From assembly GCF_003254295.1 (NCBI RefSeq), contig NZ_QKZO01000003.1, forward strand, positions 73,973 through 137,972: 64,000 nt of DNA, read 5' to 3'. Under the pieces are notes generated by a model that ran no database searches, was not told the origin of the DNA, and worked only from the letters and a program-made list of their open reading frames with translations. This document shows positions 1-64,000 of this stretch, piece after piece. A program made the position numbers and the translations under genes. This DNA comes from Rhodobacter capsulatus (GTDB lineage Bacteria; Pseudomonadota; Alphaproteobacteria; Rhodobacterales; Rhodobacteraceae). Within the stretch, counting starts at the first letter, position 1, and every line of letters begins with the position of its first letter.

Positions 1-2
1 CT

Positions 3-542
3 CTGGGGGCAGGCGCTGGCGAGAACGGGTCTGGCGGCGGCCCGGGCGCCGCGGCCAGCGGTTCCGCGTCGGCGGGCCAGCCGCCCGCCAATCAGGCGGG
101 GGGCAAAGATCAGGGCAGCGGCGCGGCCGCAAGACAGGGAACCATCGCGGGCGAACGCAGCTCGGGCAGGACCTATGACGCGCAAACCGCGGGCGAACAG
201 GCTTCGGCGGGGGATGTCAGGACGACCGACACCGCCCCCCCCGACACCGCGGCGCCCGACACCGCGGCGCCCCGACGGGGTCTTGTGCCCGGGCAAGGCG
301 AAGGCACACAGCCGCCGCCGCCCGATGCGCGCAGCTTGCGGCAGGGCGGCACCGTCGCGGAGACGTCCCCGACCGCCACCGCGGTTGGCGCGGCAAGCCA
401 GCTTTACGCCGAGCCGGGACAGGCGCCCGAGACGATCGAAACACGGCTCTTCCTCGATGCCGAAGAGCCCTCCTCCCCCCCCGGCCCCACCGAGCCCCCG
501 GCACAACGCCTGCCCGCCTGGATCAGATCACTTGTGGAATGA
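3..542 (+). CDS. C-terminal end of a Pro/Ala/Gly-rich protein, cut by the window start
   Basis: An open frame runs from the first bases of the window to a TGA at 540-542. It encodes about 179 residues of low-complexity sequence rich in Gly, Ala, Pro, Gln and Thr, with a short tandem PDTAAPDTAAP near nucleotides 235-270, and it ends QRLPAWIRSLVE. No domain is visible; such tails are usually flexible ends or linkers of envelope proteins. The stop lies 4 nt before the MoxR ATG, so the two genes are probably cotranscribed. The 5' part, and with it the function, is outside the window. A vWA/TPR protein of a MoxR operon is one guess. Confidence 0.55.
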   Translation: MGAGAGENGSGGGPGAAASGSASAGQPPANQAGGKDQGSGAAARQGTIAGERSSGRTYDAQTAGEQASAGDVRTTDTAPPDTAAPDTAAPRRGLVPGQGEGTQPPPPDARSLRQGGTVAETSPTATAVGAASQLYAEPGQAPETIETRLFLDAEEPSSPPGPTEPPAQRLPAWIRSLVE

Positions 543-546
543 ACCG

Positions 547-1770
547 ATGACCGACACCGCCGACAGCCTTGTGCCGCCCTCCGATCTCGAAGCCGCCCAG
601 GTCACCTGGATCCGCACGATCCCCGACCGGGTGCGCGATCGCGGCATGTTCGGGCTCGACCCGGTGGTCAATATCTTGCTTGTTGCGCTGCTGACCGGCG
701 GGCATGTGCTGCTTGAAGGCAATCCGGGACTTGGCAAGACCGCCCTCGTGCGCGCCCTCTCGGCGGCGCTCGGCCTTGGCGAGACCGCCGTGGGGCGAAT
801 CCAGTTCACGCCCGACCTGATGCCCTCCGACATCACCGGCACCGAGATGCCGGGGCCGAACCGGGGCGAGCTGGTGTTCAAACCGGGACCGATCTTCTGC
901 CAGCTGCTGCTTGCCGACGAGATCAACCGCGCCACGCCGAAGACCCAGGCCGCGATGCTTGAAGCGATGGCGGAATATCAGGTGACGGTGCTTGGCGTCC
1001 GGCGCCCGCTGCGCGACTGGCGGCAGGCCACGCCGTGGCAATCGCCCTTCATGGTGATGGCGACGCAAAACCCGATCGACCAGGAGGGGACCTATCCGCT
1101 GCCCGAGGCGCAATCGGATCGCTTCATGTTCAAGGTGCTGATGAGCCTGCCCGATGCCGATGTGATCGGGCAGATCATCGACAAGGACCTGGCCCCGCTG
1201 CGGCCGCCCCTTGCGCGCGCGGAACGGGACGACAGCCACGCCCGGAACACGGCGATGGAGGGGCTGCACACCCTTTCGCAGGCGATCCGCAGCGTCGCGC
1301 TGCTGCCGGTGGTGAAGACCCAGATCATCAACATCGTGCAGGCGAGCAACGGCAACATGGCGCAGGTGCGCGACCTGTCACAGCCCCGCCGCAAGGCGCT
1401 TGAAGAGCTGGTTCGCGACCGCATCACCTATCCGCTCGGGCCGCGGGCGGCGGGGGCGATGGCGCGCGCGGCGGTGGGCTGGGCAGCGGTGGCGCTGGTC
1501 GAGCCGGCCGATGCGGCGCGCGGCACCTCGGCACATACGCCGCAAGCGCTGGCGCAAACCGTGGTGCCGGTGCTGCGTCACCGCCTCAAGGTGACGCAGG
1601 GCTATGCCGATCATTTCTCGCCGCAGGCCGAAGCGCGGGCGCTTGACGATTTCATCCGCGCGCTGGCCGACGCCGCCGCCCCCGACCTCGATCCGCGCGC
1701 CCGCGCCTGGGGCTATGCCGAGGATTTCGCCGAAGCGCAGAGCCATGCGCGCCTTTCGGTTCCGCTTTAG
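547..1770 (+). CDS. MoxR-family AAA+ ATPase
   Basis: This 407-residue protein is a cytosolic AAA+ ATPase of the MoxR type. Such ATPases are thought to act as chaperones that load cofactors onto, or remodel, partner vWA proteins. Walker A is EGNPGLGKT at about residues 57-65, Walker B is LLLADEINRA near 120-129, and sensor 1 lies in VMATQNP, all in MoxR-like spacing. The ATG at 547 is preferred over upstream in-frame codons because the upstream stretch is Arg/Pro-rich and unlike the family, and because 547 directly follows the stop at 542. The DUF58 gene begins 10 nt downstream and two vWA genes follow, the standard MoxR neighbourhood. The family call is secure; the client is inferred to be the neighbouring vWA proteins. 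Confidence 0.93.
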   Translation: MTDTADSLVPPSDLEAAQVTWIRTIPDRVRDRGMFGLDPVVNILLVALLTGGHVLLEGNPGLGKTALVRALSAALGLGETAVGRIQFTPDLMPSDITGTEMPGPNRGELVFKPGPIFCQLLLADEINRATPKTQAAMLEAMAEYQVTVLGVRRPLRDWRQATPWQSPFMVMATQNPIDQEGTYPLPEAQSDRFMFKVLMSLPDADVIGQIIDKDLAPLRPPLARAERDDSHARNTAMEGLHTLSQAIRSVALLPVVKTQIINIVQASNGNMAQVRDLSQPRRKALEELVRDRITYPLGPRAAGAMARAAVGWAAVALVEPADAARGTSAHTPQALAQTVVPVLRHRLKVTQGYADHFSPQAEARALDDFIRALADAAAPDLDPRARAWGYAEDFAEAQSHARLSVPL

Positions 1771-1780
1771 GAGCCGCGCC

Positions 1781-2758
1781 TTGCAAGACACCGCCCCCCC
1801 GCTTTCACGCGCGATGCTGCAACGGCTGGTGCTGCGCTACCGGCGCAACGCGCCCGCCGCGGCGCTCGGGCCGCATCTGCGGCGCGCGCAGGGGCACAGC
1901 CTCGAGTTCCGCGACTATCGCGCCTACCAGCCGGGCGATGATATCCGCACGGTGGACTGGCGCGCCTCGCTGCGCCGCGGCGAGACGGCGGGGCTGCTGG
2001 TGCGCAGCTTCGAGGCCGAAAAGCGCCTGACGCTTGCGGTCCTGATCGACAACCGCCCGGAGATGCTTCTGCCCGAAACCGCCCCGAAGCTGCTGTTCGC
2101 GCTCTGGGCGCTGCGCGCGCTGGCAGAGCTGGCGCTGGCGGGCGGCGACGACGTGCTGCTGGCGCGGTTGTTCAGCGGCGCGGGCCAGCCGAGCGTGACC
2201 CTGCGCGGCACCTCCGGCCCGCAGCAGGCCGCGCGGTGGGCAGAGGCGCTCTGGCACGCGGGCGATGTCTCCGGCGTCGGCGCGGCCCCGGCATTTGCCG
2301 ATCTGACGGCGCTCGAGCGGCAGCTGCAACCGGCCAGCGCGGTGGTGGTGATCTCCGACCTCCTCTTCGACGATCGCGGGGGGCGCTTTGCGGCTTTTCT
2401 GCGCGCCGCGCAGATGCGGCGCCGGTCGGTCTCGATCCTGCACCTCGACAGCTTCGCCCATGAGGCCGCGATGCTGCGCCAGCTCGGCCAGTTCCGGCTC
2501 CTCCGCCCCGATGCGCAGGAAGACCCCGGCCCGCTGCGCCATGACGCGGCCGTGCTGGCCGAGGCCGGTGCCGCCATCGCCGAGCATCTTCGGGCGCTGC
2601 GCCGCGAGGCCGCCGGACCGGGGCTCGACTGGCCTGCGCAAGCGGTGCAATGGCCCGCCACGGACGGGTTCGAAAAGACCGATCTGCGCGACCTTTTCGC
2701 GCAAAGCTTCCCGGCGCTGCCCTTGCTTCGCGGCCTCGGGCTCGGCGGGCAGGAATGA
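1781..2758 (+). CDS. DUF58 protein, MoxR partner
   Basis: This 325-residue protein carries the DUF58 signature: FRDYRAYQPGDDIRTVDW near residues 40-60, followed by a vWA-like core in which LIDNRPEM replaces the usual DxSxSM metal site. DUF58 proteins almost always follow moxR and are thought to work with the ATPase. The start is uncertain. I favour TTG at 1781 because an AGGAG sits 6 nt upstream across the moxR stop; ATG 1745 (26-nt overlap with moxR) and ATG 1815 are the alternatives. The degenerate metal site suggests a scaffold rather than a Mg-dependent adhesion domain. The next gene starts 10 nt after the stop. Confidence 0.88.
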   Translation: MQDTAPPLSRAMLQRLVLRYRRNAPAAALGPHLRRAQGHSLEFRDYRAYQPGDDIRTVDWRASLRRGETAGLLVRSFEAEKRLTLAVLIDNRPEMLLPETAPKLLFALWALRALAELALAGGDDVLLARLFSGAGQPSVTLRGTSGPQQAARWAEALWHAGDVSGVGAAPAFADLTALERQLQPASAVVVISDLLFDDRGGRFAAFLRAAQMRRRSVSILHLDSFAHEAAMLRQLGQFRLLRPDAQEDPGPLRHDAAVLAEAGAAIAEHLRALRREAAGPGLDWPAQAVQWPATDGFEKTDLRDLFAQSFPALPLLRGLGLGGQE

Positions 2759-2768
2759 GGCGGGCGCG

Positions 2769-4400
2769 ATGATCTGGGCTGTCTCTCTTGTCTGCCTGTC
2801 GGGGGCCGCGCTTGCGGCCTGGCACTTCCAGCGGCCAGGGCCGCCGCGGGTGCGGATCTCGTTCCTGCGCTTTCTGGGCGCCTTGCCGCCAGCGCCGACG
2901 CGCGCGACACGGTTGGCCCTTGTCTGGCCGCGGGATCCGATCTCCCTGCTCTGCCTCGTGCTCGCGGTTCTGGCCGCGCTCTGGGCCTTGCGAAACGCCG
3001 AGCGGACCATTCTGGCAGAGCGGCCCGACCATCTGGGCCTGCGGGTGGTGCTTGATGCCAGCCATTCGATGAGCCTGACCGAGCCGGGCACGCAGGATGC
3101 CGGGGCGACGCGCTATGCGCGCGCGCTGGCGCGGATCGAAGCGGCGCGCCGGGTGATCGCCGGTGCCGGGCCGCAAAGCCTTTGCGTCGAGCTTGTGGCC
3201 GTGGGCGCGCAGGCCGGGCCGGTGACGCCGCTGCCCGCGGACCGGCCGGTGACCGCCCTTGCCCCCGCCGCAGCGCTGCCGCAAGGCGCAGACCCCGCCC
3301 GCCTGACCGAGGCCGCCGCCCTGCCCCGCGGCGCTTGCGCGCTCAGCCATGTGCTGATCGTCAGCGATCTGCCGCCCACCGGCGCCACCCGCCTGCCCGA
3401 TGGCGTGCCGATCCTGTGGGATCAGATCGGCGCGCCGCAGGATAATGCGGGGCTGCGCAGTCTGGCGCTGCGGCCCGCCGCTTTCGGCCAGGTGCAACCG
3501 GAGCTGCTGATCTTTGGCAGCGCCAGCGCCGCCCTGCCCGAGCGGGTCTTGCTGAACGGTCCCGGCCGCGCGCAGGAGCTGCCGGTGATGGCGCTGGCCG
3601 AGGGCGGACCGGGCGCCTGGCAAGCGATCGGCTCCTATGCCGGACCGGGCCGCTACGAGGCGCTTCTGCCCGAGGGCGGCGCCTATCGCGGCGATGACCG
3701 GATCGTCACGACGCTGAGCGCGCCGCCGCAACTGGCGGTGGACTGGCGCCTGAGCGGCCTTGCGCGCCCGGCGGCGCTGGCTGCGGGCGGCGCGGGCGAT
3801 CTGCTGGTCACCGCGCGCAGCGCGCTGCGCCCGGGCGATCTTGCACGCCCGCTGATCCTGACCTATCCCGCCTTTTCCGGCGCCCGCGCCCCCCTGCGGC
3901 TTGGCGCCTTTCGCGAAGACCCGGCCCTGTTGCGGATGCTCAGTCTCGACGCGCTCGAAGCCGCCGGTCCCGCCGCCTGGCCCGCGCCCCTGCCGCCGGG
4001 TTTTCTGCCCGTCCTGACGCTCGAGACCGGCGCGGTCATCGCCGCCCGGCGTCTTTCGCCGCCGGGGCTGATCCTGCCCGAGCCGGTCCTGGACCCCGCC
4101 AGCCCCGCGCGCAATCTGACGCTCGCGCTGTTCTTCGGCGGGCTGGCCGATCTGGCGGCACCTCCGCCGCAACCGCAGCCGCTGCGCTGGGGTCTGCCCG
4201 ACGGCACCGAGATCACGCAGGCCTGGCGGGAAAGCGCCACCGCGCGACCAGCCGGGAGACCCGCCGATCTGGCGCTGCTGACCGATCCGGGCGACAGACG
4301 GCAGACCGAACCGGCCTGGCCCTGGGCGCTTGTGCTGGCGCTGGCGGCGCTGCTGGGCGAGCGTCTGAACCGCGCGCTGCGCCGCAAGGAGGGTGTGTGA
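2769..4400 (+). CDS. BatA-like membrane vWA protein
   Basis: This 543-residue protein starts with two hydrophobic segments (about residues 2-18 and 55-75), the pattern of the BatA/aerotolerance N-terminal region. A vWA domain follows, with metal-site motif DASHSMS near residue 97. The middle is a beta-rich, Ala/Pro-rich region without a recognised domain. A last hydrophobic helix (AWPWALVLALAALLGERL) lies near the C-terminus, before a basic tail. The protein is therefore probably membrane anchored at both ends with the vWA domain on one face. The stop overlaps the next start (TGATG), which indicates translational coupling. It is probably a client of the MoxR ATPase; the family resemblance is clear, the exact role is not. 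Confidence 0.8.
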   Translation: MIWAVSLVCLSGAALAAWHFQRPGPPRVRISFLRFLGALPPAPTRATRLALVWPRDPISLLCLVLAVLAALWALRNAERTILAERPDHLGLRVVLDASHSMSLTEPGTQDAGATRYARALARIEAARRVIAGAGPQSLCVELVAVGAQAGPVTPLPADRPVTALAPAAALPQGADPARLTEAAALPRGACALSHVLIVSDLPPTGATRLPDGVPILWDQIGAPQDNAGLRSLALRPAAFGQVQPELLIFGSASAALPERVLLNGPGRAQELPVMALAEGGPGAWQAIGSYAGPGRYEALLPEGGAYRGDDRIVTTLSAPPQLAVDWRLSGLARPAALAAGGAGDLLVTARSALRPGDLARPLILTYPAFSGARAPLRLGAFREDPALLRMLSLDALEAAGPAAWPAPLPPGFLPVLTLETGAVIAARRLSPPGLILPEPVLDPASPARNLTLALFFGGLADLAAPPPQPQPLRWGLPDGTEITQAWRESATARPAGRPADLALLTDPGDRRQTEPAWPWALVLALAALLGERLNRALRRKEGV

Positions 4401-6931
4401 TGGACTGCACCCTCGCCCCCGCGCTCGCGCTTCACGGGGACAGCCTGCAATGCCTTGGCGGCTCTGCCGTGCCCTGGGCGCTGGCGGCGGCGGCGGCCGC
4501 GCTGGGGCTGAGCCTGCTGCTTGCACTGCGCGACCGGCGGCGCGGGCCGATCCGTTTCATGTCGCTCGCATCGGTCGCGGCGGCGCTATGGCTGCTGGCG
4601 CTTGCAACCGAACGGCCGGTGCTGACGCATCACGCCGATCAGGCGAGCGGCGGGCAGATCGTCGTCGTGCTCGATAATTCCGAAAGCTTCTGGCGCGATC
4701 AAACTGCCGCACGCGACGCGCTGCAGCTTGCGGCCCGGCGGATCGACGATTTCGCCGCGGCCCTGCCGCCAGAAGAAGCCGCGCTGTGGCGTGGCCAGCT
4801 GGTGAGTTTCGGGGCCGCCGCCCGGATCGAAGGCGGGCAGATGGCGCTGCCCGAACTCGCCGCCGATCTGCGCCGCCGCGACACGCCCCGGCCCGCGGCG
4901 CAAAGCGCGCTTGCAAGCGGATTGCGCAAGGCCGAGGGGCTGCTGTCCGAGGTCGCCGGGCGACGGCTGATCGTGCTGGTGAGCGACGGGCTGACGCCGC
5001 CGCCCGAGCCCGCGCTGCACGACGCGCTGCGCGCCGCCGGGATCGCGGTGCATGTGGTGATCGCAGGCGCCAGCGCGCCGGGCGCCGGGCTGGTGGCGGC
5101 GGATCTGGGGCCGGAATTCCGGCTGGGCGATGCGGCGGTGATCCGGGTCACGACACTGGGGGCGGGCCAGCTCGGCGTGAGCCAGGACCGGCAGGCGCAA
5201 AGCGTCGATGTCGCCCCCGCCGAGACCCTGCAGGCGGCACGGCTCGTCACCCGTTTCGCCCGGCGCGGATTGCAGGGCTTGCGGCTCTCCTTCGCCACCG
5301 AGGGCGGGCAGCAATCGCGCGATCTTTTCACCCTGGTGCGCGGGCCCGCAAGGCTGCTCGTCTTCGGCCCCGCCCCCTGGGCCGAGGCCTTGCCCGCCCG
5401 GCGCTGGCAGATCACCCGCGCCCGCCCCGAGGCGCCGCCCGATCCCGGGCGCTTCGATCTGGTGGTGATCGATGCCGCCGTGCCCGCGGATTTTCCGCAA
5501 GGCTATGACCGCAAGCTGTTGCAGGCCGCCGACGGCACCGGGTTGTTCCTGATCAACGGCGGCTTGCGCGACAGCCGCGAAAAGGAACAGCGCATCTCCG
5601 ACTGGGGCCGCTCGGCGCTGGCGCCGATCCTGCCGGTCGACAGCGACCCGCGCGCCTTCCAGCAGGAACCGCCGCCGCGGGATATCGTGATCATGGTGGA
5701 TGTGTCGGGCTCGATGGCGGGAACGCGCCTTGGCTCGGCGCAAAGCGCGATCCAGGCGATCTTGCGACACTTGCGGCCGCGCGACACGGTGGCGATCCTG
5801 CCCTTTGCCGATGTCACGATGCCGCGGTTCGAGAAAACCGAGGCCTCGCCCTCGGCGCTCGCGGCGGCGCGTCGTTTTGCGGCCGGGCTGACCGCGGGCG
5901 GCGGCACCGCACCCGACAGCACGATCCGCGCCTCGGCCGGTTTCGTGTCGAACTACTGCGCCTTCTTCTTCATTTCGGATGCGGAATTCGACCCTCCGGC
6001 CACCGCGCCCCAGTGTTTCACTACCGCCATTTCGGTGTCCAACCAGCATTTCGCGATGGATATCGACGCCTGGGGCGAGGAGATCCGGCTGGGCGAGGGC
6101 GGCAATGCCGAGCAGCTGGAGTTGCGCTATTTCACCCCCGAGCCACGCACGGAATACTTCCGCGAAGGCGGCTTCGCGCCGCTCGCGGTCGATGGCGCAG
6201 CGCCGCAGGCGCTGCCGCGGGTCGAGGGGCTGGCGATCAGCTACCCCCGGCAGGATGCCACGGTGCGGCTGCTGCACGAGACCCCGCCCCCCGATCCGCT
6301 TTTCGCGCTTCGGCGCGACAGCCGCCGTCCGGGCGTGGTCACCGGCGCCTTTCTCGGGCCGATGGGCCGCGCCTGGTCGGGCAAAGCCGCGACCGAGGCG
6401 ATGCTTTCGTCGCTTCTCGGCTGGCCCGATCAGGATCGCTACCTGCTGCAGCTCGAGGACGAGGGCGCGGTGCTGCGGCTCTGGGTCACGGTGCTGACCG
6501 GGGCGGAACGCGCGGTCTCGGGGCAGATCTCGGCCACGCTGCAATGGCCCGATGGCGCGACGACGGGCATCGCGCTGGAACATGACGCACGGCGGGGCGG
6601 CTGGACGGGCAGCTTCGCGCGCCCCGCGCAGGGCACCAGCCGCGGGTTGCTGACGGTGCAGGACGGGGCGGATGTGCAACGCATCCCGGTGCAGATCCCG
6701 GATGCGGCGCCGGGCAGCCTGCCGGAGCGCGAGGCGCTGCAGTTCGGCGTTGATCTGCCGCTGCTGACGGGGCTGGCGCAGGCCACCTCGGGCACGCGGC
6801 TCGACCTCTCCGCGCTGCCGCCGCTGCCGGTGGCGGGAACGATGCAACACCGGCCATTGCACGGCCCGCTGATCGTGATCGCCTTTCTGCTGCTCGCCGC
6901 GACCCTCTGGCTGCGGGAGGTCCGGCGATGA
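4400..6931 (+). CDS. Large membrane protein with two vWA domains
   Basis: This 843-residue protein has two N-terminal transmembrane segments (about residues 25-45 and 54-74). Its first vWA domain has motif DNSESF, with Glu before the second Ser. A second, canonical vWA domain begins near residue 430 with DVSGSMAGTRLG. A C-terminal helix (LIVIAFLLLAATLW) and a basic end follow. Duplicated vWA domains with terminal membrane anchors fit a BatA/BatB-like pair fused into one polypeptide. The gene overlaps its predecessor by one base. A 49-nt gap then separates it from the next gene, the widest within region A, so a promoter or processing site could lie there. A structural or scaffold role is inferred. 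Confidence 0.78.
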   Translation: MDCTLAPALALHGDSLQCLGGSAVPWALAAAAAALGLSLLLALRDRRRGPIRFMSLASVAAALWLLALATERPVLTHHADQASGGQIVVVLDNSESFWRDQTAARDALQLAARRIDDFAAALPPEEAALWRGQLVSFGAAARIEGGQMALPELAADLRRRDTPRPAAQSALASGLRKAEGLLSEVAGRRLIVLVSDGLTPPPEPALHDALRAAGIAVHVVIAGASAPGAGLVAADLGPEFRLGDAAVIRVTTLGAGQLGVSQDRQAQSVDVAPAETLQAARLVTRFARRGLQGLRLSFATEGGQQSRDLFTLVRGPARLLVFGPAPWAEALPARRWQITRARPEAPPDPGRFDLVVIDAAVPADFPQGYDRKLLQAADGTGLFLINGGLRDSREKEQRISDWGRSALAPILPVDSDPRAFQQEPPPRDIVIMVDVSGSMAGTRLGSAQSAIQAILRHLRPRDTVAILPFADVTMPRFEKTEASPSALAAARRFAAGLTAGGGTAPDSTIRASAGFVSNYCAFFFISDAEFDPPATAPQCFTTAISVSNQHFAMDIDAWGEEIRLGEGGNAEQLELRYFTPEPRTEYFREGGFAPLAVDGAAPQALPRVEGLAISYPRQDATVRLLHETPPPDPLFALRRDSRRPGVVTGAFLGPMGRAWSGKAATEAMLSSLLGWPDQDRYLLQLEDEGAVLRLWVTVLTGAERAVSGQISATLQWPDGATTGIALEHDARRGGWTGSFARPAQGTSRGLLTVQDGADVQRIPVQIPDAAPGSLPEREALQFGVDLPLLTGLAQATSGTRLDLSALPPLPVAGTMQHRPLHGPLIVIAFLLLAATLWLREVRR

Positions 6932-6980
6932 CCCCTGCGCGCCGATCGCAGCCCCGAGACCCTTTGTTCAGGAGCACCCG

Positions 6981-7673
6981 ATGACTCATCCCGGCATCGA
7001 CCTTCGGGCCAGCCTTGCCGCGCTGCAGGCCGCCGCGCGCGGCAACATGGCGGCGCTTCTGGCCGGGACCCGGCCGGAGCGGTTGCCCCGAACGCCCCCT
7101 GCGCGCTTGCGTTTCGGCGCGAAAGCGCCGCTTCCGGGCCTTGTCGGCGGCCTGCTTTCGGGCGCTGCCGCGGGCACCGATCTGCGCGCGCTGATCGCGG
7201 CCCCCGATCAGGCCGGGGTCCAGCTTGGAAGGAGCATCGGCGCCACGGCCATCCTGCCCGCCGTGTTGCACAGCGCCCTTGCCGATCGCGGTCTCGCGCA
7301 TGAGATCGGGGTGCTTTGCCATGAACATCTGGCCGAGCGGGTGATCTTCCATCCCGGCCCGCCCCCTTTTCCGCGCTTCTCGCCGCTGGCCCTGGCGATC
7401 CTTGCGCTGGCGGCGGAAACCGGGGCCGACCCGATCGCGCAGGCGCTGAGAACCGCCCTTGCCGCGCTTGCGGCAGAGGCGGACCGGCCCGGTTTCTGGG
7501 ATCGGTGGCTCTATCGGCGCATCGCACAAACCCCGGGCTGGGATCTGCCCGAAGCCCAGGCCGTGCAGCCCCTGCCGGGCGGGGACGCAACCGCCACAGA
7601 CCCCGCACCGCCCCCCGTCGTCGGGGACGACTGGCCCGCCTGCTGGCCCAGCCTGACCGACTGCACCCCCTGA
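6981..7673 (+). CDS. Protein of unknown family between the vWA genes and the second ATPase
   Basis: I do not recognise this 230-residue protein. It has no signal peptide or membrane helix. It is Ala/Leu-rich and predicted mostly helical, with one cluster of His/Cys/Glu (CHEHLAERVIFH) near residue 112, and it ends in a Pro/Asp-rich tail. The ATG is preceded by AGGAG at a good distance. The gene lies 49 nt after the double-vWA gene and 29 nt before the RavA-like ATPase, on the same strand, so it is probably part of the same unit. A small adaptor for one of the two ATPases is a guess. Confidence 0.65.
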   Translation: MTHPGIDLRASLAALQAAARGNMAALLAGTRPERLPRTPPARLRFGAKAPLPGLVGGLLSGAAAGTDLRALIAAPDQAGVQLGRSIGATAILPAVLHSALADRGLAHEIGVLCHEHLAERVIFHPGPPPFPRFSPLALAILALAAETGADPIAQALRTALAALAAEADRPGFWDRWLYRRIAQTPGWDLPEAQAVQPLPGGDATATDPAPPPVVGDDWPACWPSLTDCTP

Positions 7674-7702
7674 TTTCCTTTTGCCCCGCAACGGATCCGA
7701 TC

Positions 7703-8761
7703 ATGTTTTCAGCCCCCGCCGTCACCGCCCTTTACACCGCCCACCGCGAAACGCTCATCAGGCTGCTCGCCCTCGAAGCCGAGCTGAACCGCCGCTTTCA
7801 CGGCATGGAAGAGGCCGTGCGCTGCATGATGCTGGCGGCGATGACGGGCGAAGCCATGGTGATGATCGGCCCGCCCGGCACCGCCAAATCGCGGCTGATC
7901 CGGGCGTTTTGCAGCCTGACCGGGGTCTTGACGCAAGATCCCCGCGATGCGCAGGACACCGCGCCCGCGGCCAAAAGCACAGGCAAACGCGACGAGCGCT
8001 ATTTCGAATATCTGCTGACCCAGTTCACCGAACCCTCGGAGCTGTTCGGCTTTTTCAACCTGGCCAAGCTGATGGACAAGCCCCCCGCGCTCGAACGGCT
8101 CGAAGAGGGGCAGATGCAGCGCGCCGAGGTGGTGTTTCTCGACGAGGTGTTCAACGCCTCCTCGGCGATCCTGAACGCGCTGCTGACCTTCATGAACGAA
8201 CGCAAGTTCCACGACCGCGGACAGGTGATCCAAACGCCCCTCAAGCTGCTCTTTGCCGCGACCAACCATCCGCCGCGGGAAGACGGGCTGGGCGCGGTCT
8301 ATGACCGGTTCCTGCTGCGCTGCCGGATGGAGAATGCCCCCGCGGGCACCGAAAGTCTGGGGCGGCTGCTGGCCGCCGCCTGGACCGAGACCCACGATCA
8401 CGGCACGGTCAGGCGCGAGGCCTTCGCGGGGCTGCTCGACGGGCTGCAGGCCTATCGCGACGGCGTCGAGAAACAGACGACCGAGGGCAAGCTTGCGATC
8501 GATCCGCAAAGCGCCGTGCTGGCGCGGCTTGCCGATATCGTGGCCAATCTGCGCCGACGCGAGCTGTCGGAAATGTCCAACCGGCGGCTGGTGAAATTCT
8601 CTGCCGTGGTGTTGGCGCAGGCGCTGTTGCGCAGCGCAGCGGCGACAGCGAAGACGGCCGAGATCACGCCGCAGGACCTGAACGTGATCCTGAGCTACGG
8701 GCTCGACCAGCACGAACCCGGCACGGTCGAGAAGATCCGTCAGGATCTGGCGCGGCCATGA
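7703..8761 (+). CDS. RavA/MoxR-type AAA+ ATPase (second in the cluster)
   Basis: This 352-residue ATPase has Walker A GPPGTAKS at residues 56-63, Walker B VVFLDEVFNAS near 144, sensor 1 LLFAATNHPP, and an Asn/Arg-rich lid. Its Walker A and the FEYLLTQFTEPSELFG segment resemble the RavA/CoxD branch rather than the MoxR branch of the ATPase at 547, so the cluster carries two different AAA+ machines. Usual RavA partners are ViaA/CoxE-type vWA proteins. None with an intact DxSxS motif follows here; an unknown protein occupies that slot. The stop overlaps the next ATG (ATGA), the first of an unbroken chain of overlaps reaching 24.2 kb. Confidence 0.9.
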   Translation: MFSAPAVTALYTAHRETLIRLLALEAELNRRFHGMEEAVRCMMLAAMTGEAMVMIGPPGTAKSRLIRAFCSLTGVLTQDPRDAQDTAPAAKSTGKRDERYFEYLLTQFTEPSELFGFFNLAKLMDKPPALERLEEGQMQRAEVVFLDEVFNASSAILNALLTFMNERKFHDRGQVIQTPLKLLFAATNHPPREDGLGAVYDRFLLRCRMENAPAGTESLGRLLAAAWTETHDHGTVRREAFAGLLDGLQAYRDGVEKQTTEGKLAIDPQSAVLARLADIVANLRRRELSEMSNRRLVKFSAVVLAQALLRSAAATAKTAEITPQDLNVILSYGLDQHEPGTVEKIRQDLARP

Positions 8762-10338
8762 CGACCGGCCCGCAAATCCTGCTGCATGCCGCCGACCCCG
8801 GGCTTGCGGCGGCCCCGGCGCGGCTGCAGGCGGCCTTCGCCCAGCGCCATGTCGCGCTGCCCGCAGAGCTGGCGATCTCGCTTGCCAGCGCGCTTGCCGC
8901 GCGGCAGCCGGGGTCCGATCCGTTCTGGGGCCGGATGCATGCGATGATGGCAAGATCGCTGGATCTGAGCGGCGCGATCGGCGGTCAGCTCTTGCTGAAA
9001 GAGGCTGGCCCCTTCGCCGCGATCCGGGTCTGCGAGCCGATCCTGCGCAAGGCGGCGGCGGATCTGGGGCAGATGCCGCTTGTCGCGCCTGCCGGGGCCG
9101 CCCCCTCCGGCACCGCAAGCGCGCTCGAGGCGCGGATCGTGCGATTCGTCGATACCGCGCTTGCGGACCCCGCCGTGATGGGGCGCCCGTTCTGGGCCGC
9201 GGCGGCGATGGATGTTCTGGCCGAGGCGCGCACGATCCAACGCGGCCGGATGCGTCACCTGGCGGCGATGCCGGGGCCGCGGCGGATCGCCGATCCGGCC
9301 CTCACCGCGCTGGTCTTCCTGACCCCGCCGGACTTCGATCCGGAACGGATGCGCGCCGAGCGCCGCCGCAAGGCGCGGCAGATTTCCCTGCGCCGCCGCG
9401 CCGGGATCCGGCCGAAAGAGGGCGGCGTCTCGGGCATTCGCCCCTCGCAGGCGCTTGAGGACATCTCGGACGCGCTGATGTCCGAACTGGTGCTGCCGCG
9501 CGCGGTTTTCGCCAGCCGCCTGCTGCACGAGGGGATCTTGGTGCGCCACCGTCCGCCGCGCCGCGACCCGCGCCGCGATCTTCTGGCCGCGACATTGCTC
9601 GAGGCCGGGGCCGAGGACGGAATGGGGCTGATCCTGCGCGCGGCCTGGGCCGATTACGCCTTGCGGCTGCGCGTGGCGCTCAACCGGCTGGGGCTGGCGC
9701 AATCGGACCTTTTGCTGGCCTGCGCGCATGGCCCCGCGGCGCATCTGCCGGGCCAACTTGAGCGCGCGATCGAGGGGAAGCTGCCGCCCTTGCAGATCGA
9801 CGGCAAGCTGCGGGCCGATCTGCTGATGGGCACCGGGCTGTTTCCCGACTTTCTGGCCTGGGATGCGGAACGACCCGACCTTGCGCCAGATCTTCCCGGT
9901 GCGCCGGATTGGCCCGCGGTCCGCCGTCTGCTGCGCCGGGCCACCGGCCAGCTGGCCCGCAAGGACGCCCAAAGCGAGACCCGGCTGATCGAGGAATACG
10001 GCGCGCGGTTCCTTTTGTGGGCCGCGCCGGTGCGCGATCTTTCGGCCGAAAGCTGGGACGAGGCGCGCAGTCGTTTCGAGCAGGATCTGGGCGCAGAGGG
10101 GCGCGCCGGTGCCGTCCTTGCCCGGCTGGTCTGGCAAGACGATCCTGCGGGAACGGCCCCGGTCGAACTCCTCGGCCAATGCGACAGCCGCGAGGTCGGA
10201 GAGCTGCGCCTGCCGCTGCCGCCCGCCGACGATGCCGCACCGGACCCCGAGCAACCCCGCTCGATGGCGGAATTCATCGGCCGCCTGGTCCTCTGGATGC
10301 TTGACGCCACGCTGGAGACGTTGAATGGCAAAGCGTGA
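8758..10338 (+). CDS. Unknown protein in the vWA-partner slot of the RavA-like ATPase
   Basis: This 526-residue protein matches no family I recognise. It is largely helical and soluble, without a signal peptide or membrane segment. An Arg-rich stretch (RMRAERRRKARQISLRRRAG) lies near residues 198-218, and a helical region with Trp and Arg pairs lies towards the C-terminus. Its position, overlapping the stop of the RavA-like ATPase by 4 nt, is where a ViaA/CoxE-type vWA protein normally sits. I searched by eye for a DxSxS metal site and found none, so it is either a highly diverged partner or a different kind of adaptor. It overlaps the next gene by 14 nt. Confidence 0.7.
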   Translation: MTTGPQILLHAADPGLAAAPARLQAAFAQRHVALPAELAISLASALAARQPGSDPFWGRMHAMMARSLDLSGAIGGQLLLKEAGPFAAIRVCEPILRKAAADLGQMPLVAPAGAAPSGTASALEARIVRFVDTALADPAVMGRPFWAAAAMDVLAEARTIQRGRMRHLAAMPGPRRIADPALTALVFLTPPDFDPERMRAERRRKARQISLRRRAGIRPKEGGVSGIRPSQALEDISDALMSELVLPRAVFASRLLHEGILVRHRPPRRDPRRDLLAATLLEAGAEDGMGLILRAAWADYALRLRVALNRLGLAQSDLLLACAHGPAAHLPGQLERAIEGKLPPLQIDGKLRADLLMGTGLFPDFLAWDAERPDLAPDLPGAPDWPAVRRLLRRATGQLARKDAQSETRLIEEYGARFLLWAAPVRDLSAESWDEARSRFEQDLGAEGRAGAVLARLVWQDDPAGTAPVELLGQCDSREVGELRLPLPPADDAAPDPEQPRSMAEFIGRLVLWMLDATLETLNGKA

Positions 10339-12478
10339 TCTTTGGTCTTACTTCCGGCTGCGCGCGGCACAATCCGACGCCTTCTTGCAGGCGCTGGCGC
10401 CGCATTTCGCGCTTGCCGCCCGCTGCGACCTGCGCCTCCGCGTCCATCCCGAAGGCATGATCCTGCCGATCCTGCCCCGGCCCGAGGGCCCCTGGGCGGC
10501 CTCCGAGGACGAGATCGAAATGCTGCGCGGGCGCATCGCCGAGGCTTTCGAGGCGGCAGGCCGCGGCGCAGAGGAAGTGGCCGGCGTGCCCCTTTCCACC
10601 GGCACGATCGATGCCGTGCCAGGCCTGCTCGAAGGGGTTTTGCTGCATCTTTGGACGCGCCTGCAGGACCGCCCCGGCCCGCCCGAAAGCAGCCTGCGGC
10701 GGGTGGTGCTTGACGACGATCCCGCGGCGCTTGGCGCGCTGATCCGGCGCGGGCGCGACGCGAAGCTGCTGTCGGGCGAAAGCGCAACGCTGATCGAACT
10801 GGACGACGACGCCGCGCGGGGCTCGTTGCTTGCGGGACTGCAGGCCTCAGGGCGGATCGGCGGGCTGGCACTGCTGCGCCCCGAGAGCCGCGGCGGGCTG
10901 GCGCTGTGGCTGCCCGAGGGGAAGATGCTGCCCGAAGGGCCCGAAGTGACGGCCTTGCTGAACGCGCTGTGCGAGGCCGGGCTGCTTTCACGCCGAACCG
11001 AGGTGCATTTCGTCCCGCCCGCGACGGCCGATGGCGCGCTGCGGCTGGCCCTGGCCGAGGTGCCGCCCCCGGTCGGGCTGGCCGATGCCGGTGCCCCCGC
11101 CACGGTCGGCGCGGCGATGGCCCCGGCCGAAATCCTCGCCCCGGTCGGCGCGACGCCCGATCAGCCCGACGAGACCGGGCCCGCGCTTCGGGTCACGTCG
11201 CTGCGCATCGCACCTTCGGCGCAGGCGTTGCAGGCGCTGACAGAGCGGTTGACCGCGCGCAGCTTCCCGCTGGGCTACCGGATAAGGCTCGCCGCCATTC
11301 CCGAACGCGAACGCGCGCCTGAGGATATCGAGCGACTGCGCGGCGAGATCGAGGAGCGCGAGATCGAAATCAGCCTGCTGCAGGCGCTGGCCCGGCCGCA
11401 GTCGCGGTTGCTGCGCTTCACCGATGCGCAGCTGCCCGCGCTTGTGGACGGGCTGCGCAAGATGCCCGCCGCGCTGCGCGACAGCCGTGGGCTGCTTTAT
11501 GCGGTAGCCCATGCCGCGGGGCGGGCCGACCCCGCGCATTTCGTGCTTTACGATCCCGATCAGGTGCAGTTCGAGGGGCGCATCCCCGAGCATTACTGGC
11601 GTGCCGCGACGGAAGATCATCCGATCACCTACTGGCTTGATCCGCATTGCGAAGAGGCCCGCGTCGGGCACCCCGACGAACCCGCCGTCTTCGTGCCCTC
11701 GGGGCAGCGGATCTTGCCGCAGATCGACAGTTTCGGCGGTGCGCTCGGGGCGACGCTGAAGCTGGTTCTGGGCGGTCTTTTTGCCGATGGCTCGGCGGTG
11801 CTGGACAAACCGGGCGCCAGACCGGCCTTCGTCTTCACCGGTCTGCCCCCGGCCCCCGGCGCGCCCCCCGGCGCGCCCCCCGGTGCGCCCCCCGGTGCGA
11901 CCGACGAGATCGCGGTGGAGCTGATCGACCTTGCGGATTTCGCACCGCTGCAAACCCGGCTGCGCTGGATCAACGAACACCTGCTGGTCCGCTCGCCCCT
12001 TGCCGGTGATCCCGAGGCGCGGCGCGAGCTGGCAGAGTCGCTCTATTCGGGCCGCCTCGCGCAGGAGCTGCGCGCCGGGATGGCGGCCGAGGTCACCGCC
12101 CTGAAGGACGACTGGGCGCAGGCGATGACCGAGATCCTGCATGACTTCGATGCCCTGAACGATGCCGCGCGCTCCGAGGTCGGCGCGGCCCGGCAACGCC
12201 TTGCTGCCGCCAGGGCGGCGGTTGATCTGGCGCAGACCCGGCTTGCCGAGATCGATGCCGCCGTGGCGCCGCTTCTGGGCGCGGTCTCGGCGCTGGACGG
12301 GGAGCTTTCGGAGATCGCCGCCGCGGGCCCGGCGCTCGAAACCGCCCGCTTCGCCTTCGTCCGGACCTATCTGGCCGAGGTCGCGGCGAGCGAGCAGGCG
12401 ATGCAGGCCGCCGACCGCAAGGCCGCGGCCTTGCATGACCGGATCAAGGCCCTGCGCGAAAGGTTGCGGCGTCCATGA
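10325..12478 (+). CDS. Large unknown protein with Gly-Ala-Pro-Pro repeats and C-terminal coiled coil
   Basis: This 717-residue soluble protein is of unknown family. The N-terminal half is alpha/beta-like without an identifiable motif. Around residue 515 there is a run of GAPPG repeats encoded by three near-identical 12-bp units. The last ~120 residues are strongly heptad-like (RQRLAAARAAVDLAQTRLAE and later DRKAAALHDRIKALRERLRR), predicting a coiled coil and probable oligomerisation. It starts inside the previous gene (14-nt overlap) and its stop overlaps the next ATG (ATGA). The following genes are membrane proteins, so it may be a cytosolic base for an envelope complex; that is inference. 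Confidence 0.72.
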   Translation: MAKRDLWSYFRLRAAQSDAFLQALAPHFALAARCDLRLRVHPEGMILPILPRPEGPWAASEDEIEMLRGRIAEAFEAAGRGAEEVAGVPLSTGTIDAVPGLLEGVLLHLWTRLQDRPGPPESSLRRVVLDDDPAALGALIRRGRDAKLLSGESATLIELDDDAARGSLLAGLQASGRIGGLALLRPESRGGLALWLPEGKMLPEGPEVTALLNALCEAGLLSRRTEVHFVPPATADGALRLALAEVPPPVGLADAGAPATVGAAMAPAEILAPVGATPDQPDETGPALRVTSLRIAPSAQALQALTERLTARSFPLGYRIRLAAIPERERAPEDIERLRGEIEEREIEISLLQALARPQSRLLRFTDAQLPALVDGLRKMPAALRDSRGLLYAVAHAAGRADPAHFVLYDPDQVQFEGRIPEHYWRAATEDHPITYWLDPHCEEARVGHPDEPAVFVPSGQRILPQIDSFGGALGATLKLVLGGLFADGSAVLDKPGARPAFVFTGLPPAPGAPPGAPPGAPPGATDEIAVELIDLADFAPLQTRLRWINEHLLVRSPLAGDPEARRELAESLYSGRLAQELRAGMAAEVTALKDDWAQAMTEILHDFDALNDAARSEVGAARQRLAAARAAVDLAQTRLAEIDAAVAPLLGAVSALDGELSEIAAAGPALETARFAFVRTYLAEVAASEQAMQAADRKAAALHDRIKALRERLRRP
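11858..11899 (+). repeat. In-frame 12-bp tandem repeat (Gly-Ala-Pro-Pro)
   Basis: Three consecutive units GGCGCGCCCCCC, GGCGCGCCCCCC and GGTGCGCCCCCC plus a partial fourth encode GAPP repeats inside the 717-residue protein at 10325. Unit number can change by slippage without shifting the frame, so linker length may vary between strains. Confidence 0.8.
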
Positions 12479-12984
12479 GCGACAAAACCCCCGACCGCGC
12501 CGCAAGCACGCTCTGGCTGGAAACCGACTGCGCGCGGCTTTGCGCGGAAAGCGCGCAGGCCGCAGGCCTTGCCGCCGCGGCAAGGGCAGAAGAAAGCCGG
12601 TTGCGCGATCTGGCCGCGCGCCTTGGCAGCACGCGTCGGCGCGACCGGCAGCGCCTCGACACGGCGCCGGGCCTCGCGCAGATGGCGCAACAGCGCGACG
12701 CATTGCGGCGCGATGCGCGCACCGCCGATTTCAGGCTGCGCATGTCCATTTTCGGGCTCGCCCTGCGGCTCGCCGCGCGGCGGCTGTTGCAGCTGCTGCC
12801 CTGGTTTCTGGGCTTTGCCCTGCTTCTGGCCGGGTCGATCTGGATCGCGCAGAACCGCGTCATGGTGCTGGAAACGCTGCGCCAAATTCTCATGCCGCCC
12901 CCGCCCCCGCCCGCCGCACAACAGGGCGCGGGCCAGCGCCCCCCCACCTCGGCACAGGAGGCGGACCATGCCCCCCCGCCATGA
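12475..12984 (+). CDS. Small single-pass membrane protein with charged N-terminal helix
   Basis: This 169-residue protein has an Arg/Ala-rich helical N-terminal part (residues 1-95), one transmembrane helix (LLQLLPWFLGFALLLAGSIW, about 102-121), and a Pro-rich tail (MPPPPPPPAAQQ onward). By the positive-inside rule the long N-terminal part should be cytosolic and the Pro-rich tail periplasmic. It belongs to no family I know. It overlaps both neighbours, by 4 nt upstream and by 17 nt downstream, where the RBS of the next gene lies inside its coding sequence. It is likely a structural subunit together with the next two membrane proteins. Confidence 0.7.
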   Translation: MSDKTPDRAASTLWLETDCARLCAESAQAAGLAAAARAEESRLRDLAARLGSTRRRDRQRLDTAPGLAQMAQQRDALRRDARTADFRLRMSIFGLALRLAARRLLQLLPWFLGFALLLAGSIWIAQNRVMVLETLRQILMPPPPPPAAQQGAGQRPPTSAQEADHAPPP

Positions 12985-14098
12985 GACCCCGCTGGCCGGG
13001 CGCGGCCGCTCAAGCGTGCTGGCCGCGCTCATGCCGCGCGCGCAGCGCAAGCGCCGTCTGAAGATCCGCTGGCTCGCCACCGCGCTGGTGCTGGCAACAG
13101 CGGTGCTGTGCTTCTGGTCGGTGCATACCGAAGCGCTTGCGCCGACCGGCGCGGGCCGTCTGATCTACCTTGCCCATGATGCGCTCTGGGTTCCGGCCTG
13201 GTCGTGGGTGTGGACGGCGGCGCGGCCGTGGTCGCTGATCTGGCTGCTGGCGCCGGTGCCGCTTGCCGTTCTGGCGCTGATCGAATTCCTCGGCCTCGCG
13301 CAGCCGCTGCGCTTTCTGCAGACTGTGGTGCTGCGCGCCCTGCTGCGCAGCCCGCTTGCCGAGGGGCTGGTGGCGCTGCAATCCCGCATCGGGCCGAAAG
13401 ACGGCTTCCTGACACGGCTGATCTCTGCCGATCTGCGGGTGTTCGAAGACGCCGCGAGGCAGGCGGCCGAAGCGCCCGGACAGCGTTTTCCCGAAACGGA
13501 CGCGGCCGAGATGGCGCGGCGCGCGCGCTGGTTGATGCGGCTTTGCGATGGCTCTGACGCCGTGCAGATCCGGCTTTGCGAGGTCAGCGCCCTGCTGGCG
13601 CGGCACGATCCGCCCCCGCCGGACCTGACAGTGCTGGACGCGCTTTGGCAAGACGCGCCCTGGGCGCCGCTGGCCAGCCCGACGCAGGGCGATCTTGTGC
13701 AGGCGCTTGCGCAGTTGCAGGCGGCCGGGATGGACCGGGCGGCGCTGGCAGCGGCAACGCTGGGGGCGGCGCGGCTGGCGCGGCAGGACCGCGCGCCCCG
13801 CGCGCTCGACTGGTTCGCCCGCTGGGCCGAACTGCGCCTTGGACCAACCGCCTTTGCCGCAGAGCTGGCCGCCGCCGAGACCCTGATCAGCTTCGAATTC
13901 TGGGCCGCCGAGACCGAGGCAAACCTCCTGCGCGGCACGGCAGCCGCGGCCCGGACCGGCTGGCTCGGGCGGCTGCTTCCGGGCGTCGAAACCTGCCGCC
14001 CCTCGGGCGAGATGGCGGCGGCGGGCCTTGCGGCCGCGGCGCCCGAGCGGCCCCAACCACAGACAGAACAGGGGATGGCGCATGTCCGAGCTTCGTGA
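12968..14098 (+). CDS. Two-pass membrane protein of unknown family
   Basis: This 376-residue protein begins with a basic segment, then a membrane helix near residues 34-52 (WLATALVLATAVLCFW), a short periplasmic loop rich in Trp, and a second helix near 89-110 (IWLLAPVPLAVLALIEFLG). The remaining ~260 residues are soluble, helical and probably cytosolic. The ATG follows a strong AGGAGG inside the previous gene, which supports this start. The 3' end overlaps the start of the giant protein by 17 nt. No catalytic motif is visible. The topology, a helical hairpin with a large cytosolic helical domain, would suit a docking platform between the cytosolic ATPase side and the envelope-facing giant protein; this is inference. 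Confidence 0.7.
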   Translation: MPPRHETPLAGRGRSSVLAALMPRAQRKRRLKIRWLATALVLATAVLCFWSVHTEALAPTGAGRLIYLAHDALWVPAWSWVWTAARPWSLIWLLAPVPLAVLALIEFLGLAQPLRFLQTVVLRALLRSPLAEGLVALQSRIGPKDGFLTRLISADLRVFEDAARQAAEAPGQRFPETDAAEMARRARWLMRLCDGSDAVQIRLCEVSALLARHDPPPPDLTVLDALWQDAPWAPLASPTQGDLVQALAQLQAAGMDRAALAAATLGAARLARQDRAPRALDWFARWAELRLGPTAFAAELAAAETLISFEFWAAETEANLLRGTAAAARTGWLGRLLPGVETCRPSGEMAAAGLAAAAPERPQPQTEQGMAHVRAS

Positions 14099-17000
14099 AT
14101 TGCGCAGGCTTGCCCGGGAAAGCGAGCAGGCCGCCGCGCGCCGGGCGTTGGGCGACATTCGCCCGCGCGGGCGTCTTGATGCCGGGCTTGTGGCGCTGAC
14201 GCTGGGCGGGGTGACGGCCGCGTCGCTGGCGGGATATGCCATCGCCTCCTTTCTGGCGGGCAGCAGCCTGCTTGACCCGCCGCTGCCCGCCGAGATCGAC
14301 GACCCGCGCATCCTGAGCGACTACCGCCAGCCGGAAGCGCCGATCGTCGATGCGGTCGCGCGCGGGCGCGCGCTGGTGATGGGGCGCGAAGACGGCACGA
14401 TCACCGTCCTCGACACGCTCACCCGGCGCTTCGACACCGAGACCCTGCCCGGGCAGGCGAAAGGCCTGTCGGGGCCGCTTTCGCTGCTGTCGCAAGGCTG
14501 CACCCCGGCGCCGGGCGCGCCCTGGCAAAGCTGCGCGCAAAGCTCCGTGGTTCATGCGCTGACCGCGACCGGCGGACTGGCCCGCAGCACCGGCGCGGAC
14601 TGGCGCGTCCTCCTGGAAGATTCGCGCTTCACCGGCGCCGACGGCCAGCCCGTGCAACAGGCGGATGTGCAGGACTGGATCGCCGCCGACGATGGCAGCG
14701 GCATGCTTGTCGATGCCGGGGAGAAAGGGCTCGGCCTGTTCCGCGAAGCCGATGGCCACTGGACCGCCCTGCCCGCCGTGCCGGGCACGGGGCATGTGCT
14801 GGCCACGTGGCGCAATCGCTATTTCATCGGCTCGAGCGCGGGCCTGTTCGCGCTGGACAGCGACGCGACCGGGCCCGCGCAGCGCCTTGATGCCCTGCCG
14901 GGCGCGGTGCTCTCGCTTGATCGTCCGGGCGAGGGCGGGCCGGTCGCGCTGCTGCGCCACGCCTGCGCCGAGGGCGGCACGCCGGGCTGCCTGACCCTTG
15001 CCCGGCTGGGGACCGGAAAGGAGATCCGCATCCTGCGCAGCGAGACCGCGCTTTTTCCACAGCTGAACGACAGCGGGCTGCACCATGCGGTGGCCCAGGC
15101 CGGTCAGCTGATCACGCTGGGCGCGGCGGGGCTGCATCTTTATGACCCCGCCGAACGCCGCTGGCAGGAACTTGACGGCCGCCCCCCCACCGCACATTTC
15201 GCCGAGACCGAGGGCATCCGCCTGCATGCGGGCTTTCCCGATCGTTTCGTGACGCTGGAAAAGGGCCGCATCGTGACAGAGCGCAAGCTCGACGATCCGC
15301 TGCGCCAGATCATCGTCACCGCACCGGGCGTGGTCTGGGGGCTGGGCCGGGCGGGCCGCATCCTGCGTCTGGACAAAGAAGCAGAGGCCACCCCGCCCCG
15401 CGCGCCGGGTTTTCCCGCCGGTGCGACCTTTCTTGCCGCGGCCGCGCTGGGGGATCGTCTGGTCGCGCTGGGACGCGACGGCATCTTCGTGCATGACATC
15501 AGGACCAGAGGGTATGCCTTTGTTGCCGCGTCCGACTATCCCGCCCTGCCGCTTGACGCGCCGCAGCTTGTCGCCAGCGCCGGGCAGCTCTGGCTGGTGG
15601 ACCGACAGCAGGGCGAGATCCGCACGATCACCCTTTCGGGAGAGCTCCCGGCGCTGCGCGCAGAGGTGACCGAAGCCGCCTTTCTGGGCACGCGGCTGCG
15701 GCTGGCGCATCCCGATGGCGGCGGGCTTGCGGTGATCACCGGCCAGGGCACGGTCTATTTCCTCTCGCCTCCGGTCCCGGGCCAGGCGGGCGCGCCGAGC
15801 GCAAGCAGGGTCACGCGGCTGACGCAGCAAGGACTGCCCGCACCGATCCGGCCGGTCTCGATGGCGGCCTCTGACGCTTCGCTGATCCTTGCCACGGGCA
15901 ACGCGTTATGGGGCTATGACGTCAAGGCGCGCGGCTGGAAGGGGCCATGGCCCGGGCCGCAAGGCAGCGCCCTGCGCGACGTGGCTCTGACCTCTGACCA
16001 GATCCTTGCGCTTGATGATCGCGGCCGGCTTTTCCGCGGCGAGGGACAGGGCTGGCAGCCCGTGATCGGCGCGCCGGTCGCGGCAGAGCTTTCCGGCGCC
16101 GAGGTCGGCGATGCGATGTCGGACGGCCGGACGCTGTTCCTTGCCGGCAATGGCAAGGTGCAGAGCTATCGGCCGCAAGACCGCAGCTTTGGCCAGATCT
16201 GGACCGTTCCGGGGGCCGGGGGCGATACCAGCCTGCTTTCGGTCGCGGGGGGCGTGCCGCTGTGGCGCACCGGAAACGGGCTGTTCCGCGGCGCGGTCGC
16301 GCTGATGTCGGGCGCCGGTTTCGAAGGCGGTTGGCGCGATGCCGACGGCCCCGTCGTCATGGCCCGCGAGAACGGTCGGCGGTATCTGCAAACACCGGCG
16401 GGGTGCCTGTTCCGCGGCGCGGCACCGCCCGAGGGCGATCTGCGCGGCGTCGTTCCCCTGCCCGATGGTCGCCTGATCGTGGCAACCAGCCGCGGCGCGG
16501 GCCTTTACGAACCGCAGCGGCACCGCTGGCTGCAGGTGCGCGGCCTCGATCTGCCCGCCGATGCGCAGCTTCGGGTGATCACCGGCCAGCTGGTGCAGAT
16601 CGGTCCCGACCATCTGCGCTCGCTGCCGCTGGCAACGATGTCCGCGCCCGACAGTTGTCAGACCGAGGCGGTGCAGCTGACCTGGCGCGTGACGCTCGAC
16701 GGGATCCATCCGACCCTGGTCGAGGAGCGGGGCGAGGTGCTGTTTCTCGATCCCGACGGCGCGCTGCGCCAATGGTCCGGCGGGTCGATACAGGTGCTTG
16801 CGCCCGCGCCCGGCCCCGGCCCCGCGATGGCGCAGGTGCGCAAGGCCTATGCGGTTGCAGAAAGCTTCGAGCTGCTGACCGACGATGCGCTGTGGAGCTA
16901 TGATCTGCGCCAGCGGCTCTGGCAGAAACGGCCGTTCCGGGGCCAGCCGCGGAGCATCGTTCAGATAGACCGGGTCTCGGGCGCGCGCGGGCCGGTGGTC

Positions 17001-20000
17001 TCGGCCTGGGACGACAACGGCGCGCTCTGGGTCGGCACCTTAAGCCGTGACGGGATCGCCTTCGAACCGGCCAGCCGACCGGCGTTTCCGAAGCTGCCGT
17101 TCGATCCGGCGCGGCTGCGCGATCTGGCGCAGACCCCGAGCGCCTATCTTGCGCTGTCGGACCGGCAACTGGCGCTGTTCCAGCGCGGGGAAACCGCGCC
17201 TTTCGCCAGCTATGCGCTGCCCGCGGCGGCGCGGGGCTGGACCTTGCAAACCCTGCCGGGCGGCCAGATCCTCCTGAGCGACGGGCCGCCCGAACGCCCG
17301 GCTGCGTTCCATGTGCTTGAAAACCAACCGGAGGGGGCGCAGCCCCTTGCCAAGGTGGCCTGGCGCTACGACCCCGGCACCGACCGCGCCTTCCGCTTTG
17401 GCGCCAGGGGCGGCGCGGCCGCCTTGTGGCGCATCGACGCGCAGCTGGCCCTGTGGCACTGCACCGGCAAGCCCGCCCGGCACGCGCCCGATTGCAGCCG
17501 CGCCGCACCACCGCCCCTGGTGCTTGACGCGGGCGATCTGTGGGGCGCGGTGACGCTGCCCGCAGGCCCCGGGCAGATCGTGCAGACCGCGCGGGGGCTG
17601 ATCGTGCTTGATCCCGCATTGCGTCCGATCCGCAGGCTCGACGGGCCCAGGGTGACGCGAGAGGGCCAGCTTTTCATGCAGGGGGGGACGGCTCTGTTCT
17701 GGGAGGGCAAGGGCGGGGCGCTGTGGCACCTTGCGCCCGAGGCGCCGCAGCGAATGCTTGCGCGGGTCGATCATCTGCACCGGCGCGACGGGGAGCTTTT
17801 GGCCTACAGCGGCAATTCTATCCGGCTGATCGGAGCCGCGGGCAGCCTGCCTCCCCCCGTCCCCGCCGCGCTGGCCAAGGCGCCGATCGCGCTGGCGCAT
17901 CCGGGGTCGGTCGAAGACACGTTCCTGACCGCCGATGGCAGGGCTTTCGCCGCCCGCCGCGCGCGTTTTTCCGACCCGCTGATCCGGTTTCCCGCCGATC
18001 TCGCGGCGCTGATCGGGCTGGAGACCGGCCCCGGCGAGCAAGCGGACTGGCTTGGCCTGACCGCCGAGGGCCAGTTGATCCGCTATGGCACGAGCCGTTG
18101 CGAGATCCCGCCGCCCGCGCCTCCGGCCCCGCCGCCCGATTTCATCGGCCCGATGCCCCATGTCCCGCCGCCGCCGCCCCGGTTCGCGCCTTGCGAAAGC
18201 GCCACGCCGCTGGCGCTGCGGCTGGCCCCCGGCGAGGTGCTGGTTGACGCCCTGGCCGCGCGGGGAAGGATCACGGTCGTGACCGACCGGCGCCGGGTCG
18301 AGCTGGACCGGCCGGGCGGCAGGATCCTGAGCGAGACCGCTCTGCCCGCCCCTGATCTCACCCGGCCCGAAGATCGAAACGAGATCGCCCGGCAGCTGCG
18401 CGACATCGATGGCCGCAGCTATCTGAACCCGCCCGATCTTGCCGGGGCCGCGCTTCGCGGCCTCGTGCCCGGTCGTTCGGAGCCGCTCGCCCCCCTCGAC
18501 ACGCCCGAGCCGCTGGACAAGGGCTGGGTCGCCTGGGACCGGACAGGTCGGGAGATCGTGCTGCAACAGGCCGATGCTGCGGAACCGCTGCGCCTGCCGC
18601 CGGAACAGGCGATGCCGCAGGGCGTGCTGCTGCCGCTTCAGCCCGGGCGCGGCATCGCGCTTGCGGCGGGCGCCATCGCCTGGATGACCGGCAACGGTCT
18701 TTGGCAGGATGATCCCCGGACGGGGATGCGGCGGGTCTCGGCGCAGGGAATGGCGCAGCCGCTGGCGATGTATGAGGGCGCCTTTCTGGACGGGACGGCG
18801 CAGATCGACGCCCGCAACGGCACGCAGGGCCCGGCCGCGCAAACCGTTTCGCTGCAAAACGGCGCATTTGAATTGACGATCACGCCCCGCGCGCAGCGGC
18901 TCGCGGCCACGCTGCGGGTCGACGGGCAAAAGGTGGACGATCTCGACCGGCGCGGGTTCTTGCACGACCGCCGAACCTCGGTGGGCAGCGCCGCGGGCGG
19001 GCCGGTCTACCTGACCCCGCTGGGGCTCGTGCCCGCCGAGCGGCTCGACGGCGCCAGCGCCGCGCCCATCGGCGCGCAGCGGATCGCCAATGAGGGCGGC
19101 GCGCTGAAACTGCAAACCCCCGGTGGCTGGGTTGCGCCGCAGGGCGGGCAATGGGCGGGCACCCCGGCGCCGTTCCGCGACCGTGTCCTTGCGCGCGAGA
19201 ACGGGCGCAGATGGCAGGTGGTGAAGGGCGTGATCAGGGTGACGACCGAAGACCCAGCGCAGGGCTGGCGCATCGCCGGGCGCGGCCTTGACTTCGAGAT
19301 CGACCAGCTCCTCGGCTTTGCCGCCACCCCCGAGACGGCGGTTGCGGTGACCGGTGCGGGCACTTTTGACGCCGCGCGGGTCTCGGAGCTTGCGGGGGTT
19401 CGGCCACCGCAGGCGCCCGCCCCCGGCGGCCCGCTCGATGCGATGCGTCATGCGCCGGACCTCTGGCGGGTTCATGCCGCCACGCCCGCGGGCCCGGTGA
19501 TCTGGGACAGGGCAGGCGCGCGCTGGCGCGCCCCCGATGCGACCGAGCAGGGCTGGACATCGCGCCTTGTCGCGCAGCTTGAGGGGATCGAGGTCGGTTT
19601 CGCCGCGACCCGGCCGCGCTACAGCATCGCGGTGCAACGGGTCGGCGTCGGGCCGGACCGGCTGCCGTTCGACTGGCAGCGCGGCGCCGCCATGCCCTTC
19701 GATCAGGTGCTGTCGCTGGTGGCAGAGCCGGGCGCCGATGCCGTTCTGGCGGGAACCCGGATGGGGCTGCGCCTGCTCTCGCCACGCGGTCCGCTTGCCA
19801 ATCGGGCACTGCTTGTTCCGGCAGCAGGCGGGATCGCTGCAACCCGCGCCGGACGGCCGGCGACAGACCCGGGGCGGGTGCAGATCGCCTTCGAGGGCGG
19901 CGGCTGTCTGGAGGCAACCGGCCCGTTGAGCCAGCTGACCAGCTGCGCCCGGCCTGCCGATCTGTCAAACCTGCTGGTTCGCGACACCGGCTTCTGGCGC

Positions 20001-22382
20001 TGGCGGAAGCAGGCGGGCGGCGTCTCCGGCGCCTATCTGCTGGAGGACGGGCGCGAGATGCCGATCGCCCAGCCCCTTGCGGGCACGCTGCCGCATGACA
20101 CGCTCAACGACCGGCTGAGCTGCGCGGGGGAAACGGTGGAATTGTGGCGCGACAGCCCGGTGGTGCAGCGGGGCAACCGGCTTACGGCGCTGGAGGATGC
20201 CGATCGGCTCTGGTGTCAGGACCGGGCCGCCGCAGTGGGCAACGGCGTGACGCTGGCCCCCGGGACTTACGCGGTTTCGGACCTGTCCGCCACGCGGCTC
20301 GATCGCGCCGGGGCGGCCCCCGTCCAACTCGATCCGGCCCGCGGCGCCGCGCTGCGGGACCGCCTCTCGGGCCGCGTCACGGCCGAGGCGGGGCGGCTGC
20401 GCTATGGGCTTGACCCGGAGGGCCGCCCCGACGCCGCGCTTCTGACGCTGGACGACCGATGGCGCGATCTGGCCTGGACGACGGGCAGGCTGGCGCTTGA
20501 TACCCCGCTCGCCCTTGCCGCCGAGGGCGGCGCGCTGCAATTCGTCACCGCCGACGGCGTGGCGGGGGCCGCGACGGGCCGGATCGACCCCGCCACACTG
20601 GTCACCGCCGAGACCGCCGATCCGGCGGTTCTGGCGCGCTGCGCCCCGCGCGCGGTGCGGTTGCGCAACGGCCTTCAGCATGCCGAACCGGCCCGGCCCG
20701 CGGCGCCGCTGTGGCTCTCCTGTGCGGACGGCAGCGCGCTCGAGGGGCGGGCCGACGGCCGCCGCGATCTGGGCGCGCTGGCCCCGGCGGCCCACGAGAC
20801 GGACGATCCGGTGGCGCTGGCCGCGGTCACGGGCGATCTGTCGGCAAGCCGGACCCGGACAAGCGGCACGGTTGCGCTCCGGTTCCGGGGGGAACCGGCG
20901 CGGCTGACGGCGGGACGGTTCGACTTCGACACGTTCCGGGCGATCGCCCTGCCCTTCCCCGACCGGATCGAAACCCTGACCGCCAGCGGCTGGTGGCGGC
21001 TCGACGCAAACGCCCCCGGTCTGGCGGCGACACGGCGCCCGGGGACCGGGTTCGATGCGGCGAAGGTCTCGTTGCTGACGCACGCGCGTTGGCCCGGGGC
21101 CGATGACGCGGGTGCAAGCGCGCTTTGCCTGCGGCAGGCCGACGGCAAGGCGCTGCTGTGGGACGGGGCGCGCGGGCGCCAGGCCGCGGAGACCTGCGAC
21201 GCCGAGCGGGGACAATCCGGTCCCTGGCGGTTGTCGCGCCGCGCCGAGGCCGCCGCTTCGGCCGGACCGGCAGCGGGGGCCGAAGCGGTGGCGCTGAACG
21301 GCCTGCCGCTCACGCGCGCGCTGATCGCCGGAGGGTTCACCGATCTGCGGCTGCGCGGCGCGGCGCAGGGCGATCCGGCCGAAACCTTGCTGATCCCCTC
21401 GGATCTGGGGGTTCTGGCCTACCGCGCGGGGCATCCCGTCGGCAGCTGGCGGCTTGCGCCGGGCGGCGTTCTGCTGCCGACCCGTTCGGGGGACATGGCC
21501 TATGTCGATCGCGACGGCGCCTATCTGCTGGCGGGCGCCGGAGAACGGATCGAGGCCGGGGCGCTGGTCTGCCCGGCCCTGCCGGAGCTGATGGCAAGCC
21601 TGCCCGAGGGGGTGAGCGTGCTGCGCGCGGATCCCGCGGCGCCGGGGATGGTGCGGTTGCGGCTCGACGCGGCAGAGGGTCGGCAGACCGCGCTCATGTT
21701 CTGCGACGACGCCAGCCGCAGGCAGGTCTGGACCGAGCTGAACAGCGTCGCCGATCATCCGCGCAGCCGCGCGATGGGCGCGGAGGCGCCCGACTGGCTT
21801 GCCGTCTCCGTCACGGACAGTCGGCTGCTGTTGCGCTCCGGGCCGCCCGACAGCCGTTTGCGCAGCCCGGAGGAGCGCAGCATCGGCCTGCCGCTCGCCC
21901 CCCTGACCGGAGGCCTGCGCGCCATGCTGACGGTGCCCTCGGCCGGAACCGTGTATCTGGTCACCGCCCGCGCCGTGTGGGAGGTGCCGCTGGGCGCCGC
22001 CATCACCCTGGCCGCGCAGGCGCCGGTGGCCCCGCCCCCGGCCGCGCCCGGCACAACACCTGTCCCGGGCCTCGCGCCCGTCCCCGGCACGGCACCTGTC
22101 CCCGGCGCGGCGCCCCTGACCGTGCCCCCGCAAGTGCCTGCGGCTTCCGTGCCACGGCTTGCCCCGGTCTCCGCCGTCGATGCGGCGGGCGAGCCCGCCT
22201 TCGATGTTCGCGCGGTGCAACGCGCCTTGCGCGACCGGGTCGACCCCGGCCTTGGCGTCGACGGAATCCTCGGGCCGCAGTCCCGGCGCGCGATCGGGCT
22301 ATGGCAAAGCCGAACTCATGCCGATCCGACGGGCTATCTGGGCCCCGATCAGCTGCACCTTCTGCTGGAGCAGGCGCCATGA
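14082..22382 (+). CDS. Giant (2766-residue) single-pass envelope protein with C-terminal peptidoglycan-binding domain
   Basis: A short basic cytosolic N-terminus is followed by one membrane helix (about residues 35-60) and about 2700 residues predicted to be periplasmic. The bulk shows recurring blade-like units (LWxYD, LxxGRLFR and similar, with Trp/Gly/Asp at turns), as in beta-propeller proteins, but no single propeller family can be named by eye. A Pro-rich hinge lies near residue 1350 and another precedes the C-terminus, with VPG repeats. The last ~65 residues match a PG_binding_1 domain (VRAVQRALRD ... GVDGILGPQSRRAIGLWQ), so the protein probably anchors on the cell wall. ATG 14082 has GGGGA upstream. 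It overlaps both neighbours. Coding 8.3 kb uninterrupted argues for selection to keep it. Confidence 0.82.
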   Translation: MSELRELRRLARESEQAAARRALGDIRPRGRLDAGLVALTLGGVTAASLAGYAIASFLAGSSLLDPPLPAEIDDPRILSDYRQPEAPIVDAVARGRALVMGREDGTITVLDTLTRRFDTETLPGQAKGLSGPLSLLSQGCTPAPGAPWQSCAQSSVVHALTATGGLARSTGADWRVLLEDSRFTGADGQPVQQADVQDWIAADDGSGMLVDAGEKGLGLFREADGHWTALPAVPGTGHVLATWRNRYFIGSSAGLFALDSDATGPAQRLDALPGAVLSLDRPGEGGPVALLRHACAEGGTPGCLTLARLGTGKEIRILRSETALFPQLNDSGLHHAVAQAGQLITLGAAGLHLYDPAERRWQELDGRPPTAHFAETEGIRLHAGFPDRFVTLEKGRIVTERKLDDPLRQIIVTAPGVVWGLGRAGRILRLDKEAEATPPRAPGFPAGATFLAAAALGDRLVALGRDGIFVHDIRTRGYAFVAASDYPALPLDAPQLVASAGQLWLVDRQQGEIRTITLSGELPALRAEVTEAAFLGTRLRLAHPDGGGLAVITGQGTVYFLSPPVPGQAGAPSASRVTRLTQQGLPAPIRPVSMAASDASLILATGNALWGYDVKARGWKGPWPGPQGSALRDVALTSDQILALDDRGRLFRGEGQGWQPVIGAPVAAELSGAEVGDAMSDGRTLFLAGNGKVQSYRPQDRSFGQIWTVPGAGGDTSLLSVAGGVPLWRTGNGLFRGAVALMSGAGFEGGWRDADGPVVMARENGRRYLQTPAGCLFRGAAPPEGDLRGVVPLPDGRLIVATSRGAGLYEPQRHRWLQVRGLDLPADAQLRVITGQLVQIGPDHLRSLPLATMSAPDSCQTEAVQLTWRVTLDGIHPTLVEERGEVLFLDPDGALRQWSGGSIQVLAPAPGPGPAMAQVRKAYAVAESFELLTDDALWSYDLRQRLWQKRPFRGQPRSIVQIDRVSGARGPVVSAWDDNGALWVGTLSRDGIAFEPASRPAFPKLPFDPARLRDLAQTPSAYLALSDRQLALFQRGETAPFASYALPAAARGWTLQTLPGGQILLSDGPPERPAAFHVLENQPEGAQPLAKVAWRYDPGTDRAFRFGARGGAAALWRIDAQLALWHCTGKPARHAPDCSRAAPPPLVLDAGDLWGAVTLPAGPGQIVQTARGLIVLDPALRPIRRLDGPRVTREGQLFMQGGTALFWEGKGGALWHLAPEAPQRMLARVDHLHRRDGELLAYSGNSIRLIGAAGSLPPPVPAALAKAPIALAHPGSVEDTFLTADGRAFAARRARFSDPLIRFPADLAALIGLETGPGEQADWLGLTAEGQLIRYGTSRCEIPPPAPPAPPPDFIGPMPHVPPPPPRFAPCESATPLALRLAPGEVLVDALAARGRITVVTDRRRVELDRPGGRILSETALPAPDLTRPEDRNEIARQLRDIDGRSYLNPPDLAGAALRGLVPGRSEPLAPLDTPEPLDKGWVAWDRTGREIVLQQADAAEPLRLPPEQAMPQGVLLPLQPGRGIALAAGAIAWMTGNGLWQDDPRTGMRRVSAQGMAQPLAMYEGAFLDGTAQIDARNGTQGPAAQTVSLQNGAFELTITPRAQRLAATLRVDGQKVDDLDRRGFLHDRRTSVGSAAGGPVYLTPLGLVPAERLDGASAAPIGAQRIANEGGALKLQTPGGWVAPQGGQWAGTPAPFRDRVLARENGRRWQVVKGVIRVTTEDPAQGWRIAGRGLDFEIDQLLGFAATPETAVAVTGAGTFDAARVSELAGVRPPQAPAPGGPLDAMRHAPDLWRVHAATPAGPVIWDRAGARWRAPDATEQGWTSRLVAQLEGIEVGFAATRPRYSIAVQRVGVGPDRLPFDWQRGAAMPFDQVLSLVAEPGADAVLAGTRMGLRLLSPRGPLANRALLVPAAGGIAATRAGRPATDPGRVQIAFEGGGCLEATGPLSQLTSCARPADLSNLLVRDTGFWRWRKQAGGVSGAYLLEDGREMPIAQPLAGTLPHDTLNDRLSCAGETVELWRDSPVVQRGNRLTALEDADRLWCQDRAAAVGNGVTLAPGTYAVSDLSATRLDRAGAAPVQLDPARGAALRDRLSGRVTAEAGRLRYGLDPEGRPDAALLTLDDRWRDLAWTTGRLALDTPLALAAEGGALQFVTADGVAGAATGRIDPATLVTAETADPAVLARCAPRAVRLRNGLQHAEPARPAAPLWLSCADGSALEGRADGRRDLGALAPAAHETDDPVALAAVTGDLSASRTRTSGTVALRFRGEPARLTAGRFDFDTFRAIALPFPDRIETLTASGWWRLDANAPGLAATRRPGTGFDAAKVSLLTHARWPGADDAGASALCLRQADGKALLWDGARGRQAAETCDAERGQSGPWRLSRRAEAAASAGPAAGAEAVALNGLPLTRALIAGGFTDLRLRGAAQGDPAETLLIPSDLGVLAYRAGHPVGSWRLAPGGVLLPTRSGDMAYVDRDGAYLLAGAGERIEAGALVCPALPELMASLPEGVSVLRADPAAPGMVRLRLDAAEGRQTALMFCDDASRRQVWTELNSVADHPRSRAMGAEAPDWLAVSVTDSRLLLRSGPPDSRLRSPEERSIGLPLAPLTGGLRAMLTVPSAGTVYLVTARAVWEVPLGAAITLAAQAPVAPPPAAPGTTPVPGLAPVPGTAPVPGAAPLTVPPQVPAASVPRLAPVSAVDAAGEPAFDVRAVQRALRDRVDPGLGVDGILGPQSRRAIGLWQSRTHADPTGYLGPDQLHLLLEQAP

Positions 22383-24223
22383 CAGACAAAGCCGCAACTG
22401 CATGGCGGATCGAGCTGCCCGCGAAAGGCGATCTCGTGTTTCATCGTGACCAGCCGGTCGAGACCGGCTGGCTGCCTTGGGGCGACGGGTTCAAGCTCCG
22501 CCCGGCGGCGCTTGCGGCCCTTGGTCGCGTGCAGGCCCACCCGCCCTTGGCGGCGCTCATGATCAATGGCGGCACCGCCGAGGTTTCCGCGGCGACCATC
22601 GCGCTGCGCCAGAAGCTGGAGCAGCTCTTGCACGCCACCGGCCCCTTTGCGCGCCCGGCCGCGGCGCCGTTGGACGGATTGCCCGGGCGCGATCTTGCCC
22701 GCGCAATCCCTGAGGCGCGGGAGGCCCGCAAGCCGCGACGGCCCTGGTGGGGCCATCTGCCCGGCAACAAGGGCAGCACCGCCGCACCACCCGCCCTAAC
22801 TGTTCTGAAAGATCCCGATCGGCTCCTCGAAGCGCTTGCACGCTACCGCCGCGAGACCGAGGTTCCCCGCGCCTGCGCCGGTGACACGCGGCTGCGCGGG
22901 CCCGTGACGGCGCTGGGGCGGTTGGAGCTGGCGGGCGGCGCCGAGGTCACGCTGAGGTTCGATCCGGACGGCGGGTTGCATCTCGATTTCCACGAACGCG
23001 GGCCGGAATGCGCGGTGATGCTGCAGCCGGTGACCGATGTCGTCGACCCGAAACCCGGCGCGGCGCAGGTGGTGCGCGCGGCGCCGCCGCTCCCCGACAC
23101 GCGCGCGCCCGCGCTGCGGCGGCTGTTGCTGCAGGCCCGCGCCCTGCAGATCGCCTGTGCCCTGCGCGCGCATTGCCACCCGATGCCGCCGCGTGTCGAG
23201 ATCGGCAGCCGACATGACTGCCTGCCCGAGGAAAGCGTGACCCTTGCGCTGGCCGCCTCGGGCTGGGACCTGGAGCTGCCCGCGCGGCTGCAGGAGCTGG
23301 AGGCGCTGTTCGACAGGAAAGAGGTCGATCCCGATTTCGGCACCTTCTTCGCCGCCGAGGGGATCAGGGTCGCGCTGCGGCGCAGGCCTGCCACGCCCGA
23401 CATTCAGGCGTGCAGGGATATCGAAGCCCCGCTGCCCCGGGAATGGCGTGCCAATCCCTTGCCCGGGCTGCCGCGCTGGACCTATTCGGGCGAGGGCGGC
23501 GCGCCCTCGACCCCCGCTGGCGCCATGCCCTTCGCGCTGGAACCCGCTGATGCGCAACGTTTCCAGGCCGCCGGTTGGACGGCCTCGCAGGCGCCGGGTC
23601 TGGCCGGCCTGCCCGCGACCGAGCGGGAGAGGTTCCTTGACTGGCTTGCCGGTCCGCGTGATCCCCGCGCCCTGCCTGAGCCGCTTGTGCAACGCTATCT
23701 TGAGGGGCTCGAGTTTCGCCTGCTGGCCGATCCGGGCGCGGTGACGGAAATCACCGCCCTTGCCGCCGAGGTTGCGCGTCTGGCCGCCCGGACCGCGCCC
23801 GGCAGCAGGATCGGACAGGCGGCCGCGGATCTGTGGGACTGGCTGGGGGCGACGGGCGCCCGGCCGCTGCGCCCGCTGCTGTCCGAGGGGCCGTGCAGCG
23901 TTCTTGTGCAGACCGGCCGAAGCCTTGCGCTCAACGGCGCGCTGAGCCGGACCGAACTCCGGGCCCTCGCCCCGCAGCTGCTGGCGGCCGCGGAACGACC
24001 GGCCGATCCGGATGCGCTTGCGGATGCGCTTGCGGCCAGATTGCCCGATCCGCTGCGGCTGCGGGCCCCCGATGCGCCGTTGCGCCTGCGCTACGCATCG
24101 CTCTCCGGGGCCTGCGATCGCGCGGAACTGCCAAGGCTGCAAGACGGGAAACCGGTTCCCGACCCAAGGCGGTCCATGCGCCTTTTGCGCCTGGTGCGGG
24201 ACTGCGCGCAAAACGCGCGCTGA
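22379..24223 (+). CDS. Last gene of the AAA+/vWA cluster, unknown function
   Basis: This 614-residue protein has no signal peptide or membrane helix and no motif I recognise. It has several Cys/His residues near residue 260-280 (ARALQIACALRAHCHPMPPR) and a distinctive aromatic/Gly/Pro segment (NPLPGLPRWTYSGEGG) near residue 360. The N-terminal start MTDKAATAWRIELPAKGDLVFH suggests a beta-sandwich opening. Its ATG overlaps the stop of the giant gene (ATGA), so it is made in step with it. It ends 9 nt from the convergent helicase gene, leaving almost no room for a terminator and marking the border between two modules. Confidence 0.7.
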   Translation: MTDKAATAWRIELPAKGDLVFHRDQPVETGWLPWGDGFKLRPAALAALGRVQAHPPLAALMINGGTAEVSAATIALRQKLEQLLHATGPFARPAAAPLDGLPGRDLARAIPEAREARKPRRPWWGHLPGNKGSTAAPPALTVLKDPDRLLEALARYRRETEVPRACAGDTRLRGPVTALGRLELAGGAEVTLRFDPDGGLHLDFHERGPECAVMLQPVTDVVDPKPGAAQVVRAAPPLPDTRAPALRRLLLQARALQIACALRAHCHPMPPRVEIGSRHDCLPEESVTLALAASGWDLELPARLQELEALFDRKEVDPDFGTFFAAEGIRVALRRRPATPDIQACRDIEAPLPREWRANPLPGLPRWTYSGEGGAPSTPAGAMPFALEPADAQRFQAAGWTASQAPGLAGLPATERERFLDWLAGPRDPRALPEPLVQRYLEGLEFRLLADPGAVTEITALAAEVARLAARTAPGSRIGQAAADLWDWLGATGARPLRPLLSEGPCSVLVQTGRSLALNGALSRTELRALAPQLLAAAERPADPDALADALAARLPDPLRLRAPDAPLRLRYASLSGACDRAELPRLQDGKPVPDPRRSMRLLRLVRDCAQNAR

Positions 24224-24232
24224 AAGGGGATT

Positions 24233-27010
24233 TCACCGGCGCATCCGCAAGATATCGTCGAACGCGCACCCCAGCCTTTGTTCTGCCTTCAGCACCACCA
24301 AAGCCGCCGCGCGCGCGTCTTCCGCGGCGTCGTGATGCGCGAAGTCGAGGCCAAGACGGTCCTTCAGATGCGCGAGGCCATGCCCGCCCTTGCCGCGAAA
24401 TTCGGGCCAGGCGCAGCGGGCGATCCGGACGCTGTCCTGCCAGCGCCAGTCCGGTTCCGACACGCCCGCCAAGGCAAGCGCGCCAGAGATCGCCCGCCGA
24501 TCGAAGCCGCTGTGCTGAAAGATCACATGACGGCGCAGCAACGGCTCAAGGAACGCTATGACATCGAGAAATCTTGGTGCCCCACGCACCTTCGCAGGCC
24601 CGATCCCGTGCAATTGCGTGTTGAACGGCGCGAACGGCGCCTCGGGGTCGATATAGCTCGACCAGCTGTCGATCGTCCCGTCAGGACGCACGCAGGCAAG
24701 GCCGATCTGGCAGATGCTGGCGCAATCTCCGTTGGCGGTTTCGACATCAAGCGCCACAAAGCGATATTCCGCGTCCGGCAGCGGCGGAATAGCGCCCGAT
24801 GGTGCGCGGAAGGTCCCGGCTTCGACCGGGGATGACACGAAATCTTCGAGCAACCGGGCACAAAGTCCGGGCAAGGCGTCGGCGTCCAGCCGTGAACTGC
24901 GCGCATCGGTGCGCAGCAGATCCCCGTCAAGATAGGGGTGATAGGGTTCGAACACGAGGTTCGGCCCCGCCGCGAAAAAATCCACCGCCGCCCCCTCGGC
25001 CCAGCGCGCGAGCGTCTTTTCAAGGGGCGGCGCATCGGTGCCGCAGGTGACCTCAAGAAACCCGTCGTGGCGTTCGACCTGATGCCCGACGCCCTGCAAC
25101 GCCAAGGCGAGCGTTGCAGTCCGAACGGTGCCGCATCCTGTCGCCAGAAACCAGTTTCGTGGGCCGATATTCACGATCGCAGACCGCCCGAAACCGGCAG
25201 CATGGTAATGGCTGCGGGCCTCGGACAGCAATTCCGCTGCGGTCCGGTCCATGTAGACCGGGGTCTGATCGCCCGTGTAGATCTCGCGCATCTTTTCGAT
25301 CACCCGGTCGTGGATCAGCCCGGGCTCGCCGCCGAAACGGGGCGGCACACCGCCCTTTGCAGGTTCGACGACGATGATTTTCGCGCCGGTGTCGATGTCC
25401 CGCACGCTCCAGCGACGCCCGGAGAAGATCAGCATCATGCCGGGGGCAAGGATGTTGTCGAGCGGGATCGTCCCGAGGTCGCGGCCCGCAGACATCAGCC
25501 GGTATTCCTCGGGTGTCGGGAAGACGGCGTAAAACCCGTAGTGCGCGACCAGTTTTTCGCCGCGCGGACCAAGCAACAAAAGCCCGTTGGCGGCCTGTTC
25601 GATCAGCCCGACCTCGGCGCGTCCGATCGCCCGCAGGACATCCATGAAGAGCGGCGCCGAGACCTGGCGAAACGGCCCTTCCTTGCACAGCAGCCGATAT
25701 AGCTGTGAAGCCGAGGCGCCGCCCTGCCCCGCGATCACCGAAAGAACCTGATGCACGAGCGTCGAAAGATGCAGCTGATCGGCGCGCGGAGGTTCGCACC
25801 AGCCCGCAAGCAGAAGCTCGATCATCGCCACCGCCCGAACAAGGCCAAGCCGCAGCCGGTCGACAAGCCCGCTTTGCGGTGTCAGCCGCGTCTCGACGGA
25901 ATATTGCCGCAAGATCGCGGGTTGGCCCGCGCGGCGCCCCGAACGCCCGAGCCGCTGACGCAACGCGGCCACGCTGAACGGCGCGCCGATCTGCGCCACG
26001 CAGGTGACATCCCCGATGTCGATGCCCAGTTCGAGCGTCGAGGTGCAGATCGCGGTGGTGGGTTTGCTCCAGTCCTTCAGCCGCGTTTCGACGAAATCGC
26101 GATGCTCGCGCGACAAGGAGGCATGATGGGGATAGAATTCCTGCGGCAGACGCGCCTCTTCGCAGCGCGCACGCAGCCGGTCGGCATAGATTTCAACGGA
26201 TTGCCGCGCCCCCGCGAAGACCAGATTGTCACTGCCGCGCAGATGATCGAAGAGATGCGCGGCAATCGCGTCGGTGGCCGAGGGGCCGCGTTCGTCTTCC
26301 TCACCCGAGAGATAGCCGCGCAGCTGCAAGCGCAATTCTGCCTCGCCCCCCGAGGCCGCGATCAGCGTGACCGTTTCGGGGGCATCGGGGCGCAGATAGC
26401 GCCGCGCAAGGCCCATGTCGCCCAGCGTCGCCGAAAGGCCGATCCGCCGCAGGGACCGGCCCGTGGCCTGTTCCAGCCGGGTCAGAAGCGAGCGCACCTG
26501 CACGCCGCGCTCGCTGTCGAGGATGGAATGGAGTTCATCCAGCACCACGCTGCGCGTGGCACCGAAAAGGCGTGGAATTTCAAGCCCGCGCCGCACGAAC
26601 AGCGCCTCGAGCGATTCCGGCGTGATCAGAAGGATGCCGCGCGGGGCCTTGAGAGCGCGCGCTTTCACCGAGGCCGCGACATCGCCATGCCAGGGCACGA
26701 CGGGCAAACCGCTCTCGGCACAGATGTCTTCAAGCCGTCGCGCCTGATCGGTGATCAAGGCCTTGAGCGGACCGATATAGAGCAGATCAAAGCCCGGTTC
26801 GGCGGCGGGGGCCTCCAGCACCTGCGAGATCAGCGGCAGGAAAGCCGCCTCGGTCTTGCCCCCGGCCGTGGCCGCGGCAAGGATCAGATCGCCCTGCCCG
26901 TCACAAATCGCGCCTATCGCGCGGCTCTGGATGTCGCGCAACTCGCGCCACCCCTGCGCGCGGATCCATTTCTGGACCGGGCGGGCGAGTTTCTCGAAGG
27001 CGCCGCTCAC
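24233..27010 (-). CDS. sngC: SngC-like DEAD/DEAH helicase fused to a DEDDh 3'-5' exonuclease
   Basis: This 925-residue protein combines two nucleic-acid enzymes. The N-terminal superfamily 2 helicase shows motif I AATAGGKTEA (residues 46-55), motif II DELH, a second RecA lobe with SSLELGIDIGDV-type residues, and motif VI LGRSGRRAGQ. The last ~175 residues are a Pol III epsilon-like exonuclease: ALDVETAN (Asp, Glu), QHSGFDRRA (Asp) and HHDAAEDA (His, Asp), a complete DEDDh site. It starts with GTG at 27010, preceded by AAGGGC, 9 nt after the ATPase stop. TerB protein, P-loop ATPase and helicase in this order form the Shango anti-phage system. A lone Lhr-like or BrxHI-like helicase is less likely in this context. 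Confidence 0.85.
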   Translation of the reverse strand: MSGAFEKLARPVQKWIRAQGWRELRDIQSRAIGAICDGQGDLILAAATAGGKTEAAFLPLISQVLEAPAAEPGFDLLYIGPLKALITDQARRLEDICAESGLPVVPWHGDVAASVKARALKAPRGILLITPESLEALFVRRGLEIPRLFGATRSVVLDELHSILDSERGVQVRSLLTRLEQATGRSLRRIGLSATLGDMGLARRYLRPDAPETVTLIAASGGEAELRLQLRGYLSGEEDERGPSATDAIAAHLFDHLRGSDNLVFAGARQSVEIYADRLRARCEEARLPQEFYPHHASLSREHRDFVETRLKDWSKPTTAICTSTLELGIDIGDVTCVAQIGAPFSVAALRQRLGRSGRRAGQPAILRQYSVETRLTPQSGLVDRLRLGLVRAVAMIELLLAGWCEPPRADQLHLSTLVHQVLSVIAGQGGASASQLYRLLCKEGPFRQVSAPLFMDVLRAIGRAEVGLIEQAANGLLLLGPRGEKLVAHYGFYAVFPTPEEYRLMSAGRDLGTIPLDNILAPGMMLIFSGRRWSVRDIDTGAKIIVVEPAKGGVPPRFGGEPGLIHDRVIEKMREIYTGDQTPVYMDRTAAELLSEARSHYHAAGFGRSAIVNIGPRNWFLATGCGTVRTATLALALQGVGHQVERHDGFLEVTCGTDAPPLEKTLARWAEGAAVDFFAAGPNLVFEPYHPYLDGDLLRTDARSSRLDADALPGLCARLLEDFVSSPVEAGTFRAPSGAIPPLPDAEYRFVALDVETANGDCASICQIGLACVRPDGTIDSWSSYIDPEAPFAPFNTQLHGIGPAKVRGAPRFLDVIAFLEPLLRRHVIFQHSGFDRRAISGALALAGVSEPDWRWQDSVRIARCAWPEFRGKGGHGLAHLKDRLGLDFAHHDAAEDARAAALVVLKAEQRLGCAFDDILRMRR

Positions 27011-27019
27011 GCCCTTGCC

Positions 27020-28330
27020 CTAAAGCCGGAAACTGACAAGCTCGTCCTCTCCTTGCGGCGGCGCGGCCCCGGTCGTTTCGTCGACGTCGCTCATGTCATC
27101 GCCCTGATCGGGGTGCAACGCGATGCCGGTGATCAGATCGGACCAGGCGACGCCGGGATTTTGCTGCAGCACGGCCAGAAGGTTGACGAAGGCGGTGACC
27201 GTGTTGCGCGGGGTGCGGAAATAGGCCTCGCCGATGCGGTCCGAACAATGCGCCATGAAGGCTTCAAGCGCGGCATCGGGGAGCATGGCGTCTTCGTGCT
27301 GCATGACCGCGCGGATGTTGTGCAAAAGCACGAACAGATCCTCGGGCGTCAGGCTGGCAAGCCGCATCACCGGCCCGGACAGATCGACCAGCCCGTCGCG
27401 CGCGAAGCTGTTTTCCGCAAGCCGCGATTGCAGCGCCTCGTAGCTGTAAAGGCCGCGCCGGGTGTTCATCAGGAATTCCGGCGTGCCCCCCATCAGGAAC
27501 CCCAGATGTTCGGCGCTGCCTTGCAGCACATCGTTGAGAATGCGCAGGATCTGTTCATAATTGGCGTTGCGCGCCTGCGCCGAGGTCAGCTTGAACAGGT
27601 TCACCATCTCGTCAAGCCCGACGAGCAGCCCCTTGTAGCCCGCCGCGCGCACGAAGGCCGACATCAGCTTGAGATGATCGTAGACGCTTGCATCGTCAAC
27701 GATCGTGCGCACGCCAAGCGCCTTGCGCGCATCGGTGCGGGTGGCGAATTCGGCGCGCAGCCACCGCAGCGCCGCCGACTTCAACTCTTCATCGCCCGCC
27801 TCATGCCCCTCCCAGTAGCGGCGGATGACCTCGGCAAAATCGAAGCCGCCGGTCAATTCCTCGAAATGCGCCAGCCGCGCGCGGATCACCATGCCCGTCG
27901 GCGTATCGGTCTCGTCCGCCTCGCGTTGCGCTTGCGAAACGAAGCGTTCGACGACACTGGCCAGCGCGCCGCCGTCCGACTTTGTCCGCGTCGAAAGATT
28001 GCGCGCCATCTCGGCATAAAGCCCGCGCGCCTGCCCGCCGGAGGCATGCAGACGCCGATCCGGGGCCAGATCGGCATACATCACCACGAGCCCCTTTTCC
28101 AACGCCACCAGCCGGATCAGGTTCATGAAGAACGTCTTGCCCGAGCCATATTCGCCGATCACGAAGCGGATTGCGGCGCCGCCATCGGCGATGCGGTCGA
28201 TATCGCGGACCAGCTCCTCGATTTCGCGCACGCGGCCGACCTGAAGGTGCCGAAGCCCCTGCTTGGGCACGACACCGGCGCGCAAGGCCTGCACGATCGC
28301 ATCGCGCTCACGGGGTTTAAGCGTCGACAT
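27020..28330 (-). CDS. sngB: SngB-like P-loop ATPase (DUF2791/BrxD-like)
   Basis: This 436-residue ATPase has Walker A FVIGEYGSGKT (about 56-66) and Walker B LLVGLDEMVNL near 260. The segments HLQVGRVREIEEL and FRTPRNTVTAFVNLLAVL are typical of the DUF2791/BrxD family found in several anti-phage loci. ATG 28330 is chosen because it begins MSTLKPRERDAIVQALRAG, the usual family start; it overlaps the end of the TerB gene by 14 nt. The helicase follows after 9 nt. In Shango this ATPase is thought to work with the helicase on invading DNA, but its precise reaction is unknown. BREX membership is unlikely because no pglX, pglZ or brxC is present. Confidence 0.85.
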   Translation of the reverse strand: MSTLKPRERDAIVQALRAGVVPKQGLRHLQVGRVREIEELVRDIDRIADGGAAIRFVIGEYGSGKTFFMNLIRLVALEKGLVVMYADLAPDRRLHASGGQARGLYAEMARNLSTRTKSDGGALASVVERFVSQAQREADETDTPTGMVIRARLAHFEELTGGFDFAEVIRRYWEGHEAGDEELKSAALRWLRAEFATRTDARKALGVRTIVDDASVYDHLKLMSAFVRAAGYKGLLVGLDEMVNLFKLTSAQARNANYEQILRILNDVLQGSAEHLGFLMGGTPEFLMNTRRGLYSYEALQSRLAENSFARDGLVDLSGPVMRLASLTPEDLFVLLHNIRAVMQHEDAMLPDAALEAFMAHCSDRIGEAYFRTPRNTVTAFVNLLAVLQQNPGVAWSDLITGIALHPDQGDDMSDVDETTGAAPPQGEDELVSFRL

Positions 28331-31028
28331 TCTCTTCCTCCTTGGCAAAGTGCCCCCGCACCGCAGCAGCAATCTGCGGCGACACGTCGTAACCGTCGTA
28401 AGCGTCCAGCAGCGCCTCGTCATGCGTCTCGAACGCCCATTCGTTGATCGCCTCCAGCGCCCCGGCGGACATCAGACCATGCCGTTTGCAGGCGGCCTCG
28501 AAGGCCGCTTCGGTCAGATGGGTGCAGTTGACGATCTCGAACACCAGCGCGGAAGCGGCCGGATCCAGCCCCTTGATCACCGTCACACTGCCGCCGGAAG
28601 CGGCAGACTCGGGCGTCGACGCCTCCTCCTGCGCCTCGGCCGACGTGCCGAAAATCTCGCCCAGGACGGAGGAAACACGCGCCGTATCCGAGCGGATCGC
28701 CGCGATCAGCGCCGGATCGAGCGCGCGGCGGGGGGCCGATGCCTGATCCGGGATCGGCTCGCCCGGGGCTCCGGCGCTGGCGGGCCGGACCCGAACCGGG
28801 ACATCATCGCCCGCATGGATATCGGAATAGACAAGCCCCGGATCGAGGCCAAGCGCCCGGTAGAGCTTCTCGATCTGCGCGACCTCCTCTGGCTGGATCA
28901 AGCCGTCGGCATGGGCGGCGGCCACCAGCGCGGCACGCAGGGCGCTTTGCGCCTCGGGGCCGGCCTCCTTGAGCTTGCGGCGCAAGAGCGCGCTATCGGG
29001 CGGCACGGCAAGGTGCCATTCCATGTTGGCTTTCAGCTGCAACCGCTCGGGTTCGGAGATCTGGTCTGCCCGCGCGATCCGCGCCAGAAGCGCCTGCCGC
29101 TCCGGTTCGGACACCACACCATCGGCCAGCACGACCACGGCGCCAAGCGCCAGTTCGAGAAGCGCCAACCGATAGGCCGCAGACACGTCCTCGAGGTTCT
29201 CGACCGGTGCCTCGAGCGCGAAAATCACCAGCGGCTCATCGACTTTCGGGGCGCGCAAGGCAAAGCGCGGATCGGGCGCAAGCCCGAAGCCGATGCGGGC
29301 CAGCGTGTCGGCAGCCCCCGTCAGCTGTGCCTTGGTGAGCTTTTCGGGCCGCGTGCCCTCGATCCGGGCGATCACATCCGTCGCGGGAACAAGCCCCCCT
29401 GCCGCCACGCGCTCCGATGCCCAGGCCCTCAGCGCTTCCAGCTGCGTCGAGGGGAACAGCGCGCGCAATTCCGGCGGCAGCAGGGCATGGGCCTCAAGAC
29501 TCCCACGGCCTTCCGGGTTGCGCCCAAGATAGCGGCTGAACCTTTCAAGCGCTTCCGTAACCTCATCGGCGATTTCCCGGGCGATCTCGACCGGCTTCCG
29601 GACCCCGGAAATATCGGGCAAGGGCTTGCCGTCGAGCCGCGGCGAAAGATCGGCCTGAAACTCCTGCGACGCGGCCTGATACCGGGCCTCAAGGCTCTTG
29701 CGGGGCTTGGTGACCTTCAGGCCCTCGGGAAATCGCGCTTCGAAACGCAGCCGAAAGAGCGCGCGAAATTCCTCGGCGCAGCGTTTCGATGCGGTGCGCA
29801 TCGGATGCTCGGGATGGCAGATCAGCCAGCTGAGCGTCCAATCCCAGCCAAGCGGTTCCCCCTGCGCAATCTTCGTTCCGATCGCGGCCTTCACGCCAAA
29901 GGGCAGCTCCCAGCCATGGAAATCGAACAGGGGCTCCGACGCGGCGGGGTCACGAACCGCGATCTGCGCGATCTGGATGAACTCGCCCAGATAGCGCTGC
30001 GCCGATCCGTTGTGGGCGTAAAGCGATGCAAGGCGCCTGACTTCCTCGAGGATCTCACGCTTTTCCTCTTCGGGCGCCTGATCGATGAAGAAACGACGTT
30101 CAAGTCCATAGAAATACAGGAACATGTAGCCCGGGTCATAGCTGGCATCCCTGCGGCCACCCGCAAGCCAATCGAGATAGGTGGCCCGGCAAACCGGGGA
30201 AATCTCCGAATAACCTGGCCAGTAGGGCATCTCTTTGCCCTCCTTGTCGGCGCCGTAGGCCGCAACCGACAGCGTCGGATCAATATAGGGGCGGCTCTTC
30301 CTGGAATACCCCTCGCCCCCAAGGCGCAGCGGAGTGCCAACATAGACCATCCCGCCGATATCGCGCCCGGCCAGATCGACGCTCTGATGGCCCGGAACCC
30401 AGCCTTGCAAGGAACGCGCCGGTGTCGGGCGCTTTGCCAAGGCTTGCTGTTGCGGCGGTTCGTCACGACTGGCCCTGCGCTGCTCTTCCAGCTCCCTTTG
30501 ACGATTGTTCCTCCAGTCGTTCTGTCCAAGCCGATGCTGTTCTGCGCGCTCGCGTTGCGCCCGCAAGGCTTCGCGGTCCCGCCGCAGGCTCTCGTCCCCC
30601 GCCGCATCCCCCGTCGCATCCCCCGTCGCATCCGGCCTCGCGTCCAGGCGGGGCGCCTCTGTCGGCTGTGGCAAGACTTGCGGGGCAGGCGCGGCTTTGC
30701 CGGTTTCAAGGCTGCCGCGCCCGATCCAGACGGCCCCGGGCAATGCCGCGCCCGGCGTTACGGGCGGAAGCGGCGGCGGCGCGTTGACCCGGGCGTTTTG
30801 CGCATGACGCGGATTGTCCGGCGTTTCAACCGTGTCACGACGAAGCCGCCGCTTGCGGCGCCGTCTTTCCTGCGCCCAGACCAAGACCGCCGGCCCCCCG
30901 AATGCCAAAGCCATCTGGGCTCCGACCGGCCAGTTTGGCAGCCCCAGAGCGATCGCGAACAGGCACAGCATGACGTAAAGCGCATAAAACAGCATCATGC
31001 GGAGAAGCGAAACAAGGACTGCGAGCAT
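28317..31028 (-). CDS. sngA: SngA-like TerB-N/TerB/TerB-C membrane protein
   Basis: This 903-residue protein opens with membrane helices within residues 1-50 (FYALYVMLCLFAIALGLP and a second short one), then an Arg-rich and Pro/Gln-rich linker to about 200. A TerB-N region follows, with RPYIDPTLSV and the Arg/Trp/Tyr-rich MPYWPGYSEISPVCRATYLDW. The TerB core has DGVVSEPERQALLARI near 645, and a second acidic helix pair, ADGLIQPEEVAQIEKLYRALG, lies near 720, before the TerB-C end. TerB domains are linked to metal binding and membrane-associated stress responses. ATG 31028 starts with the helix MLAVLVSLLRMM. The upstream SD is weak, so the start is moderately sure. Confidence 0.83.
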   Translation of the reverse strand: MLAVLVSLLRMMLFYALYVMLCLFAIALGLPNWPVGAQMALAFGGPAVLVWAQERRRRKRRLRRDTVETPDNPRHAQNARVNAPPPLPPVTPGAALPGAVWIGRGSLETGKAAPAPQVLPQPTEAPRLDARPDATGDATGDAAGDESLRRDREALRAQRERAEQHRLGQNDWRNNRQRELEEQRRASRDEPPQQQALAKRPTPARSLQGWVPGHQSVDLAGRDIGGMVYVGTPLRLGGEGYSRKSRPYIDPTLSVAAYGADKEGKEMPYWPGYSEISPVCRATYLDWLAGGRRDASYDPGYMFLYFYGLERRFFIDQAPEEEKREILEEVRRLASLYAHNGSAQRYLGEFIQIAQIAVRDPAASEPLFDFHGWELPFGVKAAIGTKIAQGEPLGWDWTLSWLICHPEHPMRTASKRCAEEFRALFRLRFEARFPEGLKVTKPRKSLEARYQAASQEFQADLSPRLDGKPLPDISGVRKPVEIAREIADEVTEALERFSRYLGRNPEGRGSLEAHALLPPELRALFPSTQLEALRAWASERVAAGGLVPATDVIARIEGTRPEKLTKAQLTGAADTLARIGFGLAPDPRFALRAPKVDEPLVIFALEAPVENLEDVSAAYRLALLELALGAVVVLADGVVSEPERQALLARIARADQISEPERLQLKANMEWHLAVPPDSALLRRKLKEAGPEAQSALRAALVAAAHADGLIQPEEVAQIEKLYRALGLDPGLVYSDIHAGDDVPVRVRPASAGAPGEPIPDQASAPRRALDPALIAAIRSDTARVSSVLGEIFGTSAEAQEEASTPESAASGGSVTVIKGLDPAASALVFEIVNCTHLTEAAFEAACKRHGLMSAGALEAINEWAFETHDEALLDAYDGYDVSPQIAAAVRGHFAKEEENVDA

Positions 31029-31221
31029 TGCGGGTCTCAAATCGTGATGCTTGTATTCCGTCAATCTGGGCGATGTCCCAGGTTTAAGCAAGACGCCGAA
31101 AGGGTCGGGAAAGGCGTGGGCTGACTGATTGCAGCCGCCTGATGTCGCGGGATTGCCAAGTTGCGGTTCAGGCGCCCCGTCCTTCGCACGCGCCCCGCGC
31201 ACGGCGGGATTCGCGGCGGGA

Positions 31222-31965
31222 TTACCGCAGCAACAGGCGCAATCCGGCGACCGATATCTCTGCGCCAGGCGGAACTGCCGACCATTTCTGGGGCGTGACA
31301 GGGCGTCCATTGATCAGCGTGCCATTTTGTGACCCCAGATCCCGAACGTGAGCCATGCCCCCCTCGACCCGCAGCAGACAATGCTGCCCCGAGACGCGGG
31401 GATCGTCGAGCGGCAGCTGCGCCCATTTGCGGTCGCGCCCGATGCGGATGGGGGCCGCCGGTGCATATCCGGGCAGCTTGCCCAGGGCCACCGACCGCCC
31501 CGCCAGCCGACCGTTGAGAAAGGCGATGCGCCGCGCCGCCGTCGGCGGAACCCCCAAAGGCCCGTACCAGACCGTTCCCGCCATCCGGTCATAGCCCGCA
31601 AGCCCGGTCACGCGCAAACCGGTCAGCCCGCCGAACATGACCCGGCCGATCGCCCGGGTGATCCGCCGCGGCAGCGACAACGGGCGCCCCTCGCGGTCGC
31701 GCATCGACAGCCCCAAGGCGATGCGTCCCGGGCTGTGCCCCGACAGGACCACGTCGGTGACCACCCAAAACGCCCCCAATGCGAACAAGATCAGAACCGC
31801 ATTCGCATAGGGGGCGACCTCGGCGGGCAGGATTTCCCGCGCCTCCCGCGCCACGAACGGCTCTGCCAGCTGCACCAGGCCATAGACCGTCAGCAGGTCC
31901 ATCGTTCCGGCCGCAAGCAGCAACGACGCGGCCGCCCTGCCCTCCAGAGATCCGCTGCCCGCCAT
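31222..31965 (-). CDS. RDD-FHA membrane protein
   Basis: This 247-residue protein joins an N-terminal RDD-type membrane domain (helices near residues 8-28, 40-65 and a later weaker one; GHSPGRIALGLSMRDREG is RDD-like) to a C-terminal FHA domain (IRIGRDRKWAQLPLDDPRVS, then SGQHC and SQNGTLING). FHA domains bind phosphothreonine peptides, so this protein can tether a phosphorylated partner to the inner membrane. ATG 31965 overlaps the stop of the upstream gene (TGATG). It lies 193 nt upstream of the Shango-like sngA on the same strand and could be transcribed with it, physically linking region B to the FHA/kinase system of region C. Confidence 0.85.
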   Translation of the reverse strand: MAGSGSLEGRAAASLLLAAGTMDLLTVYGLVQLAEPFVAREAREILPAEVAPYANAVLILFALGAFWVVTDVVLSGHSPGRIALGLSMRDREGRPLSLPRRITRAIGRVMFGGLTGLRVTGLAGYDRMAGTVWYGPLGVPPTAARRIAFLNGRLAGRSVALGKLPGYAPAAPIRIGRDRKWAQLPLDDPRVSGQHCLLRVEGGMAHVRDLGSQNGTLINGRPVTPQKWSAVPPGAEISVAGLRLLLR

Positions 31966-32549
31966 CAGTTTGCTCCAAGTTCGATGAACACGAGGAACGC
32001 GGCGGTCGAGATCGCAAAGGCCAGCAGCACAAGGCTTCGCTCTTCGACTTCGGCCGCGCCGACACCGGTCCGGCTGGCCGACAGGTTCTCGACCGTGCAG
32101 CGCATCGCCACCATGGCGCCAAGCAAGGTCAGCACGAACTGCTGCGGCAGATCCGAGGGGTGGCGCGGAGCGATCAGCCAATCGCCAAAGCCGGTGAGAA
32201 ACCCCGCAGCAACCAGCGTCGCCAAAAGCGAGATCATCAACCGGACGGTGCGCGCATGGTGACGCAGCACTTGCACGATCAGACCCAGAACCCAGCCAAG
32301 ACCCGCCGAGAAAAGCCAGAACAGCGCCATGCGAATGGGTAGCGGCGCCTGATCGAGCGGGAGTTGCGGAACCCCCAGATCGTTTCCGGAAGCCACCCAG
32401 CCAAACAATCCCGCGATCGTGCCGCCGACCGAAAGGATGTCGGAAAAGCTTCCGAGCACACTTGCCACCCGCATGTAACGCGAAAACAAATTGTGAAGCG
32501 GGGACTGGCGTCGCGTCCTTGCCGGCACTGCAGCCTCCTCCAATTCCAT
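31965..32549 (-). CDS. Small multi-pass membrane protein, unknown
   Basis: This 194-residue protein has a charged N-terminus (MELEEAAVPARTRRQS) followed by about four hydrophobic segments, roughly residues 32-52, 68-90, 100-120 and 168-190. No family is recognised. The start at 32549 has GGAAGG upstream; an ATG at 32612 in the same frame is possible. Its stop overlaps the start of the RDD-FHA gene, so the two are cotranslated. It is divergent from the lipoprotein/kinase operon across a 268-nt AT-rich intergenic region, and the two transcripts may share regulation there. A membrane partner of the RDD-FHA protein is the simplest reading. Confidence 0.65.
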   Translation of the reverse strand: MELEEAAVPARTRRQSPLHNLFSRYMRVASVLGSFSDILSVGGTIAGLFGWVASGNDLGVPQLPLDQAPLPIRMALFWLFSAGLGWVLGLIVQVLRHHARTVRLMISLLATLVAAGFLTGFGDWLIAPRHPSDLPQQFVLTLLGAMVAMRCTVENLSASRTGVGAAEVEERSLVLLAFAISTAAFLVFIELGAN

Positions 32550-32817
32550 TTGCAGCCTTCCGGCCGAATCAATCCCGATCTTGCCAATCGTCCTGCCGCT
32601 GCGCGAGTCCATATTTCCGGGTTGGCATGAATGCGGACGGGAAATTGTTTTGACCGCAATGGAAACCGCCACGCGCACAAGATGGCGTCTTTAAATATGA
32701 GTGCCGAATGAATATATTGTATTTTATCACATTGAGGACACAAATTTGTGTTGAGATTCGAGAAACTGGATATAATCTCTGCGCAAGATATTCGACAAAA
32801 GATTGGAGGCATCTGTG
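32550..32817. promoter_or_regulatory. AT-rich divergent promoter region with perfect palindrome
   Basis: This 268-nt gap separates the leftward membrane genes from the rightward lipoprotein operon and is clearly richer in A/T than its surroundings. On the + strand a consensus -10 TATAAT lies at 32771-32776, with TTGAGA (32751-32756, short spacing) or TGTTGA (32749-32754) as the -35. A perfect 14-bp palindrome ACACAAATTTGTGT at 32738-32751 abuts the -35 and could be an operator. GGAGG at 32805-32809 is the RBS for ATG 32818. AT-rich stretches such as TACAAT on the other strand could drive the leftward genes. Confidence 0.55.
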
Positions 32818-33543
32818 ATGCGCAAGGTGATTGTGACCAGCCTTCTGCTGGCGTCCATGGGGCTTGGCGCCTGCACCGAGACCACGGGGGGCATGGCGGG
32901 GGGCGGCGGGGTCGGGCTGGCCTAGGTATCGGCCCAGAAAACCCCGGCCGAGCGACAGCTGGAAGCCGATGCGAAAAGCCTCAATCAGGTGACCAGCAAC
33001 ATCATCGTGCGCAACACCCTGGAAGGGGCCGCGGTTGGTGCTTTGGCGGGCTGCGGCCTTGTGCTGTTGATGGGCGGCGACGGCGATGATTGCGCCCGGG
33101 GGGCTGCGCTGGGCGCCGTCGCGGGCGGGGTCGCGGGCAATCAGGTCGGTCAGGCGGCGGCCGCGAAAAAGACCGAACTGGTGAAGCGCGATCAGGTTCT
33201 GGCCAACCTCAAGGGGGTGAGCGCCAAGCTGAACGGCGTCGAAACCAGCCTGCGCGCGGTTCTGCGGTCGCAAAATTCCGAAATCGCCTCGCTCAAGCGG
33301 CAACTTGCCAACAAGCAGATCAGTGATGCCTCCTACCGGGCGCGGCTGAATGCGATCAACGCCAACAGGCGCACGGTCGATGCCGCGCTGGCCACGAGCG
33401 AACGCAACATGAGTACCACGCGCAACGAATTGCAGGCGGCGTCGAAAGGCGGCCAGAAAAATCTGGCCACGCTGTCGAGCGCCGCGGCAAGCACCCAGGC
33501 GCGTCTGGCGCGCAACCGCAAACTTCTGGCCATCGCCAATTGA
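32818..33543 (+). pseudogene. Lipoprotein gene interrupted by an in-frame TAG at codon 36
   Basis: A well-placed GGAGG precedes ATG 32818. The frame encodes a signal peptide with lipobox LGAC (MRKVIVTSLLLASMGLGAC) and then meets TAG at 32923-32925. The same frame stays open for another 205 codons to TGA 33541-33543. That part encodes a Gly-rich membrane-associated segment (AVGALAGCGLVLLMGG, ALGAVAGGVAGNQVGQ) and a long coiled coil with Asn/Arg/Leu heptads. The intact product would be a ~240-residue outer-membrane-type lipoprotein. The downstream part could be reinitiated at GTG 32989, but without a secretion signal. Alternatives are an amber mutation, readthrough, or a base-call error. No other decay is seen downstream of the TAG. 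Confidence 0.72.
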
Positions 33544-33605
33544 GTTTTCCGGCGCCGCCCATTTGACCGGGAGGCGTCGGCTTTCAACCGGTCCGAGGAA
33601 ATCTC

Positions 33606-34064
33606 ATGATGACACGCTTTCTTTTCGCGCTGCTTTTGCCCGGTGCCGTCATACTGTCCGGGTGCAGCGGTTCCACCGATCCGGAGACGGCCCATCTTTT
33701 CGACAATGTGCGCAATCTCAACACTGGCGAATATGACCGGCAGATTGCCGCGAAGGATGCCGAAGCGGCCGCGATCATTCGCAACAACAATTCCGCCCAG
33801 GCCCGTATCGGCGGGCTGCAATCGCAAACGGCCTCCAACGCACAATCGATCGCGTCGCTGAAGTCGCAGATTGCGGCCGTCCGGGGCGAGGCTGCGGCGG
33901 CACGGGCGCAGGTGGCGGGCAATCCCGAAAAGCTGGCGCAGCTGAATGCGCTCGAAGGGCAGATCAACGCGGTGCAGGCCGATGTGGAGGCCGGGGGCGA
34001 TCTTGCGGTGACACGGGCCGAGTTGCGCCGCCTTTCGGCGTCGATCAGAGCCTTGTCCCGCTGA
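33606..34064 (+). CDS. Coiled-coil lipoprotein
   Basis: This 152-residue protein starts MMTRFLFALLLPGAVILSGCSGS, a lipoprotein signal with lipobox LSGC, so the mature N-terminus is Cys ~20. Residues after the Cys (Ser, Gly, Ser) do not include the +2 Asp inner-membrane retention signal, so outer-membrane sorting is likely. The rest is a heptad-rich coiled coil with many Ala, Gln and Asn (SQTASNAQSIASLKSQIAAV). It resembles the second half of the interrupted lipoprotein just upstream in layout. In the P. aeruginosa T6SS phosphorylation pathway an outer-membrane lipoprotein, TagQ, accompanies TagRST; one of these two lipoproteins may play that role here. This is inference from context, not from sequence identity. 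Confidence 0.8.
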   Translation: MMTRFLFALLLPGAVILSGCSGSTDPETAHLFDNVRNLNTGEYDRQIAAKDAEAAAIIRNNNSAQARIGGLQSQTASNAQSIASLKSQIAAVRGEAAAARAQVAGNPEKLAQLNALEGQINAVQADVEAGGDLAVTRAELRRLSASIRALSR

Positions 34065-34137
34065 CCGGGGCTCGACGGTGGCGCGGCCCGGTTGGCGACG
34101 GCGCCCCAGCTGAATGCGCAAGACGGGGGACACCCAG

Positions 34138-35730
34138 ATGAAGACCACTTCGCGTTTCCGCACCGCCATGACGATGGCGGCCACCGTGCTTGCGATGGCC
34201 GCCCCCGTCGCGGCCCAGCAGATCGGCCCTGATGACAAGCCCGCGCCCGGCACGACGGCCGCGGCCACGCGCTTTCCCGCCGAGGGTCTGGCCGTGCTCG
34301 ACTGTGCCCCCAAGGCGCCCGCGCCCGCGGACAGCTGCGTGTTGCGGGTGCCGCCAAGCCGCGAACGCGACCGTATTTCGAAAGTCGAAGCCGGTGCGGC
34401 CAAGGGCGATTTCGCGCTCAAGCGCGATCTGGCCGAGATCGACCCCGCCTTGCGGCTGGCGGAGACGATGGTGCTGATCGACACCACCCCGGCGCTGGGC
34501 CTTGCGCGCAAGCCCAGCTGGCCGCGCGAGCGCAGCGTCATCGCCGAGGTGCTGCGCGGCTTGCCCGCGGGGCAGCCGGTGGCGCTTTACGGCTTCAGCG
34601 AATCGCTTGAACGCCTGTCCGATTTCACCACCGACCACGAAGCGCTGGCCCGCATCGTCGAGACGCTGGAGTTGCGCGGCTCGAACACCCGCATCGCCAC
34701 CAGCACCCGCGACGCGATCGACGTTCTGGCGGCACGATCCTCGACGGTGTTGCGCAACCTGATCGTGATTTCCGACGGCCAGGAAGAGGGCAACCGGACG
34801 ATTGCCGAAGTGTCCCTGGCGGCGGCCGAAAAGGGGGTGACGATCTCGACGCTGGGGCTTTTCTGGCGTCCGGTCGGCGTGGTGGAAAACGGCAGCGGTC
34901 TCGATTACCTGCAAAAGTTGAGCGAGGGGACGCTGGGCACCAGCAAGGGGATCGAGCTGCAAAGCCGGGACAAGGGCCGGGTCGCGGCCGATGTCGCGGA
35001 GTTCCTTGCCACGGTGAACCGCGCCGCCGACAGCTCCGGTCTCATCGTCCCCAAGGGGGCCCCGGTCGAGGCCGACATCACCGTGACGCTGCGCAAGCCG
35101 CGCGCCGGGGTGCCAGGGGTTTACGACGAGGAACTGATCACGGCGCGCTTCACGCCCGAGGCGCTGCGCAATCCGCCCGAAGTGACACCGGCGCCGCCCG
35201 CCAAGCCACCGGCCGCCGCCCCGGCCCCCGAGCCCTGGTATGAGCGCGAGTGGCAGGGCCTCAAGCTGATGTGGTGGGCGGCGGGTGGCGGTCTGGCGGC
35301 GGTGCTGCTGATCGTGGGGCTGGTGCTGGGGCTCACGCGCAAATCGGCGCCCGAGCTGGACCTTGAGGCGGACTTTCCGCTTGATCTTCCCGAGGATCTG
35401 CCCCCCGCGCCGCCGCCGGCCCCCAACGTCGCCCTGCCCGCGCCGCGCGCCTGGCTCGTGCGGACCGATACCGGCGAGCGGCTGGCCGTTCGCAAGGCGC
35501 GCGTCAGCATCGGACGCTCCGACAGCTGCGAACTGGTTCTCGAGGACAAGAGCATCTCGCGGCTTCATGCCGAGCTCGAGCAAGCCGGCCCCGACAGCTT
35601 CAACCTGACCGATGCGGGCAGCCTGAACAAGACCCGGGTCAACGGCAAGATCATCACCGGCGCCAAGGCGATCAAGGCAGGCGACACGCTCACATTCGGG
35701 GATCTTTCGGTTCGTTTCGTGCTGGCCTGA
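34138..35730 (+). CDS. Secreted vWA domain - TM - cytosolic FHA domain protein
   Basis: This 530-residue protein begins with a signal peptide (MKTTSRFRTAMTMAATVLAMAAPVAAQQ). A vWA-like domain follows (MVLIDTTPALGLARKPSW, where DTTPA replaces DxSxS; then LIVISDGQEEG and a Thr-containing loop). A Pro-rich stretch leads to a membrane helix near residue 385-402 (GGGLAAVLLIVGLVLGL). The C-terminal FHA domain shows VSIGRSDSCELVLEDKSISR, RLHAEL and a DAGSLNKTRVNG loop. The vWA domain should be periplasmic and the FHA domain cytosolic. ATG 34138 follows GGGGGA. It could transmit an envelope signal to phosphothreonine partners made by the two kinases in the operon. The degenerate metal site is notable. 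Confidence 0.87.
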   Translation: MKTTSRFRTAMTMAATVLAMAAPVAAQQIGPDDKPAPGTTAAATRFPAEGLAVLDCAPKAPAPADSCVLRVPPSRERDRISKVEAGAAKGDFALKRDLAEIDPALRLAETMVLIDTTPALGLARKPSWPRERSVIAEVLRGLPAGQPVALYGFSESLERLSDFTTDHEALARIVETLELRGSNTRIATSTRDAIDVLAARSSTVLRNLIVISDGQEEGNRTIAEVSLAAAEKGVTISTLGLFWRPVGVVENGSGLDYLQKLSEGTLGTSKGIELQSRDKGRVAADVAEFLATVNRAADSSGLIVPKGAPVEADITVTLRKPRAGVPGVYDEELITARFTPEALRNPPEVTPAPPAKPPAAAPAPEPWYEREWQGLKLMWWAAGGGLAAVLLIVGLVLGLTRKSAPELDLEADFPLDLPEDLPPAPPPAPNVALPAPRAWLVRTDTGERLAVRKARVSIGRSDSCELVLEDKSISRLHAELEQAGPDSFNLTDAGSLNKTRVNGKIITGAKAIKAGDTLTFGDLSVRFVLA

Positions 35731-35789
35731 ACGGCGCCCCGAAGCAAGTCCCATCGGCCGCGCGAGGCGGCCAGAAACAGGAGTATGAC

Positions 35790-36395
35790 ATGGGTGGAAC
35801 CGACAAGACGAGCTGGCTCGAAGGGCTCGAACATGACGCCGATGCCCCCTTTGCCGAAACCGATCCGGCGAATGCCTATACCGAGACGCTGGGCGCGGGC
35901 TGGACGGACACGACGGTGACCCCGCTCGGAGAGGCCAAGACGGTGCTGAGCACGAGCGCGCGCGCGGACCGCACCCAGATCGCCATCGGCCGCGCGATCG
36001 AGGAGGACGGCGCCGCCGCGATGGAAGACCCCGTGACCGGCTGGCTCGTGGTGATCAAGGGGCCGGGCATGGGCCGGTCGATGCAGATCGGGGCCGGGCT
36101 CAACACGCTGGGCCGGTCCGACGAGGAACGCGTCCCGATGCCTTTCGGCGATCCGCAGATCTCCTCGCACGATCATTTGCGCATCATCTATGACGACGAA
36201 AGCCGCAGCTTCATGGCGGTGCCGGGCACCGGCAAGAACGTTTCGCGGATGAACGGGCAGATCATCGCGATGCCGGTGACGCTTGAGAACTATACGACGA
36301 TCCAGCTGACCAAACAGACCGCCGTGCGCTTCGTCGCCTTTTGCAATGCGGGGTTCGACTGGGCGGACCTGGCGGGCGACGGCGAGGGCAAATGA
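35790..36395 (+). CDS. Small cytosolic FHA-domain protein
   Basis: This 201-residue protein has an acidic N-terminal half containing several Thr residues in a T-rich stretch (FAETDPANAYTETLGAGW, TDTTVTPLG) that could be kinase substrates. An FHA-like domain follows (NTLGRSDEERVPMPFGD, QISSHDHLRI, then KNVSRMNGQ). Fha1 of the P. aeruginosa T6SS is the comparable protein: it is phosphorylated by PpkA and read by its own FHA domain. This protein is shorter and lacks the Fha1 linker. Its stop overlaps the phosphatase ATG by 4 nt, so FHA protein and phosphatase are produced together. Confidence 0.82.
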   Translation: MGGTDKTSWLEGLEHDADAPFAETDPANAYTETLGAGWTDTTVTPLGEAKTVLSTSARADRTQIAIGRAIEEDGAAAMEDPVTGWLVVIKGPGMGRSMQIGAGLNTLGRSDEERVPMPFGDPQISSHDHLRIIYDDESRSFMAVPGTGKNVSRMNGQIIAMPVTLENYTTIQLTKQTAVRFVAFCNAGFDWADLAGDGEGK

Positions 36396-37855
36396 GCGTC
36401 GCCGTCGGCAGGCAGGGTCTGGGCGCGCGCGAGCGGCAGGAGGATGCCTATGCGATCTCGTGTCAAAGCGAGACCGACCCGGCAACCGATTATCTGATCG
36501 TTCTGGCGGACGGCATGGGCGGCCATGTCGGCGGCGAGGTGGCCTCGCGCATCGTGATCGACACGTTCGAGCGCCATTGCATCGCGCAATCGCGCAATCC
36601 CAAGCCCGCCGGACGCCTGTTCGAGGCGATGGAGGTCGCCAATGCCGCCCTGCGCGAACGCATCGCGCGCGAGCCGCAGCTGGCGGGGATGGGCTCGACG
36701 CTGGTGGCGGCGATGAAACTGGGCAGCAGGCTTTACTGGCTTTCGGTCGGGGACAGCGCCCTCTATCTGCTGCGCGGCGGCGTGCTGCGTCGGCTCAACG
36801 CCGATCATTCGGTGCGCGGCGAACTGGCCGAACTGGTGCGCGCGGGCAAGATCCGGTCGCAAGATGCCGAGGCGCACCAGCGCAAGAATGCCCTCAGATC
36901 GGCGCTGATCGGCGAAAAGATCGCCCTGGTGGACGCCAATTCGATCCAGCTGGAGCGCAAGGACATCCTCTTGCTGGCCAGCGACGGGCTCGAGACCCTG
37001 GACGAAAGCCGCATCCGTCAGATCCTGTCGCAGCCCGGGCGCAGCGCGCCGCAGGAGATTGCGGCCGATCTGCTCAATGCCGTCGATGCGGCACGGGCCC
37101 CGAGGCAGGACAATACCACCGTCGTCGTGGCCCGCTACGATCCCTCGGCGCTGCGGCTGCTGTCCACCCGCAGTCTCTTCGACCAACGGAATTCGCTGCT
37201 GTCCAAGGTGCCGCCTGCGGCGGCGATCGGTGGCGCGGCCCTGCTGGTGGCGGGTCTGACGACGCTGATCTATCTGATCGGCTGGGGCGGAGAGACCCCG
37301 CCAGCCCCCGGCCAGAGCGCCGCGACCGAAGACGCGACCTCCGCCAAGCCCGCGCCCGACGCCGCTTCGCCGAAGGCCGGACCGCATTCCGCCGCGCCCG
37401 GTGGTGACGACGGCGATCGGGAACGGCCGGGGTCCGAGGCTCCGGGCTTGGCCGTGCCTGAAACGCCCCCGCCGCCAGAGGGCACGCCGCGGACGGAAGC
37501 TGATGCGACGGCGACCGATCCGGCCGATGCCCCCGCGGCAACGGACGACGGGCTGATCGAGGGCGCACCGGAAAGCCGGGCGACGGTCGACGCGGCGCGC
37601 CCGGCCCCCGATGCGATCCCGCCCCCCGATGCGATTGCGCCCGAGGGCGTGACGCCGCCCCCTGCGCCCAAGGAGGAGAAGGCGGTCCCCGAAGCCGCGA
37701 CCGGGGCCGCGACCTCTGCCCCGCAGGCTGCGGAGGCGACGGAAAAGCCGCAGGGTCCGGCCATCTTGACGACCTCGCCTCTGCCTGTGCCGAAAAATCT
37801 GCCCCCCGAAGCCGGGACCGGGGGCGGCGCCGCGGCGGCACCGGCGGGGGAGTAA
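36392..37855 (+). CDS. PP2C-type Ser/Thr phosphatase with membrane anchor (PppA-like)
   Basis: This 487-residue protein contains a full PP2C domain over residues ~1-250: RQEDAYAI, LADGMGGHVGGEVAS, GSTLVAA, VGDSALYLLRGG, LASDGLE and DNTTVVVARY carry the metal-binding Asp/Gly residues. A membrane helix near 272-294 is followed by a ~190-residue Ala/Pro/Glu-rich tail, presumably periplasmic. It would reverse phosphorylation by the kinases at 37862 and 44366; PppA does this for PpkA in T6SS control. The ATG 36392 start overlaps the FHA gene and gives the standard PP2C N-terminus. The long low-complexity tail is not part of normal PppA (~240 residues). Confidence 0.92.
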   Translation: MSVAVGRQGLGARERQEDAYAISCQSETDPATDYLIVLADGMGGHVGGEVASRIVIDTFERHCIAQSRNPKPAGRLFEAMEVANAALRERIAREPQLAGMGSTLVAAMKLGSRLYWLSVGDSALYLLRGGVLRRLNADHSVRGELAELVRAGKIRSQDAEAHQRKNALRSALIGEKIALVDANSIQLERKDILLLASDGLETLDESRIRQILSQPGRSAPQEIAADLLNAVDAARAPRQDNTTVVVARYDPSALRLLSTRSLFDQRNSLLSKVPPAAAIGGAALLVAGLTTLIYLIGWGGETPPAPGQSAATEDATSAKPAPDAASPKAGPHSAAPGGDDGDRERPGSEAPGLAVPETPPPPEGTPRTEADATATDPADAPAATDDGLIEGAPESRATVDAARPAPDAIPPPDAIAPEGVTPPPAPKEEKAVPEAATGAATSAPQAAEATEKPQGPAILTTSPLPVPKNLPPEAGTGGGAAAAPAGE

Positions 37856-37861
37856 CGACCG

Positions 37862-39010
37862 ATGCAGGACGCGCTGCCGGTCGGAACGAAGATCGCGGGC
37901 TTCGTGCTCGACGCCCCGTTGGGGCAAGGGGGATTTGGCATCACCTATCGCGCCCGGTCGCAGGACGGGGCGGGCGATTACGCGATCAAGGAATATTTTC
38001 CGTCGGATTTCGCCCGGCGGGCCGCAGACGGGATCGTGCTGCCGCGCGACGGCAAGGAGGCGGCACGCAATTTCGAGATCGGCCGCAAGGCCTTTCTGGA
38101 GGAAGCCTTCATTCTCAAGGATTTGCCGCGTCAACCGGGCCTTGTCCGGGTCCGCGGCGCCTTCGAGAAGCTTGGAACCGCCTATTGTCTGATGGATTAT
38201 GTCGCCGGAGACCCGCTGGACGTCTTTGCCCGTCTGCGCGCGCAGTCGGGCGAACTGCCCGACGAAAGACAGCTGCGCAAACTGATCGTCACGCTGTGCC
38301 GGGCCTTGAGCGCCGTGCACAAGACGGGCTTCATCCATCGCGACGTCAAACCCTCCAACATCATCATGACCGCTTCGGGCGCGCCGGTTCTGATCGACTT
38401 CGGCGCGGCACGCCGGATCGGCCAGGGACGCGGGCTGGGCTCGATGCTGTCGCGCAAATACGGGGCGCTCGAACAATTCCCCGGCCTGCCGCGCAGCCGG
38501 ACCGGGGGACAGACCCTGATCGAAGGGCCCTGGACCGACCTCTTTGCCCTGTCGGTCGTGCTTTATGAATGGATCTCCCAAAGCGTGCCCCCGCCCGCCG
38601 ATTTGCGTGCCGAGGAACAGGCGCGCAGCGGCAGCGATCCTTATGTGCCGGTGCGCCAGATGCTGCGCCGCAATCGCGTCGAGACGGTCCATTCCGACAC
38701 GCTTCTCGCGCTGATCGACCGGGGCTGCGCGCTGATGCCCAAGGACCGGCCGCAGACCGCGCTCGACTATTGCCGCCCGATCGAGCGGATGGGGCCGCTG
38801 CCCGGCGGCCCGAGCGCGGGTCCGACGCCCCCTCCCCTTCCCGGCGCCAGCGAGGAGGTCGCGGCCTCCGCCAGACCTCGGCCAGTGCCGCATATCCAGT
38901 CCGACGGACCGCGATCCGACCGCGCCAAGATCGTCACGATGCTTCTGATCATTTTGGGCATTGCCATTGGCGCGACGCTTTTCGGTTTGATCCCGCAGGA
39001 GAAATTCTGA
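37862..39010 (+). CDS. Ser/Thr protein kinase with C-terminal membrane anchor (kinase 1)
   Basis: This 382-residue eukaryotic-like kinase has the glycine loop GQGGFGITYRAR near residue 22, catalytic Lys in YAIKEYFP, HRDVKPSNII near 160 (all catalytic residues present) and DFGAARRIG. A Pro-rich linker leads to a single membrane helix at the very C-terminus (IVTMLLIILGIAIGATLFGL), so the kinase domain is cytosolic. GITYRAR and KEYFP are typical of proteobacterial kinases associated with T6SS-like or FHA clusters. The gene starts 6 nt after the phosphatase stop, and its stop overlaps the next ATG (TGATG). Kinase, phosphatase and FHA reader in a row form a closed phosphorylation switch. Confidence 0.92.
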   Translation: MQDALPVGTKIAGFVLDAPLGQGGFGITYRARSQDGAGDYAIKEYFPSDFARRAADGIVLPRDGKEAARNFEIGRKAFLEEAFILKDLPRQPGLVRVRGAFEKLGTAYCLMDYVAGDPLDVFARLRAQSGELPDERQLRKLIVTLCRALSAVHKTGFIHRDVKPSNIIMTASGAPVLIDFGAARRIGQGRGLGSMLSRKYGALEQFPGLPRSRTGGQTLIEGPWTDLFALSVVLYEWISQSVPPPADLRAEEQARSGSDPYVPVRQMLRRNRVETVHSDTLLALIDRGCALMPKDRPQTALDYCRPIERMGPLPGGPSAGPTPPPLPGASEEVAASARPRPVPHIQSDGPRSDRAKIVTMLLIILGIAIGATLFGLIPQEKF

Positions 39011-40455
39011 TGCGCAGCACCACCCTCAGACTGCGTCGCCTTGCCCCTGCGCGCCTGTCCTGCGGCGCGGGGCTGGTGTTGACCTGCCTTGCGCTGACGG
39101 GCGGGGGCCTTCCTGCCGTTGCCCCTGCCCAGACGCCTTCGCTCGAGATGATCGTCTCGGCCGCCGATCCCGCCGTGGGCCGGGTGCTGGTCGAGGGCCC
39201 CGGAAGCGTCGGAACCGGTTCGGGGTTCATTCTGGGGCGCGCCGCACAGGGGGCAGAGCTTCACTTTCTGACCAACCATCACGTGATCAGGGGCGCCAGC
39301 ACGATCCTTGTGGGGTTTCATCAGGATGGCGCGGTTTTCGTCTATGATGCCGAGATCGCCGCCCAGAGCGCCGAAATCGATCTGGCGGTGCTGACGCTGC
39401 GCCCGAATGCGGGCGGCAGGGATCCTTCGAACCGGCACCGGATCAAGGCGTTGCCGATCCGTCGGCAGCTTGCGCGCAAGGGTGAAAGCGTGGAGGCGAT
39501 CGGCTTTCCCGGGACCTCGGATTTTCTGGGCACGACGCTTTTCGATCCGGACTTTTTCATCTCGACGCTGACCAGCGGCAATGTGTCGAAGATCACCCAT
39601 GCCAATTGGGACGATCCCGGCAGCGACACGCGTTTCGACATCGTGCAGCACACATCGGCGATCAATCCGGGCAACTCGGGCGGGCCCTTGCTGGATCGCT
39701 GCGCCCAGGTCGTGGGGCTCAATACCGCGGTGGCGACAGACAGCGGCGAGGGCGATGCCGCCAACGACACCTATTGGGCGATCGGGGCGCCCGAGATGAT
39801 CGGATTTCTGGACGATCATGGCATTCCCTTTCAGCTCGCAAGCAGCGATTGCGCCGGGCCCGGGGCAGAGGCCGGGGCGCTGGCGCAAGCGCCGGCCCCC
39901 GCGCCATTGCCCCCCGCGCCGCTGCCCCCCGCAACCGCGACGCGGCCTGCCGCCCCCGCCGAGAGCCTGCCGAAGATGGTGTTCCGGCTTCCCACTTGGG
40001 CGGTCGCGGCGATGGCCTTCGCCGCCGCGCTTGTGGTGATCGGCGGTGCGGTGCTGGCGGCGCGGTCCCGGCCCGCGCCGGAGCTTGCGTCGGGGCCCGC
40101 CCCGGAGCCGCTGATCCTTCCCGGAACCGGGCGCCCCGGGGCCACGGCTCTGACGCTGGTGTTCGGCGGTGATCTGCGGCATGGCGTCGATCGTGACCGG
40201 CTGAGCCGCGGCTTGCGCATCGGACGTGGCCCCGAGGCCGATATCCGCGTCGATGGCGCGGGGATGAGCCGCCTGCATGCCGGGCTGCGCCTTGAAGGGC
40301 GGCGGCTGATGCTGACCGATCTGGGCTCGACCAACGGCACCCTGGTCGATGGCCGCCGACTGGTCCCGAACCGCCCGGTGCAGATCACCTCGCGCTCCCG
40401 CATCGTGATGGGCTCCGAGCCGGTGTCGCTGATCCCGACCGAGGCACGCGGATGA
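39010..40455 (+). CDS. Secreted trypsin-like protease - TM - cytosolic FHA domain
   Basis: This 481-residue protein has an N-terminal signal region (ARLSCGAGLVLTCLALTGGG) and a trypsin/DegP-like domain. The catalytic triad is visible as TNHHVIR (His near 96), AEIDLAVL (Asp near 126) and NPGNSGGPLL (Ser near 222). A Pro-rich linker, a membrane helix near 330-350 (TWAVAAMAFAAALVVIGGAV) and a C-terminal FHA domain (RIGRGPEADIRVDG, MSRLHA, GSTNGTLVDG) follow. No PDZ domain is present. Protease in the periplasm and phosphothreonine reader in the cytosol suggest signalling across the membrane, in either direction. The topology repeats that of the protein at 34138, with a protease in place of the vWA domain. 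Confidence 0.9.
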   Translation: MRSTTLRLRRLAPARLSCGAGLVLTCLALTGGGLPAVAPAQTPSLEMIVSAADPAVGRVLVEGPGSVGTGSGFILGRAAQGAELHFLTNHHVIRGASTILVGFHQDGAVFVYDAEIAAQSAEIDLAVLTLRPNAGGRDPSNRHRIKALPIRRQLARKGESVEAIGFPGTSDFLGTTLFDPDFFISTLTSGNVSKITHANWDDPGSDTRFDIVQHTSAINPGNSGGPLLDRCAQVVGLNTAVATDSGEGDAANDTYWAIGAPEMIGFLDDHGIPFQLASSDCAGPGAEAGALAQAPAPAPLPPAPLPPATATRPAAPAESLPKMVFRLPTWAVAAMAFAAALVVIGGAVLAARSRPAPELASGPAPEPLILPGTGRPGATALTLVFGGDLRHGVDRDRLSRGLRIGRGPEADIRVDGAGMSRLHAGLRLEGRRLMLTDLGSTNGTLVDGRRLVPNRPVQITSRSRIVMGSEPVSLIPTEARG

Positions 40456-41162
40456 CCGGGCGGGTGCTGCAGGTGCGCAATCTGGGGATCAGGCTGAGCC
40501 CCGAATTCGCCGTGGTCATCGACCGGCTTGACCTTGAGCCCGGAGAGGTGCGGGTGTTCGACAGTGCCTCGGGCACCGGCAAGAGCACCGCGCTCGGGCT
40601 GATCGGCGCGGCGATCCCGGGTGGCGGCATGCCGGGGGAAAGCCTGCGGCTGTGCGGTCGGGCGGTGACGGGCGGCGCCGTCGACCGGGCGCATTGCGCG
40701 CCCCCCGACGTTCTGGGCTTCGTGTTGCAGACCGCAAGGCTGGTGCCGTTCCTGACGCTGGGCGAGAATATCGCCCTGCCGATGCGGCTGACCGGCCTTG
40801 CGCCCGATCCGGACTGGAGCCGCCATGTGCTTGACCGGCTGGGCATCGCGGATCTGCTGGGGCGGCGGCCCGATCAGGTTTCGGTCGGCCAGCGCCAGCG
40901 CGCGGCCGTGGCCCGGGCGCTGTGGGCGCGGCCGCGCCTGCTGCTCCTGGACGAGCCGGTCTCGGCGCTTGATCCGGCCAATACCGCCGCGGTCGAGGCG
41001 CTGATCGCCGAATTGGCCGCCGCGGCGGGGGCGGCGGTGTTGCTGGCCTCGCACAAGGCGGCCGAGGGCGCCTTTGGCGGGGCGCCGCGCTGCCGTCACC
41101 GGCTGGTCATCGACCGCGAGGGGGTGCAGGTGAGCCTGTTTACCGGGCAGGAGGCGGCATGA
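40452..41162 (+). CDS. ABC transporter ATPase (TagT/LolD-like)
   Basis: This 236-residue ATP-binding subunit has Walker A SASGTGKST near 40-48, an ABC signature altered to VSVGQRQRAAVARAL (LSGGQ replaced by VSVGQ), Walker B LLLLDEPVSALDP and an H-loop SHK. Together with the FtsX-type permease encoded next (4-nt ATGA overlap) it forms a MacB/LolCDE-type ABC pair. Such pairs do mechanical work rather than import. Position next to a TagR-like gene, kinases, PP2C and FHA genes matches TagT of the T6SS threonine phosphorylation pathway. Lipoprotein sorting (LolD) is the alternative but unlikely here, since lolCDE is normally a separate core locus. Confidence 0.88.
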   Translation: MTGRVLQVRNLGIRLSPEFAVVIDRLDLEPGEVRVFDSASGTGKSTALGLIGAAIPGGGMPGESLRLCGRAVTGGAVDRAHCAPPDVLGFVLQTARLVPFLTLGENIALPMRLTGLAPDPDWSRHVLDRLGIADLLGRRPDQVSVGQRQRAAVARALWARPRLLLLDEPVSALDPANTAAVEALIAELAAAAGAAVLLASHKAAEGAFGGAPRCRHRLVIDREGVQVSLFTGQEAA

Positions 41163-42352
41163 AACAGGCGCTCATGATCGCCTGGCGCGAGATGCGGCAC
41201 GAATGGCTGGCCAGCCTGTGTTTCGTTGCGGCCCTGGCGGGGGGGCTGGCGCCGCTTCTGGTGGTGCTGTCGCTGAAAAACGGCGTGATCGAGGCGATGG
41301 TCGATCGGCTTGTCGAGGACCCCGCCAACCGCGAGCTGATCGCGGTCGGGGCGGGGCGGCACGATGCGGCGTTTTTCGAGCTGTTGCGCCAGCGGCCCGA
41401 CGTGGCTTTCGCGATGCCCGCCACGCGCTCGATCAACGCCCAGGCCAATGCCCTGCGCAACAGCGCGGGCCGCGAGACCGCGCGCGCGGTGACGCTGATC
41501 GGATCGGGCGAAGGCGATCCGCTGCTCGCGGGGGCGGCCCCCTTTGTCGCGCCCGGGGGGGTGGTGCTCAGCGAGACGCTGGCCAAGGCGCTGCAGCTGC
41601 AGGCGGGCGGACAGGTCGAGATCCTGATCGCGCGCGATATCGACGGGCGGCAAGAGGCGGCACGGGCGGATCTCGAAGTGCTCGGCGTCCTGCCCGCGGT
41701 GCGCTATCCGCGCGCGGCGCTGTTTCTGGCGCTGCCCGATCTTCTGGCGGTCGAGATGTTTCGCGACGATCCCGCGATCACCCCGGCCGATTGGCGCAGC
41801 CCCCGGGCCGAGCCCGACAGCTACGCCTCGTTCCGGCTTTATGCCCGCCGTCTGGAAGACCTGACCCCGCTTGCCGCGGCCTTGCGGGCCCAAGGCGTGG
41901 AGACCCGGCCGCGGGCGCAGAATGCCGAGCTTCTGCTGGGGTTTCGAGACACGCTCGGGCTTCTTTACGCGCTGATCGCGGCTTTGGCGGTGGCGGGGTT
42001 CTGGGCGGCGATGGCGGCCAATCTGCGCGCCATGGTGGCGCGTCAACGGGTTGCCTTCAGCCTGTTGTCGCTGATCGGCATGGCAAACAGGCGGCGTCGG
42101 CTGGTTCCGATGCTGCAATCGCTGATCCTGGTGATGGCCGGGATCGTTTTGACGCTGGCGCTGGTTCTGGGCCTCGATCTGGCGGTGAACCGGCTTTTCG
42201 AAAGCACGACCGGCGAAACCGTCGCGCGGCTGCGGCTGTGCGATATCGGCGTGACATTGCTGCTCGGGATCGTGACGGCGGTGACGGCGGCGCTTTGGGC
42301 GGTGCGGGCGATCGACCGCATCGGGGCCGAAGACGTGCTGCGGGAAGGATGA
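41159..42352 (+). CDS. FtsX/MacB-type permease (TagS-like)
   Basis: This 397-residue permease has one membrane helix at residues ~20-40 (SLCFVAALAGGLAPLLVVLSL), a periplasmic domain of about 230 residues, and three further helices near 265-285, 315-340 and 365-385. This is the four-helix MacB/FtsX arrangement. The periplasmic part begins LKNGVIEAMVDRL as in TagS/LolC proteins. It starts inside the ATPase gene (4-nt overlap), and the TagR-like gene follows after 10 nt. It presumably relays an envelope signal with the lipoproteins and the TagR-like protein to the kinases; the ligand is unknown. Confidence 0.87.
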   Translation: MKQALMIAWREMRHEWLASLCFVAALAGGLAPLLVVLSLKNGVIEAMVDRLVEDPANRELIAVGAGRHDAAFFELLRQRPDVAFAMPATRSINAQANALRNSAGRETARAVTLIGSGEGDPLLAGAAPFVAPGGVVLSETLAKALQLQAGGQVEILIARDIDGRQEAARADLEVLGVLPAVRYPRAALFLALPDLLAVEMFRDDPAITPADWRSPRAEPDSYASFRLYARRLEDLTPLAAALRAQGVETRPRAQNAELLLGFRDTLGLLYALIAALAVAGFWAAMAANLRAMVARQRVAFSLLSLIGMANRRRRLVPMLQSLILVMAGIVLTLALVLGLDLAVNRLFESTTGETVARLRLCDIGVTLLLGIVTAVTAALWAVRAIDRIGAEDVLREG

Positions 42353-42362
42353 GGACGGAGGC

Positions 42363-44057
42363 ATGCCGATGCGGACAGGACCGATGCGGACGGGATGGAT
42401 GACGATGATCGCGACGGCGGCTGCGCTGGCCACCATGTCGGGTGCGGTTTTCGCGCAGACCGCGGCCGCGCCTGCGATCACCTGGGAGGAAAAATATTAC
42501 AACCCGCAACCCGCCGAGGGAGATCTGACCCTGCCCATGCCCTGTGGCGGGGCGATGGTGTTTCGTCGCATCGACACGCCGAACACCGAGGGGGCGATCG
42601 GCGATGTCGCGGTGGTTCTGGGTCAGGAGGGAGAGGCGCAGCCCTATCTTGACGGGCTGCGGCGCGGTTACGTCTCGGGACCGTTTTCGGATGCGGACGG
42701 CGCGGCGGACAGCGCGGCGGGCAGCTCGGCGCGCGGCTATTTCTGGATGGCGAAATACGAACTGGCCGAGGCGCAATATACCGCCGTGACCGCGCCGGAA
42801 TGTCCCGACAAGGCGCCGCGCAAGCGCGATTTCCTGCCCGCCGTCGGTCACAGCAAGATCGACTACGATCTGTTCGCGCAAAGCTACACGCTTTGGCTGT
42901 TGCACACCGCGCCGCAGATGCTGCCCGCCGTCGGCGCTACGCGGGCCTTTCTGCGTCTGCCCACCGAGGAGGAATGGGAATTCGCCGAACGCGGCGGCAC
43001 GGCGCTGTCCGAGGCCCAGTTTCGCGCGCCGCTGCCGCCGCTGGCAGAGGGCGAAAGCCTGTCGGAATACGTGGCCTATGGCGGCACCGAGAGCGCGGGC
43101 GGCAAGATCCAGATCATCGGCACGCTCAAGCCCAATGCGCTGGGACTGCATGACATGCTTGGCAATGCCGCCGAAATCATCGGCGCGCCCTTTTACATGG
43201 TGCGGCACGGCAGGATGCACGGGCAGGCGGGCGGCTATGTCAAGCGCGGGGGCGATGCGCGCACCCCGGCCGAGAGCCTTGGTCAGGCGATCCGCTACGA
43301 GGTCGCGCCCTATGATCTGATTTCGGGCACGGTGGCCAGCGACCGCTTCACCGGCACCCGGCTGGTGATCTCGGCCCTGTCGATCACCGCGCCCGACCAG
43401 CAGGCGGCGCTGATCGGGGCGCTTGACGATCTGGCGCGGCCCGATCCCGGGTTGAAGGGCACCGCCACGGAAACCGAGGCGCGGCAGTTGCTGGAGCAAT
43501 TGGCGGCGGCGGCGGCGGACGGGCGCGAGAAATCCCGCATCGAGCGTATCCGCGCGGTGATCGACGCCGCCCAGGCCGAGCGCAACGCGCAGCGGGACCG
43601 CACCTTGCGGATGGTGATTTCCGCCTCGGTGATGGTGTGCGATCAGGCGGTGCAACGGCTGCTGAACGCTTTTGCCATCTCGATGCTGCTGCCCGATTAC
43701 GACAGCATGGAGATGACGGCGATGGCCGCGCATGACACCGCTCTGGCGGCCGAGGTGCGTGCCGAACGCGAGGCGGCCTTGCAGAAGCTGCGCGAGTTGA
43801 AGGCCCTGACCGAGGGCGAGGTGAACGAATATTCCGATCTCGTCGAAGGGCTGGGGGCGGACTATTCCGCCGCGCTGCTGGAGGCGCAGTTGCAGTATCT
43901 GCGGCCCGAAATCCTGGCCCGCTCGGCCCGGCGGGGCTCGTGCCTGGCGCTTCTGGAAACCCATCTGGACGCCCGCCGCACCAAGGGCTTCGCCGATATG
44001 TCACTGATCACCAAGGATTTCACGGCGATGGCCAAAGCCGCCGCCGATCTCAAGTAA
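42363..44057 (+). CDS. Secreted formylglycine-generating-enzyme-fold protein (TagR-like)
   Basis: This ~564-residue protein has a signal peptide (MIATAAALATMSGAVFAQ) and a SUMF1/FGE-fold domain over roughly residues 45-340. Markers are YFWMAKYELAEAQY, LRLPTEEEWEFAERGG, NALGLHDMLGNAAEI and YVKRGGDAR. TagR, the periplasmic activator of PpkA in T6SS, has this fold without enzymatic function. The catalytic Cys pair of true FGEs is not evident. The C-terminal ~200 residues are helical/coiled-coil, longer than in typical TagR. Start choice: ATG 42363 has GGAGG only 2-3 nt away, so ATG 42369 or 42384 may be used. It follows the TagT/TagS-like pair directly. Confidence 0.87.
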   Translation: MPMRTGPMRTGWMTMIATAAALATMSGAVFAQTAAAPAITWEEKYYNPQPAEGDLTLPMPCGGAMVFRRIDTPNTEGAIGDVAVVLGQEGEAQPYLDGLRRGYVSGPFSDADGAADSAAGSSARGYFWMAKYELAEAQYTAVTAPECPDKAPRKRDFLPAVGHSKIDYDLFAQSYTLWLLHTAPQMLPAVGATRAFLRLPTEEEWEFAERGGTALSEAQFRAPLPPLAEGESLSEYVAYGGTESAGGKIQIIGTLKPNALGLHDMLGNAAEIIGAPFYMVRHGRMHGQAGGYVKRGGDARTPAESLGQAIRYEVAPYDLISGTVASDRFTGTRLVISALSITAPDQQAALIGALDDLARPDPGLKGTATETEARQLLEQLAAAAADGREKSRIERIRAVIDAAQAERNAQRDRTLRMVISASVMVCDQAVQRLLNAFAISMLLPDYDSMEMTAMAAHDTALAAEVRAEREAALQKLRELKALTEGEVNEYSDLVEGLGADYSAALLEAQLQYLRPEILARSARRGSCLALLETHLDARRTKGFADMSLITKDFTAMAKAAADLK

Positions 44058-44075
44058 GTCAAGGAAAGGGTTCCA

Positions 44076-44351
44076 ATGCGCGATACACTCAACAAGTCTC
44101 TTGAAGTGCTGATCTGGATCGCCACCACGCTGATGGTGGTGGGCGCGTGCTATCTGGGCGCGATGGTGATCCGGCTTTCGGGGGTGCCTGGCGTCCCGGA
44201 CCCCTCCTGGGTGATGGTCTTCGGCTTTTTGATGATCATCTTCGGGGTCACGATGTCCTTCGTGTTTGCGGGCATCTGCTTTCAGATCATGGATATCCGC
44301 ACCTTCACCAAACACGCCGCCTTTGCGCTGCGCATGCCGCAAAAACGTTGA
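44076..44351 (+). CDS. Small two-helix inner-membrane protein
   Basis: This 91-residue protein has two membrane helices, about residues 10-32 (VLIWIATTLMVVGACYLGAM) and 46-68 (WVMVFGFLMIIFGVTMSFVF), with short termini and a basic C-terminus. AAGGAAAGGG lies upstream of the ATG. It lies between the TagR-like and kinase 2 genes, 18 and 14 nt apart, so it belongs to the operon. I recognise no family. It could help kinase 2 assemble or dimerise in the membrane; this is only positional inference. Confidence 0.72.
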   Translation: MRDTLNKSLEVLIWIATTLMVVGACYLGAMVIRLSGVPGVPDPSWVMVFGFLMIIFGVTMSFVFAGICFQIMDIRTFTKHAAFALRMPQKR

Positions 44352-44365
44352 GCGGGGGGACAAGG

Positions 44366-45718
44366 ATGTCCGCTGGGACGCAAGTGCTGAAACCCGGATC
44401 GGTGGTGCAGGACAGCTATCGGATCGAGTCCCTGCTGGGCGAGGGCGGCATGGGCGCCACTTACCGCGCGATCAATCTGGCCACGGGGCATCCGGTCGCG
44501 GTCAAGGTGATGTCGCCCGCTTTCGCGGCCAACCGGCAGGCGGTCGAGCTGTTTCGCCGGGAATCGACGCATTTGCGCGCGGTGCAGCACGAGGCGATCA
44601 TTCGCTATGAAACCACCTTGCAGGACCGCGAGGGGCGCCTGTTCCTCGTGATGGAATTTGTCGATGGCAAGCCGCTGAAACACTATCTGGCGCGGGGGCA
44701 GCGGCTGGGTTCGGCCGATGTTCTCGGGCTTGGGCTGCGCCTGGCGCAGGGGCTTGACTGCATCCATGCGCTCGGTCTGGTGCATCGCGACATCGCGCCC
44801 GACAACATCCTGATTCCGGGCGACAACGTGAAAAAGGCCAAGCTGATCGACTTCGGTCTGGCCTCCGACACGATCGGCACCGACAAGTCGATCATCGGCA
44901 CCGGGTTTGCGGGCAAACTCGACTTTTGCGCCCCCGAGCAATTCGGGTTGTTCGGCAACCGGGTCGGGGCGGCCACCGATTGCTATGCGCTCGGGCTGGT
45001 CTTGATGAAGGTGGCGGGGCTGGCCGTGCCCGGCGAGGGCAAGGGGCTGGCTGCGATCGAAGACCGGCGCGACGATATCGGGATCGACGGGACGCGGATC
45101 TCGGAACCGTTGTGCCGCGTGCTGGAGCGGCTGCTGGTCGCAGATCCGGCCGGACGCGCCACCGACCTTGTGCCGCTGTTCGAGCAGGCCCTGCTTGACA
45201 CCGCGCACCGGCTGGACAAGACCCCCGCCGCCAAAGCGCCGCCGCCCTCTGCCGTCCCGCCCCTGCCGCCTGCGGTCGAACCGGCCGCCGGGAAGGCGAA
45301 TGCCCGTGCAGGCCTGCTGATCGCGCTTGGCCTTGTCGTTCTTCTGGCGCTTGGCGGCGCGGGTTTTGCGCTGATGGGCCAGCACGGGTCCGCCAGATCC
45401 GATGCCGTCGCCCTGGCGGGGCAGGCCCTGCAGGACGACGATCCGATGGCACGGGTCGATGCGCTGATCGCCACGGGGGGCGCGGACAATCTCAATGCGG
45501 CGCTGGGCAGTCTGATGAAGCTGGCCAACGACCCGGTTCAACCGCTCGAGATCCGCCGCGAGGCGACGCTTGCCATTGCCCGGATGTATGATCCGGCAAC
45601 GCATGACCCGGCCCGGTCCCCGTTTGCCGCGCCCGATCCGGCTGCGGCGCAGCGATTTTACCAGAAGGCGGCAGCGCTGACCGAAGATGCCGCCGCGCAA
45701 GCAAGGGTTTCGCCATGA
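44366..45718 (+). CDS. Ser/Thr protein kinase with TM helix (kinase 2, PpkA-like catalytic half)
   Basis: This 450-residue protein carries a kinase domain at residues ~15-290: GEGGMGATYRA, VAVKVM (Lys), HRDIAPDNIL and DFGLAS. The subdomain VI motif has Ala where HRDxK is usual; catalytic Asp and Asn are kept, so activity is plausible with a modified active site. A Pro-rich linker and a membrane helix near 312-332 follow, then a short periplasmic domain with TPR/HEAT-like helices. ATG 44366 has GGGGGA upstream. Its stop overlaps the ATG of the secreted vWA protein. In P. aeruginosa PpkA, kinase, helix and a periplasmic vWA domain are one polypeptide; here the same parts are split over two genes. 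Confidence 0.9.
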   Translation: MSAGTQVLKPGSVVQDSYRIESLLGEGGMGATYRAINLATGHPVAVKVMSPAFAANRQAVELFRRESTHLRAVQHEAIIRYETTLQDREGRLFLVMEFVDGKPLKHYLARGQRLGSADVLGLGLRLAQGLDCIHALGLVHRDIAPDNILIPGDNVKKAKLIDFGLASDTIGTDKSIIGTGFAGKLDFCAPEQFGLFGNRVGAATDCYALGLVLMKVAGLAVPGEGKGLAAIEDRRDDIGIDGTRISEPLCRVLERLLVADPAGRATDLVPLFEQALLDTAHRLDKTPAAKAPPPSAVPPLPPAVEPAAGKANARAGLLIALGLVVLLALGGAGFALMGQHGSARSDAVALAGQALQDDDPMARVDALIATGGADNLNAALGSLMKLANDPVQPLEIRREATLAIARMYDPATHDPARSPFAAPDPAAAQRFYQKAAALTEDAAAQARVSP

Positions 45719-47757
45719 CGCTGTTGCGCTTTTCCGCGCTGATCCGCTGCGCGCTCCTGGGCCTTGGGCTGCCGCTTTGCAGCCTGGCCCTGGCCTGCCC
45801 GTCGCGCGCCGAGACGCCGCTTTTGATGGAGGGCAAGACCAGCCTGCATCAGCGGGTGCTGATCCGCGAGATCACGCCGCGGCACAGCGCCCCGGACCAG
45901 CCCTTGCCCGACAGGCTCAAACCGCTGCAGGCGTTCTATGTCTATGCCCGGGAGGGCGATTGGCTGAAGGTCGGGGCCGAGGAGACCGGCGCGGATCTGT
46001 TCTGGGTCAGGGCCTCTGCCACGACCGATTGGAAGCAGAACATCGTTGCGACGCTTGAAGGATCGGAAAACCTCGGGCGGCTGCTGTTCTTTGACGGCTA
46101 TGACAGCGCCTATGGCGTCGTGGAGGCCGAGGACCCGGCCCTTGCGGCTGCGGCCTTGCGCGCCGAAGCCGAGGCTGCCGAGGCCGGTGGCCCGCGCTCC
46201 GAACGGTTGGTCGCGCTCGGGCCGCGCACGACGGTGGACATGCGGCGCAATCTTTACGTCATGCCGATCCTCTCCTCGGAAGAGGCGGTGTTCGAAAACG
46301 GGAATTTCGTCAACCTGTTGCAGGTTGCCGTGGCACGGGCGAACCCGGACCGGGCGGAGGCGCCCTCCGCTTCCGCGGCGGCCCCCGCCCCCTTGACGGC
46401 CGCGGACGAGGTTCCGCTTGAGGACGGGGAGGCCCCGGCTCCTGCCGCGCCGGGCTCCGGCTATCGCGCCGGGGTCGTTTTCGTTGTCGACACGACGATA
46501 TCGATGCAGCCCTACATTGATGCCACCCGCGCGGCGCTGACGGAAATCTATGCGCAGGCGGGGCGATCGGGGGCCTCGGACAAGTTCGCCTTCAGTCTGA
46601 TCGGCTTTCGCGACGATGCGGCCGCGGTGCCGGGTCTTGACTATCAGACCCGCACCTTCGTCACCTTGCAAGATGGCGCTTCGCCGGAGAAGTTCCTGGC
46701 CGGCATGGAAGAGATGACCGAGGCCCGGGTTTCCACGCGCAGTTTCCGCGAGGATTCCTACGCCGGGATCGATCAGGCGATCAGCGCGATCGACTGGACC
46801 GGGTTCGGGGCGCGGTTCATCGTGCTTGTCACCGATGCGGGCCCGCGCGAGGCGGGCGATCCGCTTTCTGCCACCGGGCTGAGCGCCGAAGGGTTGAGCG
46901 CGCTGGCGCGCGAACGGGCGCGGGCGGCCATCATGGTGATGCATCTGCGCACCCCCAAGGGGGCGAAAGACCACGCCACCGCCGAGGCCGCCTATCGTCG
47001 CCTTGCCGCGCAACCCAATGGTGATCCGCTGTATTTTCCGATCGAGCAGGGAACCCCCGAGATCTATCGGCAAAAGGCCCATGACGTGGGCGCCTTCATC
47101 GTCGATCAGGTGACGCGGTTTCAGGACGGCGCGTCGAACCTGCCCGATGCGCCCGGGGTCGCCGCAGAGCCCGCCCCTGCGGATGCGGGCCTGGCCGCGG
47201 TCGCCTCGGTCGGGCGCACCATGCATCTGGCCTGGCTTGGCTCGCAAAAAGGCGAAAAGGCCCCCGATGTGTTCGAGGCGGTGGTCGCCGATCGCGACTT
47301 CGACCGGCCCGGGCTCAAGCCCTTGTCGATCCGGGTGCTGATCAGCAAGTCCGAGTTGAGCGATTTGCAGGAGGCGCTGAAGATCATCGTCCAGTCCGCC
47401 GAGGACAATGTGATCGACCCCGACAAGTTCTTTGCGCAGGTTCTGGGGGCCGCGGCCGACATGAGCCGCAGCCCGGACAAGGTGAAACGCCGCGCCGATG
47501 CCAGCCTTGCCGATGTCACGGCGATCAGCGAATATCTTGAGGGGCTGCCCTACAAGTCGCGGATCATGGCGATCACCAACGACGACTGGCTTCGTCTGTC
47601 GATTTCCGAACAGCAGACCGTGGTGAACGAGCTGCATGAAAAGATCGAGCGCTACAGCCGTTACAACGAGGCCACCGATGCCTGGGTGGATTATCTGGGC
47701 ACCGGGGCCGGAGCCGCGGCGCTGGTCTATCCGATGCGGCTTGACGATTTGCCCTGA
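45715..47757 (+). CDS. Secreted SH3-like + vWA protein (PpkA sensor-half-like)
   Basis: This 680-residue protein begins with a signal region (LLGLGLPLCSLALACPSRA). An SH3-like segment follows (LQAFYVYAREGDWLKVGAEE ... DLFWVRASATTDWKQNIV), then a stretch with Ala/Glu helices. A vWA domain near residue 255 shows FVVDTTISMQPYIDATRAAL (DTTIS metal site), FRDDAA and LVTDAGPREAGD. The C-terminal 200 residues are helical. SH3-like plus vWA is the architecture of the periplasmic half of PpkA. It overlaps kinase 2 by 4 nt, and no helix tethers it, so it may bind kinase 2 or the TagR-like protein in the periplasm. It is the last gene of region C. Confidence 0.85.
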   Translation: MTLLRFSALIRCALLGLGLPLCSLALACPSRAETPLLMEGKTSLHQRVLIREITPRHSAPDQPLPDRLKPLQAFYVYAREGDWLKVGAEETGADLFWVRASATTDWKQNIVATLEGSENLGRLLFFDGYDSAYGVVEAEDPALAAAALRAEAEAAEAGGPRSERLVALGPRTTVDMRRNLYVMPILSSEEAVFENGNFVNLLQVAVARANPDRAEAPSASAAAPAPLTAADEVPLEDGEAPAPAAPGSGYRAGVVFVVDTTISMQPYIDATRAALTEIYAQAGRSGASDKFAFSLIGFRDDAAAVPGLDYQTRTFVTLQDGASPEKFLAGMEEMTEARVSTRSFREDSYAGIDQAISAIDWTGFGARFIVLVTDAGPREAGDPLSATGLSAEGLSALARERARAAIMVMHLRTPKGAKDHATAEAAYRRLAAQPNGDPLYFPIEQGTPEIYRQKAHDVGAFIVDQVTRFQDGASNLPDAPGVAAEPAPADAGLAAVASVGRTMHLAWLGSQKGEKAPDVFEAVVADRDFDRPGLKPLSIRVLISKSELSDLQEALKIIVQSAEDNVIDPDKFFAQVLGAAADMSRSPDKVKRRADASLADVTAISEYLEGLPYKSRIMAITNDDWLRLSISEQQTVVNELHEKIERYSRYNEATDAWVDYLGTGAGAAALVYPMRLDDLP

Positions 47758-47850
47758 GCCGTCGCGCAGGGCTTGCGCGGGCGGCAAGGGCAGCCCCTGC
47801 AAGACCCGGCAGCGCGCCGAGACCGAAGCCGCGATCGCAGTTGCAGCGAT

Positions 47851-47911
47851 ACCGCCGGACCTTCTCGAAGACGTTCGAGCCGCCATCGGATGCAGGAGCG
47901 ACGCCGCCTGA
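47851..47911 (+). pseudogene. 3' remnant of a coiled-coil gene (paralogue of 51368-51733)
   Basis: The + frame reads [21 protein letters not shown] then TGA, matching the last residues of the coiled-coil protein encoded at 51368-51733 ([20 protein letters not shown]). The upstream part of the gene is missing; the preceding bases belong to the downstream flank of the vWA gene. It is the 5' portion of direct repeat copy 1 and evidence that a second copy of the small-gene element once lay here. Confidence 0.65.
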
Positions 47912-48030
47912 TCCCCGACACTGTCCACAAGCCCTGGGGCGGGGGAAAACCTCGACCGCTTTCCCGTCACAGGCGAGTCGGCCGAACCGGAAAGCCGCAT
48001 GTGTCACACACGCCGGACTGCGCCACACAC
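47851..48030 (+). repeat. Direct repeat copy 1 (~180 bp) bounding the phage fragment
   Basis: This segment aligns by eye along its whole length with 51673-51850, in the same orientation. Both copies start with the same coding tail (PPDLLEDV in the + frame) and share a hairpin region, the block CACAGGCGAGTCGGCC and an end with CACACGCC(G/A)GACTG. The two are clearly related but diverged; I estimate roughly three-quarters to four-fifths identity. The DUF3168-like phage frame is cut exactly where this copy begins. Two copies separated by 3.8 kb could recombine and excise the material between them, or they mark two insertions of the same element. Confidence 0.75.
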
Positions 48031-48397
48031 CTTCGGGCTGCGGGTCGCGCAGCCAGACCAGGCACGGTTGCGCCCAGTCGTCGAGGCTGATCTCGGCCGT
48101 GTCTTTCGGCCCGAACTCCAGCGCGGCATGGATCGCCGCCCCGATCTGGCGCGCGGTGTCGGCACCGTCTTCCTGCGCCCAGATGTGCAGCGTCACGAAC
48201 ACCCGCGCGAGACGCTGCGAACCGGCCGCGCAGCCCAGGAACTCGGTGCGGGCATCGCCCAGCACCACCGAAGGCAGGCGCTCGGGGCGGATGCTGCCTG
48301 CGCGAATGTTCGCGGGCTGCACATGGGCCAGCACCTCGGGCGCGGTGATCAGCGCCGCGCGCACCGCGGTTTGAAAGGCAAGAGCCGGGTCAAGCAT
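48031..48397 (-). pseudogene. DUF3168-like phage tail-completion protein, C-terminally truncated
   Basis: ATG 48397 opens a frame (MLDPALAFQTAVRAALITAP ... FVTLHIWAQEDGADTARQIG) that matches the tail-terminator/DUF3168 family over about 120 residues. At ~48030 it runs into direct repeat copy 1 and continues into unrelated, low-complexity sequence down to 47573, so the native end of the gene is lost. It overlaps the HK97-gp10-like gene stop upstream, the usual order head-tail connector, gp10-like, DUF3168. The gene is probably no longer functional. Confidence 0.7.
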
Positions 48398-48869
48398 GAT
48401 CCCCCCCTTGCGCGGCTTTGCGCACGGCTTGACCGATCGCGCGGGCGATCCGGCGCCGGGCGCGATCCTCGGTCAGACGCGCGGCGGGCAGAAGGAAGGG
48501 CTGCGCCGCGGTGCCGGGGTGCTGCGTGCCCGCGAATTGCCCGGCGTTCACATGCGGCTTCGTGCCGAACTCGAAAAGGTGGCCGTGTCGCTGTTCGGGG
48601 TTGCCCACCGTGATAAGCGCCTGATTGCCCCCCGCGATGCGACGGCCGCCGCCTTCGGCATAAGCCGGGGTCTCGGCGCCGGGCGGGGTCACGACGATCG
48701 ACGCCTTCAGATCACCCTCGGCCTCGGGGGCAAGGCTGCGCGCGGTGGCGGCAAGGTCTTCGGCCGCCTGCACCACGGCGGGGCGCAGGGATTCCAGAAC
48801 GGTTGCGGGAATCGCTTCAAGGCGCCGCGCCAGCCGGGCGGCTTGGGCGTTCAGGTCCAGCTCGGCCAT
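48390..48869 (-). CDS. HK97-gp10-like phage protein
   Basis: This 159-residue protein is related to HK97 gp10, a tail-tube completion/connector component. Typical features are the N-terminal helical segment (ARLARRLEAIPATVLESLRP), the KASIVVTPPG strand and HGHLFEFGTKPHVNAGQFAG near the middle, followed by the helical end AARLTEDRARRRIARAIG. ATG 48869 directly follows the stop of the head-tail connector, so coupling is likely. Its surroundings show it is a relic of a decayed prophage, not part of a functional tail module. Confidence 0.85.
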   Translation of the reverse strand: MAELDLNAQAARLARRLEAIPATVLESLRPAVVQAAEDLAATARSLAPEAEGDLKASIVVTPPGAETPAYAEGGGRRIAGGNQALITVGNPEQRHGHLFEFGTKPHVNAGQFAGTQHPGTAAQPFLLPAARLTEDRARRRIARAIGQAVRKAAQGGDHA

Positions 48870-48870
48870 G

Positions 48871-49155
48871 TCAGACCACCCAGACCCGATGAGGTTGCAA
48901 GAGGTCATGCACCCCGAATGGCACGGCATAGGGCGCACCCCCGGCCTGCGCGGCCTCGCGGGCCTCATACCAGAAGGCGGCCAGCATCAGCACCGCTTGC
49001 CGGATCGCGGCCGGAAGGGGCTCGGTCAGCGGCGCACCGATGAAGCTTGCGACATGGGCTTCGGCTGCGTCGATCTGGTGCGACAAAAGCGCATCATCAA
49101 GGTCGTGGTCGATGTTGAGCTGGGCTTTCAGCTCGGGCACGGTAACGAAAGGCAT
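48871..49155 (-). CDS. Phage head-tail connector (gp6-like)
   Basis: This 94-residue protein starts MPFVTVPELKAQLNIDHDLDDALL and contains AAEAHVASFIGAPLTEPLPA, the gp6-like/QLRRP connector pattern. It is the usual length for the family. ATG 49155 is preferred over an in-frame ATG 45 nt upstream because it gives the family N-terminus. The capsid, portal and terminase genes that normally precede it are missing; instead an AT-rich unrelated gene lies upstream. Confidence 0.83.
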   Translation of the reverse strand: MPFVTVPELKAQLNIDHDLDDALLSHQIDAAEAHVASFIGAPLTEPLPAAIRQAVLMLAAFWYEAREAAQAGGAPYAVPFGVHDLLQPHRVWVV

Positions 49156-49325
49156 ACTCGAAAACTCGTCAAGAAAGGCATGCGTGATAATGTAACACAT
49201 GCCTTCAACGGTTTGAAGAGTCTGCGAAAAAGTTATTTAGCGCCCATCCTGCGCAGACCTCCCCCCGCCGGTCCGGGGAAGGTTCCGCAAAATCAATGAC
49301 ACGCCCGGCACATAAGGTTGTGCGT

Positions 49326-50177
49326 TTATGCCCGGGGTTTCCACTCTTGCGCCAGAGAATCTATTGGTCGCAACTTGAGGATCTTTGGCCTGTTCTCTAT
49401 CGAAATTCTTTTGCCCTGATATGACAAGTGAAATAGAAATCTAAATTCTCTCTCGGACTCAAATGATCTGGGTTTAATAAATGGAATGCTCTCCTTCAGG
49501 GCTCTCACTTCAGATACGGGGAAGTCTTCTTCGCATGTTGCAATAATGACTCTGTCCCTATAAGTGACGGGGCGCATTTCCGCATTTAATGACAGCCCTC
49601 TCTGTATCTCTTGAAGACTCTTTGTGTCTCTTATGGTTGCGGGGAGATCAAGCAAATCAACGCTTTCCCAAAGCAATTGCGCAATATATGTCGCAAAGTC
49701 GGTAACCTTTTCACCCGGTATGGTCCACTTGGAGTTGTGAGCACAAGAAATATTTCCGGCCGCGTCTGAAGTGGTTGATACGCAAAAGACCCAGCAATTC
49801 GCGTAGGAGGCTGCAATGCTGGCTTCGCGGATGGAAAATATTCCGTTGGAAAACTGCATTTGACCAATATGCACATTTCTGGCGATATCTCCGCCGATTT
49901 CAGAAATCCATTCATTTGAAACTGGCGTTAAATCAGGAAATCGAATCTTATAATCTAACGTCCCCTCTCCTTCATCCCTAAGGTGAGCATTTTCTTCATC
50001 TCTAAAGCCCCAAAGAGTTCCAACCCTAATAGTATTGCAGCCATTGAAGATATTATGCTCCGGTGCGCAAAATTTGAACAAGCCGGGAGGTGCAAAGCTT
50101 ACGAGTGACATAAAAGAGACTCCAGAAATGGCCTGCAATTTTGCATTATCTTGATTAAATTTTGCGAGAGTCAACAA
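49326..50177 (-). CDS. AT-rich cargo gene in the phage relic, unknown function
   Basis: This 283-residue protein is encoded by DNA much richer in A/T than everything around it, with codons such as AAT, TTT and ATA that neighbours avoid, so it was acquired from another source. I recognise no named family. FKFCAPEHNIFNGCNTIRVG and TLWGFRDEENAHLRDEGEGT form a conserved-looking N-terminal block, and the C-terminal half has many charged and aromatic residues (ESEREFRFLFHLSYQGKR). The layout loosely recalls DUF2971-type proteins that sit near defence genes. No signal peptide or membrane helix is visible. It replaces the terminase-capsid block of the phage, the usual site of moron or defence cargo. 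Start ATG 50177 or 50108 (MSLVSFAPPG). Confidence 0.7.
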   Translation of the reverse strand: MLTLAKFNQDNAKLQAISGVSFMSLVSFAPPGLFKFCAPEHNIFNGCNTIRVGTLWGFRDEENAHLRDEGEGTLDYKIRFPDLTPVSNEWISEIGGDIARNVHIGQMQFSNGIFSIREASIAASYANCWVFCVSTTSDAAGNISCAHNSKWTIPGEKVTDFATYIAQLLWESVDLLDLPATIRDTKSLQEIQRGLSLNAEMRPVTYRDRVIIATCEEDFPVSEVRALKESIPFIKPRSFESEREFRFLFHLSYQGKRISIENRPKILKLRPIDSLAQEWKPRA

Positions 50178-50451
50178 TTTTTGCGCGCGGCCGCTCCGAT
50201 CTCAGATCCTTTGATAGATTCTCCCGCATCCGGGCAATCACGGCTCCCATGTCCACCCCGGCCAGTGCGCAGACCATTGCAAGGTCGCGACTCGGCCGGG
50301 TCAGGTAGTCGCGCGCCTCGCGCATGATCAGGGCTTTGTCGGCGGGCTTGGGCACATGGCGCGGCCCTTTGGTCGCGTCTTCCACCGTGCGATAAAGCAC
50401 CTCAAGCCACAGGTTCCGCTCGGGGTTCCGGCGTGCAGGCGCCTCAAACAT
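50155..50451 (-). CDS. Small phage-associated protein following the HNH gene
   Basis: This 98-residue protein (MFEAPARRNPERNLWLEVLY ... SRDLAMVCALAGVDMGAVIA) is of unknown function. The Ala/Gly/Val helix-turn-like segment LAMVCALAGVDMGAVIARMR could be a DNA-binding helix pair. Its ATG overlaps the HNH stop by 8 nt. Small proteins of this type next to HNH genes are common at the start of phage packaging modules. Its end overlaps the start of the AT-rich gene by 23 nt, and the last ~15 residues may have been changed by the junction with that insert. Confidence 0.6.
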   Translation of the reverse strand: MFEAPARRNPERNLWLEVLYRTVEDATKGPRHVPKPADKALIMREARDYLTRPSRDLAMVCALAGVDMGAVIARMRENLSKDLRSERPRAKIVDSRKI

Positions 50452-50781
50452 CGCCCGCCCGCTCTTGCCTTTGCTTCACCCGGTCATGGCAGGGCTTGCA
50501 GAGCGCTTGCCAGTTGTAGCGGTCCCAGAAGAGCGCCTTGTTCCCCCGGTGCGGGGTGATGTGATCGACCACGCTCGCCACCGCCCCGCAGAGCGCGCAA
50601 CAGGGGTGGCAAAGCAGGAACGCCGCGCGCTCTTTTTCCCAATCAGTCGTGTAACCGCGCTCGCGGGCCGAGGGGCGTTTTGCATCGTGGCGGCGCTTGC
50701 GGGCGCGGTCGGCGTCTTTCTGGCAAGTGCAGCGCGCGCCACAAGGTGGCCACAGGCGCAGATATGGGGCGGGCGGGGCAT
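50444..50781 (-). pseudogene. Phage HNH endonuclease, frameshifted
   Basis: The gene starts at ATG 50781 (MPRPPHICACGHLV). The family's Zn-finger and HNH part (ARCTCQKD, GYTTDWEKERAAFLLCHPCC, VVDHITPHRGNK, WQALCKPCHDR) reads in a different frame that has no start codon of its own. The frame changes in a GCGCGC run near 50731-50742, consistent with loss of one base. Taken together the two frames make a complete phage HNH nuclease of ~110 residues. The stop at 50444-50446 overlaps the next gene. The gene is inactivated, unless the shift is a base-call error. Confidence 0.72.
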
Positions 50782-51363
50782 GTCAGGTCATCGCTTTCAG
50801 ACGGCGCAGGCCCTCGCGGTCCAAGGCCGGGTCGAAGCCCAGCTCTTCGATCTCGCGCAGTCGCGCGGGGGTGTATCCGCCTTCCCTCGGAACGTATCGA
50901 ACAACTGCGCCAGATCGCCGAGGCGAGGCACACCACCATTGCCGAAGTGATCGCCCGGTTCGTCCGGTCAGAGATCGCGGCTGGCACCATCCCGGCGACT
51001 GTGCCCGGTGTCGTCGTGCAAAGGACAGGCGCCGAAATCATCATCACCGCAAACGGCTTTGACGCTGCCGTGCCGATGGATCAAGGCCCGACGCTTGCAG
51101 ATGTGCTTAAAGGGGCCGCGACCCTCTCGGTCGATCCCGAGCGCAAGAAGCAATGGCTCGAAGGGCTCGCCGCGCTGTCGGGTATTCAGGTCAAACGCGC
51201 GGGCAATGGCTTGAAGCTTGTCTCCGGCCTCACCAAACGAGAGTTCCCTCTCGCACTCGACGTTGCGGTTGACCTTGGCGAAGCAATCGCGCGCGCGGCC
51301 GAACAAGAAAGGGGCGACGCTGCAACGCCGCCCCGCCCGATGAAGGTTTATGCGATAATATAA
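50764..51363 (+). CDS. Ribbon-helix-helix-type DNA-binding protein, 5' end uncertain
   Basis: From about 50875 the frame encodes IRLPSERIEQLRQIAEARHT and TIAEVIARFVRSEIAAG, an RHH (CopG-like) DNA-binding module. A ~110-residue C-terminal region with NGFDAAVPMDQGPTLADVLK and LSVDPERKKQWLEGLA follows, ending MKVYAII. The only in-frame ATG is at 50764, but its first ~36 codons are antisense to the phage gene fragments and look unnatural, so the native start was probably lost at the junction. The coiled-coil gene begins 4 nt after its stop. The pair may regulate the element, for example by binding the inverted repeat at 51822-51849; that link is a guess. Confidence 0.6.
   Translation: MGRAGHVRSSLSDGAGPRGPRPGRSPALRSRAVARGCIRLPSERIEQLRQIAEARHTTIAEVIARFVRSEIAAGTIPATVPGVVVQRTGAEIIITANGFDAAVPMDQGPTLADVLKGAATLSVDPERKKQWLEGLAALSGIQVKRAGNGLKLVSGLTKREFPLALDVAVDLGEAIARAAEQERGDAATPPRPMKVYAII
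50783..50884 (-). pseudogene. C-terminal fragment of a phage gene upstream of the HNH gene
   Basis: The - strand frame ending at TGA 50783-50785 reads YTPARLREIEELGFDPALDR followed by EGLRRLKAMT, a plausible native C-terminus, and stops one base before the HNH ATG (TGACATG). Upstream it runs into the ribbon-helix-helix gene encoded on the other strand, so its 5' part has been replaced. This marks the right-hand breakpoint of the phage fragment near 50.88 kb. The exact junction cannot be fixed by eye. Confidence 0.4.
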
Positions 51364-51367
51364 CGCC

Positions 51368-51733
51368 ATGACAGCCAACAACGAAAGGCAAGCGCCTGCA
51401 TGGAAAACGGCTAAGCTCGAAGCGCTGCTGGCCGACATCAAGGCCGAGAATGAGCGAAAGCGCGCAGAACGTAACGCGAGACGGTGGAAGGAAGAGCGCG
51501 ATCCTGTCGCCTATGAGAAACAAAAGAAAGATCAGCGCGCTACCTATGCGGCTAGGAAAGGCGAAGCCGAGCTTCGACGTGCCGAAGCTGAAGCCAAGGT
51601 CGCGCGGATCAAGCGCGATCTTGTTCTGAAATCGCTCGAACGCGACGAAGCCGATGACGCCCTTGCGCAGAGACCACCGGACCTTCTCGAAGACGTTCTT
51701 GCCGCCGTCGAACGCAGGCTCGAAGCCGCCTGA
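51368..51733 (+). CDS. Small charged coiled-coil protein paired with the RHH gene
   Basis: This 121-residue protein is almost entirely charged helix: [40 protein letters not shown] and further Arg/Glu heptads, ending [19 protein letters not shown]. No membrane or signal sequence is seen. It begins 4 nt after the RHH gene and ends inside direct repeat copy 2. A shortened 3' copy lies at 47851-47911. RHH plus helical protein is a common layout of small two-gene regulatory or toxin-antitoxin-like pairs, but no toxin fold is recognisable. Confidence 0.7.
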
Positions 51734-51850
51734 TCCCCGGCGTTATCATCAAGCACGCGGGCGGGGTGAAAACCTCGCCCGTTTTCATGTCACAGGCGAG
51801 TCGGCCCAACCGGAAAGCCCATGTGTTACACACGCCAGACTGTAACACAC
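51673..51850 (+). repeat. Direct repeat copy 2 (~180 bp), tRNA-proximal
   Basis: This is the partner of 47851-48030 in the same orientation. It includes the end of the coiled-coil gene, a transcription terminator, the block CACAGGCGAGTCGGCCCAAC and a 9-bp inverted repeat TGTGTTACA / TGTAACACA (51822-51830 and 51841-51849, 10-bp spacer) that is perfect here and degenerate in copy 1. It ends 50 nt from the 3' end of tRNA-Pro. The perfect palindrome may be a binding site for an element-encoded regulator or recombinase. Confidence 0.72.
51758..51785 (+). terminator. Rho-independent terminator after the coiled-coil gene
   Basis: A 9-bp stem (CGGGCGGGG with CCTCGCCCG, one G-U pair), a TGAAAA loop and a following TTTT lie 25 nt after the stop at 51733. 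It would end the RHH/coiled-coil transcript. The equivalent place in repeat copy 1 has a weaker, altered hairpin. Confidence 0.65.
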
Positions 51851-51900
51851 AGCCGACCAAAACCACACCTAAGCCGTCGATTATAAATGGAAATTCGGAT

Positions 51901-51977
51901 TGGTCGGGGCGGCGAGATTCGAACTCACGACCTTCTGTACCCAAAACAGACGCGCTACCAGGCTGCGCTACGCCCCG
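51901..51977 (-). tRNA. tRNA-Pro(TGG)
   Basis: This is a 77-nt tRNA on the - strand with encoded CCA. The acceptor stem CGGGGCG/CGCCCCG is perfect, the D arm is GCGCAGCCTGGTAGCGC, and the anticodon stem CTGT/ACAG encloses loop TTTGGGT, giving anticodon TGG (Pro). The T arm carries GTTCGAATC. The 3' end faces the phage relic and direct repeat copy 2, the usual orientation for a tRNA used as integration site. I saw no second copy of the tRNA 3' end in the window. Confidence 0.95.
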
Positions 51978-52025
51978 CTTTGCCTTCCATAACGGCAGCG
52001 GCGGGCGCTGAAAAGGGGAAATGCC

Positions 52026-52490
52026 TCAGTCAAGCGGCGCAACGCGTTGACCGGGGCTCAGCCCCAGCGCCGTCGCCTGCCCGCCCGCGATCTCCAGCAC
52101 GTAAAGCACCGGACCGGCCGACCAGATCGGCGTGTCATCATAGGGACGGGCGTTTTCCTTCAGCGACTCGATGCGGCCCGCGGCGTCGATGAACAGCATG
52201 TCAAGCGGCAGCGGCGTGTCATGCATCCAGAAGGCCACCCGCCGCGGCGTCGGATAGACGAAAATCATCCCGGTGCCGGGGGGCAGATCCCGCCGCCCCA
52301 TCAGGCCGCGTTCGCGCTCGGCCTCGGTATCGGCGATCTCGACGCTGAGCCGTACCGGACCCTTTGCGCCCTCGATGCACAAGACCGCGGGCCCCTGCCC
52401 CTGCCGGGCCGCCGCGAAACCGGCCCGGTCGCACTCCGCGCCCAAGGCCGCCCCGGCCCAGACCAGAGCCAGCGCCGACAGCCCGAACAA
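52026..52490 (-). CDS. DUF192 protein, secreted
   Basis: This protein of ~154 residues has a signal peptide (FGLSALALVWAGAALGAEC) and the DUF192 core: ERERGLMGRRDLPPGTGMIF, VAFWMHDTPLPLDMLFID, AGPVLYVLEIAGGQA. Family function is unknown. The start is unsure: TTG 52490 puts the signal peptide at the N-terminus and just clears the cold-shock stop (52496), whereas an upstream ATG would overlap that gene by over 80 nt. It is cotranscribed with the cold-shock gene, a pairing I recall from other Rhodobacteraceae. Confidence 0.82.
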   Translation of the reverse strand: MFGLSALALVWAGAALGAECDRAGFAAARQGQGPAVLCIEGAKGPVRLSVEIADTEAERERGLMGRRDLPPGTGMIFVYPTPRRVAFWMHDTPLPLDMLFIDAAGRIESLKENARPYDDTPIWSAGPVLYVLEIAGGQATALGLSPGQRVAPLD

Positions 52491-52495
52491 CCGGC

Positions 52496-53029
52496 TCAGC
52501 GCGCGCGCAGCGCCGCTTCCCAGCTTGTGATCTGCGCCGCCATCCGGCCGCGCCGCCCCTCGATCACCCGCAGACATAGCGCCTCTCCCGGCGCCAGATC
52601 GGCGAATCCCGAACGGCGCAGCACTTCGACATGGATGAACACATCTTCGGGCCGCCCGAAGACATTTGCAAAGCCAAATCCCTTGCCCTTGTCGAACCAC
52701 TTCACCCGCGCCGGTTCCAGCGGCAGCGCCGCGATCACCTCGGGGTCGGTCTCGCCCAGATCCTCGATCGGCGCCAGCCGGGTGTCGGTCTCGGGCGGCG
52801 AGATTTCCAGCACCTCGACCGCCTGCGCGCCGCGCGGCGTCGCCTGCACCAGCACGCGGATGCCCGCATTGTCGGCCACCGAGCTTTGTCCGAAATTGCG
52901 CAGCACGTTGGCGTGGAGCAGAATGTCCGGTCCGCCCTCACCGTCGAGGATGAAGCCGAAGCCCTTGCCCGCGTCGAACCATTTCACCCGACCCGCGACT
53001 TCACGCGCCGCGCCCGTTTCGTCAACCAT
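52496..53029 (-). CDS. Tandem cold-shock-domain protein
   Basis: This 177-residue protein contains two cold-shock domains. The first (residues ~12-78) has VKWFDAGKGFGFI and DILLHANVL; the second (~108-172) has VKWFDKGKGFGFA and DVFIHVEVL. Both keep the RNP1 and RNP2 aromatic residues, so both should bind single-stranded RNA or DNA. An acidic linker connects them. Tandem forms (~180 residues) are typical of alphaproteobacteria, in contrast to the 70-residue CspA. The 184-nt upstream region to pdxH may contain the cold-responsive leader. Confidence 0.92.
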   Translation of the reverse strand: MVDETGAAREVAGRVKWFDAGKGFGFILDGEGGPDILLHANVLRNFGQSSVADNAGIRVLVQATPRGAQAVEVLEISPPETDTRLAPIEDLGETDPEVIAALPLEPARVKWFDKGKGFGFANVFGRPEDVFIHVEVLRRSGFADLAPGEALCLRVIEGRRGRMAAQITSWEAALRAR

Positions 53030-53213
53030 CCGCTGCCGTCCATTTTCTGATGCGCCGGGACTGTGGAGGTCCGCCAGAGCGCTGCAGACCAGTTGTCACA
53101 GGTTGGCAACCGGATTCAAGCTGATTTGGCTTGTCTTTTTGGGCAGGCTGCACTTGGCGAAGCGTGAAATGCAGCCAATTTGAGCGGCATTTCAGGCTGA
53201 CGCCGCGTCAGGA

Positions 53214-53837
53214 TCAGGGGTTCAGCCGGAGGATTTCCCAGGCGGCGCCCGGCGCGGCGCGGTGCCAGCGGAACCGGTCATGCAGCCGGAAGGCGCCATC
53301 GGCCCAGAATTCGATCTCGAGCGGCACGATCCGGAAGCCGCCCCAGAACGGCGGGCGCGTCGGCGCGGTGCCATGCGCCGCCGTCACCTTCGCCACCTCG
53401 GCCATCAGCGCCGTGCGCGAGGCGAGCGGTTCACTTTGCCGCGACGCCCAGGCGCCCAGCCGCGATTTCAGCGACCGCGAGGCGTAATAGGCATCCGCCT
53501 GCGCCCCCTCCTCACGCGTGACCAGCCCGCGCACGCGGATCTGACGGCGCAGGCTTTTCCAGTGCATCACGAAAGCGGCCTTGCCCGCCGCGGTGATCTC
53601 GGCCGACTTTGCAGAGCCGTAATTGGTGTAGAATAGGAACGCCCCGCCCGAGGGCGCGTCCCGCCCCTCGATCTCTTTCAGCAGCACCATGCGGACATTC
53701 GGCAGCCCCTCGGCATCGACGGTGGCCAGCGCGATCGCATTCGGGTCGTTGATCTCGGTCTTTTCGGCCTCGATCAGCCAGGATTGCGCCAGGGCAAAGG
53801 GATCCTCGCCCGCGAAGATGCCGGTTCTGTCGCTCAT
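53214..53837 (-). CDS. pdxH: Pyridoxamine 5'-phosphate oxidase
   Basis: This 207-residue FMN enzyme oxidises pyridoxine or pyridoxamine 5'-phosphate to pyridoxal 5'-phosphate. Recognisable segments are [58 protein letters not shown] and the C-terminal [14 protein letters not shown] and RLHDRFRW. The length matches the family. ATG 53837 ([10 protein letters not shown]) follows AGGGCAGGAC; an upstream in-frame ATG gives an atypical extension. It is transcribed divergently from fabI across 125 nt. Confidence 0.95.
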
Positions 53838-53962
53838 GTCCTGCCCTTTCCCTGAAGGATGCGACGCCAAGGCGCCGTTGCCCCGACGTCAACCCGCCTT
53901 GCTGACTTTGCAATCTTCGCCTAAGGAAGGCGCACTTTCCAGAGGCAAGCAGGAGAATCCAG

Positions 53963-54784
53963 ATGACGGCAGGCTTGATGGCGGGAAAACGGGGCCTGAT
54001 CATGGGGCTCGCCAATGACAAGTCGATCGCCTGGGGCATCGCCAAGGCGCTTGGCGAGGCGGGGGCCGAGCTGGCCTTTTCCTATCAGGGCGAGGCGCTG
54101 AAAAAGCGCGTCGAGCCGCTGGCCGCAAGCCTTGGCACGCCGCTTCTGTTCGAATGCGACGTGGCGAACGAAGACAGCATGGATGCGCTCTTTGCCGGTC
54201 TCAAGGACGCCTGGGGGACGCTCGATTTCGTCGTCCATGCGATCGGGTTCTCCGACAAGAACGAGCTGCGCGGCCGCTATGTCGACACCTCGCGCGGCAA
54301 CTTCACCATGACGATGGACATTTCGGTCTATTCCTTCACCGCCGTCTGCGCCCGCGCGGCCGCGATGATGCCGGCGGGGGGCTCGCTTCTGACGCTGACC
54401 TATTACGGCGCCGAACAGGTGATGCCGCATTACAACGTGATGGGCGTGGCGAAAGCCGCGCTCGAGGCTTCGGTGAAATATATCGCCGAGGATCTGGGCA
54501 AGCTTGGCATCCGCTGCAACGCGATCTCGGCCGGGCCGATCAAGACGCTGGCGGCCAGCGGCATCGGCGATTTCCGCTACATCATGAAGTGGAACGAGCT
54601 GAATTCGCCGCTGCGCCGCAACGTGACCCAGGAAGAGGTCGGCAAGGCCGCGCTTTACCTGCTCTCGGATCTGGGCTCGGGCACCACGGGCGAGAACCTG
54701 CATGTCGATGCGGGCTATCATGTCGTCGGCATGAAGGCGGTGGATGCGCCCGATATCGACGTGGTGACGGGGCGCAAGGACTGA
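53963..54784 (+). CDS. fabI: NADH-dependent enoyl-ACP reductase
   Basis: This 273-residue short-chain reductase catalyses the last reduction of fatty acid elongation. The FabI nucleotide motif is GLANDKSIAWGIAKALGEAG, and the catalytic Tyr/Lys pair lies in YYGAEQVMPHYNVMGVAKAAL, with Tyr-x6-Lys spacing after the first Tyr pair. ISAGPIKTLAASGI and GTTGENLHVDAGYHVVGM are also family features. AGCAGGAG precedes the ATG. The LysE-type gene starts 1 nt after its stop. Confidence 0.96.
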   Translation: MTAGLMAGKRGLIMGLANDKSIAWGIAKALGEAGAELAFSYQGEALKKRVEPLAASLGTPLLFECDVANEDSMDALFAGLKDAWGTLDFVVHAIGFSDKNELRGRYVDTSRGNFTMTMDISVYSFTAVCARAAAMMPAGGSLLTLTYYGAEQVMPHYNVMGVAKAALEASVKYIAEDLGKLGIRCNAISAGPIKTLAASGIGDFRYIMKWNELNSPLRRNVTQEEVGKAALYLLSDLGSGTTGENLHVDAGYHVVGMKAVDAPDIDVVTGRKD

Positions 54785-54785
54785 G

Positions 54786-55403
54786 ATGAGCTTCGCCGCC
54801 TTCTTCGGCATCTACATGATTTCGTTGGCGGCGGCGATCTCTCCGGGTCCGGCGGTGCTTCTGGCCGCCCGCACCTCGCTGCGCGAGGGCTTCGTGCGCG
54901 GCGCCTGGCTGGCCGTCGGCATCGGCCTTGGCGCCTGCATCTGGGCGGTGGCGGCGATGTTCGGGCTGGCGATCCTGTTCAGGATCGCCCCCACCCTGCT
55001 CACCGTGCTGAAATTCGCGGGGGCGGGCTATCTGCTTTATCTGGCGTACAAGATGTGGCGCCATTCGGCAGAGCCGATGTCGATGGACCTGCCCGAAGAC
55101 GACGCGAAGCGCACCGCGCTCGGCCAAGTCTGGCGCGGCATCGCGGCGCAACTGGCCAATCCGAAACCGGCCGTCTTCTTCGGCACGGTGTTTCTGACCT
55201 TCCTGCCGCCGGTGCTGCCTTTCTGGGCTTACGGCGTCATTTTGGGCATCATCTTCTTCAACGACACGGTCTGGAACGTGCTGGTGGCGCGGATCTTCTC
55301 GCTCGACCGGACACGGGCCGCCTATCTGGGGCTGAAGACGCTGATCGACCGCATTTTCGGCGGGCTTCTGGGGCTGATGGGCCTGAAGCTTGCCCTGACC
55401 TGA
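54786..55403 (+). CDS. LysE/RhtB-family amino-acid exporter
   Basis: This 205-residue membrane protein has six hydrophobic segments. The family signature [20 protein letters not shown] is at the N-terminus, and [18 protein letters not shown] follows near residue 125. It presumably exports an amino acid or related metabolite; the substrate cannot be read from sequence. The ATG lies 1 nt after the fabI stop and the gpt gene follows after 10 nt, so the three may be cotranscribed. Confidence 0.88.
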
Positions 55404-55413
55404 GGAGGCATCC

Positions 55414-55920
55414 ATGGCCGAACGTTTGCCGCACGAAAAAGGCTTTCACGTCAGCTGGGACCAGCTGCACCGCGACGCGCGGGCGCTGGCCTGGCGGCTG
55501 GATGGCAAGGGGCCGGACAATGGCGCCTGGAAGGCGATCGTCGGCATCACCCGCGGCGGCATGGTCCCCGCGGCGATCATCGCGCGCGAGCTGAACATCC
55601 GCATCATCGACACGATCTCGGTCAAGGGCTATAACCACCAGACCCAATCGGACCCGGTGGTGATCAAGGCGCCGCAGGATGATCTGATGGGCGCCGACGG
55701 CGAGGGCATCCTGGTGATCGACGATCTGGTCGACTCGGGCCGGACGCTGGAGCTGGTGCGCCGCCTTTACCCCAAGGCGCATTTCGCCACCGTCTATGCC
55801 AAGCCCAAGGGCCGCGAACAGGTCGACACTTTCATCACCGAAGTCTCGCAAGACACCTGGATCTTCTTTCCCTGGGACATGGCGCTGCAATACGTCCAGC
55901 CCTATCGCGGCACCGACTGA
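55414..55920 (+). CDS. gpt: Xanthine-guanine phosphoribosyltransferase
   Basis: This 168-residue purine-salvage enzyme transfers phosphoribose from PRPP to xanthine or guanine. The PRPP loop is [18 protein letters not shown]. Also visible are [20 protein letters not shown], the flexible-loop region [11 protein letters not shown] and [12 protein letters not shown] for base binding. AGGAGGC precedes the ATG. A long palindrome follows 27 nt after the stop. Confidence 0.92.
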
Positions 55921-55946
55921 GCCTCGCCCCCCCCCCCCGCGAAAGG

Positions 55947-55997
55947 GCGTATTTGCACCAAGAAAAAGCAGCCGGTTTTTTCTTGGTGCAAATACGC
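55947..55997. repeat. Long palindromic repeat 1 (after gpt)
   Basis: A perfect 21-bp inverted repeat (arms 55947-55967 and 55977-55997) contains the core GCGTATTTGCACCAAGAA, with A/T runs at the inner ends and a 9-nt centre. It follows a 12-C homopolymer at 55927-55938. Two related palindromes lie at 60702-60778 and 60818-60870. The hairpin with a T run on both strands could act as a bidirectional terminator between gpt and the aminotransferase gene. Confidence 0.8.
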
Positions 55998-56073
55998 GCC
56001 CGCCGCAGGCGTCCCACCCTTGCCAAGGGCGCAAGCGAATGGAAGGGTGGCGCGACCCTGACCGGAGCCCGCG

Positions 56074-57252
56074 ATGATCCAGCCGCTGAACCCCGCGCTT
56101 GCCGCTACCTTTGCCCCCCCGGTGATGGAGGCGCGGCGCTGGCTGGAAGGGGTGACCTTCCCGCCCGGGCGGCCCCTGATCAACGTCTCCCAGGCCGCGC
56201 CCGTCGATCCGCCGCCCTTGGCGCTGCGCCAGGCGATCGCCGAAGCCGCGCTTGATAATCCCGCCGCGCATCTTTACGGCCCCGTCCTTGGCAACGGCGA
56301 TCTGCGCGCCGAGGTGGCGGCGCAATGGTCCCTGGCCTATGGCGGCGCGATCCGCCCGGCGCAGGTCGCGATCACCCAGGGCTGCAATCAGGCCTTTTGC
56401 GCGGCGATTGCCACGCTGGCGGGTGCAGGCGATGAAGCTCTTCTGCCAACGCCTTGGTATTTCAACCATAAAATGTGGCTCGACATAGCGGGGGTGCGCG
56501 CCGTACCGCTGCCCACCGGGCCGGGGCTGTTGCCCGACCCGGATCATGCAGCGGCGCTGATCACCCCTGCCACCCGCGCCATCGTGCTGGTCACGCCGAA
56601 CAACCCGGGCGGCGTCGAATATCCGGCCGCGCTGGTGCGCGCCTTTGCCGATCTGGCCCGCCGTCACGGCCTGGCGCTGATCCTTGACGAAACCTACCGC
56701 GATTTCGACGCCCGCACGGGCGCGCCGCATGATCTCTTCGCCGATCCTGATTGGGACGATACGCTGATCCAGCTATATTCGTTTTCCAAGGCCTATCGGC
56801 TGACCGGCCACCGCGTCGGCGCGATGATCGCCAGCCCCGCGCGGCTGGCCGAGGTCGAAAAATTCCTCGATACCGTCGCGATCTGCCCCGGCCAGCTGGG
56901 CCAGATCGCAGCACTTTGGGGGATGCGCCACCTGCGCGACTGGGTCGCGGGCGAGCGCGCTGAGATCCTGTCGCGCCGCGCCGCGATCACCGCGGGGCTC
57001 GCCGCCCTGCCCGGCTGGACGACGCTCGGCTGTGGCGCCTATTTCGCCTATGTCACCCATCCCTCGCCCCTGCCCGCGCCCGACTTTGCCAAACGCCTTG
57101 TCACCGAAGCCTCGGTGCTGCTTTTGCCCGGCACGATGTTCATGCCCGCAACCGACCCGGCAGGCGCGCGGCATCTGCGCATCGCCTTTGCCAATATCGA
57201 CACCGCGGGGATCGCGGAATTGATGAGACGGCTTGCCGCCCTGACCCCGTGA
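56074..57252 (+). CDS. Class I/II PLP-dependent aminotransferase
   Basis: This 392-residue protein is a fold-type I aminotransferase. The PLP Lys lies in YSFSKAYRLTGHRVGAM, LVTPNNPGGVEYP contains the Asn/Pro motif, LILDETYRDFDA has the PLP-pyridine Asp, and the C-terminal Arg is in HLRIAFANI. It acts in the cytosol. The substrate cannot be deduced; aspartate/aromatic-type transamination is typical of this subgroup. It lies between gpt and ppiD with a repeat upstream, so it probably has its own promoter. Confidence 0.88.
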   Translation: MIQPLNPALAATFAPPVMEARRWLEGVTFPPGRPLINVSQAAPVDPPPLALRQAIAEAALDNPAAHLYGPVLGNGDLRAEVAAQWSLAYGGAIRPAQVAITQGCNQAFCAAIATLAGAGDEALLPTPWYFNHKMWLDIAGVRAVPLPTGPGLLPDPDHAAALITPATRAIVLVTPNNPGGVEYPAALVRAFADLARRHGLALILDETYRDFDARTGAPHDLFADPDWDDTLIQLYSFSKAYRLTGHRVGAMIASPARLAEVEKFLDTVAICPGQLGQIAALWGMRHLRDWVAGERAEILSRRAAITAGLAALPGWTTLGCGAYFAYVTHPSPLPAPDFAKRLVTEASVLLLPGTMFMPATDPAGARHLRIAFANIDTAGIAELMRRLAALTP

Positions 57253-57316
57253 CGCTTGCGGCCCCGCGCCCAAAGCCCTAAACACCGCAAAAGACCAGAA
57301 AACCCCGGGAGGTCCG

Positions 57317-59164
57317 ATGTCGACGATGCTGCGCAGCTCTGGCAAGAGCGTGACGGTCTGGGTGCTTCTGGCGATGATCGTGCTGGGGCTTGGCGGCTAC
57401 CAGGTCGGGAATTTCTCGAACCGCGGCCAGAGCATCGGCGCGGTGGGCGAGAGCGAGATCACCGCGCGCGACTATGCGCAGGCGCTGCGCCAGGAAATCA
57501 ACGCCGTCGCGGCGCAGATCGGCCATGCGCCCAGCATGTCCGAGGTCCGGGCGATGGGGCTGGATCAGGTCGTGCAGGCGCAGCTTTTCAACACCGCGGC
57601 GCTGAGCGAACAGGCGCGCAGGCTGGAGCTGTCGGTCGGCGATGCCGAGGTGAGCCGTCAGATCCGCGCCGCGCGGCCGTTTCAGGGCGCCACTGGCAGC
57701 TTCGAGCGCGAAACCTACCGCGAGGTGCTGCGCCGCGAGGGCCTGACCGAAACGGAATTCGAAACCCGGTTGCGCGCCGATATCGCGCGCTCGATCCTGC
57801 AGGGCGCGGTGGCGGGCGGCGTGCAGGCCCCGGCGGCGCTGCTTGATGGCTATGTCGGCTATCTGGGCGAGACCCGCGACGTCACCTTTGCCGAGATCCC
57901 CGCGGAGGGAATCGCCCCGGCCAGCCCCGATGCGGCGGTGCTGAAAGCCCATTACGACGCGCATCTTGCCGAATTCACCCGGCCCGAAACCCGCGAGATC
58001 TCCTATGTCTGGCTGACGCCCGAGATGCTCAGGGACGGCATCGCCGTGGACGAGGCGCAGCTGCGCGCCACCTATGACGAACGCAAGTCGGACTACATCC
58101 AGCCCGAACGGCGCAGGCTGTCGAAGCTGGTCTTCCCGACCAGGACCGAGGCCGAGGCGGGGATGGCGAAGATCGCCGCGGGCGAGGCCAGCCTGAGCGA
58201 TCTGGCGAAGGAGCGCGGGCTGAGCGCAGCCGACATCGACCTTGGCGATGTCTCGCAAGACGAGATCGGCGGCGCGGCGGGCGAAGCGGTCTTTGCCCGG
58301 ACCAGCCCCGGCGTCATCGGCCCCTATGAGACCGACCTTGGCCCGGCGCTGTTCGACTTTCAGGCGGTGACGCCGAGCGAGACCACCACTTTCGAGGAAG
58401 CCCGCGGCGATATCGCGGCGGAGCTGGCGATGGAAAAGGCGCGCCGGATGATCGGCGACATGACCTCGGATCTGGAGGACCGTCTGGCCTCGGGCGCGAC
58501 GCTTGAGGACATGGTCAAGGAAACGAAGATGCAGGCGGGCAAGATCTCGATGGCCGCCGACAGCCGGGACGGCATCGCCGCCTATGACGCCTTCCGCGAG
58601 GCCGCCGCCAAGGCCACGACCGAGGATTTCCCGGAACTTGCGGTGCTGGAAGATGGCGGCGTCTTCGCGCTGCGGCTGGACGGGGTGACGGCGGCGGCGC
58701 CGATCCCCTTTGATCAGCTGCGCGACAAGGTCGAGGCCAGCTGGCGCAAGGCCGAGGTGGTGAAGGCGAAACAGGCGAAGGCCGAAGCGGCGGGCGCGAC
58801 GGCTGTGGCCGGTCAGACCCTGGCGGCGCAGGGGCTGGAGGAGAAATCCGCCCCCGATCTGCCGCGCGGCGGCTTTGTCGAAGGCGCGCCGCAGGGCCTT
58901 GCCCAGACCGCTTTCGCGACGGCTGCGGGGCAATCCGCGACCCTGACCGAGGGCGAGAAGGTCTTCGTTCTGCTGGTGCGCGCGGTGAAACCGGCCGATC
59001 TGGCCGATCCCGAACTCGTGCAGCTGCGCAAGACCTTCGACACCCGTCTGGGCCAGATGATCGGCGCCGATCTGGCGGCCTTTTATGCCCGCGCCGCGCA
59101 GGCCGAGGCCGGGATCACCCTCGACAGCGCGATGATCGCTGCCGTGCAAGCGCAGTTTCAGTGA
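57317..59164 (+). CDS. ppiD: PpiD/SurA-type periplasmic folding factor
   Basis: This 615-residue protein has one N-terminal membrane helix (VTVWVLLAMIVLGLGGYQVG), a SurA-N-like helical region (LDQVVQAQLFNTAALSEQAR) and a parvulin-like region at ~250-370 (ERRRLSKLVFPTRTEAEAGM, LGDVSQDEIGGAAGEAVF). The C-terminal region completes the PpiD layout, and the length is right. It assists folding of exported proteins at the inner membrane. The stop overlaps the GTG before trpE, and trpE has its RBS inside the end of this gene, so trpE may be expressed from the ppiD transcript. Confidence 0.9.
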   Translation: MSTMLRSSGKSVTVWVLLAMIVLGLGGYQVGNFSNRGQSIGAVGESEITARDYAQALRQEINAVAAQIGHAPSMSEVRAMGLDQVVQAQLFNTAALSEQARRLELSVGDAEVSRQIRAARPFQGATGSFERETYREVLRREGLTETEFETRLRADIARSILQGAVAGGVQAPAALLDGYVGYLGETRDVTFAEIPAEGIAPASPDAAVLKAHYDAHLAEFTRPETREISYVWLTPEMLRDGIAVDEAQLRATYDERKSDYIQPERRRLSKLVFPTRTEAEAGMAKIAAGEASLSDLAKERGLSAADIDLGDVSQDEIGGAAGEAVFARTSPGVIGPYETDLGPALFDFQAVTPSETTTFEEARGDIAAELAMEKARRMIGDMTSDLEDRLASGATLEDMVKETKMQAGKISMAADSRDGIAAYDAFREAAAKATTEDFPELAVLEDGGVFALRLDGVTAAAPIPFDQLRDKVEASWRKAEVVKAKQAKAEAAGATAVAGQTLAAQGLEEKSAPDLPRGGFVEGAPQGLAQTAFATAAGQSATLTEGEKVFVLLVRAVKPADLADPELVQLRKTFDTRLGQMIGADLAAFYARAAQAEAGITLDSAMIAAVQAQFQ

Positions 59165-59175
59165 CGGAGGCCGCG

Positions 59176-60684
59176 ATGGTCGCGCTTTTCCCCGGTTATG
59201 ACGCCTTCGAAACCGCCTGGGCCGCGGGCCGCAACCAGCTGGTCTATGCGCGGCTGGCGGCCGATCTGGACACGCCGGTGTCCTTGATGCTGAAGCTGGC
59301 GGATGCGCAAAAGAACAGCTTCATGCTGGAATCGGTGACCGGCGGCGAGGTTCGGGGCCGCTATTCGATCATCGGCATGAAGCCCGACGTGATCTGGGAA
59401 TGCCGCGGCGAGCGGGCGCGGATCAACCGGCAGGCGCGGTTCGAGGACGGCTTCGAAGATCTGCCCGGCCATCCGTTCGAATCCCTGCGCGCGCTGATTG
59501 CCGAAAGCCGCATCGACATGCCCGAGGGCCTGCCCGCCGCGGCGGCGGGGCTGTTCGGCTATCTGGGCTATGACACGATCCGGCTGGTCGAGCATCTGCC
59601 GAACGTCAACCCCGATCCGCTGGGCGTGCCCGATGCGGTGCTGATGCGGCCCTCGGTCGTCGCGGTGCTCGATGGGGTCAAGGGCGATGTGATCCTCTGT
59701 GCGCCCGCGTTTCAGGGCTCGGGGCTTTCGGCGCGGGCGGCCTATGCGCAGGCCGCCGAACGGGTGATGGATGCGCTTCGCGATCTTGACCGCAGCCCGG
59801 CGCAGGGCCGCGAGATGGGTGAGGCGGCGCAGGTCGGGCCGCTGCAATCGAACTTCACCCCCGAGGGCTACAAGGCCGCGGTGGAAAAGGCGAAAGAGTA
59901 TATTCGCGCGGGCGACATCTTTCAGGTCGTGCCCGCGCAGCGCTGGTCGGCGGATTTTCCGCTGCCGCCCTTTGCGCTCTACCGGAGCTTGCGGCGCACC
60001 AACCCCTCGCCCTTCATGTTTTTCCTGAATTTCGGCGGGTTCCAGATCGTCGGCGCCAGCCCCGAAATCCTGGTGCGGCTGCGCGACGGCGAGGTGACGA
60101 TCCGCCCGATCGCGGGCACCCGCCCCCGCGGCGCGACGCCCGCGGAAGACAAGGCGCTGGAAGCCGATCTTCTGGCGGACAAGAAGGAACTGGCCGAGCA
60201 TCTGATGCTGCTGGATCTGGGCCGCAACGATGTGGGCCGGGTGGCGAAGATCGGCACGGTGCGGCCGACCGAGAAATTCGTGATCGAGCGCTATTCCCAC
60301 GTCATGCATATCGTCTCGAACGTGGTGGGGGAGCTGGCCGAGGGGGAAGATGCGCTTTCCGCGCTTCTGGCCGGTCTGCCCGCGGGCACGGTCTCGGGGG
60401 CGCCGAAGGTGCGGGCGATGGAGATCATCGACGAGCTGGAGCCGGAAAAGCGCGGCATCTATGGCGGCGGCGTGGGCTATTTTGCGGCGAATGGCGAAAT
60501 GGACATGTGCATCGCGCTGCGCACCGCGGTGGTGAAGGATCAGACGCTTTACATCCAGGCGGGCGGTGGCGTCGTCTATGACAGCGACCCCGAGGCCGAG
60601 TTCCAGGAAACCGTGAACAAATCCAAGGCCCTGCGCCGCGCGGCGGAGGATGCGGGGCTGTTCGTGCGGCGGGCGAACCTCTAA
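59176..60684 (+). CDS. trpE: Anthranilate synthase component I
   Basis: This 502-residue subunit converts chorismate and ammonia to anthranilate, the first step of tryptophan synthesis. The feedback site is SFMLESVTGGE; the catalytic region includes AGDIFQVVPAQRWSADF, IAGTRPRGATPAEDKALEAD, LGRNDVGRVAKIG and VSGAPKVRAMEIIDELEP. ATG 59176 is chosen because GGAGG lies 5 nt upstream; GTG 59161 in the same frame overlaps the ppiD stop. There is no leader-peptide attenuator in the immediate upstream region, since ppiD abuts it. Confidence 0.96.
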   Translation: MVALFPGYDAFETAWAAGRNQLVYARLAADLDTPVSLMLKLADAQKNSFMLESVTGGEVRGRYSIIGMKPDVIWECRGERARINRQARFEDGFEDLPGHPFESLRALIAESRIDMPEGLPAAAAGLFGYLGYDTIRLVEHLPNVNPDPLGVPDAVLMRPSVVAVLDGVKGDVILCAPAFQGSGLSARAAYAQAAERVMDALRDLDRSPAQGREMGEAAQVGPLQSNFTPEGYKAAVEKAKEYIRAGDIFQVVPAQRWSADFPLPPFALYRSLRRTNPSPFMFFLNFGGFQIVGASPEILVRLRDGEVTIRPIAGTRPRGATPAEDKALEADLLADKKELAEHLMLLDLGRNDVGRVAKIGTVRPTEKFVIERYSHVMHIVSNVVGELAEGEDALSALLAGLPAGTVSGAPKVRAMEIIDELEPEKRGIYGGGVGYFAANGEMDMCIALRTAVVKDQTLYIQAGGGVVYDSDPEAEFQETVNKSKALRRAAEDAGLFVRRANL

Positions 60685-60701
60685 GCCCGCCCGCGCCAAG
60701 G

Positions 60702-60778
60702 GCGTATTTGCGCCAAGAAAAAACAGCCTTCAAGACAGCCTTCCCTGCGGGGAGGGCTTTTTCTTGGCCGAAATACGC
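60702..60778. repeat. Long palindromic repeat 2 (after trpE)
   Basis: Arms 60702-60722 and 60758-60778 carry the same core as the repeat at 55947 (GCGTATTTGCGCCAAGAA) with two mismatches between arms. The 35-nt centre contains its own short GC hairpin (CCCTGCGGGGAGGG). It starts 17 nt after the trpE stop and can serve as its terminator. Confidence 0.75.
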
Positions 60779-60817
60779 ACCTGCGACCGCGGCGCCCGGG
60801 GCAACCCGTGGAAAGGG

Positions 60818-60870
60818 GCGTATTTGCGCCAAGAAGAAACCCATGCCGTTTCTTCTTGGTGCAAATACGC
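60818..60870. repeat. Long palindromic repeat 3 (between trpE and the deacetylase gene)
   Basis: Arms of 23 bp (60818-60840 and 60848-60870) with one mismatch flank a 7-nt loop. The core GCGTATTTGCGCCAAGAA is shared with the other two copies. It lies between convergent genes, so with repeat 2 it probably forms a two-sided terminator. Three copies within 5 kb and none elsewhere in the window suggest a chromosomal repeat family linked to core genes. Confidence 0.8.
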
Positions 60871-60895
60871 TCTTGCCGGGGGCCGGGCGCGGCGC

Positions 60896-62302
60896 TTACT
60901 TGGTCTTCCCTGCCCCGATCAGCGCCGAAAGCGGCGCGAGGTTGTAATTCGCCCCCTCCTCGGCGGCCCAGGCGGTCAGACCGGCGACGGATTCGGGCCA
61001 GGCCGAGAGCATGACGACCGTCGCGCCGTCGCGGGCCGCCTCGAACCCGGCGCGGCCGAGGGTGCGGGTGATCACCGCCGCCTTGTCGCGCCGCGCGTCC
61101 AGAACCCGGAAGATGCCCGCGCGCGGCACGTCTTTCGTGGCCCGCGCGCCGATGCCGCCCGGTTGCGTCACATAGGCCATGCCCTCGGCGGCGAGCGCCT
61201 TTTCCGCCTGCGCCAGAAGCGGCGCCTTGCCCTGCAGCACCGGCGTTTCCGGCTCGACCAGCGCCACCGCCTGCGGCACCGCCCGCTGCCAGGCCGCCAG
61301 CGCCACCTCGAGATCCTGCGCCTGCGCGCCCGCGGGCAGGGCCCCGGCCAGCATCGCCACCTCGAGCCCGGCGGCACGGTAGGTCGCGGCCGCCTCGGTC
61401 ACGCCGGGGGCCGCGGGGTCGAGCACCACCGTCACCCAGCTTCCCAGCGCCGCGATCGTCTGCGCGTCAAGCCCGCCCGCCGTGGTGCCGACATCAACGA
61501 GCAGCACCGTCACATAGGGCTTGCCCGGCTTTTCCACGAAAGCCGCGCCAAAGCGGGTCAGCGCCGGGCCGGTCGCTTCGGGCGCGGGCTGCGGCGCGGG
61601 GTCGGTCACGAAGGGCGGCACCGGCGCGCCCGAGGGCGGCACGGAACTGCCCTGCGGCGCCGAGCCCACCTGCGGCAGGCGGTTCACCTTCGTCCCCTCG
61701 GCCGAGGCGAAGCCCGCGCCCCCCTCGCCCGGCCCGCCTTGCCCCGGCACGATCACCCGCGGCCGCGCGGGGCCCGGCGGCACCAGCGCGCCATCGGGCA
61801 TCAGGGTGATCTCGCCGCCCGGACCAGCGGCGGGTGCGGGCGCGGCGGGGGGCAGATCGGGGGGCAGATCGGGGGCGGTGGCGATGCCGGGCGGCGGCAC
61901 CGGCATCGCAGGCTCGGCCTGCGGCGGGATGTCGAGCGCGACGGCGGGAGTTTGCGGCGGCGGCGCGATCACCGGCGGCGTCACCGCGGTTTCGGGCCTC
62001 GCGGGCGGCTCGGTCGTGGCGGAGGGCGGCCCCCCGGTCCGCGGGGGCCGGGCGGTTTCGGATTTCGCGGGCGGTGTCTCGGGCAGCGGCGGCACGGCGG
62101 CGGCGGCGGACGGGCCTTCGGGCGGCGCCACCGCCTGCGCGGGCGCGGGATCGGCGGGGGCGGGGTCAAGCGGCGCGGCCTTGGGCGGCGCGGTCCGGCC
62201 CGGGCCCTGCGACGGCAGCGGCAGCACCAGCGAGACCGTGCCAAGCCCCAGCCCCGAGACGACCACCCCCGCAACCATGCCCTTGATCAGACCGCCTGCC
62301 AT
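60896..62302 (-). CDS. yibQ: Divergent polysaccharide deacetylase (YibQ-like)
   Basis: This 468-residue protein has an N-terminal membrane helix (IKGMVAGVVVSGLGLGTVSL), a ~200-residue Pro-rich linker (PPPQTP, PPDLPPAAP and similar) and a C-terminal NodB-like domain of the divergent DUF610 class (VLLVDVGTTAGGLDAQTIAA, ATVVMLSAWPESVAGLTAWA). Catalytic metal-binding residues of true deacetylases are largely missing. ATG 62302 has GAGGGG upstream. Its place between trpE and trpG on the opposite strand recalls the trpE-yibQ-trpGDC locus known from Rhodobacter sphaeroides. Confidence 0.8.
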   Translation of the reverse strand: MAGGLIKGMVAGVVVSGLGLGTVSLVLPLPSQGPGRTAPPKAAPLDPAPADPAPAQAVAPPEGPSAAAAVPPLPETPPAKSETARPPRTGGPPSATTEPPARPETAVTPPVIAPPPQTPAVALDIPPQAEPAMPVPPPGIATAPDLPPDLPPAAPAPAAGPGGEITLMPDGALVPPGPARPRVIVPGQGGPGEGGAGFASAEGTKVNRLPQVGSAPQGSSVPPSGAPVPPFVTDPAPQPAPEATGPALTRFGAAFVEKPGKPYVTVLLVDVGTTAGGLDAQTIAALGSWVTVVLDPAAPGVTEAAATYRAAGLEVAMLAGALPAGAQAQDLEVALAAWQRAVPQAVALVEPETPVLQGKAPLLAQAEKALAAEGMAYVTQPGGIGARATKDVPRAGIFRVLDARRDKAAVITRTLGRAGFEAARDGATVVMLSAWPESVAGLTAWAAEEGANYNLAPLSALIGAGKTK

Positions 62303-62449
62303 TGCTGCCCCTCTTTGATCCTGTGCCGCTTTCTGCGCGCCTTCATCGCGGCCTTGAAGGCTTGACCCCGGCCGCTTGCTCTGAACATCTATACCGCGAC
62401 GCCTGACCCGGTTCACCCCCAGAATGCGGGCGGCCCAAAGGAATTGCGC

Positions 62450-63033
62450 ATGCTTCTGCTGATCGACAACTACGACAGTTTCACCTGGAACCTGGTGCAT
62501 TATTTCGGCGCGCTTGGCGCGGATGTGAAGGTGGTGCGCAACGACGCGATGGATGTGCAGGAAGCGATGGGCCTTGGCGCCGAGGCGATCGTGCTTTCCC
62601 CCGGGCCCTGCGATCCGGCGCAGGCGGGGATCTGCCTGCCGCTGACGCTGGCGGCGGCCGAGGCGGGCGTGCCGCTTCTGGGCGTCTGTCTCGGCCATCA
62701 GACGATCGGCGAGGCCTTTGGCGGACGCGTGATCCGCGCGGGCGAGATCGTGCATGGCAAGATGGGCACGATCCACCATCGGGGCAAGGGCGTCTTCGCC
62801 GGTCTGCCCAGCCCGTTTCAGGCGACGCGCTATCACTCGCTCATCGTCGAACGGGAAACCCTGCCCGAGTGCCTTGAGGTCACGGCGGAACTGGAGAGCG
62901 GCATGATCATGGGGCTGCGGCACCGCGACAAGCTGATCGAGGGGGTGCAGTTCCACCCCGAATCCATCGCCTCGGAACATGGCCATGCGATGCTGCGCAA
63001 TTTCCTGACGGAAGCGAAAGTGAAGGTGAGCGC

Positions 63034-63037
<4 letters not shown>
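62450..63037 (+). CDS. trpG: Anthranilate synthase component II (glutamine amidotransferase)
   Basis: This 195-residue protein supplies ammonia from glutamine to TrpE. The nucleophile Cys is in [15 protein letters not shown] (near residue 80), and the His/Glu pair is in [11 protein letters not shown]. The start [19 protein letters not shown] is typical. ATG 62450 follows AAAGGA. It is divergent from the yibQ-like gene across 147 nt, which must hold its promoter. The stop overlaps the trpD ATG by 4 nt. Confidence 0.96.

Positions 63038-64000
<963 letters not shown>

Follow-up and report, generated by a model that had tools for sequence, protein, structure and literature searches.

The described systems closest to the locus analysed here are of two kinds. 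Among mobile elements these are the cf-PICIs, capsid-forming phage satellites with a mean size of 14 kb, and Alphaproteobacteria are not among the hosts named in the part of the source drawn on here (PMC10803314). Among proteins the nearest named families are DUF2971 (PF11185) and, linked to our gene only through DUF2971, the lactococcal abortive infection family AbiGi (PF10899). The gene in question lies in a 64-kb stretch of the Rhodobacter capsulatus genome (the window, to which coordinates refer unless a locus is named), in a cargo slot of a decayed phage-like element. Judging from sequence comparisons, we propose with moderate confidence that it is an intact one-gene phage-exclusion accessory (moron).

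The first-pass annotation of the window had described the gene at 49326-50177 as differing sharply in composition from its GC-rich surroundings. It is a minus-strand ORF of 283 codons, and the measurements agree with this description. The G+C content of the ORF is 0.440 vs. 0.688 for the window; stretches of 852 bp across the window have a mean of 0.687 (sd 0.046), and none outside the cargo gene is equally low. At third codon positions the value is 0.45, compared with 0.69-0.84 in seven other measured genes. The true start is probably ATG 50111 rather than the ORF edge at 50177, because homologues begin at about this point and a GGAG, a possible ribosome-binding site (50120..50123, minus strand), lies 8 nt before it. 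The resulting coding sequence (49326..50111, minus strand) would specify 261 aa. A promoter-like TTGACT-18-GATAAT sequence is found upstream of the ATG (50145..50174, minus strand), and the gene may be driven by a promoter of its own; this site, between the TTG codon and ATG 50111, is the one found in the stretch searched, vs. 1.2 expected by chance, and terminators number 0 vs. 1.8 by chance.

A related intact element of the same genus, G010, is situated beside the same tRNA-Pro, where its head-tail block runs the opposite way. By blastn the flanks of the cargo agree between G010 and the window at 94% identity over 1248 bp on one side and 96% over 374 bp on the other, with no match from 49281 to 50234, and the G010 slot is occupied by genes of 81 and 197 aa that differ from the window gene. 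The genes of G010 are ordered as integrase, portal, protease-capsid fusion, TAC-type gene, HNH, DUF98 and cargo, followed by connector, gp10, gp17, adaptor, a 213-aa gene, terS, terL, a tape-measure-like gene and an Arc-like gene, and a 17-bp tRNA-end sequence is present at both element ends, 17,683 bp apart. Ten of the approximately 20 proteins were scanned with Pfam, giving matches to portal, Peptidase_S78/Phage_capsid, Terminase_4, TerL and TAC_6 and a sub-threshold match to PhageMin_Tail; the integrase was identified via DUF6538, its Phage_integrase score being 26.3 bits against a cut-off of 27.1. No AlpA or replication gene was found among these ten proteins, and no tail tube, baseplate or lysis genes were recognised in them or by eye. 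The host element of the window gene would be an integrative, capsid-encoding phage-like element of approximately 17 kb from bacteria that, judging by the closest named homologues, are Rhodobacteraceae-like.

Replacement in so close a relative supports well, at the sequence level, the assignment of the gene as prophage or satellite cargo (moron), and to this extent the original suggestion of a phage-carried moron or defence gene holds. The accompanying idea, that the gene stands in place of the terminase-capsid block, does not. In G010 the portal and capsid genes are found upstream of HNH and the terminase genes further downstream, past the head-tail genes, which leaves nothing displaced where the cargo stands. 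A displaced terminase-capsid block is ruled out by this order together with the order of the markers in 12 further elements, the latter read only as far as each stretch extends.

Around the cargo gene the window element is considerably rearranged. The gene does lie, as first annotated, between HNH and head-tail genes, more precisely between an HNH/DUF98 pair and the connector, HK97 gp10 and gp17 genes. Upstream of it are the 98-aa DUF98 element gene (50155..50451, minus strand), with a divergent end at the cargo junction (near 50234), and a broken HNH remnant (50447..50781, minus strand), which, set against the intact copy of G010, shifts frame after approximately residue 14 and which has no HNH domain match in a Pfam scan. 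Downstream, profile matches identify a head-tail connector (Phage_connect_1; 48871..49200, minus strand) and an HK97-gp10-like gene (48390..48968, minus strand), which are followed by a gp17-like tail completion gene (47984..48397, minus strand); the last residues of the latter diverge, its frame continues without the stop, and DNA similarity to G010 ceases at 48033. Beyond the HNH remnant, the last 35 residues of a 212-aa TAC-type gene (50786..50890, minus strand) abruptly join an Arc-like gene (50872..51363, plus strand) that runs opposite to the preceding block and lacks approximately 40 N-terminal residues. Direct copies of a repeat of approximately 206 bp, 81% identical, are located on either side of the relic (47824-48029 on the left; 51646..51851, plus strand, on the right), an arrangement that would fit either two ends of elements or a tandem that once existed. 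Part of this repeat also adjoins tRNA-Pro in G010. The tRNA-Pro(tgg) gene of the window (51901..51977, minus strand) starts, on the plus strand, with the 17 bases of the G010 att core, of which there is one exact copy in the window, at the tRNA, and a one-mismatch copy at 61810 (minus strand).

The G010 integrase, portal, protease-capsid, adaptor, 213-aa, terminase and tape-measure proteins had no match anywhere in the 64-kb window at E ≤ 1e-3. By its gene content the window element is a rearranged relic, from which the genes for integrase, portal, capsid, adaptor, terminase and tape measure have been lost. The octamers GTGTTACA/TGTAACAC, possibly an operator of the element, occur only three times in the window (49191, 51823 and 51841), always inside the relic. 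They are located at the integrase, connector and tRNA ends of G010, at 12227 and 12240 in L079 and at 1558, 11742 and 11760 in L072, and are missing from the L155, L158 and L174 stretches. By eye, the stretch adjoining the relic (44147-47757) has one Ser/Thr-kinase-like ORF and another, of 680 aa, that contains a von Willebrand-like segment.

The position taken by the cargo gene is a recurrent one, between HNH/DUF98 and the head-tail connector and ending near a conserved cos-like sequence. DUF98 homologues were detected in 14 of 394 family genomes, and 11 of 18 genus genomes had matches, many of them weak, to a DNA query from DUF98/HNH; both counts include the own genome. Nineteen stretches were fetched, and the 12 with HNH or DUF98 followed by a connector were kept, giving 14 slots with G010 and the window; seven (L120, L121 and L125-L129) were dropped for missing this arrangement. 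Among the kept slots, the connector match of L118 covers 25 residues only, DUF98 was undetected in L122 and L123, and the gap was measured from HNH in L114, L122 and L123. All 13 other gaps measure 0.6-2.8 kb and have a G+C content 3 to 18 points below the rest of their stretch. Most carry different cargo and a few are without a clear gene (L119 and L124, the L124 gap being 3 points lower in G+C); L112 has, by eye, a transposase-like ORF, and the shorter similar frames that start at the DUF98 edge in L114, L115, L117 and L124 look like DUF98 extensions. With the family model at E ≤ 1e-3, the family of the window gene had no member in 41 element stretches.

The end of the slot is marked by a conserved 47-bp non-coding module (49228..49274, minus strand) with a GGACC-N10-GGTCC-like core, in which GGACCGGCGGGGGGAGGTCCGCRCARGA is followed by a distal part resembling AATAACTTTT. 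The first 22 bases were recovered within 4 substitutions in 10 of the 14 slots vs. none of 1400 Markov resamples, and within 5 edits in 13 of the 14, L115 being recognised by eye only. The connector match follows at a distance of up to approximately 100 bases in 11 slots, and of 345 (L114), 540 (L122) and 781 (L116) bases, with small ORFs after the module, in the others. The module is kept in L114 despite 45-70% protein identity over most markers. Since a 5-bp inverted repeat encloses 10 bases and HNH and terminase genes are present, the sequence suggests a cos site, although a promoter or terminator role is possible; its RNA fold has a z-score of -1.57. Compared with isolated phages, it gave two chance-level matches (E 5), both to one Streptomyces phage. 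As the slot adjoins this putative cos, cargo would ride at one end of the packaged DNA and leave the structural genes unbroken.

A 28-base pattern derived from the module was found in 20 viral contigs (IMG/VR) of 5.6-30.5 kb, ten of them 15.1-17.9 kb; having been picked by the pattern, these contigs are no independent word on its conservation. A connector match comes after the module in all 20, and HNH or DUF98 precedes it in 18, the other two having 100 and 538 bases upstream. In 15 of 18 cases the G+C content of the gap is below that of the remaining contig, and L158, L161, L169 and L171 have gaps without a clear cargo gene. Several contigs repeat elements already seen, for example L163 (as G010) and L159 (as G009).

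The cargo itself is diverse. One long protein is common to several slots: it has 351 and 362 aa in G902 and G051 (31% identity), is also encoded in the IMG/VR contig L155 (59% to G902), and is preceded each time by a 55-aa ORF for a putative membrane protein that ends in a QAGRDV-NIN-like sequence (L111 3974-5186; L118 3471-4713, in reverse-complement coordinates; L155 6565-7620). This long protein had no PADLOC match and, for L111 and L118, no Pfam match above the cut-off. PADLOC was applied to 18 proteins from 14 cargo loci, the most gene-like being chosen, with L112, L114, L115, L119, L124 and the remaining IMG/VR gaps outside the scan; matches at E ≤ 1e-5 were obtained for three loci and none for the other 11. 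The G005 slot has an AAA ATPase resembling NsnB, one of 81 models hit (E 2.7e-32; PADLOC, Pfam), paired with a 154-aa protein, the G033 slot a type II restriction enzyme (1.5e-27) with a methyltransferase (7.8e-169), and the L157 slot a nucleotidyltransferase-like protein with a partial PDC-S09 match over 34 residues (7.2e-10). Weak matches of L168, a coiled coil (1.3e-4 to 2.7e-4), and L162, to Cas11a (0.013), were left out of the count. A Nal1-type protease-like protein is encoded in the G782 slot. An exported 236-aa protein was also seen by eye among the slot cargo.

The defence part of the first suggestion is plausible, because a type II restriction-modification system and an NsnB-like ATPase occupy the same slot in two other elements; the cargo protein itself matched none of the 5027 PADLOC models at E ≤ 10 (HMMER filters on). 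It also had no match in NCBIfam or in Pfam (0 families at E ≤ 1). The result that would have refuted the first suggestion, a housekeeping gene or a structural phage gene as homologue, was not found; the only match of this kind was a chance-level tail PHROG (E 0.25). The protein matches part of phrog_13198, a 230-position profile of unassigned function (E 5.3e-7, best stretch residues 49-136), as do its relatives in L013 (7.2e-12), L003 (1e-6), L004 (3.9e-7), L002 (1.6e-4) and L011 (0.0028). A six-frame search with this profile missed the own genome at E ≤ 0.001 and matched one of 292 order genomes.

The family is rare and its distribution patchy. The gene was found in its own genome only among 101 searched (relatives and own), and three of 398 phylum genomes matched, the own genome included and the other two weakly and partially. 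Relatives were recovered by tblastn and pattern scans from Proteus, Providencia, Aeromonas, Pseudomonas and other viral contigs, and in addition from Sulfitobacter, other Rhodobacteraceae and a 3164-bp Escherichia coli plasmid. In all nine relatives with listed composition the gene is AT-rich (G+C 0.31-0.49 vs. 0.41-0.62 for the stretch). Judged by eye, prophage-type relatives are AT-rich and near lysis, tail or integrase genes, and Rhodobacteraceae-type homologues stand alone beside gyrA, a TRAP transporter or an RNA methyltransferase, or in the S10 cluster, with no evident defence islands around those of Sulfitobacter and other Rhodobacteraceae. The S10 ribosomal gene cluster is, by eye, interrupted by family members at L004 1051-1866 and L021 701-1426. 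No partner gene is consistently found beside family members. On the plasmid, pEC545_5 (L017 1755-2516), the family gene overlaps the end of rep, rep and rop are the sole other annotated genes, and the DNA of the family gene was present in one of 5426 E. coli genomes. In L029 (3725-4521), a gammaproteobacterial MAG, the gene is divided into two frames (3725-4276 and 4282-4521) and is a probable pseudogene. The relative in viral contig L013 adjoins an HNH gene, and a homologue of that HNH gene (43% identity, E 6.5e-73) occupies the slot of L165 as cargo. Among isolated phages, sequence searches returned no relative of the window, L013 or L002 proteins; relatives of the G010 portal were present in 1259 isolated-phage records, all below 60% identity.

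A 17-member alignment has 11 invariant columns, and the conserved residues are K14, R38, D47, E50, S113, W130, Y185, K214, E221, E223 and R225 (262-residue model numbering). Further loci were collected by a DNA pattern for FxKPxxFxxExE[FY]R. Alignment A3 omits the poor fits among them (L019, L020, L022, L024, L025, L028, L030, L033, L034, L036 and L042), for which E was 1.5e-9 or worse over the motif-holding region (L034 not reported), as well as L040 (a short fragment), redundant viral loci, L002, L003, L004 and L017.

Taken as phage exclusion, the gene would encode a cytoplasmic factor, most likely of the abortive-infection type, whose conserved residues may act in infected cells by sensing or modifying a target of host or phage origin. 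In favour of such a role are the other occupants of the slot, the repeated carriage by prophage-type elements, the minimal plasmid and the HNH cargo shared by L013 and L165; the many slot genes without assignment, the slots lacking clear cargo and the isolated chromosomal homologues weaken it. The gene might instead serve the element, for example by interfering with a helper phage or a competitor or by acting against the defences of the host, with protection of the host incidental. This would suit a mobile, particle-encoding element without recognised tail tube, baseplate and lysis genes, as in satellites, and the location of prophage-type relatives near lysis and tail genes, but the family gene is also carried on a small plasmid and as single chromosomal genes, and here it is still intact although the element is dead, so we regard an element-serving role as unlikely. 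Lysogenic conversion for a host trait unrelated to phage, such as stress, regulation or competition, we consider rather unlikely: most of the scanned slot cargo has no defence assignment, and the protease-like and exported proteins mentioned above would fit such a trait, but no signal peptide or metabolic domain was seen in the cargo protein (by eye, Pfam, NCBIfam), and two clear and one partial defence-type cargo share the slot.

The patchy occurrence and unameliorated composition of the gene could also indicate a selfish or neutral passenger that arrived recently and is heading for decay. Its frame, however, is uninterrupted within a decayed element in which HNH is frame-shifted and truncation or alteration has affected the TAC-type, Arc-like and gp17 genes, which makes a mere passenger quite improbable. 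A structural or packaging role in the phage, as its position inside the late-gene block might imply, is hardly credible, given its absence from the slot in 41 related stretches and the chance level of its one structural PHROG match. Phage exclusion remains the reading that we prefer.

The resemblance to DUF2971 also counts in favour of this reading. When compared by hhalign, the family alignments matched DUF2971 with E 3.6e-5 (7 members) and 4e-5 (17 members) over 105 and 111 columns, with Prob 71 and 70% and a score of about 41, whereas reversed decoys scored 13.3 and 15.2 and the best of 60 column shuffles 16.1. The DUF2971 set consisted of 21 PF11185 proteins gathered with the Pfam model, not by shared motif; a comparison with alignment A4 was not counted since A4 was built from motif-selected loci. 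A second, N-terminal match was collinear and insignificant. Both families have an N-terminal L-[FY]-K-[FY] and a C-terminal K-x(5-7)-E-x-E-[FY]-R in collinear order, whereas the MWxxY motif of DUF2971 is replaced by a YDDxW-type sequence (by eye). The Pfam gathering score of 22 bits was not reached, L013 being best at 15.0 and other scanned members giving no match. On these profile comparisons the cargo family is a distant relative of DUF2971. As to AbiGi, one of four scanned DUF2971 proteins had a sub-threshold match (E 0.012, 16 bits against a cut-off of 22.4), and DUF2971 and AbiGi profiles compared with E 0.005; the direct comparison with the cargo family, using only three AbiGi sequences, was not significant (16.4 vs. 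14.4 for the reversed decoy). The AlphaFold model of the cargo protein is confident (pLDDT 87.2, pTM 0.84) and that of DUF2971 poor (pLDDT 47.2). With the former, neither the PDB nor BFVD yielded a Foldseek match at E ≤ 0.001 and no VIA-align Z was above 2.3, which does not establish a new fold. An H/K...Y...ExE pattern raises the candidate idea of an ADP-ribosyltransferase.

Many new anti-phage systems come from the cargo slots of prophages and satellites, and the slot described here can be mined mechanically, since its flanks are conserved on both sides (HNH/DUF98 and the cos-like module). Directly testable occupants without assigned function include the DUF2971-like family and the 55 plus 351-362 aa pair of three elements. 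More boldly, and only tentatively, one may see in these loci a new family of tail-poor, capsid-encoding integrative elements of Rhodobacteraceae-like bacteria that are phage satellites with a cos-side slot for the exchange of defence genes. The DUF2971-like gene would then be a new anti-phage system made up of a single gene, its fold being still absent from the PDB.

Compared with the cf-PICIs, G010 may differ in its TAC_6 match, its tape-measure-like gene and the lack of AlpA or replication genes among the ten scanned proteins. Capsid and packaging genes together with an integrase are found in G010 and not in the window relic. Similarly to the cf-PICIs, G010 has an integrase and its own portal, protease-capsid, connector and terminase genes, with 17.7 kb between att cores, and from this gene content G010-type elements may lead a satellite life. 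If they are satellites, capsid-encoding satellites would extend to Alphaproteobacteria.
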